Source: Clostridia bacterium (GTDB lineage Bacteria > Bacillota > Clostridia > UMGS1883). From it: DNA of 42,661 nucleotides. Made by a program: the position numbers and the translations under genes. Below, one piece after another: positions 1 through 42,661 of the stretch. The notes below the pieces were generated by a model. It saw only the letters and a list, made by a program, of their open reading frames with translations, made no database searches and was not told where the DNA came from. Where the stretch lies: positions 1 to 42,661 of the forward strand of contig JAUNBL010000013.1 of the NCBI GenBank assembly GCA_030527235.1, read 5' to 3'. Within the stretch, counting starts at the first letter, position 1; the number at the start of each line of letters is the position of its first letter.

Positions 1-82
1 CTTTATCGCAAACGCTCAAACTTTTTTTGGGTCACATCATTGACAACCGCAGACATTGTTTGCTGTTTTCATATAAAAGCAC

Positions 83-111
83 TGGACAAAACGCTGCGGT
101 AATGCTATAAT
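83..111 (+). promoter_or_regulatory. Promoter of the SLH/rimM/trmD/rfb operon
   Basis: TGGACA at 83-88 (five of six matches to the -35 consensus), a 17-base spacer and a perfect TATAAT at 106-111. TG at 103-104 makes it an extended -10. The start site should fall near 118, leaving a leader of about 28 bases before the first ATG. No other promoter of this quality was noticed before 10538, so it may drive the whole eight-gene run. Confidence 0.75.
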
Positions 112-129
112 ATAATAAGCTTATTATAT
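110..129. promoter_or_regulatory. 20-bp perfect palindrome over the -10/start site, candidate operator
   Basis: ATATAATAAGCTTATTATAT is identical to its own reverse complement. It begins within the -10 hexamer and runs past the expected transcription start, which is where a dimeric repressor would block initiation. AT-rich sequence makes chance palindromes more likely, and no candidate regulator can be named. Confidence 0.4.
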
Positions 130-145
130 AAAGGGGGAATATGAA

Positions 146-3043
146 ATGCGTAGACGTGCCTCGTGCTTTGTAACGGCGCTTTTTATGCTGTTGTTTTGTA
201 TTCCCGCTTATTGTGCGCAAGAGGAGAATTTCCTCTCAGGAGGCGACTTTGAGGAGCAGAGCGACATGTGGAACGGCGGTTTTGTCGATGCCGCCGCCGC
301 TTACGAGGGCAGCGGCGGGATTCAGATAATAAACCCTTTCGGCAGTGTTGTAAACGGCACATGTGCTCATATACTTGAATACAACCCCACCGTTGAGCTT
401 GAAGCCGGCAAGTTTTACTCTGTGTCAATGTACGTTATGAACCCTCTAAGCGAACAGGAGACAACTCCTTCTGCAAGAGTGTCGCTGTCTGAAAGCGCCG
501 ATAATATACTGGTTACGGTTCGCTCTGTCGGAGCTCTGTGGACGCAAGTGAGCGATACGTTTTATATTACCGAGAGCGGGACGTACAGCCTTTCATTTCA
601 GATTATGGGCGGAGATGAGTACATGGGCTTTTTTGCGGACAGCGCAGCCCTGTTTGAAGTGGAGGAGGAGGTTGACCGCATCGTATTTCGCGGGCCATCT
701 TCGCTTTTTGTGCCTGACGAGGGAACTCTTGGCTATACCTACAGCGTCCAGGCTTTTACAGAAAACGGAAAAGAAGTGGACGTGCTTTCATCGTCTATAG
801 AGATGACATCGCAGAACCTGCCAGATGGCGTAATAATAGACAATGAGCGCCACATGCTGCGTGTTTCTTCAGATGCGAAGGTGGGTGCGGAGTTCGCGGT
901 ACGCTGCACGGCGCCCGCCGGTATGAGCCTTAACGAACCGATAATTTTAGTCGCTCTCACGAAAAATATGCTTGAAAACCCCTCTTTTGAAAATACCGAC
1001 ATCACAACGGGCTGGAGCAGTGATATAGAGCTCAACATCAGCGATTCAAGAGCGGAGCTTTACGCGGTTAAAGATGGTGAGCACGGCTTTTATGCAACTT
1101 TGCTTGCGGATCGTCCGCTGTTTTTAAGAGCGGGGCTTATGTATGTTTTCAAAGCGCATGTTTATACAGATGAAGATTACGGCGCTTCGATATATGCGCA
1201 AAATGCTATGACCGATGAAAACGGCACCTTAACAGTGGACATCCTCGGCATAACCACAGCGTATTCGCGTGAGGTTGTGGCGGCATTCACGCCTGAGCGG
1301 GACGGTGTTTACCAGCTTGCGATTAATCTTTGGACGAATGCGGCGACGGTTGTTTATGTGGACGACGTTTCGCTGACGAGCGAAGAAGAGGATGTGGAGT
1401 ATATAACTCTTCACGCGCCGGGTAATATTGCGCGCGCTACGGAGGAGTATTCTCTCCCATACAGCGTTTTTATACGCAACCAAGCCGGCGCAGTAATGGA
1501 AGGCGAAACAGCGCAGGTATACCTCTCTCCGGAGGGTAAGGGAGTAACGATAGATTCCGAAAACTCGCTTATAAACATATCACCGATAGCCGAGGCGGGT
1601 GACTACTCGCTCTATGCCGTTTCTGACACGAACGTTTCCGTTACGCAGAGACTGGAATTTAGTGTGAGCTCTGAGTATGTTGGTGACGGCGGGTTTGAAG
1701 AACGCGCCGCAAACGAATGGTGGACCGCGTATTCTCCGGCGCGCTTTGAGATAGACGAATCGGGAGACTCAAAACGCGGCCGCGTCACAAGCGCAGATAC
1801 AATCGCCCTTATGATAAACAATTCATATATGCGCCTTGAGACAGGAGACGCATATGCACTCAAGATGACTGTAACGTCGGATTTCCCGGTCACTGTTATC
1901 GCTTTTTTGGACGACGTGTTTAATGCTGATAACGATGTGCCGCTGGCGCAGTTTGTTTGTGCAGGCGGCGGAAGCGAAGAGTTCTCCGAGGTCTTGGGAG
2001 TAGACGAGACAACGATAGGCCGTCTGATGCTTTATATTGAGTCGGACGGCGCCGTCGATGTATTGTTTGACGATATTGCCATGTTCGAGGCTGTTGTTGC
2101 AGCCTCCGGAGTCAGAATAGAAGGTGTTTGCGAGGTAGGGCAGAGTGTCATCGGTGAATACACCTATATAAATAATCTTATAGAAGATTACGCGGACAAC
2201 GCTTCGCAGACCAGGTGGTATATTTCAAGTATACCCACGGGCGGGTTTTCGCCTGTCGGGACACCGAACAGCGCGCAAATAGAGCTGACGGAGGAGATGC
2301 TTAATCAGTATATAGTATTCGAGGTTGTCCCCATATGCGCCAAAACCGGCATGTACGGTTCGGCAGTCAGAAGCGCGCCGCGCCTGGTGTGCCTTGAGGA
2401 GGGCGGCGATATTGAAATAACGCCTGCGCCTCCCGATGAAGAAGACCGACCTCAGGTTCAGACGGGAATAACTCCGATAACGCTTGCATCTGCGCGCCGT
2501 ACGCTATTTTCGGATATTACCGGACACTGGGCGCAGCGTACTATTGAGATAATGAGCGCATCCGGCATAACCAACGGACGCAGTGAGCGAGTTTTTGCCC
2601 CCGATGACCCTATTACGCGCGCGGAGTTCACCGCGATGCTGCTGCGTGCATTTGCGCTTATCCCCACGCAGTATAAGGATTCGTTTGATGACGTTTCTAC
2701 TTCCGACTGGTTTGCCGGCACGGTGGAAACGGCTGTCGCCCGCGGCATTGCAAACGGTGTTGCGGAGCGCACCTTTGCACCGAACGAGTATATTACACGT
2801 GAGCAGATGGCGCTGATGATTGTGCGGACATACCATTTGGCCGAAGGCGAACAGCCGCCCAAGCTTGAACTCACGTTCTACGATGCGTATGCAATAAGTC
2901 CTTGGGCATATGACAGCGTGCTTGAGGCTTATACTCTCGGAATAGTAACCGGCAGCGAAATCAACATATTCCTGCCGCAGCGCAGCGCTACGAGAGCGGA
3001 GGCTGCCGCTATGATATACAGGCTTGTGCTAAGACTTTCTTAG
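146..3043 (+). CDS. Secreted SLH-anchored multi-domain surface protein with CBM4/9-like modules
   Basis: A 965-residue exported protein. A signal peptide (about 1-23, ending near AYCAQ) is followed by three similar modules starting with NFLSGGDFEE (about 28), NMLENPSFEN (about 275) and EYVGDGGFEE (about 510). Each has the G/N-x-x-F-E opening of CBM4/9-like jelly-roll domains. They alternate with Ig-like beta segments. The C-terminus holds three SLH repeats (about 787-840, 850-905, 910-963) with FSDITGHWA, ITRAEF and TRAEAAAMI signatures, which in this family bind secondary cell-wall polymer. ATG 146 is chosen over ATG 141, which opens only an 11-codon frame; AGGGGGA sits eight bases upstream of 146. 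No catalytic domain was recognised, so a role in glycan binding or S-layer-associated display is inferred. It is first in a long operon, with the next gene 11 bases downstream. Confidence 0.85.
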   Translation: MRRRASCFVTALFMLLFCIPAYCAQEENFLSGGDFEEQSDMWNGGFVDAAAAYEGSGGIQIINPFGSVVNGTCAHILEYNPTVELEAGKFYSVSMYVMNPLSEQETTPSARVSLSESADNILVTVRSVGALWTQVSDTFYITESGTYSLSFQIMGGDEYMGFFADSAALFEVEEEVDRIVFRGPSSLFVPDEGTLGYTYSVQAFTENGKEVDVLSSSIEMTSQNLPDGVIIDNERHMLRVSSDAKVGAEFAVRCTAPAGMSLNEPIILVALTKNMLENPSFENTDITTGWSSDIELNISDSRAELYAVKDGEHGFYATLLADRPLFLRAGLMYVFKAHVYTDEDYGASIYAQNAMTDENGTLTVDILGITTAYSREVVAAFTPERDGVYQLAINLWTNAATVVYVDDVSLTSEEEDVEYITLHAPGNIARATEEYSLPYSVFIRNQAGAVMEGETAQVYLSPEGKGVTIDSENSLINISPIAEAGDYSLYAVSDTNVSVTQRLEFSVSSEYVGDGGFEERAANEWWTAYSPARFEIDESGDSKRGRVTSADTIALMINNSYMRLETGDAYALKMTVTSDFPVTVIAFLDDVFNADNDVPLAQFVCAGGGSEEFSEVLGVDETTIGRLMLYIESDGAVDVLFDDIAMFEAVVAASGVRIEGVCEVGQSVIGEYTYINNLIEDYADNASQTRWYISSIPTGGFSPVGTPNSAQIELTEEMLNQYIVFEVVPICAKTGMYGSAVRSAPRLVCLEEGGDIEITPAPPDEEDRPQVQTGITPITLASARRTLFSDITGHWAQRTIEIMSASGITNGRSERVFAPDDPITRAEFTAMLLRAFALIPTQYKDSFDDVSTSDWFAGTVETAVARGIANGVAERTFAPNEYITREQMALMIVRTYHLAEGEQPPKLELTFYDAYAISPWAYDSVLEAYTLGIVTGSEINIFLPQRSATRAEAAAMIYRLVLRLS

Positions 3044-3054
3044 GAGGTATTTTT

Positions 3055-4029
3055 ATGACTTTCTCTGTGAAATCACTCCCCATTAAAATTTCTTCGCCGC
3101 TTACGCCAAAAATGTTTAATATAGACGTACCCTCCAACAGTGCATATAGGGTACGCGTGGTTTTGCGCGCGCAGGCAGAAACGAGCGTTACGCTGCTCTC
3201 TCAGTTTCGCCGCTTCGTTCTCGATGATAAGCATCTTCTTGCGGGTGAAGCGCTGGACTTTTCCTTCTTGGCGCACGTGTGCGATTATCGCTGGAGGGAC
3301 AAGGAAACCACTTTTGTAAACTGTGTTTCCGTGGGCATAATGTGCGGAGCCGCCGTTGTGGAAACAATAGAGGCTGAGAAGATAGATGGCGGCGTACTCT
3401 ACATAGGCGGCGACAGCACAGTGTCTGACCAAACGGCGGACTATCCTTACCGCCCGTACAAAACATACTGCGGCTGGGCGCAGATGCTGCCGCTCTATAT
3501 GCCGCAGTTGTGTATTTCAAACCACGCTCAAAGCGGCGCGAGTACACAGTCGTGGCGTGAGTGGAACTTCCCTCCGGTCTGGCGTACTATGCAAAGCGGA
3601 GATTTTCTCTTGCTTCAGTTTGGACATAACGACCAAAAATGCGATTTTTTAGCGCCCATGGGAGGGTATCGTGATAATTTGCTGTTCTTCATACAGGAGG
3701 CGCGGGAAAAAGGGGTTACGCCGATTTTGTGTACGCCGATAAACCGCATCATATTTGAGGAGGACGGCACACTTGACCACTCGCTTGACGAATACGCCGC
3801 CGCTGTGATATCCGCTGCAAAGGAAGAAGGTGTCTGCTGTATAGACCTTCACGGAGCTACTACGCGGCATTTTGAGAGTCTCGGAGAGGATAACGCCTGG
3901 AAGTATTTTCGGTTTTGCGGCAGCGAACGCGATTTCACCCACCCCAACGATTACGGCGGAAAACTAGTGGCAAAAATGGCCGCCACGCTTTTAGAGCATT
4001 CTGCCATAGAGGGATTGGTAAAGCGATGA
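3055..4029 (+). CDS. SGNH/GDSL-family hydrolase, rhamnogalacturonan-acetylesterase-like
   Basis: A 324-residue enzyme with the SGNH blocks in order: GDST with nucleophile Ser121, the oxyanion glycine in NHAQSGAST, GHND, and DFTH with Asp293 and His296. The first 110 residues form an extra beta-rich domain, as in RhgT/YesT-type acetylesterases. It should remove acetyl esters from a glycan. No signal peptide is seen, so it probably acts in the cytoplasm on imported or newly made sugars. TAGGAGGT lies just upstream of ATG 3055. Its stop overlaps the start of rimM (ATGA at 4026), implying translational coupling. Family assignment is firm; the substrate is inference. Confidence 0.85.
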   Translation: MTFSVKSLPIKISSPLTPKMFNIDVPSNSAYRVRVVLRAQAETSVTLLSQFRRFVLDDKHLLAGEALDFSFLAHVCDYRWRDKETTFVNCVSVGIMCGAAVVETIEAEKIDGGVLYIGGDSTVSDQTADYPYRPYKTYCGWAQMLPLYMPQLCISNHAQSGASTQSWREWNFPPVWRTMQSGDFLLLQFGHNDQKCDFLAPMGGYRDNLLFFIQEAREKGVTPILCTPINRIIFEEDGTLDHSLDEYAAAVISAAKEEGVCCIDLHGATTRHFESLGEDNAWKYFRFCGSERDFTHPNDYGGKLVAKMAATLLEHSAIEGLVKR

Positions 4030-4514
4030 TACTTGTGATGGAAGTCGTGAACACCCATGCGCTGCGCGGAGAAGTAAAAGCGCTTTTTCACGCCGACTCG
4101 CCGGAGCTTTTTGAAACCGTGTCCTGCCTCTATGACAATAAGGGGACAGCCTTTGTTATTGAATCTTTTCGCGCCCATAAGGGTGCGCTGCTGGTGAAGT
4201 TTAAGGGTATAGATGACATTTCGGCGGCAGAAAAGCTGCGCGGCAGAAAACTCTATATTGCAGACGAAGAGCTTCCGCCGCTGCCTGAGGGCAGATATTA
4301 TATTGCGGACATAATTGGGTGTGGAGTGTTTCTGGCGGACAACACCCCGATAGGCGCTGTAACTAACGTGTTTCCCGCCGGCGGCTGCGATGTCTTGGAT
4401 ATTGCGGGCGCGGACGGGCGGCAGATTCTGATTCCCAACCACCACGATTTTGTAAAGGAAATAGATGTGGCCGCGAAAAGAATTGTCATAACGCCGATTG
4501 AGGGAATGATATAA
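4026..4514 (+). CDS. rimM: Ribosome maturation factor RimM
   Basis: A 162-residue protein. The N-terminal RimM barrel carries THALRGEVKA in place of the usual THGLRGEVKV, and the C-terminal PRC-barrel includes YYIADIIG and ILIPNHHDFVKEID. RimM binds S19 and assists assembly of the 30S head. An upstream in-frame ATG (3915) would add 37 basic residues from inside the hydrolase gene. ATG 4026 fits the family start and overlaps the hydrolase stop as ATGA, so it is preferred. trmD follows with no gap, the usual rimM-trmD order. The normal neighbours rpsP, ffh and rplS are absent, and the pair is flanked by surface-glycan genes instead. Confidence 0.9.
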   Translation: MILVMEVVNTHALRGEVKALFHADSPELFETVSCLYDNKGTAFVIESFRAHKGALLVKFKGIDDISAAEKLRGRKLYIADEELPPLPEGRYYIADIIGCGVFLADNTPIGAVTNVFPAGGCDVLDIAGADGRQILIPNHHDFVKEIDVAAKRIVITPIEGMI

Positions 4515-5687
4515 ATGAAGTTCAGCATACTGACGCTGTTCCCGGATATGTGCGAGGCTGTTTTAAGTTCAAGCATTACGGGCCGCGCCATTGAAAAAGG
4601 CATAATTCAAGCCGAATACGTTAACATACGCGATTTCTCGTGCGACAAACACCGTCGTGTGGACGATTATCCATATGGCGCGGGCGGCGGCATGCTCATG
4701 CAGTGCGAGCCGATTTACGAGGCATATAAAAGTGTGTGCTCGCACGGCGAAAAACCGTTTGTCATTTACCTGTCGCCACAGGGCGAGCTGTTTTGCCAGG
4801 AAACGGCAAAAGCGCTGTCCCAAAAAGAGCATATCGTACTCCTCTGCGGCCACTACGAAGGCGTGGACGAGCGCGTTATAGAGCAAATTGCAGATATGGA
4901 GCTTTCAATCGGAGACTATGTGCTGACCGGCGGAGAGATAGGAGCCATGGCTGTGGTGGATGCGGTGAGCCGAATGGTGGACGGGGTGCTTGACTGCAGC
5001 GAAACGGCGCAGACTGAAAGTCTTTACGATGGCCTGCTTGAGTACCCGCAGTATACAAGGCCGGGAGAATTTTTAGGTAAAAAGGTGCCGGAGGTTTTAA
5101 TCAGCGGTCATCACGCGAAAATTGCCGCATGGCGCAGAGAACAGAGCCTCATACGCACAAAAGCGAAACGTCCCGAACTTTTGCGCGGAAAAGAGATGTC
5201 GAAAAAAGAGTGTGAAATGCTAAAGCGCGTTGCGCCGTATTCAAGAACAGTGACGTACCATACTGAGATGGGCGAATTTCAGATACGTGAGAGCGGAGGC
5301 AAGGTTGTCGAGATTTGCCGTCCCAAGTATATTGACACCGGTGAAACCCCACTCCTCCGCAGCGCGGGGGAGTATTTGAGAGCCTTCTTTGCGGGAAAGG
5401 ATGCTGCCGTTGAGTTTGACTGGGCTGCGGAGGGGACTCGGTACGAAAAGGCGGTATGGGGCTTTCTGTCCTCAATAAGGCGGGGAGAGACTGTGACCTA
5501 CGCCGCTGTGGCAAAAGCTGCTGGGGGCAGTGCGCGAAGTGTGGGCAATGCCTGCGGGAAGAACCCGCTGCCGTTTATCGTGCCGTGTCATCGCGTTGTA
5601 GCGGCAAAGGATTTGGGCGGCTACGCACTTGGTCGCGAAATGAAGCAAAAGCTGCTCGATTTGGAGCGGGGAGGACGTTTAGTATGA
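4515..5687 (+). CDS. trmD: TrmD tRNA (guanine37-N1)-methyltransferase fused to methylated-DNA-cysteine methyltransferase
   Basis: A 390-residue single frame with two enzymes. Residues 1 to about 228 are a complete TrmD SPOUT methyltransferase: FDIL-type start KFSILTLFP, GAGGGMLMQCEP, GDYVLTGGEIGAM, and LLEYPQYTRP. It methylates N1 of G37 in tRNA using S-adenosylmethionine. Residues about 232-390 match an O6-alkylguanine-DNA alkyltransferase (Ogt/MGMT): an N-terminal RNase-H-like part, a recognition-helix segment GGSARSVGNACGKNPLPF, and active-site IVPCHRVV with Cys358, then GGY and a K-LL-E ending. TrmD proteins usually stop near 240-250 residues. No stop codon or internal start with a convincing ribosome site separates the halves. 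The start abuts the rimM stop directly; the stop overlaps rfbF as ATGA. Confidence 0.9.
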   Translation: MKFSILTLFPDMCEAVLSSSITGRAIEKGIIQAEYVNIRDFSCDKHRRVDDYPYGAGGGMLMQCEPIYEAYKSVCSHGEKPFVIYLSPQGELFCQETAKALSQKEHIVLLCGHYEGVDERVIEQIADMELSIGDYVLTGGEIGAMAVVDAVSRMVDGVLDCSETAQTESLYDGLLEYPQYTRPGEFLGKKVPEVLISGHHAKIAAWRREQSLIRTKAKRPELLRGKEMSKKECEMLKRVAPYSRTVTYHTEMGEFQIRESGGKVVEICRPKYIDTGETPLLRSAGEYLRAFFAGKDAAVEFDWAAEGTRYEKAVWGFLSSIRRGETVTYAAVAKAAGGSARSVGNACGKNPLPFIVPCHRVVAAKDLGGYALGREMKQKLLDLERGGRLV

Positions 5688-6460
5688 AGGTTGTGATTTT
5701 AGCCGGAGGTCTCGGCACGCGGATAAGCGAGGAGAGCCACTTGAAGCCCAAGCCGATGATTGAAATCGGGGACATGCCGATACTTTGGCATATTATGAAG
5801 CACTATTCACACTATGATTACAATGACTTCATAATTTGTCTGGGATATAAGCAATACGTTGTAAAGGAATTTTTTGCAGACTATTTCTTACACACCTCGG
5901 ATGTTGAGTTTGACATGGTGAAAAATAAGATGACTGTTCTGCGAAAAAGCGCAGAGCCGTGGCGCGTCACGCTTATTGACACGGGGCTGGACACGATGAC
6001 CGGAGGCAGAGTACGGCGCATAGAGCCGTATGTTCACGGTGAGACGTTTATGCTTACATACGGTGATGGTGTGGGAGATGTGAACATTGACGCGCTCTTG
6101 ACATACCATCGCTCGCACGGCAAAATTGGCACGCTCACCGCAGTAGACGTTGCGCAGCGGTTTGGTGTTTTAGGCATAGACAAGGAGCAAAATGTCACCT
6201 GCTTCCGCGAAAAGAGTATGGTGGATAACGACCGTGTAAACGCAGGCTTTATGGTGTTTGAACCGCAGATTTTTGATTATATAGATGGAGATAGTACGGT
6301 TCTTGAAAAAGAACCGCTTGAACGACTGGCTCACGAAGGTCAGCTCCGCGCCTATCCGCATAACGGGTTTTGGAAACCGATGGACACTCAGCGTGAGAAG
6401 GTTGCGCTGGAAGAAATGTGGAAAAGCGGTAATGCCCCGTGGAAAACGTGGAGGGATTGA
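5684..6460 (+). CDS. rfbF: Glucose-1-phosphate cytidylyltransferase
   Basis: A 258-residue enzyme that makes CDP-D-glucose from CTP and glucose-1-phosphate, first step of CDP-linked 6-deoxy and 3,6-dideoxyhexose synthesis. The nucleotide-binding start KVVILAGGLGTRISEES and KPKPMIEIG are seen, followed by family hallmarks ILWHIMKHY and the C-terminal GFWKPMDTQREK. Length matches the known 257-residue family. ATG 5684 is chosen because it gives the exact family N-terminus, overlaps the trmD stop as ATGA and has GGGGAGG upstream. Next gene starts three bases after its stop. Confidence 0.93.
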   Translation: MKVVILAGGLGTRISEESHLKPKPMIEIGDMPILWHIMKHYSHYDYNDFIICLGYKQYVVKEFFADYFLHTSDVEFDMVKNKMTVLRKSAEPWRVTLIDTGLDTMTGGRVRRIEPYVHGETFMLTYGDGVGDVNIDALLTYHRSHGKIGTLTAVDVAQRFGVLGIDKEQNVTCFREKSMVDNDRVNAGFMVFEPQIFDYIDGDSTVLEKEPLERLAHEGQLRAYPHNGFWKPMDTQREKVALEEMWKSGNAPWKTWRD

Positions 6461-6463
6461 CGC

Positions 6464-7498
6464 ATGGGATTTTATGAAGGCAAGAAGGTGTTTGTAACAG
6501 GACATACAGGCTTTAAGGGGAGCTATTTGTGCCTTATGCTTGCCCAAATGGGCGCAAAGGTGCGCGGCTACGCTCTGGAGGAGCCGTGCGGTGTGTTTGA
6601 AGCGGCGAATATCGGCGATATTGTAGATTCGCGCATAGGTGACATACGTGATTTTGAGTCTCTCCGCCGCGCGTTTCGTGATTTCAATGCGGACATTGTA
6701 ATACATATGGCGGCGCAGCCGCTCGTGCGGGAGAGTTATCTCAGACCGCGCTATACCTATGAGACCAACGTGATGGGTACAGTCAACGTACTCGAATGTG
6801 TGCGCGAGTCGGACAGTGTAAGAAGCGTTGTCAATGTTACTACCGACAAGGTGTATAAGAATTTTGAGCGCGAAGAGCCCTACAGGGAGGATGAGATGCT
6901 GGACGGTCATGACCCGTACTCCAATAGCAAATCCTGCTCGGACATCATCTCACACAGCTATCGCGCGTCTTTTTTCAAGGAAAACGCCGTTGCGCTTAGC
7001 TGTGCCCGCGCCGGAAATGTGATAGGGGGAGGCGATACTGCTAAGGATCGCCTCATTCCCGACTGCGTCCGCGCTGTGCTCGCAAAAAAACCGATAGTAG
7101 TGCGCAATCCGGAAAGCGTGCGTCCGTTTCAGTTTGTTGCCGAACCGCTTATGATGTATCTCTTGCTTGCTGAGCGTCAGTATACTGACATTGGCTTTGC
7201 CGGCGAGTACAATATCGGTCCCATGGAGGATGAGTGCGTCAGCGTGATGGAGCTTGTAAATATGTTTTGTGAGGCGTGGGGCGCGGGTGCGCAGTGTGTG
7301 GTGCGGCGCGAAAAAAGCGTCCATGAAGCTAATTTGCTGAGACTCGATTCGTCAAAAATCCGTGAAAAGCTGTGCTACGCGCCGCTTACGAGTATTGGCG
7401 GGGCAGTACAAAACGTGTGCGAATGGACGCGCGCTTATGCTGTCGGCGGCGATGTACGCGCCGTGATGGAAAAACAGACAGAGAGGTATCGGATATGA
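6464..7498 (+). CDS. rfbG: CDP-glucose 4,6-dehydratase
   Basis: A 344-residue short-chain dehydrogenase/reductase that converts CDP-glucose to CDP-4-keto-6-deoxyglucose. The NAD-binding loop is VTGHTGFKGSYL, the active-site tyrosine/lysine pair is in YSNSKSCSD, and the conserved TTDKVY and RAGNVIGGGD segments are present. Slightly shorter than the roughly 355-residue relatives. Sits between rfbF and rfbH, and its stop overlaps the rfbH start as ATGA, so the three enzymes are probably co-translated. Confidence 0.93.
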   Translation: MGFYEGKKVFVTGHTGFKGSYLCLMLAQMGAKVRGYALEEPCGVFEAANIGDIVDSRIGDIRDFESLRRAFRDFNADIVIHMAAQPLVRESYLRPRYTYETNVMGTVNVLECVRESDSVRSVVNVTTDKVYKNFEREEPYREDEMLDGHDPYSNSKSCSDIISHSYRASFFKENAVALSCARAGNVIGGGDTAKDRLIPDCVRAVLAKKPIVVRNPESVRPFQFVAEPLMMYLLLAERQYTDIGFAGEYNIGPMEDECVSVMELVNMFCEAWGAGAQCVVRREKSVHEANLLRLDSSKIREKLCYAPLTSIGGAVQNVCEWTRAYAVGGDVRAVMEKQTERYRI

Positions 7499-8805
7499 CC
7501 GAAAAAGAAGCGAGAGCGGCAATACTCAAGAGCGTTGCCCAATACTGTAAAACGTATCATAATAAAGAAACAAAAAAACGTATAAACTATGCCGGGCGTG
7601 TTTATGACGAACGCGAAATGGTAAATCTTGTGGACAGCGCGCTTGAGTTTTATCTCACATCGGCGCGCTACACGGATGAGTTTGAGCGCCGTTTCGGAGA
7701 GTATATCGGCGTGAAATACACTTCATTTGTCAATAGCGGTTCGTCCGCTAACCTGCTTGCTTTTATGGCGCTTACGTCGCCGCTTATGGGAGACAGAGCG
7801 ATAAAACGCGGTGATGAAGTCATAACCGTGGCGGCGGCTTTCCCGACAACGGTTGCACCAATTATCCAGTTTGGCGCGTGCGCAGTTTTTATAGATGTTA
7901 CGATAGGGCAATATAATGTCGATGTTTCGCTCTTGGAGAGTGCGCTCTCAGACAAAACGCGTGCAGTCATGCTTGCGCATACATTGGGCAACCCGTTTGA
8001 TATTGCCGCAGTACGCAGTTTTTGCGACAAACACGGCTTGTGGCTTATAGAGGATAACTGTGACGCCTTGGGCAGCGAGTACACATTGAACGGACAAATG
8101 CGCAAAACGGGAACTTTCGGAGATGTGGCTACTTCAAGCTTCTATCCTCCGCATCACATGACTACCGGCGAGGGAGGCGCGGTATACACGGATAATCCGC
8201 TGATTTCAAAGGCGGTGCGTTCGCTTCGGGATTGGGGACGCGACTGCGTGTGTCCTTCCGGGCAGGACAATGCGTGCCGTCACAGGTTTGACACCGCCTT
8301 CGCCCGCCTCCCCAAAGGCTATGACCACAAATATGTGTATTCCCATTTCGGCTATAACCTTAAGGCAACGGATATGCAGGCCGCAATAGGCTGTGCGCAG
8401 CTTGACAAGTTAAACGCCTTTACGCATGCGCGGCGGGAGAACTTCAAGGCGCTGCGTGCGCTGCTTGCGCCGTTGGAAGAATATCTTATACTTCCGGAAA
8501 ACTGCCGTGACTCGTTGCCGTCCCCGTTTGGTTTCCCGATGACAGTGCAACAAGGATTGCAGCGTGAAAAAATTGTGCGCTATCTGGAAGATAGCGGAAT
8601 TCAAACAAGGATGCTGTTTTCCGGGAACCTCTGCGCACATCCTTGCTTTGATGCACTATGCGAAAGCGATTTCAGGCAAGCCTCCACACTTGCAAACACT
8701 GACCGAATTATGCGGGATACGTTCTGGGTGGGCGTATATCCGGGTATGAGCGAGAGCGATATACAGTACATGGCAAAAACGATAGCGGAGGCAGTCAGGC
8801 TATGA
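7495..8805 (+). CDS. rfbH: CDP-6-deoxy-L-threo-D-glycero-4-hexulose-3-dehydrase (E1)
   Basis: A 436-residue PMP-dependent, iron-sulfur dehydrase that removes the C3 hydroxyl of CDP-4-keto-6-deoxyglucose. It has an aminotransferase fold, but where aminotransferases carry the PLP lysine it has YPPHHMTTGEGG with His220-His221, the hallmark of E1. Cysteines 251, 253 and 261 give the C-x-C-x7-C cluster-ligand pattern known in E1; Cys189 is a candidate fourth ligand. ATG 7495 overlaps the rfbG stop and starts at the family N-terminus; an earlier in-frame start adds 41 residues with no homologous look. E1 needs a ferredoxin-type reductase (E3, RfbI/AscD), which is not in this window. Confidence 0.92.
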   Translation: MTEKEARAAILKSVAQYCKTYHNKETKKRINYAGRVYDEREMVNLVDSALEFYLTSARYTDEFERRFGEYIGVKYTSFVNSGSSANLLAFMALTSPLMGDRAIKRGDEVITVAAAFPTTVAPIIQFGACAVFIDVTIGQYNVDVSLLESALSDKTRAVMLAHTLGNPFDIAAVRSFCDKHGLWLIEDNCDALGSEYTLNGQMRKTGTFGDVATSSFYPPHHMTTGEGGAVYTDNPLISKAVRSLRDWGRDCVCPSGQDNACRHRFDTAFARLPKGYDHKYVYSHFGYNLKATDMQAAIGCAQLDKLNAFTHARRENFKALRALLAPLEEYLILPENCRDSLPSPFGFPMTVQQGLQREKIVRYLEDSGIQTRMLFSGNLCAHPCFDALCESDFRQASTLANTDRIMRDTFWVGVYPGMSESDIQYMAKTIAEAVRL

Positions 8806-10538
8806 AAATGAAAGTATCAGACTATGTAGCGGAATTTTTATACAGCCGCGGCATAACGGAGGTGTTCTCCGTTACAGGCGGCGGTGCAATGCACCTGAAT
8901 AATTCCCTTGGCGCTCATAAAGGACTTCGCTGTATCTACAACCACCATGAGCAGGCGTGCGCCATGGCGGCGGAATCTTACGCGCGTATTGAAAATAAAA
9001 TGGCAGCAGTCTGCGTTACCACGGGTCCGGGAGGGACAAACGCGCTGACAGGGGTTCTCGGAGCGTACCTTGATTCGATTCCGATGATAATTATTTCCGG
9101 ACAGGTCCGCCGTGATACCACTGTACGCAGCGCCAAGCTTCCGCTCCGTGCGTTGGGCGACCAAGAGTTTGATATATGCAAGGCGGCGGCAAGCATGACC
9201 AAATATTGTGAGATGGTTACAGAGCCGCAGGATATACGGTTTTGTCTTGAAAGAGCATTTGCCGCAGCGCTCGGAGGCCGGCGGGGTCCTGTGTGGATAG
9301 ACATTCCGCTTGACGTGCAGGGTGCAGCGGTGGAAACGTGCAGCTTGCGCGCATATGACCAACAATATCTGAATCCTTCGCTTGTGGAAAATATTGCCCG
9401 GGAAATTGTGCAAAAAATACGGAAAGCAGCTCGTCCCGTACTGTATGCCGGCAGCGCGATTCGCTATTCGGGCGCGCATGAGGTGTTTATGCGTGTGGCG
9501 GATAAGCTGAACATCCCCGTTGTGACGTGCTGGAACAGCATAGATGTTATTCCGACAGACCATGCGCTGTACGCAGGGCGCGGCGGAGGCATGGGCGATT
9601 ATGCCGGAAATTACGCTGTGCAGAACAGCGATCTCGTATTCGCAGTTGGGACAAGGCTCTCTATACGCCAGGTCGGTTTCAATTTCGCGGCGTGGGCGAA
9701 GGATGCATATGTTATTATGGCGGACATTGACGAAAACGAACTAAAAAAACCCACACTACATGTGGATATGCCGGTTTGGGCGGATACGTGCGACCTGCTT
9801 TCCGCCATTGACGCGTATCTTGAGAAACCGCTTGAAGACAAAGGTGAGTGGAAGCAAAGATGTGCAAGGTGGAAAAGAGAAAACAAGGTGGTGCGCAGTG
9901 AACATTATGCGGAGCAAAGCGCCGCCAATGTCTACGCTTTTATACGGGAGCTTTCAAACCGCGCGCCGGAAGACGCGATTACGGTGGTGGGCAACGGCAG
10001 CGCATGTGTAGTGGGAAGTCAGTCGTATATAATCAAAGACAAAACACGCTTTATAATAAATTCCGCCGTTGCCGCGATGGGTTATGATTTACCTGCGGCA
10101 ATAGGCGCAGCGGCGGCTTCGGGAAGGGAGATAATCTGTATAAGCGGAGACGGAAGTATTCAGATGAATCTCCAGGAACTGCAGACTATTATTCACCATT
10201 CTTTTCCTATTCGCATATTTGTTATAAATAACGGCGGCTACCACTCAATAAGACAAACCCAGCAGAGCTTCTTCGGCGAGCCTTTGGTAGGAGTAGGGGA
10301 GGACAGCGGCGATTTGAGCTTTCCTTCAATGGAAAAACTTGCTGCGGCTTATGGATATGACTATTATTCCATACGCAATAATAACGACTTTGGCGTTATC
10401 GATACGGTATTGTCTGCTCCTGCTCCGCTGATATGTGAAGTGTTTGTGACAAGAGAGCAGAAGTTTTCCCCCAAAGCGACAACAAAAAAGCTTCCTGACG
10501 GAAGCTTAATAAGCGCGCCGCTGGACGAGCTTGTTTAA
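8802..10538 (+). CDS. Thiamine-diphosphate-dependent acetolactate-synthase-like enzyme, YerE-like
   Basis: A 578-residue ThDP enzyme with the three domains of the acetohydroxyacid synthase family. The activating glutamate is in NHHEQACAMAAES, the central domain is about 190-330, and the ThDP/Mg motif runs from GDGSIQMN to VINN. GPGGTN and SGQVRRD are typical of the family. Its start overlaps the rfbH stop. In the CDP-yersiniose pathway, YerE acts right after RfbFGH, adding a two-carbon unit from pyruvate to C4 of CDP-3,6-dideoxy-4-keto-glucose. Operon position therefore argues for a branched-sugar enzyme over amino-acid synthesis, although no YerF-like reductase follows. The last codons contain the terminator of the convergent LUD gene. 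Confidence 0.8.
   Translation: MKMKVSDYVAEFLYSRGITEVFSVTGGGAMHLNNSLGAHKGLRCIYNHHEQACAMAAESYARIENKMAAVCVTTGPGGTNALTGVLGAYLDSIPMIIISGQVRRDTTVRSAKLPLRALGDQEFDICKAAASMTKYCEMVTEPQDIRFCLERAFAAALGGRRGPVWIDIPLDVQGAAVETCSLRAYDQQYLNPSLVENIAREIVQKIRKAARPVLYAGSAIRYSGAHEVFMRVADKLNIPVVTCWNSIDVIPTDHALYAGRGGGMGDYAGNYAVQNSDLVFAVGTRLSIRQVGFNFAAWAKDAYVIMADIDENELKKPTLHVDMPVWADTCDLLSAIDAYLEKPLEDKGEWKQRCARWKRENKVVRSEHYAEQSAANVYAFIRELSNRAPEDAITVVGNGSACVVGSQSYIIKDKTRFIINSAVAAMGYDLPAAIGAAAASGREIICISGDGSIQMNLQELQTIIHHSFPIRIFVINNGGYHSIRQTQQSFFGEPLVGVGEDSGDLSFPSMEKLAAAYGYDYYSIRNNNDFGVIDTVLSAPAPLICEVFVTREQKFSPKATTKKLPDGSLISAPLDELV
10484..10507 (-). terminator. Rho-independent terminator of the LUD gene, inside the convergent CDS
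   Basis: AAGCTTCC (10488-10495), loop TGAC, GGAAGCTT (10500-10507): a perfect 8-bp stem. Read on the minus strand it is followed by a run of six U residues (10489-10484, partly shared with the stem base). It lies within the last 18 codons of the ThDP-enzyme gene on the other strand. Confidence 0.75.
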
Positions 10539-11158
10539 TAGCCAAGAACCTCGTCAACAATAATAACGTGGATTCGGTCTTTTTGTCTTTGCTGTGCGGA
10601 CACAAGATACTGACAGCAAATGCGTCCGCCGCCTTTGCAGCCTTGGGTCATACAGTCCGAGACACATTTACCGCTTTTGCTGCAAGGAGTATCAAGACCG
10701 AGGCGTACGGTGTTTTTCGGAGCGGCGGTTGTCTTAACGCGGTTTACGGCGGCGTCAAGGTCAGGAACGATTTTGTTTTTGCCGACAATCATTACCACCT
10801 TGCGCGGGCCGAACGCTATTGCGGCAACACGGTTCGCATTGCCATCCACGTTATAGAGTACGCCGTCTTCGGTAACGGCATTTGAACTGCAAAAATATGC
10901 GTCAGCATTAAAACTCTGAAGATATACCTCGCGGGCATCGCGTGCCTGCGCCCTGTCGAGCGCCCTGTACGCGCCGCTTTTCAGAAAGTCTGTTACGCCG
11001 CATTCGGAAAGTGTGACAGAGCCGCCCCATGTGACGGTATCTCCGGCGTTTATGATGGCGCTCACAATATCGCACACGTCTTTCTTAGAAGGCGCAAAGT
11101 AGGCGCGGATATTGTTGCTTTCGAGGTTTTGCATGGTTTTTTGTATGATGTTGTCCAT
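10535..11158 (-). CDS. LUD-domain (lactate-utilisation-type, former DUF162) protein
   Basis: A 207-residue LUD-family protein (LutC/LutB N-terminal fold). Visible family signs are VTWGGSVTLSECG, the central SSNAVTEDGVLYNVDG and GPRKVVMIVGKNKI, and a cysteine-rich C-terminus with about seven cysteines (PCSKSGKC, CMTQGC, ICC). Members are linked to lactate or related acid oxidation, but stand-alone short forms like this one have no settled role. The start is ATG at 11158 with AAAGGAG at 11176-11170; an upstream in-frame start lacks this. Its stop overlaps the convergent ThDP-enzyme stop by four bases. It is divergent from the ROK kinase. Confidence 0.82.
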   Translation of the reverse strand: MDNIIQKTMQNLESNNIRAYFAPSKKDVCDIVSAIINAGDTVTWGGSVTLSECGVTDFLKSGAYRALDRAQARDAREVYLQSFNADAYFCSSNAVTEDGVLYNVDGNANRVAAIAFGPRKVVMIVGKNKIVPDLDAAVNRVKTTAAPKNTVRLGLDTPCSKSGKCVSDCMTQGCKGGGRICCQYLVSAQQRQKDRIHVIIVDEVLGY

Positions 11159-11182
11159 GAAAATATCAACTCCTTTAGTCCA

Positions 11183-11211
11183 ATTATATACCGGAATAAC
11201 AGAAAAATCAA
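11183..11211 (-). promoter_or_regulatory. Promoter of the LUD gene
   Basis: On the minus strand TTGATT (11211-11206), 17 bases, TATAAT (11188-11183). The predicted start falls close to the ribosome binding site, giving a very short leader. The 75-base gap is shared with the divergent kinase gene, for which no clear promoter was seen. Confidence 0.6.
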
Positions 11212-11233
11212 CAGGGAAAGGGCGTATGGAAAA

Positions 11234-12160
11234 GTGCGGGTAGGAATAGATTTTGGCGGGACAAGTATAAAAATAGGTTTGGTGGAAGACGATTTCAATA
11301 TTGCGGCGCGCTTCAAAGTGCCGACGCTGACAGAACGCGGTGTGCATGGCATGATGGAGGACACTGCGCGCGGCGTACTGGATATGCTCAGAGGCGCGCA
11401 TGTCTCAATGGAAGATATTGATAGCATAGGGATGGGAATTCCGGGAGGAGTAGATAACGTTACGGGCGTTGTTTACATGGCAGCAAACCTCGGTTTGAAA
11501 AACGCGCCTGTGCGCGAGATACTCTCAAAAATCCTCGGCAGGAGCGTTTTTGTCGCAAACGATGCCGACAGTGCGGTGTACGGCGAGCTTATTGCGGGAG
11601 CCGCAAAGGGCAGCACATCGGCAGTGCTTGTAACGCTCGGCACCGGTGTTGGCAGCGGAATCATAATCAATTCCGAAATCTATAACGGCGCATACCATTG
11701 CGGCGCTGAAATAGGACACATGGTAATAGAGCGCGCAGGCCGTCCGTGTACGTGCGGCCGTCGGGGCTGCTTCGAGGCCTATTGCTCCGCAAGCGGTATT
11801 ATAAATATGACTCGCGACGCAGCCCTTGCCGATTCGGGCAGTCTACTCAACTCGTATGGCGAGATTACTGGTGCGACAGCTTTTGATGCGGCTAAAAAGG
11901 GGGATACTGCGGCAAAGCGAGTGGTGGAAGAATTTATAGACTGCCTTGGCACAGGACTCATAAATATTGCCAACATATTTCAGCCCGAAGTGCTTATGGT
12001 CGGCGGCGGCGTTTCACATGAAGGCGAATATATACTGGAACCTATACGCAAAAGCATGACTGAGCTGGTTCACTCGCGGTTTTCGGACAGGCAGACAAAA
12101 CTGTGCATGGCGGCTCTTGGCAATGATGCGGGCATAATCGGCGCGGCGTTTCTCAAGTAA
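11234..12160 (+). CDS. ROK-family sugar kinase, glucokinase-like
   Basis: A cytoplasmic ATP-dependent hexokinase of the ROK family, 308 residues from the chosen start. The phosphate-binding DFGGTSIKIG is near the N-terminus, the catalytic Asp is in ANDADSAVYGE, and the zinc-binding motif HCGAEIGHM...CTCGRRGCFEAYC is complete. A second phosphate loop region is VGGGVSHEGEY. There is no helix-turn-helix, so it is a kinase and not a NagC-type repressor. GTG 11234 is preferred: it gives the family N-terminus (VRVGIDFGG) with GGGAAAGGG upstream. The first in-frame ATG (11129) would start inside the divergent LUD gene. It presumably phosphorylates glucose or a similar hexose imported by the systems downstream. 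Confidence 0.87.
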   Translation: MRVGIDFGGTSIKIGLVEDDFNIAARFKVPTLTERGVHGMMEDTARGVLDMLRGAHVSMEDIDSIGMGIPGGVDNVTGVVYMAANLGLKNAPVREILSKILGRSVFVANDADSAVYGELIAGAAKGSTSAVLVTLGTGVGSGIIINSEIYNGAYHCGAEIGHMVIERAGRPCTCGRRGCFEAYCSASGIINMTRDAALADSGSLLNSYGEITGATAFDAAKKGDTAAKRVVEEFIDCLGTGLINIANIFQPEVLMVGGGVSHEGEYILEPIRKSMTELVHSRFSDRQTKLCMAALGNDAGIIGAAFLK

Positions 12161-12202
12161 ACAAGGCAGTTCAAAAAAAATTCTAAACTTTTTCAAAAAC
12201 TA

Positions 12203-12231
12203 TTTACTTTTTGTGACCAATACGGTATAAT
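12203..12231 (+). promoter_or_regulatory. Promoter of the tandem solute-binding-protein genes
   Basis: TTTACT (12203-12208), 17-base spacer, perfect TATAAT (12226-12231). The start site should be near 12238, leaving a leader of about 118 bases before the ATG at 12357, unusually long for this window. Confidence 0.65.
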
Positions 12232-12237
12232 GCATGG

Positions 12238-12356
12238 AGTGAGGTTGCGCGGCGGCGTGCTGTAGGCGCAGCGCATGTATTTTGTAATAGCTTGGTGAAC
12301 CCACTGTTAAACGTGGTAGGTTTTTTATATCCAATTATGTTGAAGGAGGAAGGAAC
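12238..12356 (+). promoter_or_regulatory. Structured 5' leader with attenuator-like hairpin
   Basis: The leader holds a GC-rich stretch with repeated GCGCA that can pair with TGCGC, then AACCCAC-loop-GTG(gta)GGTT (about 12298-12324) followed directly by TTTTT. That is a bulged hairpin plus U-run, like an attenuator. A strong ribosome site (GAAGGAGGAAGG) follows before the ATG. It matches no riboswitch class I can recall. The stem is modest, so a regulatory role is uncertain. Confidence 0.4.
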
Positions 12357-13976
12357 ATGAAGTTCAAAAAGGCACTTGCGCTTGGCATTTCGGCGGCTCT
12401 TATCGTAACCGCGTTTGCCGCGTGCGGAACACAGGAGGCGGTAATTGACTGGGAAAGCGTTAAAATTGTGGAGGAGCCGGTAACGCTTACATACTGGGTC
12501 AGAAACGATATGTCCGCTTCAGTCTCAAACTACGCTGAAAATGCGGCGTATAAGGAACTTGCGCGCAGAACTAACGTAAACATTGAGTTTTTGCATCCCT
12601 CTGGCGACCAGAATCAGCTTGAAATGCTGATTGCGGCGGATTCGCTTCCCGATATTGTGGAAACTGTGGGGGTTAATGGTCTTCCTGACGGCGGCGACGA
12701 ATGCATAGAAACCAACGTTATAATTCGTCTTAACGAGCTTATAGATGAGTACGCGCCTAACTTCAAAGCGGCGCGTGAGGCGGATGATGAATCGCGCCAG
12801 CTGACTATTACGGACAAGGGCAATATTTACGCGTTCCCCAAACTGCTTGACGGAGAGGAGCTTGCGTGGTCAGGGCCGTCCGTTCGCGAAGATTTGCTTG
12901 AGAAGCTTAACCTTGACGTTCCCGAAACGATTGATGACTGGTATGAAATGCTGACAGCGTTCAAGCAGGACGGTGTGCCGATTCCTCTTACCATTGGCCA
13001 TAACGGTTGGGATACAACGAGTGAGTTCGGCGTATTTATGGGTTCGTTCGGTGTTAACCGCAAGTTTATTTTGGACGAAGAGGGCAATGTCGCATACGGT
13101 CCCATTATGGACGGTTACCGTGAATTCTTGCAGACATTCCATAAATGGTACGAGGAGGGTCTGCTCGATCCTGAATTTAACAGCCGAGAGGACAAGGGCG
13201 ACCAAGCCGCGGCAGGTAATGTGGGCGCAGCGGTGCAGACATCCTTTGGAGAATACGTGACGGTGGCGGCGCCTTATCCGAAGCGCAGCGAAGATTCGGA
13301 TGTCCCCAATTTCAGACAGAAGAACTGGAGAAATCGCGGGTATGAGGCTTCCATAACAACAAAGTGTTCGCCTGAAAACCAGATAATAGCGGTTAAATGG
13401 TTTGATTATCACTACGACCAATCTCTCAAGGGCGGTGCGAGGCTGTTTGACTGGGGTATTGAATCGGTTGACGGTTCTGAAGGCTCCTACACAATGCAAA
13501 AGAGCTCTCTTATAGACGAGGCGTGCCGGACTCTTTCCGCATTCTACGGAAAAATGCCCGATAAGTATGACGAAGAGGGTTACCCGGTTGCGACTCAGAT
13601 AATCCTTGACGACCCGCTCGGATACTGGGGCGGTCTTAACAAGTACAAGGTTGACAATGCGCCCTACTACAAGGATGTTGACAGAGTTCTTGCAAGGTCC
13701 GAAGACGAGGTTGTAAATGAGAAGTATATGGTCTGGTCACAGGCAAATGCTACACAGATGCTCCCCAACTACACTATGACCGATGAAGAAAAAGTGGAGA
13801 ACAAGGAGATAATGGACGCTGTGTCAAGCTATGTAAGCAGCATGTATGTCAGCTTCATTAAGGGCGAAGAAAGCCTTGACAAATGGGATGAATACGTGGC
13901 CACAGTTAAGCAGATGGGCATTGACAGAGCCACGCAGATTAACCAGGACGCTTACAGTCGCTTGAAAGCAAGATAA
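12357..13976 (+). CDS. Extracellular carbohydrate solute-binding lipoprotein (paralogue A)
   Basis: A 539-residue ABC-transporter binding protein. The signal peptide ends in lipobox TAFAAC, so it is expected to be diacylglyceryl-anchored at the outer membrane face. The mature part has family 1 solute-binding features: VTLTYWVRND, SLPDIVE, GNIYAFPKL, VREDLLEKLNL and QKNWRNRGYEAS. It looks like the larger LplA/LipO-type binding proteins of Bacillota that take oligosaccharides. GAAGGAGGAAGG precedes ATG 12357. It is followed by a close paralogue 71 bases on, and no permease lies directly next to it. The nearest are in the cassette starting at 15758, which has its own binding protein. Confidence 0.88.
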   Translation: MKFKKALALGISAALIVTAFAACGTQEAVIDWESVKIVEEPVTLTYWVRNDMSASVSNYAENAAYKELARRTNVNIEFLHPSGDQNQLEMLIAADSLPDIVETVGVNGLPDGGDECIETNVIIRLNELIDEYAPNFKAAREADDESRQLTITDKGNIYAFPKLLDGEELAWSGPSVREDLLEKLNLDVPETIDDWYEMLTAFKQDGVPIPLTIGHNGWDTTSEFGVFMGSFGVNRKFILDEEGNVAYGPIMDGYREFLQTFHKWYEEGLLDPEFNSREDKGDQAAAGNVGAAVQTSFGEYVTVAAPYPKRSEDSDVPNFRQKNWRNRGYEASITTKCSPENQIIAVKWFDYHYDQSLKGGARLFDWGIESVDGSEGSYTMQKSSLIDEACRTLSAFYGKMPDKYDEEGYPVATQIILDDPLGYWGGLNKYKVDNAPYYKDVDRVLARSEDEVVNEKYMVWSQANATQMLPNYTMTDEEKVENKEIMDAVSSYVSSMYVSFIKGEESLDKWDEYVATVKQMGIDRATQINQDAYSRLKAR

Positions 13977-13991
13977 GAGTAAAAGAACTGT

Positions 13992-14022
13992 GTTTGCGGG
14001 AAGCCTTTGGCTTCCCGCAAAC
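13992..14022 (+). other. 14-bp intercistronic hairpin between the tandem binding-protein genes
   Basis: GTTTGCGGGAAGCC, loop TTT, GGCTTCCCGCAAAC: a perfect 14-bp stem. No U-run follows, so it is more like an mRNA 3'-end stabiliser or processing site than a full terminator. Such elements often raise the amount of an upstream binding-protein message relative to the downstream one. Confidence 0.7.
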
Positions 14023-14047
14023 TTGAAAAACAAGAGGAGGAAAAACA

Positions 14048-15619
14048 ATGAAAAAAAGGGTTATTCTTTTCGCGCTTACGGTTGTTCTCGCAATTACGGC
14101 AATCGGCTGCGGCGGCGAACAGAGCACTACGGGTACTGCGGACGGCGCAAACACGCCTGAGCTTCTGGGGATTTTTACCGACTGGATAGAACAGACAGAG
14201 GCAAAGCTTACCGATGAGCCCGTTACCTTTACATACTGGGTGAGAAATGACAACGCGGGTGTCGTATCGAACTATGCCGAGCATAGCGTTTACAAAACGC
14301 TTCAGGAACGCACCGGAGTTACAATTGAGTTTTTGCATCCTACGGGTGACCAAAATCAGCTGGATATGCTTATTGCAGCTGGAGCAACGCCCGATTTTAT
14401 AGAAACGGTCAATATGAACAGCATTCCCGAGGGGGCTGATAAAGCGATTGCGAATGGCGTTATCATTCGCCTTAATGAGCTTGTGGAGCAGTACGCGCCT
14501 AATTTCATGCGTGGGCGCAGCCTGTCGGATGAGTCTCGTCGCCTTACATCCACGGACATGGGCAACATATACGGATTCCCAAAACTCCTCGGCGGCTATG
14601 AGGGTTCATGGGGCGGTCCGAGCATCAGGGAGGACTTGCTTGAGAAGCTTAATCTGGACCCGCCCGAAACATTTGACGAATGGTACGAAGTGCTGACCGC
14701 GTTTAAGAATGATGGAATTGAAATTCCGCTTTCTCTGCCGCATGCCGGATGGGACACAGTTAACGAGTTCGGTGTTTTCATCGGCGGATTTGACGTTGCG
14801 AAAGGGTTTTTTGTCAAACAGGACGGCACCGTTGCATACGGTCCGATTGAGGATGGATACAAAAGATTCCTTCAAACTTTCCATAAGTGGTATGAGGAAG
14901 GTCTTATCTACGCAGATTTTGACTCCATAGGCAGAAATGAGAAGAGCACACTTGCCGCAGAAGGCAAAATAGGCGCTGCTGTTGACATCGGGTTCGGTGA
15001 CTATACTACTGTAGCTGTGCCGTATCCTGTTGAAGAAAAGGGTACAGAGGCGCGCTTCAGACAGAAAAATTGGAGAAACCGCGGCTATGAGGCGACAATT
15101 TCTACGAATTGTGCCGACCCCGTACTGGCTGTAAAATGGTTTGATTACCACTATTCTCCCGCGGGCAGCCGTCTTTTCAGCATGGGTGTAGAAGGGGATT
15201 CGTACGTGATTGTGGACAACGAATATGTCTACACTCCCACCATTTATAACAGCGCCGATGGTATAGGAAGGGCGATGCAGAGCCGCCGGCTTGTTAACGC
15301 ACCCTATCTGACGAATCCGGAAGCTACTCCGCTTCAGCTGCCCAAGGAGCTGCGTGAGGAGACGAGCAGTATCAGAATTTGGGAAGGTCCGACAGACGGT
15401 ATGCTTCCGAGGCTTACAATGACGGACGAGGAGCGCGAAGAGTATAATGAAATAATGGATGCAGTGTCCAGCTTTGTAAGTCCTAAGTATGTGTCGTTTA
15501 TAAAGGGAACAGACAGTCTCGACCAGTGGGATGAGTATGTTCGTACGATAAAGAATATGAACATTGACCGCGCGATTGAGATTACACAGACGGCATACAA
15601 CCGCCTGATGGCAAGATAA
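14048..15619 (+). CDS. Extracellular carbohydrate solute-binding lipoprotein (paralogue B)
   Basis: A 523-residue lipoprotein with lipobox ITAIGC. By eye more than half of the residues match paralogue A over long stretches, with shared FTYWVRND, GDQNQL, RLNELVEQYAPNF, IREDLLEKLNL, FLQTFHKWYEEG and RQKNWRNRGYEA. It differs in an extra linker after the lipid cysteine and in the C-terminal third. This looks like tandem duplication followed by divergence in ligand preference. GAGGAGG lies just upstream of ATG 14048. A strong terminator follows, so the two genes form a bicistronic unit without permeases. Confidence 0.88.
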   Translation: MKKRVILFALTVVLAITAIGCGGEQSTTGTADGANTPELLGIFTDWIEQTEAKLTDEPVTFTYWVRNDNAGVVSNYAEHSVYKTLQERTGVTIEFLHPTGDQNQLDMLIAAGATPDFIETVNMNSIPEGADKAIANGVIIRLNELVEQYAPNFMRGRSLSDESRRLTSTDMGNIYGFPKLLGGYEGSWGGPSIREDLLEKLNLDPPETFDEWYEVLTAFKNDGIEIPLSLPHAGWDTVNEFGVFIGGFDVAKGFFVKQDGTVAYGPIEDGYKRFLQTFHKWYEEGLIYADFDSIGRNEKSTLAAEGKIGAAVDIGFGDYTTVAVPYPVEEKGTEARFRQKNWRNRGYEATISTNCADPVLAVKWFDYHYSPAGSRLFSMGVEGDSYVIVDNEYVYTPTIYNSADGIGRAMQSRRLVNAPYLTNPEATPLQLPKELREETSSIRIWEGPTDGMLPRLTMTDEEREEYNEIMDAVSSFVSPKYVSFIKGTDSLDQWDEYVRTIKNMNIDRAIEITQTAYNRLMAR

Positions 15620-15625
15620 AAAATT

Positions 15626-15663
15626 AAACACAACCGCGACAGGCGCTGCCGCGGTTGTGTTTT
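15626..15663 (+). terminator. Rho-independent terminator after the tandem binding proteins
   Basis: AAACACAACCGCG (15626-15638), ten-base loop, CGCGGTTGTGTTT (15650-15662): a perfect 13-bp stem ending in TTTT. It separates the tandem binding-protein unit from the cassette that starts at 15758. Confidence 0.85.
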
Positions 15664-15757
15664 GCGCATACAGGGACAAACAAAAAAATTGCAAAAAATA
15701 CAAAAAATAATTTTACTTTTGGAATATATTCGCATCAGAAAGGGGAAAGGCAAAAAA

Positions 15758-18730
15758 ATGAAAATGGGAAAAGGGAAGCTTGCCAAGAAGTTTCTTGCTG
15801 CGTGCTTGGGGCTTGTTTTTGTGGTGTCCTCGTTTTCGCTCGGAGCAATGGGTGACAGCGGGCAGACGCTGAAGGAGAAGTTTTCCGACAATCTTGCGGA
15901 GGCAGGCACTGTCGCCAGCACCGACCGCTACTATTTCTATGTAAAACAGGAGTACGACGCAAACGGTTATAAGAGCGTTGAAGACGCCAACATTGTGATA
16001 GATGTAATGGCGCCAACGCAGCAAGTGGCGGCGGGCGAAGTGTTTTCGCTCTCTGGAGTTTCGCAGGATACGGCTCGCGTTGACACCGGTCTTGACTTTA
16101 TGGGAGAGGGAACGCTTTTGTGGCCCGATGATGTAGAGTCATACTCATGGAGCGTGAATGTGCCGGAGGAAGGGCTTTATGAGATACAGATAGAATATCT
16201 GCCGCTTGACGGCAAAGGGACCACAATTCAGCGGTCTGTTGCCATTGACGGAGTTGTGCCTTATACTGAGGCATATAATATTCCCTTTGTACGGCAGTGG
16301 GAAGACTACGGCGAAATCCGCTATGACAACATGGGCGATGAAATTCGCCAGAAGAAGCGCGAGGTACGTCAATGGTCAACCATTTCTGTTTGTGATAACG
16401 ACGGATATTATTCCGAGCCGATGCTGTTCTATTTTACAGCGGGAAGCCACACGATAACAATGGGCTATGTTGACGAACCCATGGCGATAAGGAGTATGGC
16501 TCTTGTTTCCCCAAAAAAATACAAGAGCTATGCGGAAGTGGCGCAAGAATATTCAGAAAAAGGCTACAAAGCGGCGGAGGCGGAAGTGATAAAATTCCAG
16601 GCAGAAGAGACGCTTCGGAAATCAGACCAGATTCTTCACCGCACGTATGATTCAGACCCTCTGTGCGAGCCCGACCCGAAGAATGCCGAGCTGTTGAACA
16701 CTATTGGAGGAAGCAACTGGCGTTATGGCAATCAGGAGATAACATGGCAGTTTGAAGTTCCCCAGGACGGATTGTATCAGATAGGCATGCGCGTGGGTCA
16801 GTGGTGGAACGACGGTTTGCCGAGTTATCGCATGATAAAGATAGACGGTGAAGTGCCTTTTGAAGAACTGTTGAATTACGGATTTGATTACGTGCAGGAT
16901 TGGCAGTTTGTCACGCTTGGTGAATCCGAGAGTGACGGGGCGTATCTTTTCTATCTGACAGAAGGCGAGCATACTATAAATATGCGCGCTGTTATGGGTC
17001 CGCTTACGAGCATCGCGCAGGAGGTAATGACCTGCACGCTTAAAATTTCGGAGATATACCGTAAAATCATAATGATAACCGGAACCAACCCCGATGTTAA
17101 CTATGAGTACGATTTGGATAAAACAATACCCAACATACTCGAAGATTTTACTTATCTGGCAGACAAGCTTGAGGAGCTTAGCGGCATACTTACCGGTATA
17201 TCAGTCAAAAAACCGTCTATGGCAAATAACTTTGACACAATAATTGTCCAGCTCAGGGATATGGTCAAAAGACCCGATACAATTGCGAGAAAGATTGATG
17301 AAATATATAATGCGCAAACGTCGCTCGGTAATTACATAACCACACTTAAGACGCAGTATCTGCAGCTTGACTATTTTACAGTGTCGCCTCCGGAGACTCC
17401 GGAACCGCGCCATACGGCCGGATTTTTCAAGAAGGCGGAGTATACATGGATAAACTTTTTGCGTTCGTTTACGAAGGACTATGATACTGTGGGTAATGTA
17501 TACGACCCTGATGCGAACAAGACTATTGACCTTTGGGTCAGCCGCGGAACAGACTGGGCGGAAATTATTAAACAGCTTGCGGACGATGAGTTTACGCCTG
17601 AGAGCGGTATACAAGTTAACATGAACATCATGCCGTCCGGCCAGCTAAGCGCCGGCGCTGTTAACGCTCTTATGCTCGCGATAAATTCAGGTCGTGCGCC
17701 TGACGTGGCAAGCGGTGTGGATGCGACCAGTCCGGTTGAATACGCTATTCGCGGCGCTGCGGCGGACCTCAGCATGTTTGAAGGATACGATGAGGTAGTG
17801 GCGCGGTTTTACCCGACAATAATGACGCCGTATACATATCGCGGCGGGGTTTACGCCCTTCCGGAGCAGATGGACTTTCAGGTGCTTATTTATCGCAAGG
17901 ACATATTGGCGGAACATGGGATTAGAATTCCGGATACTTGGCAGGATCTTTATGAAAAAGTACTTCCCGTGCTGAATCAGAACGGTTTGGAGTTTATGCC
18001 CTCCGGATTTCCGCTGTTCCTTTATCAGAACGGCGGGGCATACTATAACGCGGACGGCACAATGAGCGGTCTGGACACGCCGGAGGCTTATACGGCATTT
18101 AAGGAGTGGACGGAGCAGTACACAAGCTACGGAATGCCGATAGAGGCGAATTTCTTTAACCGCTTCCGCAATGGTGAAATGCCCATGGGAATAATAGGCT
18201 ATGCCGATTATATCAAGGTCACGACAGCGGCGCCGGAGCTTTTTGGAAGATGGGACATATCTGTTGTGCCGGGTCATGTAATGGAGAGCGGAGAGGTTGA
18301 CAGAAGTGTTGGAACGCTTGCGGGTGCGTCTATCATGATACTTGAGGACAGCGATATGAAGGAAGAAAGCTGGGAGTTTGTAAAATGGTGGACGAGTGCA
18401 TCCGTGCAGGAGGAGTTTGGCCGCGAGGTAGAGGCGATGCTCGGTGTAGAGGCAAGATGGAACAGCGCCAATGTTGAGGCATTTGAAAACTCTTCTTGGG
18501 ATGCGGACCATAAAGATGTGATTCTTCGCCAGCTGATGTGGGCAAAGGAACAGCCCGTTGTTTTGGGCGGATATTACACGAGCCGTCACATAACTAATGC
18601 TTGGACACGTGTTGTTACAGGCAACACAATTCCGCGTGATTCGCTGGAACAGGCGGTTAAGGACATAAATAAGGAACTGCGCAACAAACAAGAGGAATAC
18701 GGAGCGGTTTCAGATGAGGGGGATGAATGA
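15758..18730 (+). CDS. CBM-like domains fused to an extracellular solute-binding protein
   Basis: A 990-residue exported protein. After a signal peptide (about 1-30) come two similar beta-sandwich modules, about 40-230 and 270-430. Both contain a W-x-(F/V)-x-V-P-x-(E/D)-G-L-Y-x-I core (YSWSVNVPEEGLYEIQI; WQFEVPQDGLYQIGM) and a ftaGsHtI-like strand, as in CBM6/35-like or DUF-type carbohydrate-binding domains. A helical section (about 430-550) leads to a family 1 solute-binding domain (about 585-960) with GRAPDVASG, YALPEQMDFQVLIYRKD and NGEMPMGI. No lipobox cysteine follows the signal peptide, unlike the two binding proteins upstream. ATG 15758 has AGGGGAAAGG upstream; the longer frame would begin inside the terminator. 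The stop overlaps the permease start (ATGA). Confidence 0.85.
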   Translation: MKMGKGKLAKKFLAACLGLVFVVSSFSLGAMGDSGQTLKEKFSDNLAEAGTVASTDRYYFYVKQEYDANGYKSVEDANIVIDVMAPTQQVAAGEVFSLSGVSQDTARVDTGLDFMGEGTLLWPDDVESYSWSVNVPEEGLYEIQIEYLPLDGKGTTIQRSVAIDGVVPYTEAYNIPFVRQWEDYGEIRYDNMGDEIRQKKREVRQWSTISVCDNDGYYSEPMLFYFTAGSHTITMGYVDEPMAIRSMALVSPKKYKSYAEVAQEYSEKGYKAAEAEVIKFQAEETLRKSDQILHRTYDSDPLCEPDPKNAELLNTIGGSNWRYGNQEITWQFEVPQDGLYQIGMRVGQWWNDGLPSYRMIKIDGEVPFEELLNYGFDYVQDWQFVTLGESESDGAYLFYLTEGEHTINMRAVMGPLTSIAQEVMTCTLKISEIYRKIIMITGTNPDVNYEYDLDKTIPNILEDFTYLADKLEELSGILTGISVKKPSMANNFDTIIVQLRDMVKRPDTIARKIDEIYNAQTSLGNYITTLKTQYLQLDYFTVSPPETPEPRHTAGFFKKAEYTWINFLRSFTKDYDTVGNVYDPDANKTIDLWVSRGTDWAEIIKQLADDEFTPESGIQVNMNIMPSGQLSAGAVNALMLAINSGRAPDVASGVDATSPVEYAIRGAAADLSMFEGYDEVVARFYPTIMTPYTYRGGVYALPEQMDFQVLIYRKDILAEHGIRIPDTWQDLYEKVLPVLNQNGLEFMPSGFPLFLYQNGGAYYNADGTMSGLDTPEAYTAFKEWTEQYTSYGMPIEANFFNRFRNGEMPMGIIGYADYIKVTTAAPELFGRWDISVVPGHVMESGEVDRSVGTLAGASIMILEDSDMKEESWEFVKWWTSASVQEEFGREVEAMLGVEARWNSANVEAFENSSWDADHKDVILRQLMWAKEQPVVLGGYYTSRHITNAWTRVVTGNTIPRDSLEQAVKDINKELRNKQEEYGAVSDEGDE

Positions 18731-19632
18731 TGACAAACAAACAGTCTAAACTCAGCGCTTGGTTTTCAAATTACGGCGTGGGGTATTTGTTCCTGGCTCC
18801 GTTCCTGATACTGCTGTTCATATTTACGATTTATCCGATTTTTCAGGCGATGGGGCTGAGCTTTACATACTATAACATGCTTGAACCGGCGGAATTTATC
18901 GGTTTCAGCAATTACCGCTCGCTTATTTTGGACGATGATATTTTCCTGTTGGCGATTCAGAACACCCTTACGTTCGCGTGTATAGTAGGTCCAATCGGAT
19001 TCTTTGCATCGTTCTTCTTCGCATGGATTATAAACCAGCTCAAGTTCAACAATTTATTCTCGCTGGCTTTCTATGCGCCGTCAATGTGCAGCGGTATTGC
19101 AATGAGCCAGGTTTGGCTCTGGTTCTTCGCATCGGACAGATACGGTCTCATAAACAACACACTTATGAATATAGGATTGATTACAGAGCCGTTGACATGG
19201 AATAAATCGGCAACGCTTATACTGCCGGTTGTAATGATTATTTCAGTATGGATGAGCATGGGTACGGGCTTCCTTGTGTTCCTTGCCGGTTTGCAGGACG
19301 TGCCGCGTGACTTGTATGAGGCAGCTGCGATAGACGGGATAAGCCACAAAACTCAGGAACTCTTTTATATTACGATACCTATGATGAAGCCGCAGCTGCT
19401 CTTTGGTGCAATCAACTCAATAACTTCGTCGTTCGGAGTGTTTGACGTTGCGGTAAGTGTGGCAGGAATGCCCTCGCCAAACTACGCGGCGCACACCATT
19501 GTGGCGCATCTGTATGACCACGCGTTTATACGTTTTGAGATGGGTTACGCTTCGGCGGTCGCTATGGTACTGTTTATCATCACATTTGCGCTGGGGCGCA
19601 TCTGTATGAGAATATTCAGAGAAAAGAATTGA
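18727..19632 (+). CDS. Carbohydrate ABC transporter permease, MalF/UgpA-like (pair 1)
   Basis: A 301-residue integral membrane protein with six predicted segments, the first at about 20-45 (YLFLAPFLILLFIFTIYPIF). The cytoplasmic EAA loop that docks the ATPase is EAAAIDGISHKTQELFYITIPMMKP. It starts within the stop codon of the CBM-binding-protein fusion, so the two are coupled and presumably form one importer with the next gene. No ATPase gene is nearby. Confidence 0.92.
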   Translation: MMTNKQSKLSAWFSNYGVGYLFLAPFLILLFIFTIYPIFQAMGLSFTYYNMLEPAEFIGFSNYRSLILDDDIFLLAIQNTLTFACIVGPIGFFASFFFAWIINQLKFNNLFSLAFYAPSMCSGIAMSQVWLWFFASDRYGLINNTLMNIGLITEPLTWNKSATLILPVVMIISVWMSMGTGFLVFLAGLQDVPRDLYEAAAIDGISHKTQELFYITIPMMKPQLLFGAINSITSSFGVFDVAVSVAGMPSPNYAAHTIVAHLYDHAFIRFEMGYASAVAMVLFIITFALGRICMRIFREKN

Positions 19633-19648
19633 GAAAGGAGGATAAAAA

Positions 19649-20557
19649 ATGACTTCGGAAGCAGTAAATAAGAAACCTAAGGTCAAAGCTATAAAAAAGC
19701 AAAAGCCAAAAAAGTTTAAGTTTTCTCCGGGTTGGGTCTTTGTATACATAATCATGCTGGGACTTGTGTGCTTTACGGCACTTCCGCTGATTTACCTAAT
19801 CTGCACGGCGTTCAAGCCGTTAGACGAGCTGTTTGCTTATCCTCCGCAGTTCTTTGTGCGCAAGCCTACGCTGAAAAATTTCACGGATTTGCTCACCACG
19901 GTAAGCGGTTCGTCCATACCATTTACAAGATATATCTTTAACAGTCTCTTTACCACAGTGTTTACCGTTGCAGGTACGGTTGTGGTCTCAAGCCTCGGCG
20001 CTTACGGGCTTGTAATACATAATCCTCCGGGCTCCAAGGCGATTTTTGCGGTTGTTGTTGCGGCGCTGATGTTTTCCGCACAGGTTACCTCTATCCCGAC
20101 GTATATGGTAATAAACAACCTCGGACTTATAGACACGTATTGGGCGCTAATAGTGCCAAAGCTTGCGGTGGCATATAACTTCTTCTTGATGAAACAGTTT
20201 ATGGAATCCTTCCCCAGAGACATTTTAGAGGCGGCCCGTATAGACGGGGCAAACGAGTGGACGACTTTTGCTAAAATCGTTATGCCGAACATGAAACCCG
20301 CATGGGCGACATTAGTTGTGTTCTCATTTATTTCCAACTGGAATGACTACATGGGACCGCTCATATACACAACCTCGCAGGTTATGAAAACCTTGCCGAT
20401 TGCGCTTAACACCATAGCCGGCGGTGCGGGTACAATCGCTCGTACGGGCGCGATGGGCGCGGCATCGCTTTTGACCACCATGCCTACAATCATAGTGTTT
20501 ACAGCAATGAAGGCGAAGGTTATGGAAACGATGACACATTCGGGCATCAAGGCGTAA
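19649..20557 (+). CDS. Carbohydrate ABC transporter permease, MalG/UgpE-like (pair 1)
   Basis: A 302-residue permease with a basic cytoplasmic N-terminus (KKPKVKAIKKQKPKKFK) and six membrane segments. The EAA loop is EAARIDGANEWTTFAKIVMP. It has a good ribosome site (GAAAGGAGGA) 10 bases before the ATG and pairs with the preceding permease. Confidence 0.92.
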   Translation: MTSEAVNKKPKVKAIKKQKPKKFKFSPGWVFVYIIMLGLVCFTALPLIYLICTAFKPLDELFAYPPQFFVRKPTLKNFTDLLTTVSGSSIPFTRYIFNSLFTTVFTVAGTVVVSSLGAYGLVIHNPPGSKAIFAVVVAALMFSAQVTSIPTYMVINNLGLIDTYWALIVPKLAVAYNFFLMKQFMESFPRDILEAARIDGANEWTTFAKIVMPNMKPAWATLVVFSFISNWNDYMGPLIYTTSQVMKTLPIALNTIAGGAGTIARTGAMGAASLLTTMPTIIVFTAMKAKVMETMTHSGIKA

Positions 20558-20572
20558 ATTTATCAGGAAAGG

Positions 20573-22015
20573 ATGCGTACGCGCATGAAAAGAATAATGC
20601 ACACCGTCTTGTTTGTGCTCGTGCTTGCCTCAATGTTATGTCCCTCGGCGTTTGCCGAGAACCATGACTATGTTTTGGATACTACAGATTCCACAAAACG
20701 GGTTCCGATTCCGAAAACATATGAGGTTTCCCAGGTTATATACAATTTGGGTAATAACGAGTTCTTGAACCAGGCGGAGGATATATTTATTGATAAAAAC
20801 GATTACATCTATGTGGCGGACACAGGAGCCAACCGCATAGTCATGCTTGAGCCTTCCGGTGTCTTTTACCGTGACTTTAAGGGCGATGGGCAGATTAATT
20901 TCAGCGCGCCGACAGGCGTTTACGTTGATGATGACGGCGATATCTTTGTTGCGGATACGGGAAACAGCCGTGTGTGCCATATGACAAGCGAAGGCGTTTT
21001 TGTGGAGGAGTTTATACGTCCTGTTTCCGAGCTTCTGGACGATACGTTTACATTTACGCCGAACAAGGTTTTTGTAAGCCCCACAGGTTTGCTTTATGTA
21101 ATCAAGGGACAAAACTTTTTGAGTATAGATGCGAACAATGATTTTCAGGGATATGTAGGTCAGACCGAGGTAGGATTTGATTTGCGCCGCTGGCTTGTGC
21201 GCATGTTTGCCACTGCGGAGCAGAAAGCCAAGACTGCGAAGGTGCTGCCCGAGTCATACTCTAATTTCGTGGTGGACTCAAGCGGCATGATATACGCGAC
21301 AACCCTCGGAACAAGTTCGCAGATAAGAAAAATAAACAGCGTAGGAAACAATATATTTCCTACAAAGGTGTACGGCGAACCTGTTGCGGACACTTCTACG
21401 GGACTTACCGGGGCGCCGCTGTTTGTGGATATAGCAGTTGACGAGAACGGTATAGTCAGTGTGCTTGAGCAAAAGGGCGGCAAGGTATATCAATACAATC
21501 AAGAGGGAGAGCTTTTAACTGCGTTTGGAGGCAAGGGCACGTGGAAAGGTGTTTTTGACCTGCCGGTGTCGCTTGCGCAAAACAGCGAGGGTAAGCTCTA
21601 TGTACTCGACAGAACGCTGAATAACATTCAGGTCTTTTCTCCCACAATGTTTGTACAGCTGATTAAACAGGCGGTTACCGACTATTCAAACGGTAAGTAC
21701 GACGAGACTTTGGATACATGGAATCAGGTGTTGAAAATAGACGCAAATTACACTCTTGCCCACCAGGGCATAGGCAAGGTCTATATAAAGGAGATGCAGT
21801 GGGAGGACGCGATGCAGGAGTATCGCCTCGTAGAGGACCGCAGCGGTTATTCCAATGCCTACGGGGAGCATACGCACGACATTTTCCGCGATAATTTCAC
21901 CGTGGTGGTAATAATTCTCGTGCTGTTGATTACGGCAATAATACTTCTTTATACCAGGCTTAAAAAGCTTGCCGACAAAATTCTGGAAGGAGAGATTAAG
22001 AATGAACATGTTTAA
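20573..22015 (+). CDS. NHL-repeat propeller/TPR protein with C-terminal membrane anchor
   Basis: A 480-residue protein, exported and then anchored by a C-terminal helix. A signal peptide (about 1-28, ending SAFAEN) precedes NHL-type repeats: DIFIDKNDYIYVADTGANRI, GVYVDDDGDIFVADTGNSRV, and further ones near 290-360. A TPR-like helical pair (about 365-440; GKYDETLDTWNQVLKID, AHQGIGKVYIKEMQWEDAM) follows, then a membrane helix (about 442-463) and a short charged tail. The propeller would face outside. The start could be ATG 20573 or ATG 20585; the ribosome site AGGAAAGG is very close to the first. Position inside the transporter cassette suggests a scaffold or sensor role, which is inference. 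Confidence 0.8.
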   Translation: MRTRMKRIMHTVLFVLVLASMLCPSAFAENHDYVLDTTDSTKRVPIPKTYEVSQVIYNLGNNEFLNQAEDIFIDKNDYIYVADTGANRIVMLEPSGVFYRDFKGDGQINFSAPTGVYVDDDGDIFVADTGNSRVCHMTSEGVFVEEFIRPVSELLDDTFTFTPNKVFVSPTGLLYVIKGQNFLSIDANNDFQGYVGQTEVGFDLRRWLVRMFATAEQKAKTAKVLPESYSNFVVDSSGMIYATTLGTSSQIRKINSVGNNIFPTKVYGEPVADTSTGLTGAPLFVDIAVDENGIVSVLEQKGGKVYQYNQEGELLTAFGGKGTWKGVFDLPVSLAQNSEGKLYVLDRTLNNIQVFSPTMFVQLIKQAVTDYSNGKYDETLDTWNQVLKIDANYTLAHQGIGKVYIKEMQWEDAMQEYRLVEDRSGYSNAYGEHTHDIFRDNFTVVVIILVLLITAIILLYTRLKKLADKILEGEIKNEHV

Positions 22016-22625
22016 GCGTTCGCTTCTCGTTATCTTTCATCCTTCCGAGGCCTTTATCGCCATAAAAAAAGAGAGAGGCCATACGAATATGCGGCCGCTG
22101 TTTGTAATGCTATTTTTGGCGGTGGCGGTACGTGTTGTGTCGATATTCATAGAGCATTTTCCGCTTGCACAGATACTTCCGCGTGACGCTAATATATGGC
22201 TTGAGATTGTACGTATAGTATTGCCGACGCTGCTTGTCATAGCTTCATGCTATCTGGTTACTACGATTATGGACGGCGGCGCAACAATACGAGAAATGCT
22301 GGTGGCCGGCTCATACTGCCTTTTACCGTACATAATACTCTGTCTGCCTCTAACGCTATTCTCGCATCTTATTGATGCAAACAGCGTGGGATTTTACGGT
22401 ACGCTTCATACCATAGTCTGGATTTGGGTAGGACTTTTGTTTTTCACCAGTGTGCGAGATATGAACGAGTACGATTTTGGGGAAACTGTTCTGATATTGG
22501 TGCTTACGGCGCTTACTGTGGCGATTATTGTGGCGCTGGCATTGATGTTCTTTGCACTGACAAGTCAGATTTTTGATTTCGGTACAACACTGCTGCTTGA
22601 AATACGGCTGCTGTTGTTGGGTTAG
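22002..22625 (+). CDS. Yip1-family integral membrane protein
   Basis: A 207-residue protein with about five membrane segments. The Yip1 signature region is visible: GGATIREMLVAGSYCLLPYI followed by a GFYGTLHTIVWIWVGLLFF stretch. ATG 22002 is chosen because GGAAGGAG lies nine bases upstream and the family N-terminus (FKRSLLVIFHPSEAF) begins there. It overlaps the NHL gene by 14 bases, implying coupling. Molecular function is unknown in bacteria. Association with carbohydrate transporters and DUF5696 proteins is something I recall from other Bacillota and could not check. Confidence 0.82.
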   Translation: MNMFKRSLLVIFHPSEAFIAIKKERGHTNMRPLFVMLFLAVAVRVVSIFIEHFPLAQILPRDANIWLEIVRIVLPTLLVIASCYLVTTIMDGGATIREMLVAGSYCLLPYIILCLPLTLFSHLIDANSVGFYGTLHTIVWIWVGLLFFTSVRDMNEYDFGETVLILVLTALTVAIIVALALMFFALTSQIFDFGTTLLLEIRLLLLG

Positions 22626-22636
22626 GAGGGATAACG

Positions 22637-24895
22637 ATGAAGAGAATTAAAAGCTTTGTACTGTGCGTCGTTATCGCCATGACTGCGGTTCTGTGTGCAT
22701 TTGCGGATGAAACGACGACTACGACGACTACAACGACCACTTCAAGCAGAGTAGTGGCGGCGCAGAGTGTAAGCAATGTGCTTGCAACGCTTAATGTGAC
22801 GGAGGATTTAACAGGCAGGCTGGTCGCGCAGAGTGCGAACATGGATCTTTACCTTGTCATGGTGGGGGAGTACCCCAATATTTTGCTTGTAGACCGCAGG
22901 ACGAACCATGAGTGGATGAGTTGGTGCCCTGAGGGTATGCTTATGGGAAGCATGAACAGGTCTTGGACTAAGAAGGTCAACTCAATGTTCACGCTTAACT
23001 ATGTCAAGTATTCCGAAAAGAAGAGCGTGGCTACCGAGATTTCAGCAGCTGACGGCGAGGTCGTGGTGGAGGACATTGAGAACGGCGTTCGTCTGCGTTA
23101 CGATTTTTCAGACATATCGGTTTCGTTAGCAATGGATATTACGCTTGACGGTGACATTTTGGACGTTAGGTTCCCGTTTTCTGAGATTTCCGAGAGCGAG
23201 GACTACGGCATCACGAGCATAGAAGCGATGACAAATTTTGGCGCCAGCGCCGGAGATATGCCCGGTTACGTATTCTATCCCGATGGTTCGGGTGCGCTTT
23301 TAAGAAATAAGAATTACTCCACAGTAGATAAGGCGAGCAAGTATTCGTGGCAGATATACGGTGTGGATAATTACGATATATCAGTCTATGACGTTATGGA
23401 GCGTACAGACCTTCAGCAGGCGTATCTGCCTGTTTTCGGGATAAAGCAAAACGATAGCGCGTATTTGGCGGTTGTGGGTGAGGGCGCATCGGATTCAATA
23501 CTTAATCTCTACCCCAGCGGCTATATTACCGGACTCAACCGCGTAGGAACGGAATTTGTTTACCGCCGTTTCTATAACACTCCGCGTCAGGACGGAGAGA
23601 TAGTGCTTCGCAGCGAGAAAAACATAATTGAGAGCGACCATGAGATTAAGTACATCTTTATTGCCGACGGTGCGGAAGGATACAGTGCGGACTATAACGG
23701 AATGGCAAACGCTTACCGAGACTATCTTCTGGATAACGGGCAGCTTAACAATGCGCTTGAAGATGAAACCCAGATGCCGTTTGCACTGAACCTGTTTATG
23801 GGCATCAACGCGACGAGTCTGCTTTTTGACGAGTACGTCTCGATGACCACGTTTGACCAGGCTGAGGAAATCTACAACGCGCTGAGTGAGAAGGGAGTTT
23901 CAAACATCCTTCTAAACCTTATTGGCTGGCAAAAGGACGGTTACGGCCGCTATCCCGACAAGAATACGCCCGCCTCACAGCTCGGTGGAGCGGGAGCTTT
24001 GAAGGAACTTGCCAAGACGGTGAATACAAGCGGAGGCAGGCTGCTTCTTAACCTGAATGTTACTGACGCGAATTCTAAGTACGGTGGTTTTTCCACCAGA
24101 CGTGACGTTTTGTATACGAACAGCCAGATGCTTGTCACAGATTCAGACAGTGAAAAGTATATCATAAGCCCAACTGTAGCGTTTGAGAACTTTAAAAATA
24201 ACTACGTAGGCAACATCCTTGACGCAGGGGCTTCGGGAGTGACTTTTGAGCGTATAGGCAAATATCTTTACAACGACTATAACGAAGGTCATCCGATTAC
24301 GAGGGGCGGCTCTGCGGATGTTTGGGCGGAGCTTTTCGAGGAGACTAAGAATACTGTAGGTTCTGTGGCGGTCTCGGAAGCGAATGCGTATACGTTTGCA
24401 TCCGCAGACCACATCTACAATGCGCCGATATCGGATTCAGGCTACTTCATTACCGATGAGCGCGTGCCCTTCTATGAAATGGTAGTGCACGGATACATCC
24501 CGTACTCGACCAAGGCGGCAAATTTGTTCCATGATTCCGAGAAGCAGACGCTTGAGTGGGTAGAGTATGGTTGTGTGCCGTTTTACGAGCTCACGCACGA
24601 GGAGTCAAGCAATTTGAAGGATACTGATTATAACGAGCTCTTCACATCCTTGTGCGACGATTGGATAGAACCTGCCGGCGAAAAGTACGCAGAAATGGCG
24701 CAGCGTCTCGGAAACATTTGGAAGCAGCCCATGGTGCGCCACGATAAAATGGACGAGAGCGTTTTCCGTGTGACGTATGCCTCCGGTGACATGGTTTATG
24801 TAAACTATAACAACTACGCAGTCACAGTGGACGGTGTAGCAGTGGAAGCCATGGACTATGCGGTAGTGATGATGAGAGGGGGCGCAGCGCAGTGA
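22637..24895 (+). CDS. Secreted DUF5696-like protein with glycosidase-like architecture
   Basis: A 752-residue exported protein. The signal peptide ends near CAFADE and is followed at once by ten consecutive threonines (26-35). Residues about 50-370 are beta-rich (FVYRRFYNTPRQ, YPDGSGALL). About 380-690 looks like a beta/alpha barrel, with strands such as FALNLFMGINA, NILLNLIGWQKDGYG, RLLLNLNVTDANSKYG and GVTFERIGKYLYNDYNEG. The C-terminal 60 residues form a small beta domain. This N-sandwich, barrel, C-sandwich order is typical of GH36/GH31/GH101-like enzymes, but no catalytic pair can be assigned. It resembles DUF5696 proteins from memory. AGGAGGG precedes the ATG; the end overlaps the next permease (GTGA). 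Confidence 0.75.
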   Translation: MKRIKSFVLCVVIAMTAVLCAFADETTTTTTTTTTSSRVVAAQSVSNVLATLNVTEDLTGRLVAQSANMDLYLVMVGEYPNILLVDRRTNHEWMSWCPEGMLMGSMNRSWTKKVNSMFTLNYVKYSEKKSVATEISAADGEVVVEDIENGVRLRYDFSDISVSLAMDITLDGDILDVRFPFSEISESEDYGITSIEAMTNFGASAGDMPGYVFYPDGSGALLRNKNYSTVDKASKYSWQIYGVDNYDISVYDVMERTDLQQAYLPVFGIKQNDSAYLAVVGEGASDSILNLYPSGYITGLNRVGTEFVYRRFYNTPRQDGEIVLRSEKNIIESDHEIKYIFIADGAEGYSADYNGMANAYRDYLLDNGQLNNALEDETQMPFALNLFMGINATSLLFDEYVSMTTFDQAEEIYNALSEKGVSNILLNLIGWQKDGYGRYPDKNTPASQLGGAGALKELAKTVNTSGGRLLLNLNVTDANSKYGGFSTRRDVLYTNSQMLVTDSDSEKYIISPTVAFENFKNNYVGNILDAGASGVTFERIGKYLYNDYNEGHPITRGGSADVWAELFEETKNTVGSVAVSEANAYTFASADHIYNAPISDSGYFITDERVPFYEMVVHGYIPYSTKAANLFHDSEKQTLEWVEYGCVPFYELTHEESSNLKDTDYNELFTSLCDDWIEPAGEKYAEMAQRLGNIWKQPMVRHDKMDESVFRVTYASGDMVYVNYNNYAVTVDGVAVEAMDYAVVMMRGGAAQ

Positions 24896-25770
24896 GAAAA
24901 TATCTTGACAACATGACGATGGAGCAGAGGCGCAACCTTGAAGGATATGGTTTTATATCGCCGTGGATTTTCGGGACATTGTTTCTTTTCCTTATACCGC
25001 TTGTACAGTCAATTCGTCTGAGTTTCAGCGAAATTACACAGCTCTCCGGATATCAGATGGCGTGGGTCGGATTTGAGAACTACAGAAAACTTTTCCTTGA
25101 GGACGTCAATTTTATAGATTATATGACGCGCGCGATTCAGAATACGCTGATAAACACGCCGATAATCATCATTTTTTCACTTGTCATAGCAATTATGGTG
25201 AATCAGAAAATTAAATGCCGCGCGTTTTTCAGAAGTGCGTTTTTCCTGCCGGTGCTTTTAGGTACAGGTTACGTGATGGACCAGCTTCTTGGCCGCGGCG
25301 TGGCGGAAGAAGCTGTCAGCGCAGCACAGCAGGTCATCTCTCCGGATGGTCCGCTGTCGTATCTCGGAGCGGATTTGGTTATGATGCTCAATCAGTTCTT
25401 AGCGAGAATAACGGAAATATTTTGGAAATCGGGTGTTCAGATTCTGCTGTTTCTTTCAGGGCTGCAGAGCATTTCACCGGCTCTTTACGAATCGGCAAAA
25501 TGCGATGGAGCGACAAGCTGGGAAATGTTTTGGAAGATAACGCTTCCGCTCATTTCCCCGGTAATACTTTTGAATTTCATATACACAATGATAGATTCGT
25601 TTACCGATTCGGCAAACCCGATAGTCGCATATATTCTTGAACAGTCTAAGAGCCAGCAGTTTGAATACGGAGCCGCAATAGGGTGGATATACTTCATATT
25701 CGTATTTGTGTTTGTAATGATAGTATTCGGCATTATTAACCGCTTTACGGTTAATCTGGCTGAAAAGTAA
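24892..25770 (+). CDS. Carbohydrate ABC transporter permease, MalF-like (pair 2)
   Basis: A 292-residue six-segment permease beginning with GTG inside the stop of the DUF5696-like gene. YGFISPWIFGTLFLFLIPLV is the first membrane segment. The EAA loop is ESAKCDGATSWEMFWKITLP, with a less common cysteine where Ile is usual. It resembles sugar permeases often annotated next to Yip1/DUF5696 genes. Second permease of the cassette of this type, only distantly similar to 18727-19632. Confidence 0.9.
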   Translation: MRKYLDNMTMEQRRNLEGYGFISPWIFGTLFLFLIPLVQSIRLSFSEITQLSGYQMAWVGFENYRKLFLEDVNFIDYMTRAIQNTLINTPIIIIFSLVIAIMVNQKIKCRAFFRSAFFLPVLLGTGYVMDQLLGRGVAEEAVSAAQQVISPDGPLSYLGADLVMMLNQFLARITEIFWKSGVQILLFLSGLQSISPALYESAKCDGATSWEMFWKITLPLISPVILLNFIYTMIDSFTDSANPIVAYILEQSKSQQFEYGAAIGWIYFIFVFVFVMIVFGIINRFTVNLAEK

Positions 25771-25785
25771 AAGGAGGAGAGAGTA

Positions 25786-26748
25786 GTGAAAACAGAAGCG
25801 AACAATGCCCATATAAGTAAGTCTCTCTCCGCCGGAGAGAAAGCTAAGAGGATGCTGCACAAAGTCAACATCCCCATGTTCATAGGCCGAGCTGCAATGT
25901 ATATATTGCTTATAGACCTGGCGTTCGTGTTCCTGTACCCGTTTTTGTACATGATAATCACATCTTTCAAATCGCCCGATGATTTGGTGGACATAACGGT
26001 AACATGGATTCCGCGCGAGATATATACGACTAACTTCCGGATAGCGTTTCATTCGCTGAACTACATTCGCGGGTTCATAAACTCCACAGTGGTGACGTTA
26101 GGCTGTGTTGTAGGTCATATCCTCGCGTGTTCTATGATAGCGTACGGCTTCGCGCGCTACAAATTTCCCGGCCGAGATGTTCTTTTTGCTATTGTAATTT
26201 TAACATTGATTGTGCCCACGCAGGTCTTGGTATTCCCGCTCTTTATACAGTACTCTCAGATAGGACTTATAAATACCTTTGTACCGCTGATAGGGCCGAC
26301 TTTCCTGGGATACGGGCTGCGCGGAGGACTCTTTATCTTTATCTTCCGCCAATTCTACCTCGGACTGCCGTATGAACTTGAGGACGCGGCAAAAGTGGAT
26401 GGATGCAACGCGTTCAAAACATACTGGTCCATTGTACGACCGGTGGCGGGCAGCGCAACACTTGTAACAGGTATTCTTGCTATGGTTTGGCACTGGAACG
26501 ATTATCTTGAACCGAACCTCTACATTAACCGTTCAGAGAGTATGATGCTTCCGGCAAATCTGCCAATAATGTATAATGCATTAAACAGCGCCACGCCAGA
26601 GGAATTCATGCTTGACGGAGAACCTATTTACAATGAGGCAACGGTTATGGCAGGCACATTCATGGTCATACTTCCGATTTTGATTGTCTATATGTTCTTG
26701 CAGCGCAGATTCATGGAGGGTATTGAAAGGACAGGTATCGTAGGCTGA
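25786..26748 (+). CDS. Carbohydrate ABC transporter permease, MalG-like (pair 2)
   Basis: A 320-residue permease with a 40-residue cytoplasmic N-terminus and six membrane segments. The EAA loop reads EDAAKVDGCNAFKTYWSIVRP. It starts with GTG 25786 behind a strong AAGGAGGAGA site. Last gene of the cassette, closed by a terminator 33 bases downstream. Confidence 0.9.
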   Translation: MKTEANNAHISKSLSAGEKAKRMLHKVNIPMFIGRAAMYILLIDLAFVFLYPFLYMIITSFKSPDDLVDITVTWIPREIYTTNFRIAFHSLNYIRGFINSTVVTLGCVVGHILACSMIAYGFARYKFPGRDVLFAIVILTLIVPTQVLVFPLFIQYSQIGLINTFVPLIGPTFLGYGLRGGLFIFIFRQFYLGLPYELEDAAKVDGCNAFKTYWSIVRPVAGSATLVTGILAMVWHWNDYLEPNLYINRSESMMLPANLPIMYNALNSATPEEFMLDGEPIYNEATVMAGTFMVILPILIVYMFLQRRFMEGIERTGIVG

Positions 26749-26780
26749 CAAGCAAGAAAAAATATCCAGAGAAATAAGTT

Positions 26781-26824
26781 AAGGCGCCTTGAAATCTAAA
26801 CTAATGGTTTCAAGGTGTCTTTTT
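26781..26824 (+). terminator. Rho-independent terminator of the transporter cassette
   Basis: AAGGCGCCTTGAAA (26781-26794), 13-base loop, TTTCAAGGTGTCTT (26808-26821): 14 pairs including two G-U, then TTT. The 313-base gap 26749-27061 contains this terminator and the promoter at 26930; no gene was seen in it. Confidence 0.85.
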
Positions 26825-26926
26825 CATGTAGCCAATAATCTGACGATTCATGTGGAAAATGCACGAGAATCCTGATAAAAAGGCGTTTTTTCGGGATAAA
26901 CAGGCGTAGGAACCTGATATAAAATA

Positions 26927-26935
26927 TGTTATAAT
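26927..26935 (+). promoter_or_regulatory. Extended -10 promoter of the zinc-ribbon/YARHG/amidase operon
   Basis: TGTTATAAT gives a perfect TATAAT (26930-26935) with the TGn extension. The -35 region 17 bases upstream (TAGGAA, 26907-26912) is weak, as is common for extended -10 promoters. The leader to ATG 27062 is about 120 bases. Confidence 0.6.
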
Positions 26936-27061
26936 GGTCACAGCGGAATTGTAGGCAGTGCATTCAAAACGCAAATCGTTTTTCAAACAACCTGTATTTT
27001 GCAATGAAAGGACAAGTCAAATGTCGTAAGTACAATGTGTACAAAGAGGAGGAGGAAAATT

Positions 27062-27865
27062 ATGTTTTGCAATAATTGTGGAAAAGAAGTTTCAGAAGGG
27101 CTGAATTTTTGTAACGCATGTGGCTCAAAGGTGGGTGAAGACGCAGTTTACGGTCCGCAGCCTCAGACGACAAGTTTTAGCGCGCCGCCGTTTGAGGACG
27201 ACGCAAGGAAACGGACGACACAGGCGGTGAGTACCTTGCTTGCGATGCTTACTGTTATATGTATGTTGATGAGCTGGGTAGGCGGGGGAATTTCAGCGGA
27301 AAGACTTGCCGGTGAACTCATGGGGCGCCTTGACGCATATACGGAGGCAAATGTTTTGTCAGTGCAGTATTCGGCTACTGTTTTTGACGTTTCCAACGCC
27401 GTTGGAAAATTCAACCAAATTCTTGATTTGGCAAAAAGAGCAGCGAGCAGCGCTATGTCATATTCGGGTGCATTGTCGTCGCAAAATGAGTCGGCAATGT
27501 ATCAGATAAATGCAATAATGGGCGCTGTCGGGATAATCAACTTTATATTGTTCGTGTTGTCGCTTATGCTCGCTTTTGCAGTTATCTCCATGGTGTGTTT
27601 TGCATTTCTAATGATTTCAGGCAAAAAGATAGGAGCGTTCTTTGGGCAGCTCGGCAGCATGCTGGCGGTTTTGGCGGCAGTCATATTTGTGATATTTATG
27701 ATGGTGCTCAATTTTCAGCTTAAGGGTCTTATGTACACGATGGCAGAACCGGTGGCAAGCATGATACAAATAGGCGCCACCGTATGGACATATCTAACGA
27801 TTCTTTTCGGAGTTTTGTGTTTCATTTTTATTGCAACCCGCAAGAAAATTATTCAGGGAGAATAG
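27062..27865 (+). CDS. Zinc-ribbon membrane protein
   Basis: A 267-residue protein with an N-terminal zinc ribbon (Cys3, Cys6, Cys17, Cys20; CNNCGKEVSEG) and about four membrane segments (near 58-80, 145-170, 173-215 and 235-260). Function not recognised. ATG 27062 is chosen since AGGAGGAGGAAAA lies just upstream and the ribbon begins there; an in-frame ATG nine codons earlier lacks this. It is first of four genes in one unit, three of which carry similar cysteine ribbons. Confidence 0.8.
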   Translation: MFCNNCGKEVSEGLNFCNACGSKVGEDAVYGPQPQTTSFSAPPFEDDARKRTTQAVSTLLAMLTVICMLMSWVGGGISAERLAGELMGRLDAYTEANVLSVQYSATVFDVSNAVGKFNQILDLAKRAASSAMSYSGALSSQNESAMYQINAIMGAVGIINFILFVLSLMLAFAVISMVCFAFLMISGKKIGAFFGQLGSMLAVLAAVIFVIFMMVLNFQLKGLMYTMAEPVASMIQIGATVWTYLTILFGVLCFIFIATRKKIIQGE

Positions 27866-27875
27866 GGGGATATTT

Positions 27876-28274
27876 ATGGCGGATATATTTGATAAATTTG
27901 TAGATGGATTGAACAAGGGTGTTGCTACGGTAGGCGCCAATTCTAAGGCGATGATTGAAAAGGCAAAGGTTAACAATACTATCAAGGCGCTTGAGGACGA
28001 AAAAAAGCAGCTCGCAGAACTTTTGGGAATGAGAATTTACGATATGTATATTGCAGGTCAGGAAATAGTACGCGATGAAATCGCAAACTTCGCGACTGAA
28101 ATTACAAATCGGATAGAGCTTGTTGCAGTTCAGCATGAGATGCTGAAGAAAATTGAGGCTGAGGCGAATATGGCGTCAGGCATTGTAAGAGGAGCGGGTG
28201 GACTTTGCAAATGTGGCTTTACAAATCCGGATGGTGCGCGGTTTTGCGCAAAATGCGGAACGCCTCTCACATGA
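27876..28274 (+). CDS. Small helical protein with C-terminal zinc ribbon
   Basis: A 132-residue soluble protein. Residues about 1-105 are helical and charged, likely a coiled coil (KAKVNNTIKALEDEKKQLAELLG). The C-terminus is a zinc ribbon with Cys111, Cys113, Cys124 and Cys127, a CxC-x10-CxxC variant. AGGGGGA precedes ATG 27876, ten bases after the previous stop. No function known to me; perhaps a partner of the neighbouring ribbon proteins. Confidence 0.78.
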   Translation: MADIFDKFVDGLNKGVATVGANSKAMIEKAKVNNTIKALEDEKKQLAELLGMRIYDMYIAGQEIVRDEIANFATEITNRIELVAVQHEMLKKIEAEANMASGIVRGAGGLCKCGFTNPDGARFCAKCGTPLT

Positions 28275-28325
28275 ACAGTCTTGTACAGATAACTAAATAA
28301 GGGAATATAAAGGAGAGATTCTGAT

Positions 28326-28976
28326 ATGTATTGTCCGTATTGCGGAGCGCAGGAGAAGGAAGATTCGGTTTTCTGCGGAAACTGCGGAAAAAACATGCTG
28401 CAAGCAGCGCAAAACGAACAAAAAAGGAAAAACCCTGCTGCGGAGACATCAAAAGCGTCCACGAGCATAGCGCCGTATATTATTGTTCTGCTTTCAGTGC
28501 TTATTGTGTGTGCGGTAGCAATACTGTGTGTAATATCTGTAAATAGGAAAACGACAAGTTCCGGAAACACAGCATCGGTGAATTATCCTACAGAGGCAAC
28601 CGCGCCGGCCGGCATAACTCCAACGCCAATCCCCGCGCCAACGCCGATGCCCACACCCACGCCGGAAGCCACGCCGACTCCGCCTCCGGAAGTGGAAAAT
28701 CAATTTTATGATGACTATTTCTTCCCGTCAGACACAGAATACGTGACGCGAGAATTCTTAGACACTCTTAATCGCTCCGAGGTCGCTCTTTTGCGTAATG
28801 AGATCTATGCGCGCCACGGTTACGTGTTCGGCAGCGAGCCGTTCAAAACCTATTTTGAGCAAAAAGCGTGGTATATTCCCGACCCGGACTGGACTGAAAA
28901 CAATTTTTCAGATATCGAAAAGGCCAATCGTGATTTGATTGTTGCTTACGAACGTGAAAAGGGATGGCGAGATTGA
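28326..28976 (+). CDS. Zinc-ribbon, membrane-spanning YARHG-domain protein
   Basis: A 216-residue single-pass protein. N-terminal zinc ribbon (Cys3, Cys6, Cys17, Cys20), a membrane helix (about 46-70), a Pro/Thr-rich spacer (about 90-120, repeated PTPTP-like units) and a C-terminal YARHG domain (about 140-212; LRNEIYARHGYVF, YFEQKAWYIPD, LIVAYE). The topology puts the ribbon in the cytoplasm and the YARHG domain outside. YARHG domains are extracellular and of unknown function, often near cell-wall enzymes. Here the amidase gene overlaps its 3' end, fitting a cell-wall sensing role, which is inference. ATAAAGGAGAG is the ribosome site. Confidence 0.86.
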   Translation: MYCPYCGAQEKEDSVFCGNCGKNMLQAAQNEQKRKNPAAETSKASTSIAPYIIVLLSVLIVCAVAILCVISVNRKTTSSGNTASVNYPTEATAPAGITPTPIPAPTPMPTPTPEATPTPPPEVENQFYDDYFFPSDTEYVTREFLDTLNRSEVALLRNEIYARHGYVFGSEPFKTYFEQKAWYIPDPDWTENNFSDIEKANRDLIVAYEREKGWRD

Positions 28977-29779
28977 GAAAATTAGCGATTTTCTGCGTGG
29001 CTATGATTATCTGCGCCTGCGCGCCCGTTACAGACAGTGTGGTGGAAATAAATCCAACCAATCCAAGCAATCCAACCGAGTCGGTCGATGCAACAGATAT
29101 GACTGTGCCAACGTACGCGTCCTCGCAGATACGGGAGGATTTGCAAACACTTGCGGGAATGATTGTCTGCGTCGATGCAGGTCATGGCATTGCGGAAAAA
29201 AACAAGCGGGAACGTGTCGCGCCTAATTCCGAAGAAACAAAGGCGGCGTTTTTGGGCGGGACAAGCGGCTCGACGTATACCGAGGAAGAGTTGAATTTAA
29301 TTGTGGCACAGAAAATGGAAAAGAAACTCTGTGAATTGGGTGCGGTTGTACATATGGCTCGCACAGACCATACGACGGATATGGGCAATATTGACCGCGC
29401 TGAGTTTGCCTACGAACACAATTCGGATTTATGGATACGTATTCATGCCGACGGCAGTGAAAATAGGGATGCGCGCGGTATCAGCGTACTGATTCCGTCC
29501 AATGCATGTGTTGAAGAAGGTGTGCGCGCCGCAAGCGCGCGTGCGGCGAAAAATGTGCTTGACGCTCTTATTGCGCAGACGCGGGCAAAGAATCGGGGGT
29601 TGATAAAACGAGATGATTTGGTAGGATTTAACTGGACAAAGGTTCCCGTAATACTCATAGAAATGGGCTTTATGTCAAATGCAGAAGAAGATGAACTCTT
29701 GTCACGCGGCGATTACCAGGAGAAAATAGTTCAAGGTGTTGCGGACGGACTTGAGGAGTATTGGAAAACAAAACAATAA
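28964..29779 (+). CDS. N-acetylmuramoyl-L-alanine amidase lipoprotein (Amidase_3)
   Basis: A 271-residue cell-wall hydrolase that cuts the amide between N-acetylmuramic acid and L-alanine. A short signal peptide with lipobox (about MIICAC) suggests a lipid-anchored enzyme. The Amidase_3 zinc sites are complete: VCVDAGHG, the Glu in YTEEELN, the His in WIRIHADGS and the catalytic Glu in VILIEMGFMSN. There is no SPOR or SH3 domain. It starts 13 bases before the YARHG gene stop, so the two are probably translationally coupled, and ends the operon. Confidence 0.9.
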   Translation: MARLRKLAIFCVAMIICACAPVTDSVVEINPTNPSNPTESVDATDMTVPTYASSQIREDLQTLAGMIVCVDAGHGIAEKNKRERVAPNSEETKAAFLGGTSGSTYTEEELNLIVAQKMEKKLCELGAVVHMARTDHTTDMGNIDRAEFAYEHNSDLWIRIHADGSENRDARGISVLIPSNACVEEGVRAASARAAKNVLDALIAQTRAKNRGLIKRDDLVGFNWTKVPVILIEMGFMSNAEEDELLSRGDYQEKIVQGVADGLEEYWKTKQ

Positions 29780-29837
29780 TATAATAAGAGGTCACTGTAT
29801 TACTGTATTGAGTGTTTCTATACAGTGGCATAAAAGT

Positions 29838-29880
29838 AATCCCCCTATGACGGTCAATATCTTTGTCATAGGGGGATTTT
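29838..29880. terminator. Bidirectional Rho-independent terminator
   Basis: AATCCCCCTATGAC (29838-29851), loop, GTCATAGGGGGATT (29865-29878), then TTTT: a perfect 14-bp stem serving the amidase operon. On the minus strand it lies 46 bases beyond the stop of the 2670-residue gene and is followed by TTACTTTTA, so it can end that transcript too. A second small inverted repeat, CACTGTAT/ATACAGTG (29793-29827), sits just before it. Confidence 0.85.
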
Positions 29881-29923
29881 GGGGGTCTATGTTTTGCTCC
29901 CGCTCACGGAAGCCTTGGAGAAA

Positions 29924-32900
29924 TTACCGAAGGTGAACAGCTGTTGTCACTGCACGCATCCGATTATCCCACAGGAACACTCGCAGCGTATCTCCCGCAA
30001 GAAGCGCTTCTTTAAGTGTAAGCGGCAGGAGTTCTTCCTCGCCTGCGTCTACTGCAAGAGAATTCTTTTGCACATAGGCAAGTTCATTATTAGCATTATA
30101 CACCGCAACATATACTGTGGCGTTCAGTGCAGAACCGGAATTTGTCACACGGATTGTGACAGCGGTAGCTTCGGCGTTCATTGTCGCTGAGAGAGAGGCG
30201 GAGATAGATTCTTCCGTGGGTTCTTCCTCGGCGAATTCCATAAGCTGCTTTAGCTGTACACAGGTAAGCACATCGTTGTAAATCCGGAAGCCACTCACTG
30301 CGGCGTCTGCCTGGCCAATCAAATTTTCACCGGAAAGGTCCAGTACACCTGGGTCAAGCTCAATAAACTGGTCAACTAAGCCGTTTATATAGGTTTTTGC
30401 AATGCCGGTATGCGCGTCATAGCTAATCGCCAGATGAGTTTTACCGGGATTGGTCGTGCCGGTAGAGCCGTCGGTTGTGCCGGAATGGTTCTTGTTCCAG
30501 TCGGAATTTGACCATAGATTGCTGCTATTGTAGGAGCTGCCGCCAATTGTAAGTGTCGGAATGTACGATGAGGTGTTGACCTCATACTTCAGTTTTCCAC
30601 CGGCAAGATTGATGGGTGTTCCTCCCCAGTTAGAGGTTTTGCTGAAATCGACAAACGCCGATACGGTAAAGCTGTCACCTGTAACGAGGTTTTCATCCAG
30701 ACGGACTGTTTGCAAACCGCCCGGTGAAAATGCGGCAAGATTGTTGTTGCCGTCAAACTCCTCGTGTTCCATGTCGAAATTGGTGTGAACTGCCGTGGGG
30801 AATCCGTTGGGATAGGTTTTGTTCACAATCCAGAACCAATAGTCACCGTTCATCCAAATCAGGTCAAACATGTCGCCTTCATGCGTTCCGGGAATAGAGA
30901 AGGGACGGATGTTGTTCTTCACGGAATTTTTGGTGATAGGCTCACGTGCAAGTATCTGTCTGCCGTCATCGCTCATCGTGTATTTGATAATTTCATAGAC
31001 AGTGCCAAAGATTCCTTCGACGGGTATCGAACCGTAAATCACATTGGGTGTTTCAGAGTCGAGCGATATACCGCCGCTATAACACTGTTCCGAACTGCTG
31101 AGATGGAAAGCTCCTCCTGCGTCGTCCAGCTTCGTCTTGACCCATTCGCCGCCGACAGGATCCCATTTTGCGTAGTAATAGGTGTGAAGCGTTTTGTCAC
31201 TGCTGATTCTCACCATAGCTATAACCGGATTTTCGCTGCTGTCAAGCTCAATCTGCCATACCCATCCGCGCAGACTGGTAGAACGGTCGTCAACCACAAA
31301 TGAAGGATCGGTCTCGTTATTGGTAATTCTGAAGGGAAGAGCCGTTGTCAAGATATCACCAAGTGCACCCTTAACTGCGACCTGAACGTTACCTTCCGTG
31401 AAGTCGGTAATCTGGATGGCATTGTAGTAAAGCGCAACGGGATTAATATTATCCGGGTGCGTCGAGCTGTATGTGAGGTGTATGGTGTCCTTACCGTTTG
31501 AAACATACTTAGCGTACGGACGGCATCCGCTGCTCTGTGCGCTGGAAGAAACGATTTGACGCGGTCCCCAAGTGAACGCAAAAGTATAATCGTTTTCTGC
31601 ATTTGGCATATTGAGCTGAGCCATGGTAGGATGCCAGTTTGTTCCTCTCCAGCACAGGTATACGTGGTTGAGGTCATCAGAAAGAATAAACGGGTTGGGA
31701 TATGTTGTCGCAGCTGATGTCAGCAGCTTCTTCTCCGCTCCCAGTGTCGTAATATCGCCCGGCTTCTGAGAGACTCGGTAGTAGAAAGCGCTTTCGTCGG
31801 TATGACGTGAATAGATGATTAGAACGTGCTCGTCGGGAAGAACGAGGAATGCCGGAGCATCGTGGTCGTCAGGCTGGAAATTGCTCCTCACAAGGGTTTC
31901 GCTCACTTCACCTGTAAGATGGTTATACTGCGTTGCCTTGATTGAACCGTGAACATCAATATAGCCTACGTATGTCATATCAATAGTTCCGGCGTCGTTT
32001 TTATAATGCAGCGCACGGTCGTCGGCAAACCAGCAGTAAGCGCCTTCCGGAGAAATTTCATAGCCGCTGAAAATATCATCGGGTGAGACCGGCGTGTACA
32101 CCAGTAAAATGTTGTTTTGGGATTCATCCTCAGCGACCTCGACAGAAAGCGTCGAAAGCTCAGGCTTGTATGTATAAATGCGGTCATTGATAGTGATGGA
32201 AGCATCGGGGGTGGATGTATACCGATAAGATGTTCCTATCGCAATCTTAGGAATGGTGACACTGTCTTTCAGCAATTCACCTGTGTCGTCTACGGTTTTG
32301 ACCGTAACAGCCGCGCGTTCATAATATACCGGATCGCCTTCAACATAGACAAGCTCAAGCTGTGCCGCCTGTCCGGAAGTAATCGAACCCCAGTAATTTG
32401 CTCCCGTATTGGTCCGCAGTGCAAAGGAAAGGGTATCGGTATAATCTATAGTCGCTAAAGCTTCGCTGATGTCTATTTCTTTCCACCCAGTCGTGCCATT
32501 GGCGAATGAAAGCGATGCAAGATATCCGGACGAACCAAATTCAGGCGCGTTGTCGTACGTCAGTGTCTGTCCGCTCCAAGTGTTGTCCTCAATTAGGTAA
32601 ATATCCGTAGTTCTTGTTGTCTCGTTTGTCGCCTGCTGCACGTAGAAACGGAGTTTTGCACTGATGATTTTTGAATACCTGTACTCATCCGAAGGCAGCG
32701 AGAATTTAATATAAGTGTCACGCGTGCTGTTTGCGCCCATTGACCCCTCCATACCGGACGTAAGCAGGTATGACGCGGTGCTTTGCGGCGTTGATGTCTG
32801 GGCGCTGTTAGTATAAGCGTTGTCCGAAGCCAAAGCTGATTTGGATATGATGTTGCCGCTGTATTCGGTGCGCTCATATACGATTTTTACCGTGTTGTCT

Positions 32901-35900
32901 CCGTCGGCGGAAACTCTTACGCTTAAATCGGATTTCTCGGCGCTGTATACATAATTAGTTCCGTCGGCCGACTGGTAATACAACTCAGGCTGAAGCTTGT
33001 AAACATAAGTTGAGCCTACAACGACTGATTCCTCAAGCAGTGTTTTCTGAGAAAGCGGTGTCCCGTCGGCGTCCTCAATGCTCAAATGAACATCGCGCCG
33101 CTCTCTAACAGGAGCAGTGCCGTCGTTCCGATAGGTCACTTCCAATTTCGGAGCCAAACCATCGTTGACCTCAATCGAAGTGATATAGCAAGAGGCAGTA
33201 TCGGTGGTCAGGCACAGTGATACGTCAACGGTGTCGTTCGCAATCTCAGATAGAGCATCGGTTACGTCAATCTCATACCAGCCTGTCGCGTTATGCGCAA
33301 AGGTTACACTGCCTACTGCATCATTTTTGGCGGGCGCGTTGCTCCAAGTGAGCGTATCGGCGTCCCATCCGGCATCTGTCAGCGAAGCGTACACAGTTCT
33401 GTCTGTGTTGTTGCCTGTCCTGTTGACATAGAATTTCAGCTTCGCAGAGGAAATCTCGCTAAACGCAATTTGTACGAGACTGAACTTCAAGAAAGTGTCA
33501 CGCGTAGATAGTGCGGGGGAAGCGCCGGCCGCTTTGGTCACCAGCAAATACGAAGAACGGTCCTGCACGGAAGTGGGGTTATTTTCATCGGTATATGCAT
33601 TTTGCGAAGCCTCGAATTCCGCTTTCAGTTCAAGTCCGGAGCGTTCTTTTGCGTATACGAGAGTCAAAACATTGTTGGTATTACCTATAACAATCGATGT
33701 GGTGGACAGGTTCTCCATGTACACATAGGTCTCTCCGCCGTATTGACGGAAAGTATCAGGAGCTCCGTTAAAGCTGAACTCTCTTCCGACAGGGAGGTCT
33801 TCGGCATATATGGAGTCATCTTGCAGCTTAACGCCATCCGGGTCCGTAATACTGAGAGTCACATCTCTGCGCGGGACGCTGCCGTCATCCAAATATGAGA
33901 CAACCAGTCTCGGCGCAGTACCCTCACCGTCTTCCAAAGGTGCAATATAGTTGCATGCCGTATCAACTTTCAGCCGAATCGAAAAGTCACCCGTCTCGTT
34001 GGTAACATTCGCGGCCATATACTCCGTGATGTCGATTTGATACCAGTCCGACACGCCGCCGGAGAAGCTGACAGAACCCATCATGTCCGCAAGCTTATAT
34101 GTGGGCGCGTTGTTCCATGAAACATCATTTTGTACCCAATCCGAAGAAACGGGATATGCTTGGGTGGCGCGAACCGCAGAATTGGTCGCGCTGTCAACAA
34201 AGAACGTCAGCTTGGCCGAGACAATTTCAGAGAAGTTAATGTAATCCATATCGAACTTTAAGAGAATATCGCGGTTTGCCAAAGCCGGGTCTTTTCCTGC
34301 TGTGCTCGAAACCAGCAAGCCGTCGCCGTTACTGGTGCGAAGGTTGGGGTCGCTTTCGTTCACCCACGCGTTTTCGGACACAAGGATGTTGTCTGTATAA
34401 AATTGGCTTGCGTTATACGCTTTGTAAATCAATCGAATCTCGTTCTCTGCCGTATTCTCGGAAACTATGATTGCAGTCACGGAATTTTGAGGCTGATACA
34501 GATAGACAAATTCGTTCTTGGTGAACTGTTCCGTGACTGTATCAACGACGCTGAATTCACGCCCGACGATGCCCTGCTGCGTTTTTTCCTCAATGATGCC
34601 ATCTTCTGTGTCAATGAGAACGATGCGAACATCCCGGAATTGTTTTTCGACTGCCTCACCTGCGGCAGTGTAGGAAATATTCAGCTTCATTGCGTTTGCA
34701 GCGCCTGCGGCGACAGGGCTGATTTCCGTCACTGCGGTATTTGTTTTCATTCTAAACGAAATGCTGTCGGGAATATTATCTTTGATTGAGTTGAAATAGT
34801 CAGTCAAATCCACGCTGTATAGTCCTGTAGCGCTTTGCTGAATTTCAACGCTCCCCAAGGGAAGAGCTGTGTCACAAACGGGCGCGTTGTTCCAGCACGC
34901 CGTCTTTGAGGTCCAGTTTGAATCGCATGCGTATAATGTGATAGTTCTGGGACCGGTATTGGTGGATGAGGTTACGACAAAGCTGAACACTGCGCTTTCA
35001 ATTTCCGCTGCGTCAATAAACGAAGTGTCAAACTTCACTAACCCGTCGCGGTTCGTTCTTGCTTTTCCTGAACCCTCTATACCCGTCAGTTGGATTAATG
35101 ATTCATTGTTCTGCACCGTTGAGGCGGCGTTTTCGACCACGAATGCGTTATCATCGGCGACAACCGTCACAGTCGCCGCTTCTCCGGGATAGATAGGAAC
35201 TTGCTTGTAGACCAATACAATCTCGTTTTGGGTATCCGCCTCGACGGTAAGAGAAAGTATAGAAGCATCTTCGTCATATGAGTACACGTTGCCTTGGTCA
35301 GTTTTAATCATTGCGGGAATTTTTTCGGAATAGCTGTACACTCTGCCTGCGACTTCATTGCAGAGAGTAACGGGGTCAGACAGTTCATTACCCCACACGT
35401 CATGTCTATGGAGCACAACCTCGCCTTTCTTTGCTGTGGTCGGCGCTCCCTCGTAGTATTCAAGTTCAAGATACGGCGCGGTACCTTCGCCTGTCGTAGC
35501 TAAATTGACGGCGGCTGTATCCACTTCAAGCATGAAACTGACATCAGTCTCTCCGCCTACCAGGTTTTCCATAAAGGACGTGACATCAATCTGCGCCGAA
35601 CCTGCCGTTGTCATGCGTGCCAATTCTATTTGTCCGGCTGCCGCAGCGGGTCTTTCTCCGGCAAACACCGGCGCGCTGTTCCATGTTACGCTTGTGCTGT
35701 CCCATGCAGAAGAAATCGGATAAGCGTACAAGACGCGCGTTCCGTTATTGGAAGCGGAATTGACGGTAAGAACAAGTTTGGCGGATTTAATTCGCTCATA
35801 AGCTATATTGGCAAGGTCAAATTTCATAAAACCAACGCGTGTTGCCGATGCAGCGGATGCCGTAGAAGTGGACCACGTCGGGAGAGAACTGCTGGAGACA

Positions 35901-37936
35901 TCGATGCTGTCGTCAAAACCCATCGCAAGCCCCGGTGAGGATTGTATTGCCCACCCGCTGTCAAGAATCGGAGCGTTCGCCGTCTTTAACTCGCCCGTAG
36001 GATTCACCGTGACGGGCTTATACAAAAGCGTGATTACGTTCTCGGACTTATCGGACGAAACGGTGATTCTGCGATTGGAAAAGCTGTCGCTGTAGCCGTA
36101 TAAGATTTCGTTTTCTTCCCGCGTCCAAACGGGAGCCGTGTTATAAAAATATGTATCGCCGCTCCATAGCATATCTTCCGTGTAATCACTCTCGAGCGGG
36201 GTTCCGTCGCTTGTCACGGTTCTTATCGTAGCGCTGCTGATAGTTCCGTCCGGCAATGACGTATAGGCGAGCAAAATCTCGTTGTCGCCGTCACTGGTAA
36301 CTTGAACGGAAACTATGGAACGCGATTTATCATATTGATAAAATACTCCGCCAGCTTCGATTAATTCATCAATCGGCTGTGAATAGAAATACGTCTGTCC
36401 TATCGTGATGTTTTGAATAGTTTCCGGCGTGACAATGTCGGCCGCGTTCTCGTCAACTTTCCTGACGGTAACGTTCCGCTGGCCTTCGCTGCTCCCGGAA
36501 AAAGGCTTGAATGTCAGCTCCAGATAAGGGTGATAGCCTTCGTTGTTAAAGTGCGATGAAAAATAGTTTGCACCCGTATCGGTATCGAGACGGAAGGAGA
36601 CCGTCGTGTCTTCATTAGATACGGCGCTTAAATTCTGAAACACATCAAAACTCAGCCAACCCGTTTCTCCGTTTGAAAAAGTATTTTCGTCAAGCACATC
36701 GCTTGTGGCATCGGGAGCATTATCCCACACAAGCGTTTCAGAAGACCACTCATCACTTGTGCGATACGCTGACACCGTACGCGCGCCGGCGTTCGTTGAA
36801 CTGGTCATATAAACATTCAACGCCGCCGATGACACAATTCCGACATTCAGCTTGGAAAGGTCAAATTTCAAAAACGCGCTTCTGTCCGCTTTTGTTAAGG
36901 CGTTGCCGGAATCGCTGGAAGTCAGTATGGTGGGATTGTTGCTCTGTACAATCGCGGGCTCGATATTACTTGTGTTTGCCGAATCCACAGCGGGAACCCT
37001 GGCTGTCAGGAAGCCGTTCTCATCCGCAACAAGCTTGTTATATTTGAGAATGATTTCCGCTCCGTCTTGAATATTGACGGAAAGCACGCTTTCCTCTATG
37101 TTAAACTGATAAAGCTCACTGTCCACAACTAAAATTTGCTCAATAGCATCAGCATAGCGGTAAGTGCGTCCCGTAACCATGTTGGGAACCAGCACTTCCG
37201 GAACAAGAGGCGTATTGTTTTCATCCAGCGTCTTTATGCGGATATCGCTGCGCGGAATCGCGCTCTGCCCGCTGCCCTCTTTATAGGTGATTTTCAGGTA
37301 CGGCATATTTCCGTCCCCCGTAGTGAGCGATGAAATGTAGCTGGCGCCTGTGTCAAGCATCATAGCAAAGGAGATTTCGAAACGGTCAGGCTCTACTGTT
37401 TGGAAATATTCCGTCAGGTCCACGCTCCCCCAAGCCGGCTCTGCCGAGTATTCCTGAGAAAGAGTGCCGATAGGAGTTACTCCGTCATAATCGGCATTTG
37501 CGACGCCGTAGTCCGGAGCGTTCCCCCATGTAATGCTGTCGCCGCTCCACGCCAGAGATTCCTGCTCTGTGAGTGCGTATACTGATGTGACGCGTGTCGT
37601 TCGGTTGGAAAATACATTTGTGTACCAATAGAGTTCGGCAGAAGTGATTTCCGAGTAGTTCAGGTTGGCCAAATCAAACTTCAAATAGGCGTGCCGCCTT
37701 GTTGCAGCGGCTCCGCCCGGGCCTATTCCGCTGATAAGAAGGTATGCCGAACTGTCCCGTGTTGAGTCGGGAGCGTTTGCCTGCGTCCAGCCGTTATCCA
37801 TCGGATACAATGTCTCTTCGTGTACATCCCCCTCCGCTGCCGCTGCCGGCCACGATATACACATGGTAAACAGCATGGTCAGCGCAAGGATATACGCAAC
37901 CGCTCTTTTTCCGTTAGGTATTTTTGTTCCTTTCAT
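29924..37936 (-). CDS. Giant secreted repeat protein: seven DNRLRE/MucBP-like units, BNR propeller, LamG-like domain
   Basis: A 2670-residue exported protein. ATG 37936 is followed by a signal peptide (about 1-33, ending WPAAAAEG), with AAAGGACGAG upstream. Seven units start near residues 35, 309, 654, 915, 1177, 1432 and 1692. Each has a DNRLRE-like beta domain (recurring LKFDL, SAKL, TVxAY, W-NAP, GW-x-IDVT, DT-A-Y) and a small MucBP-like domain (VTVKTVDDTG, VGxxYxY, LVYxP). Unit 2 has an extra small domain. About 1955-2380 resembles BNR_4-type propellers found in some polysaccharide lyases (PEGAYCWFADDRA, DDHDAPAFLVLPD, IIYSRHT). About 2385-2565 is LamG/ConA-like, and a beta domain ends the protein. 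No SLH, LPxTG or membrane anchor is visible. Likely an adhesive or glycan-degrading surface or secreted protein; activity is inference. Confidence 0.8.
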   Translation of the reverse strand: MKGTKIPNGKRAVAYILALTMLFTMCISWPAAAAEGDVHEETLYPMDNGWTQANAPDSTRDSSAYLLISGIGPGGAAATRRHAYLKFDLANLNYSEITSAELYWYTNVFSNRTTRVTSVYALTEQESLAWSGDSITWGNAPDYGVANADYDGVTPIGTLSQEYSAEPAWGSVDLTEYFQTVEPDRFEISFAMMLDTGASYISSLTTGDGNMPYLKITYKEGSGQSAIPRSDIRIKTLDENNTPLVPEVLVPNMVTGRTYRYADAIEQILVVDSELYQFNIEESVLSVNIQDGAEIILKYNKLVADENGFLTARVPAVDSANTSNIEPAIVQSNNPTILTSSDSGNALTKADRSAFLKFDLSKLNVGIVSSAALNVYMTSSTNAGARTVSAYRTSDEWSSETLVWDNAPDATSDVLDENTFSNGETGWLSFDVFQNLSAVSNEDTTVSFRLDTDTGANYFSSHFNNEGYHPYLELTFKPFSGSSEGQRNVTVRKVDENAADIVTPETIQNITIGQTYFYSQPIDELIEAGGVFYQYDKSRSIVSVQVTSDGDNEILLAYTSLPDGTISSATIRTVTSDGTPLESDYTEDMLWSGDTYFYNTAPVWTREENEILYGYSDSFSNRRITVSSDKSENVITLLYKPVTVNPTGELKTANAPILDSGWAIQSSPGLAMGFDDSIDVSSSSLPTWSTSTASAASATRVGFMKFDLANIAYERIKSAKLVLTVNSASNNGTRVLYAYPISSAWDSTSVTWNSAPVFAGERPAAAAGQIELARMTTAGSAQIDVTSFMENLVGGETDVSFMLEVDTAAVNLATTGEGTAPYLELEYYEGAPTTAKKGEVVLHRHDVWGNELSDPVTLCNEVAGRVYSYSEKIPAMIKTDQGNVYSYDEDASILSLTVEADTQNEIVLVYKQVPIYPGEAATVTVVADDNAFVVENAASTVQNNESLIQLTGIEGSGKARTNRDGLVKFDTSFIDAAEIESAVFSFVVTSSTNTGPRTITLYACDSNWTSKTACWNNAPVCDTALPLGSVEIQQSATGLYSVDLTDYFNSIKDNIPDSISFRMKTNTAVTEISPVAAGAANAMKLNISYTAAGEAVEKQFRDVRIVLIDTEDGIIEEKTQQGIVGREFSVVDTVTEQFTKNEFVYLYQPQNSVTAIIVSENTAENEIRLIYKAYNASQFYTDNILVSENAWVNESDPNLRTSNGDGLLVSSTAGKDPALANRDILLKFDMDYINFSEIVSAKLTFFVDSATNSAVRATQAYPVSSDWVQNDVSWNNAPTYKLADMMGSVSFSGGVSDWYQIDITEYMAANVTNETGDFSIRLKVDTACNYIAPLEDGEGTAPRLVVSYLDDGSVPRRDVTLSITDPDGVKLQDDSIYAEDLPVGREFSFNGAPDTFRQYGGETYVYMENLSTTSIVIGNTNNVLTLVYAKERSGLELKAEFEASQNAYTDENNPTSVQDRSSYLLVTKAAGASPALSTRDTFLKFSLVQIAFSEISSAKLKFYVNRTGNNTDRTVYASLTDAGWDADTLTWSNAPAKNDAVGSVTFAHNATGWYEIDVTDALSEIANDTVDVSLCLTTDTASCYITSIEVNDGLAPKLEVTYRNDGTAPVRERRDVHLSIEDADGTPLSQKTLLEESVVVGSTYVYKLQPELYYQSADGTNYVYSAEKSDLSVRVSADGDNTVKIVYERTEYSGNIISKSALASDNAYTNSAQTSTPQSTASYLLTSGMEGSMGANSTRDTYIKFSLPSDEYRYSKIISAKLRFYVQQATNETTRTTDIYLIEDNTWSGQTLTYDNAPEFGSSGYLASLSFANGTTGWKEIDISEALATIDYTDTLSFALRTNTGANYWGSITSGQAAQLELVYVEGDPVYYERAAVTVKTVDDTGELLKDSVTIPKIAIGTSYRYTSTPDASITINDRIYTYKPELSTLSVEVAEDESQNNILLVYTPVSPDDIFSGYEISPEGAYCWFADDRALHYKNDAGTIDMTYVGYIDVHGSIKATQYNHLTGEVSETLVRSNFQPDDHDAPAFLVLPDEHVLIIYSRHTDESAFYYRVSQKPGDITTLGAEKKLLTSAATTYPNPFILSDDLNHVYLCWRGTNWHPTMAQLNMPNAENDYTFAFTWGPRQIVSSSAQSSGCRPYAKYVSNGKDTIHLTYSSTHPDNINPVALYYNAIQITDFTEGNVQVAVKGALGDILTTALPFRITNNETDPSFVVDDRSTSLRGWVWQIELDSSENPVIAMVRISSDKTLHTYYYAKWDPVGGEWVKTKLDDAGGAFHLSSSEQCYSGGISLDSETPNVIYGSIPVEGIFGTVYEIIKYTMSDDGRQILAREPITKNSVKNNIRPFSIPGTHEGDMFDLIWMNGDYWFWIVNKTYPNGFPTAVHTNFDMEHEEFDGNNNLAAFSPGGLQTVRLDENLVTGDSFTVSAFVDFSKTSNWGGTPINLAGGKLKYEVNTSSYIPTLTIGGSSYNSSNLWSNSDWNKNHSGTTDGSTGTTNPGKTHLAISYDAHTGIAKTYINGLVDQFIELDPGVLDLSGENLIGQADAAVSGFRIYNDVLTCVQLKQLMEFAEEEPTEESISASLSATMNAEATAVTIRVTNSGSALNATVYVAVYNANNELAYVQKNSLAVDAGEEELLPLTLKEALLAGDTLRVFLWDNRMRAVTTAVHLR

Positions 37937-37982
37937 TTTCACTCGTCCTTTCTGCAAAAGTCTAATCGCCTTTTACAATATT

Positions 37983-38018
37983 ATAATAGAACATTTTTTT
38001 TAGCTTTTCCATGGAAAA
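37983..38018 (-). promoter_or_regulatory. Possible promoter of the giant gene with overlapping palindrome
   Basis: On the minus strand TGGAAA (38011-38006), 17 bases, TATTAT (37988-37983). The perfect 14-bp palindrome TTTTCCATGGAAAA (38005-38018) covers the -35 box and could be an operator. The whole 280-base gap 37937-38216 is very AT-rich, so the boxes are only moderately convincing; no gene was seen in it. Confidence 0.4.
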
Positions 38019-38152
38019 ATCATTTTTATTTTGTTTATTTTTAATATTTTTTTATTAGAAACATCCGTTCCTTTTGTTTGTCTTGTATATAAGTGATTTT
38101 TCTTGTACAGATTTAAGAAAACATATGTAGTATGGTGACTATAATTTTTTTG

Positions 38153-38181
38153 TAGACACAATATCATTTTTATGCTATACT
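38153..38181 (+). promoter_or_regulatory. Promoter of the AraC-type regulator gene
   Basis: TAGACA (38153-38158), 17 bases, TATACT (38176-38181) with TG at 38173-38174 as an extended -10. The start site is near 38188 and the ribosome site GAAGGA precedes ATG 38217. Confidence 0.75.
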
Positions 38182-38216
38182 GAAAGCAGTTAACAAGAAA
38201 GCGAGAGAAGGATGTA

Positions 38217-39188
38217 ATGATTTATACAATTGATTATTACACACACAAACAGTGCGCACCGGACTGGAATCTCAACGATGAGTCACTGCCTTATTATAAC
38301 ATCACCTTTGTATTTGCCGGAGAGGCGACCTTTGTTATTGACGGTAAAGAGGTTGTGTGCCTTGCCGGTGACTGTCTGTTTCTCTATCCCGGGGCAAAGC
38401 GAAAAGCATGGACGAATCCTGAGAACCCGATGGTTTGCGCCGCTTTCAATATTGTGGATATTCCGTACGCCATAAATTTGCCGCATGTGATGTCCTTTCG
38501 CAAAAACTCACGTATAAGCTTTTATATTCGTGAGTTTGATGCTGCCTACCGGCGGGAACCTAAAAACAGGCTTCAGCTTTCCGCGCTTATAACGCTGCTG
38601 CTCTGCGAGCTGGACGTCGTAGGTCGGCTTACGAACCAGAGCAATCCGCACATTGAGCTGGCGGAACAGCATATTAAAGAAAACATCTGCAGCCCAATGT
38701 CGGCAGACGATATAGCGAAGATAGTGCATTTGAACCCTACGTATTTCGGCACTCTGTTTAAGCGCTGCACGGGTGAATCGGTTATGGGATACATAAACTA
38801 CTATAAAATGATTGCGGCGGCATCTTTTCTTTCCGACCCGAAAATCTCGGTTACCGAGGCATCAGAAAAAGTGGGTTTCTCCGATATATATTATTTTAGC
38901 AAAGTGTTCAAAAAGCACTATGGCATTTCCCCCACGTCATTCAAAAAAGGTGAGTTCCCCAAGAGGAACTTTGAGAGCTACACTCTGAATCACGCCGATT
39001 CAATTATTCGGTTCGCGACGATTCCGTTTGAGCCTCAGAGCGGGAAGGCCGTATTCTCTTTTTGCCTTGTGGCGAATTATTTACCGATGCATTTGTCGGC
39101 TTTTGCTCCGCCGATGAGACCCCTGTTAATTGGACGGATTTCAACCTGGCTGTTCAGATTCAGCCGGACGGTCTTTTTTGGGCGATAG
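38217..39188 (+). CDS. AraC-family transcription regulator (C-terminal part frameshifted)
   Basis: A 323-residue frame. About 1-100 is a cupin-like sensor domain (FVFAGEATFVIDGKEVV, GDCLFLYPGAKRKAW). About 145-245 is the AraC DNA-binding domain with two helix-turn-helix units (MSADDIAKIVHLNPTYFGTL and VTEASEKVGFSDIYYFSKVF) and the closing YGISPTSFKK. Residues 246-282 begin a further beta domain, but after AVFSF (39061) the frame turns into unconvincing sequence and stops at 39188, while the domain continues in the -1 frame to 39481. The DNA-binding part is intact. It is divergent from the giant surface-protein gene and upstream of the kinase/alpha-galactosidase pair, either of which could be a target. 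Confidence 0.85.
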   Translation: MIYTIDYYTHKQCAPDWNLNDESLPYYNITFVFAGEATFVIDGKEVVCLAGDCLFLYPGAKRKAWTNPENPMVCAAFNIVDIPYAINLPHVMSFRKNSRISFYIREFDAAYRREPKNRLQLSALITLLLCELDVVGRLTNQSNPHIELAEQHIKENICSPMSADDIAKIVHLNPTYFGTLFKRCTGESVMGYINYYKMIAAASFLSDPKISVTEASEKVGFSDIYYFSKVFKKHYGISPTSFKKGEFPKRNFESYTLNHADSIIRFATIPFEPQSGKAVFSFCLVANYLPMHLSAFAPPMRPLLIGRISTWLFRFSRTVFFGR

Positions 39189-39481
39189 ACGCTCTTGCGT
39201 ATAACTCCTGCAAACCAATTCCATACAAGCCGAATATGCCGTATACCATTGAGATTCATGCGGATATTGACAACGCAACGTATAGCGCATATGTAATAGG
39301 CAACGACGCTGTGAAGGAGCAGCTTGCGGAAAATTATAAGTTCCGAAGTTCCGCGAAAACAGCGCAAAATCTGGGAAAGATTTGTGTGCGCAGCGGGCAT
39401 AATGTACCGACCGGTGCAATCTACACTGAAAACTTCAAAATATTGTCACAAGAGGCTCGGCAAAAATGGTTCGAGATTTGA
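39062..39481 (+). pseudogene. Out-of-frame continuation of the AraC regulator: ConA/LamG-like C-terminal domain
   Basis: A 139-residue stretch with no ATG near its beginning and no ribosome site, overlapping the regulator frame by 127 bases. It reads as the remainder of a beta-sandwich begun upstream: DAFVGFCSADE, FNLAVQIQPDGLFWAIDA, YKPNMPYTIEIHADIDNATY, GAIYTENFKIL. Joining the frames at the five-T run 39059-39063 (one more T would restore it) gives a single protein of about 421 residues. Either a real mutation, slippage in expression, or a base missed in sequencing. Confidence 0.65.
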
Positions 39482-39501
39482 ACGCATGACTGTCCGCACG
39501 G

Positions 39502-39527
39502 AAAAACGCCGCCGACGTTGTGTTTTT
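39502..39527 (+). terminator. Weak terminator-like hairpin after the regulator
   Basis: AAAAACGC (39502-39509), ten-base loop, GTGTTTTT (39520-39527) with one G-U pair. The stem is short and AT-rich, but it ends in five T and separates the regulator from the next promoter. Confidence 0.4.
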
Positions 39528-39549
39528 GGCTTAAAAGCAACCACGCCTC

Positions 39550-39578
39550 TTGATTTTTTTGCCAAGGTGTGATATCAT
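39550..39578 (+). promoter_or_regulatory. Promoter of the PfkB kinase/GH36 operon
   Basis: TTGATT (39550-39555), 17 bases, TATCAT (39573-39578) with TGA directly before it as an extended -10. The start site is near 39585, leaving a leader of only about ten bases before ATG 39595. Confidence 0.65.
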
Positions 39579-39596
39579 CGAAAACGGTGATGATAT
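39572..39596. promoter_or_regulatory. Inverted repeat over the -10 and start codon, candidate operator
   Basis: ATATCATC (39572-39579) and GATGATAT (39589-39596) are perfect 8-base arms spaced by nine bases. The left arm covers the -10 box and the right arm reaches the ATG. As transcription should start between the arms, it is more likely a protein-binding site on DNA than an RNA hairpin. Confidence 0.45.
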
Positions 39597-40476
39597 GAAA
39601 ATTTTTACGGTGACATTAAATGTTGCGATAGACGTGCACTATTACGTGCCGTCGTTTAATGCAGGCGAAGTATGCTATACCTCGCGTGCTGACAGGTATG
39701 CGGGAGGCAAAGGGATTAATATAGCGCGCGCGTTGCGGGAGAACGGTGTTCCCTGTACGGCCATAGCGGCAGTGGGGCAGGAGAACGCGGCGGAGTTTCT
39801 GCGCTTGCTGGACACTGCATGTGAATTGATTGAAACGCCGGGACGGACCCGCGAAAACATCACAATCCATTCTCCGCGCCAGGAAACGCGTATCTGTGCC
39901 GATATATATGGGGCGGATGAGTCGCTCTTATTTTATGTCGGACAAAAGCTTCTGGACGAATGCGATGAGGATTCGATAGTAACGTTTTCCGGAAGACTGC
40001 CTAACGGAATTTCACCGGCGGCAGCAGCAGCGTTTTTGGAAAAGGTCAAGGCACGAGGCGCGAAATTAGTTGTCGATTGCTCAAACATGCCCTTTGAAGA
40101 CGTGGTGCGCCTTAAGCCGTGGCTTATTAAACCAAATGAGGATGAGATTGCTCTGCTGTCGCGCGACTATGAGTATGCGGCGCGCCGCCTTGCGGATAGC
40201 GGCGTTGAAAATGTGATTGTAAGCTTAGGCGCCAAGGGCGCGCTTTTTTGCAGTGCGGATGAATTCATAAGAGCGAGCGTGCCCAAAATAGAAAACGCCT
40301 ATGCCACCGGCGCGGGCGATGCGTCTATAGCGGGTTTTATAGCACAGGAAGGCAGCGCGCGCGAGCGTTTTGTCACCGCGCTTGCGTACGGGAGCGCATC
40401 GTGTATGAGAGAGGGGATGCTGCCGCCCCTTGCAAAAGACATACGAGAAATAAGGAGTAAGATTGTATGCCAATAG
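39595..40476 (+). CDS. PfkB-family sugar-phosphate kinase, 1-phosphofructokinase/tagatose-6-phosphate-kinase type
   Basis: A 293-residue kinase. The N-terminus KIFTVTLNVAIDVHYYV, PfkB signature 1 in YAGGKGINIARAL and signature 2 in YATGAGDASIAGFIA (catalytic Asp in GAGD) are all present. The layout matches FruK/LacC, which phosphorylate fructose-1-phosphate or tagatose-6-phosphate; the two cannot be told apart here. ATG 39595 begins at the family N-terminus, with GGTGA as a modest ribosome site. Pairing with an alpha-galactosidase slightly favours a galactose/tagatose route, as inference. The 3' end overlaps the GH36 gene by ten bases. Confidence 0.85.
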   Translation: MKIFTVTLNVAIDVHYYVPSFNAGEVCYTSRADRYAGGKGINIARALRENGVPCTAIAAVGQENAAEFLRLLDTACELIETPGRTRENITIHSPRQETRICADIYGADESLLFYVGQKLLDECDEDSIVTFSGRLPNGISPAAAAAFLEKVKARGAKLVVDCSNMPFEDVVRLKPWLIKPNEDEIALLSRDYEYAARRLADSGVENVIVSLGAKGALFCSADEFIRASVPKIENAYATGAGDASIAGFIAQEGSARERFVTALAYGSASCMREGMLPPLAKDIREIRSKIVCQ

Positions 40477-42602
40477 AGTTTAATGAAAAAAACGGAACCT
40501 TTGTAATTTCCACGCCGCAAACGAGTTATATTTCTGCAATCTTGGAGGATGGGATTTTAGCGCATATACACTACGGAGGCAAGATAGCGCGTTTTGATTT
40601 TGCAAAAGATGTTTTCAAATACATACCGCGCGGCTTTGCGGCGGAGGACATTCCGGGAGGGTCTACCGAGACAATTCCGATGGAATACCCGACGTTTGGC
40701 TGCGCTGATTTGCGGCGCAGCGCACTTCACGCGGTCTATGCCGACAGTACGCGGACTACGAATCTCAGATATGCTTCGCACCGTATCTTTAAGGGTAAAA
40801 AGCCACTTGCCGGCCTTCCTTCGGCGTATGTAGAAAGCGAAAGTGAGGCTGATACGCTGGAGATTGACCTTGAAAGCCGCAACCTGCGTGTTACGCTTGT
40901 GTTTTGCGCGTATCGTGAGATGGATGTTATCTGCCGCAGCGTGAGAATTGAGAATATATCTTCCGAGGCGGCAGTGCTGAAAAATGCGCTTAGCATGGCG
41001 TTTGACCTGCCCGAAAGCAACTATGATTTTGTAACGCTTGAGGGCGCGTGGGCTAAGGAAAGACACCTTTCCCGCGGCGCGTTAGCTCCCAATTCCGAGA
41101 AGAGTATCGGAAGCTGCCGCGGCGCGTCAAGTCATCAGCAGAATCCGTTTTTTGCGCTTTGTTCGCCCGATGCAAACGAAAAGGCGGGAGAGGTGTATGC
41201 GTTTTCATTTGTCTATAGCGGTAATTTCATCTGCGGCGCGCAGGTTGACCAATTTGCCACCACGCGCGCGTTTATGGGGATTAATCCGTTTGACTTTGAG
41301 TATGAGCTAAAAAGCGGCGAAGTATTTCAAACACCTGAGGTAGTCTGCACGTATTCGGCAAATGGATTCGGGCAGGCATCGCGTACGCTGCATAAGCTTT
41401 GCCGTACGCGGATTTGCCGCGGAAAATGGCGCGACGCCCCGCGCCCTGTTTTGATAAACAACTGGGAGGCAACATATTTTGACTTTGACGAAGATAAGAT
41501 AGTGGAAATAGCGCGTGAGGCTAAACAGCTCGGAGTAGAGCTTATGGTGCTTGACGACGGATGGTTCGGCAAGCGCGACGATGATTGGACGTCGCTCGGA
41601 GACTGGGAGGCGCATCCTCGGAAACTGCCGGGCGGTGTGGCGCGCCTTGCCGAGAGGATAAATGCGCTTGGCATGAAATTTGGGCTTTGGTTTGAGCCGG
41701 AGATGGTCAGTCCTGAAAGCGAACTTTACCGTACTCACCCTCATTGGTGTTTGCATGACGGTGACAGTCCGCGCGTTCAAACGCGCCATCAGCTTGTGCT
41801 GGACCTTTCTCGCCCCGAGGTATGCGAGTATGTTTACCGTTCAGTCGCGAACGTTTTGCGCAGCGCGAACATAGAATATGTTAAATGGGATATGAACCGC
41901 AGCATGAGTGAAACGAGTGCAGTCACAGCATGGCGCTACATGTTAGGTTTGTACGGAGTGATGGAAAAGCTTACAAGTGAGTTTTCAAACATACTCTTTG
42001 AGGGCTGCAGCGGCGGCGGCGGGCGTTTTGATTTGGGAATGCTTTACTACATGCCGCAGTTTTGGACGAGTGACAATACCGATGCCGCAGAGCGTATGAA
42101 AATACAGTACGGAACAAGCTTTGCCTATCCTGCAAGTACGATGGGCGCGCACGTGTCGGCAGTACCGAACCATCAGGTGCACAGGGTAACTGATATTTCG
42201 ACCCGCGGCGCGGCGGCAATGTGCGGAAGATTTGGCTATGAGCTTGACTTAAGACTTCTTAGCGATGAGGAAAAGGCGATTGTCCGCCGCCAGATAGAAC
42301 TTTACCATAATATAGAGCATACCGTACATCATGGAGAAATGTACCGGCTTTCTTCGCCTTTTGACAGCAATGTAACGGCGTGGGAGTTTGTAGACGAACG
42401 GCAGGCAGTGCTCTTTGTGGGCAATATGCTCGCCGAACCCAACGGCCGCTTTTGGCATATCCGCCTTGAGGGTCTTGAACCTGACGCTCTTTACGAGGCG
42501 GAAGGTAAAACCTATCGCGGCGACGTTCTTATGAACATGGGACTTATATGGGAGGCGAAATGCGATTTTTATGCGCGCATATTTACGCTCCGCAAAATTT
42601 GA
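40467..42602 (+). CDS. Alpha-galactosidase, glycoside hydrolase family 36
   Basis: A 711-residue retaining glycosidase that removes terminal alpha-1,6-galactose from raffinose-type sugars or galactomannans. An N-terminal beta-supersandwich (about 1-310) leads to a barrel with VLDDGWFG, GLWFEPEMVSP, nucleophile Asp475 in VKWDMNR, and acid/base Asp536 in FWTSDNTDA, preceded by FEGCSGGGGRFD. No signal peptide, so the substrate is imported first, presumably by an ABC system like those upstream in this window. AAGGAG precedes ATG 40467. Length is normal for bacterial GH36 (about 700-750). Confidence 0.95.
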   Translation: MPIEFNEKNGTFVISTPQTSYISAILEDGILAHIHYGGKIARFDFAKDVFKYIPRGFAAEDIPGGSTETIPMEYPTFGCADLRRSALHAVYADSTRTTNLRYASHRIFKGKKPLAGLPSAYVESESEADTLEIDLESRNLRVTLVFCAYREMDVICRSVRIENISSEAAVLKNALSMAFDLPESNYDFVTLEGAWAKERHLSRGALAPNSEKSIGSCRGASSHQQNPFFALCSPDANEKAGEVYAFSFVYSGNFICGAQVDQFATTRAFMGINPFDFEYELKSGEVFQTPEVVCTYSANGFGQASRTLHKLCRTRICRGKWRDAPRPVLINNWEATYFDFDEDKIVEIAREAKQLGVELMVLDDGWFGKRDDDWTSLGDWEAHPRKLPGGVARLAERINALGMKFGLWFEPEMVSPESELYRTHPHWCLHDGDSPRVQTRHQLVLDLSRPEVCEYVYRSVANVLRSANIEYVKWDMNRSMSETSAVTAWRYMLGLYGVMEKLTSEFSNILFEGCSGGGGRFDLGMLYYMPQFWTSDNTDAAERMKIQYGTSFAYPASTMGAHVSAVPNHQVHRVTDISTRGAAAMCGRFGYELDLRLLSDEEKAIVRRQIELYHNIEHTVHHGEMYRLSSPFDSNVTAWEFVDERQAVLFVGNMLAEPNGRFWHIRLEGLEPDALYEAEGKTYRGDVLMNMGLIWEAKCDFYARIFTLRKI

Positions 42603-42606
42603 AAAG

Positions 42607-42625
42607 ATGTATTGGTATAATACAT
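42607..42625. repeat. Small inverted repeat after the alpha-galactosidase gene
   Basis: ATGTATT, spacer GGTAT, AATACAT, containing TATAAT (42616-42621). No U-run follows and no good -35 box was seen. It could be part of the promoter of the next gene beyond the window or a weak 3' hairpin. Confidence 0.35.
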
Positions 42626-42661
42626 GTGAACCATAAAAAAATAGAAAATCAAAATTCAATG

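Follow-up and report, generated by a model that had tools for sequence, protein, structure and literature searches.

The closest described counterpart of the gene cassette reported here is the xylan degradation locus (XDL) of Caldicellulosiruptor (Athe_0174-0185/Csac_2404-2420). In Caldicellulosiruptor bescii, xloEFG-X-GH129-axoFGE forms one operon that is induced by xylan as a whole, with XynR and AraR as the predicted regulators, and deletion of msmK impairs growth on xylan (PMC8579813). XloEFG and AxoFGE are annotated as two CUT1 transporters (PMC8579813). A sequence-only reading of the present DNA had called the roles of the NHL, Yip1, and DUF5696 proteins unestablished, in agreement with the literature: the C. 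bescii paper left the NHL-Yip1 position as "X" and called the next gene GH129 (PMC8579813). Our literature searches found no mention of DUF5696, no paper joining the YIP1 family, the NHL repeat, and ABC transporter permeases, and, for Paenibacillus xylan and xanthan, nothing on the NHL-Yip1-DUF5696 trio. Here, we describe a related cassette in a window (the whole stretch of DNA analyzed) of 42,661 nucleotides from a Clostridia bacterium, together with its recurrence across Bacillota.

Open reading frames and Pfam matches placed eight genes on the forward strand of the window, in the order solute-binding protein (SBP), permeases P1 and P2, NHL, Yip1, DUF5696, and permeases P3 and P4. Overlaps join SBP and P1 (4 bases), NHL and Yip1 (14 bases), and DUF5696 and P3 (4 bases), and gaps of 16 (P1-P2), 15 (P2-NHL), 11 (Yip1-DUF5696), and 15 (P3-P4) bases separate the others, bearing out the earlier description of this gene order with start-stop overlaps at three junctions and spacings below 20 bases elsewhere. 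As read from the DNA, the genes keep the XDL-type order in one tight run, and both loci have SBP-permease-permease, NHL-Yip1 ("X"), DUF5696 ("GH129"), and permease-permease. In the XDL (our loci L100 and L081, the former recognized as that of C. saccharolyticus by a 1347-aa neighbor, GH43-CBM22-GH43-CBM6, which is Csac_2411), NHL and Yip1 are fused, a second SBP follows P4, and xylan-degrading enzymes lie inside the operon, whereas the window has two SBPs upstream, separate NHL and Yip1 genes, and neither a xylanase nor any other CAZyme in the putative operon. The ATPase of the XDL is shared and encoded elsewhere.

Upstream on the same strand, a ROK-family protein (sugar kinase or regulator; 11129..12160; Pfam ROK, 217 bits; start uncertain, TTG) may act as a local regulator and may belong to the system; about 14 kb downstream lies a GH36 gene, adjoining its own AraC gene. 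A sigma-70-like site between the ROK gene and the first upstream SBP gene (TTTACT-17-TATAAT; 12203..12231, forward strand; found by consensus scan only) is a candidate start of the transcription unit. Two forward-strand hairpins were predicted: a 14-bp perfect hairpin with no U-tract downstream (13992..14022; fold z, −4.65), between the two upstream SBP genes, may stabilize or process the mRNA, and a 17-pair hairpin (15626..15662; fold z, −3.47) lies between the second of these genes and the cassette SBP gene. An Rfam scan of the whole window gave no match.

The two upstream proteins, SBPa (12357..13976, forward strand; 539 aa) and SBPb (14048..15619, forward strand; 523 aa; SBP_bac_1, 43.6 bits), are putative lipoprotein solute-binding proteins and tandem paralogues (49% identity). 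SBPa had no Pfam match of its own; an SBPb homologue lies upstream in the closest relative (L106) as well. The sequence-only reading was mistaken in counting only one binding protein, since these two genes come just before the cassette in the same orientation, with 138 bases from the end of SBPb to the start of the cassette SBP; the single-SBP idea was also rejected because a second, ordinary SBP is present in many clusters among the 141 DUF5696 loci surveyed. The cassette SBP itself (15758..18730, forward strand; 990 aa; Pfam SBP_bac_8/1) is a giant form with a signal/anchor segment, two CBM35/6-like modules, a helical linker, and a C-terminal SBP domain (about residues 599 to 887), and its length is kept at ~900 to 1160 aa across loci. 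Its earlier label as a CBM protein can be kept only loosely: matches of the N-terminal half to CBM35/CBM6-type modules come from the family profile and from some members, but Pfam assigns no CBM family to the window sequence itself.

P1 (18727..19632) and P3 (24892..25770) are UgpA-like, and P2 (19649..20557) and P4 (25786..26748) are UgpE-like; all four are on the forward strand and match BPD_transp_1. By clade comparison, P1 is distinct from P3 and P2 from P4. The EAA loop was matched by pattern in P1 to P3 and read by eye in P4 (EDAAKVDG). Having an SBP and paired UgpA/UgpE (MalF/MalG)-type permeases with EAA loops, the cassette is of CUT1 type, and, like CUT1 importers that share an MsmX/MsmK ATPase, it has no ATPase gene in its putative operon; one OB_MalK match, to a MalK/MsmX-type ATPase, was found in the genome (82% complete), on contig C56. 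What sets it apart from those importers is a second permease pair, the giant, CBM-bearing SBP, and three additional membrane or extracellular proteins.

The NHL protein (20573..22015, forward strand; NHL, 56 bits, plus TPR) has a signal-peptide-like N terminus, a six-bladed propeller, TPR-like helices, and a C-terminal transmembrane helix (about residues 435 to 467), as judged from hydropathy and an AF2 model of a homologous fusion. The Yip1-domain protein (22002..22625, forward strand) is polytopic by hydropathy and belongs to PF04893 (35.0 bits against a curated cutoff of 28.6); a GGAG Shine-Dalgarno sequence precedes ATG 22002, which we took as its start, the listed TTG at 21969 giving only the longest open reading frame. 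The two genes, separate in the window, are fused in 37 of the 141 loci, which is strong evidence that NHL and Yip1 are physically coupled. Foldseek with the NHL-Yip1 fusion returned propeller-type matches and nothing for Yip1 among the best 50 matches listed.

The cassette order is not unique to the window: it recurs in 60 loci of relatives and the wider phylum and in 80 named loci, the latter biased to Paenibacillus because the DNA scan that found them was seeded by a closer alignment (A2). Across the 141 loci, the neighborhood analysis that the sequence-only reading had called for found the DUF5696/Yip1 order conserved in Bacillota, with Yip1 immediately preceding DUF5696 in 137 and P3-P4 immediately following it in 134. 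P1-P2 was upstream in 116 of 137 cassettes and downstream in 6. Only 3 cassettes (L069, L070, and L097) lacked it despite flanks of at least 4.5 kb on either side; a cassette thus need not carry both permease pairs in cis. Shared phylogeny inflates both co-occurrence and distance correlations, which were as follows: in a Yip1-seeded search of 398 genomes, 37 had a best match of at least 143 bits (the other 18 were at 45 bits or less), and these were exactly the 37 with a strong DUF5696 match; the distance matrices of seven cassette parts correlated at r of 0.81 to 0.95 (P1 against P3, 0 of 2,000 permutations), with P1-P2 at 0.81 to 0.88 against DUF5696, P3, P4, and NHL-Yip1 and the latter at 0.92 to 0.95 among themselves. 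Several of the 37 genomes carry multiple copies. The NHL-Yip1-DUF5696 trio stays with P3-P4 while outer neighbors vary, and many cassettes have some CAZymes nearby, of varied kinds (GH3, 42, 10, 43, 26, 28, 5, 9, and 2, plus lyases). The genetic module itself is near certain.

The looser correlation of P1-P2, the three copies without it, the frequent presence of two SBPs, one per pair, and the published annotation as two CUT1 transporters, XloEFG and AxoFGE (PMC8579813), would all suit two independent, ordinary ABC importers that share a transcript by chance, with the middle genes serving P3-P4 only. Against this, 122 of the 125 cassettes that could be evaluated hold both pairs, and the two pairs show parallel divergence. 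We regard two independent importers as possible but doubtful.

DUF5696 (22637..24895, forward strand; PF18952, 552 bits) has a signal peptide and a Thr-rich linker, followed by a predicted beta-sandwich, TIM barrel, and C-terminal beta domain. Its AF2 model (pLDDT, 85.3; pTM, 0.89) was matched by Foldseek to 5opq (E value, 1.9e−34), which shows a GH129/GH101 fold over the full length, as in NagBb, ZgGH129/DagB, and EngBF; profile matches were to 5opq and 5wzn. Catalytic positions were placed by two alignments, one of them profile-profile, and by predicted strands, with Asp435 of NagBb (mapped through stand-alone homologues rather than aligned directly) and Asp486 of ZgGH129 as the reference for the catalytic Asp. 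Where GH129/GH101 enzymes have catalytic Asp and Glu, the window copy has Arg539 and Ser580, and it carries a PDGSG loop that is conserved and cassette specific. It was not accepted as an ordinary GH129 enzyme, and DUF5696 appears, on these residues, to be a likely pseudo-enzyme in most sampled cassette copies, the window's included.

It seems unlikely that DUF5696 is an active extracellular glycosidase that works through other residues or another mechanism, trimming oligosaccharides at the membrane to products that two ordinary importers then take up, with NHL and Yip1 as stabilizing partners. The full GH129-like fold, the GH129 label of the C. bescii gene (PMC8579813), and the proposal that ZgGH129/DagB, a GH129-like enzyme, itself belongs outside GH129 because its catalytic residues differ (PMC5698469) favor activity, as do D607 and E643, near-invariant or invariant in the barrel. 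However, E643 also occurs beside the canonical pair in most stand-alone proteins and so need not be catalytic, and in the phylum sample the nucleophile and acid/base positions vary freely (Asp in 25/58 cassette copies, Glu in 10/58, both in 5/58), while the pair is kept in 6/6 stand-alone relatives. Some DUF5696 proteins may be active, since 76 of the 80 named copies, mostly from Paenibacillus, still have the Asp, and 16 of 138 cassette copies have both residues.

The membrane-associated machine that the sequence-only reading had proposed gains from the conserved order, the NHL-Yip1 fusions, the correlated divergence, and the exact genomic co-occurrence of Yip1 and DUF5696; it loses its single SBP, and, as most sampled copies of DUF5696 lack a complete GH129/GH101 catalytic pair, it is doubtful that they carry out "processing." The two observations that the sequence-only reading had named as contrary evidence do not apply, the order being found well beyond this window and the C. 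bescii equivalent being reported to respond to xylan as a whole operon (PMC8579813) rather than separately for each permease pair. With a probability of about 0.52, we read the cassette as one co-inherited MsmX/MsmK-type CUT1 import module for glycan oligosaccharides, with two permease pairs, an NHL-Yip1 scaffold, and a mostly pseudo-enzymatic DUF5696 that presents fragments. Polysaccharide fragments would be captured at the cell surface by the giant SBP, with its CBM-like modules and SBP domain, together with the ordinary SBP(s); the NHL/TPR protein, anchored by its transmembrane helix and either joined to the Yip1 bundle or fused with it, would be a membrane scaffold for binding proteins and permeases; and DUF5696 would serve mainly as a noncatalytic carbohydrate-recognition subunit that presents the chain, with trimming in a minority of copies. 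P1-P2 and P3-P4 would be two importers for related fragments, both powered by the same MsmX/MsmK-type ATPase, whose gene lies elsewhere, and the substrate would vary by copy with the neighboring CAZymes (xylan in Caldicellulosiruptor). The cassette proteins may form a physical complex, the one piece of direct evidence being the NHL-Yip1 fusion.

That NHL, Yip1, and DUF5696 instead form a glycan sensor, signaling the presence of substrate outside the cell to the transporter or to a regulator, is very unlikely: the joining of an extracellular propeller to a membrane domain recalls the layout of a receptor, and a ROK protein is encoded locally upstream, but Pfam found no kinase, HAMP, or other known signaling domain in the cassette proteins, the trio stays with P3-P4, and the predicted regulators in C. 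bescii are XynR and AraR (PMC8579813).

Bacteroidota SusCD utilisomes likewise combine surface glycan capture, accessory binding or processing proteins, and import, an analogy only, as their proteins are unrelated and they use a TonB-dependent channel rather than ABC importers. Quite tentatively, the import module may go further and form a stable Gram-positive "utilisome," with two ABC importers on an NHL-Yip1 scaffold, a degenerate glycosidase as the chain-presenting subunit, and Yip1 as a transporter-docking module, serving many glycans across Bacillota. If the import module is read correctly, many glycan-degrading Bacillota (37/398 sampled genomes) would import oligosaccharides by a multipart assembly whose three central proteins are without an assigned function. 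DUF5696 gains a fold, a set of partners, and, for most sampled copies, the status of a likely pseudo-enzyme, and a bacterial Yip1 protein is tied to transport through gene fusion and neighborhood. The question can be tested in the genetically tractable C. bescii or in Paenibacillus, and the cassette looks like a common, uncharacterized uptake route for plant and other glycans.

The eight genes predicted by the sequence-only reading were found in the proposed order (15758-26748, + strand): a giant solute-binding protein (SBP), UgpA/UgpE-like permeases P1 and P2, NHL, Yip1, DUF5696, and permeases P3 and P4. The three junction overlaps were recovered (SBP/P1, 4 bases; NHL/Yip1, 14 bases; DUF5696/P3, 4 bases), as were spacings of under 20 bases at the other junctions (16, 15, 11, and 15 bases); the NHL/Yip1 overlap depends on the Yip1 start, taken as ATG 22002 and preceded by a GGAG motif. 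The claim of a lone binding protein did not hold: SBPa (12357-13976, +) and SBPb (14048-15619, +), tandem paralogues with 49% identity, lie directly upstream on the same strand. A promoter-like site (12203-12231) sits 5′ of both, after a ROK gene, making a putative transcription unit of ten genes, including three binding proteins, likely. Strong hairpins follow SBPa and SBPb, neither with a clear U-tract. The host genome (2.09 Mb, 82% complete) carries a second full cassette (L102), its proteins 27-46% identical to those of the first.

Elsewhere in the window, we observed a 965-aa protein that bears three SLH domains and matches CBM_4_9 (146-3043, +); an apparent TrmD-MGMT fusion (4515-5687, +), in which one open reading frame combines a TrmD tRNA m1G methyltransferase match with a C-terminal O6-methylguanine-DNA methyltransferase DNA-binding domain; a probable sugar-nucleotide synthesis cluster (5456-10538, +) of consecutive nucleotidyltransferase, GDP-mannose dehydratase-like, DegT aminotransferase, and TPP-enzyme genes; a 2677-aa giant protein combining seven CBM96 stretches with a BNR_4 domain, on the strand opposite to the cassette (29924-37957, −); and a possible separate galactoside locus (38217-42602, +) of consecutive AraC regulator, PfkB kinase, and GH36 alpha-galactosidase genes.

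DUF5696 was searched across 40 relatives plus 398 phylum genomes, flanks were retrieved for 60 matches, and 80 named loci were added (mainly Paenibacillus and Cohnella, also clostridial genomes and Thermobacillus). The DUF5696/Yip1 neighborhood comparison proposed by the sequence-only reading yielded a nearly constant gene order across the 60 and 80 loci. Yip1 lay immediately 5′ of DUF5696 in 137/141 loci and P3-P4 immediately 3′ in 134/141; the four loci lacking Yip1 (L095, L096, L120, and L121) held stand-alone DUF5696 or GH129/GH101/DUF6259-type proteins. P1-P2 was upstream in 116 of the 137 cassettes, downstream in 6, and not found in 3 (L069, L070, and L097) with at least 4.5 kb on both flanks; flanks were too short to judge in 12. 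Because cassettes without P1-P2 still keep NHL, Yip1, and DUF5696 beside P3-P4, the data suggest that this trio docks on P3-P4.

As these loci had all been seeded with DUF5696, the same 398 genomes were searched with Yip1 profile A6. Best scores split the genomes in two (37 at ≥143 bits, 18 at about 45 bits or less), and the 37, the window's genome among them, were exactly the strong-DUF5696 genomes (lists compared by eye). Odds of such a chance coincidence are ~10^-51 for 36/398, the true figure being weaker owing to shared ancestry. Five genomes (G101, G174, G204, G121, and G079) each had seven or more Yip1 matches of the cassette type and are lineages with an expanded system.

P1 and P3, like P2 and P4, form separate clades, so the two permease pairs are old and distinct. 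Distance matrices for seven parts across 37 complete cassettes correlated pairwise at r = 0.81-0.95, most tightly among NHL-Yip1, DUF5696, P3, P4, and the giant SBP. Many cassettes have two binding proteins, a giant (~900-1160 aa), usually 5′ of P1, and an ordinary one (~400-650 aa), either immediately 5′ of the giant or 3′ of P4; in part of the phylum sample, the retrieved sequence showed the giant alone. Profiles identify two CBM35/6-like modules in the giant SBP, which also contains a helical linker and a C-terminal SBP domain; the best natural solved matches of the modules were a CBM35-containing cycloisomaltooligosaccharide glucanotransferase and an exo-glucosaminidase CBM35. NHL and Yip1 form a single polypeptide in 37/141 loci. 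The modeled fusion from L180 (mean pLDDT, 82.8; pTM, 0.66) comprises a propeller, TPR-like helices, a TM helix, and a helical bundle, and its best 50 Foldseek matches were propeller-type structures.

The window DUF5696 model (pLDDT, 85.3; pTM, 0.89) matched ZgGH129 (5opq; E = 1.9e-34), NagBb (5wzn; 1.5e-30), and then GH101 enzymes over its full length, and profile searches agreed. ZgGH129 and NagBb share a catalytic residue, Asp486/Asp435 (PMC5698469), and 8rzk is a D486N complex of ZgGH129. Although the fold is alike, the window protein has Arg539 and Ser580 at the catalytic positions (MAFFT and, independently, profile-profile alignment; NagBb position placed by way of stand-alone homologues), each at the end of a predicted strand (534-537 and 576-580). 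Asp and Glu are strictly kept at both positions in 6/6 stand-alone DUF5696 proteins. Of the 58 cassette copies drawn from relatives and the phylum, 25 have Asp, 10 have Glu, and 5 have both; in a Paenibacillus-rich set, Asp occurs in 76/80 and both in 11/80. Given this loss in the window and most copies and retention in some, "pseudo-enzyme" fits the window protein and most copies, not all. Conservation in cassette DUF5696 has shifted to a PDGSG loop and a YGxD motif in the N-terminal sandwich, both lacking from stand-alone proteins. The DUF5696 proteins from outside the cassette (L121 and L202-L206), which retain both catalytic residues, look like active enzymes.

The xylan degradation locus of C. 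bescii is reported to be xylan induced and to run xloEFG-X-GH129-axoFGE, where X is an unnamed gene position, followed by xylan-degrading enzymes; its predicted regulators are XynR and AraR (PMC8579813); a XynR operator lies at Athe_0174 (PMC12285236). The same order was seen in loci L081, L083, and L100 of family f106, where, by position, X is the NHL-Yip1 fusion and "GH129" is DUF5696. L100 runs on into a 1347-aa GH43-CBM22-GH43-CBM6 protein of the same size and architecture as published for Csac_2411 XynF (PMC5658599), and f106 was therefore taken as Caldicellulosiruptor. C. bescii sugar importers of the CUT1 class have a common ATPase, MsmK, and growth on xylan, cellulose, and pectin is impaired when msmK is deleted (PMC8579813); the single MalK-type ATPase match in the window genome, on another contig, is consistent with such sharing.

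We propose that the SBPs would capture glycan fragments, NHL-Yip1 would act as a scaffold, DUF5696 would present the glycan chain or trim it where catalytic residues persist, and P1-P2 and P3-P4 would bring in related products, powered by a common ATPase. The DUF5696 minority keeping both Asp and Glu may be presenters or enzymes. Neighboring CAZymes vary (GH3, 42, 10, 43, 26, 28, 5, 9, 2, and lyases), and the cassette thus resembles a general-purpose device joined to various glycan loci. Confidence is high in the genetic module and moderate in a physical complex of its proteins. The cassette is a genuine variant of a CUT1 import system that occurs across the phylum and is largely undescribed.
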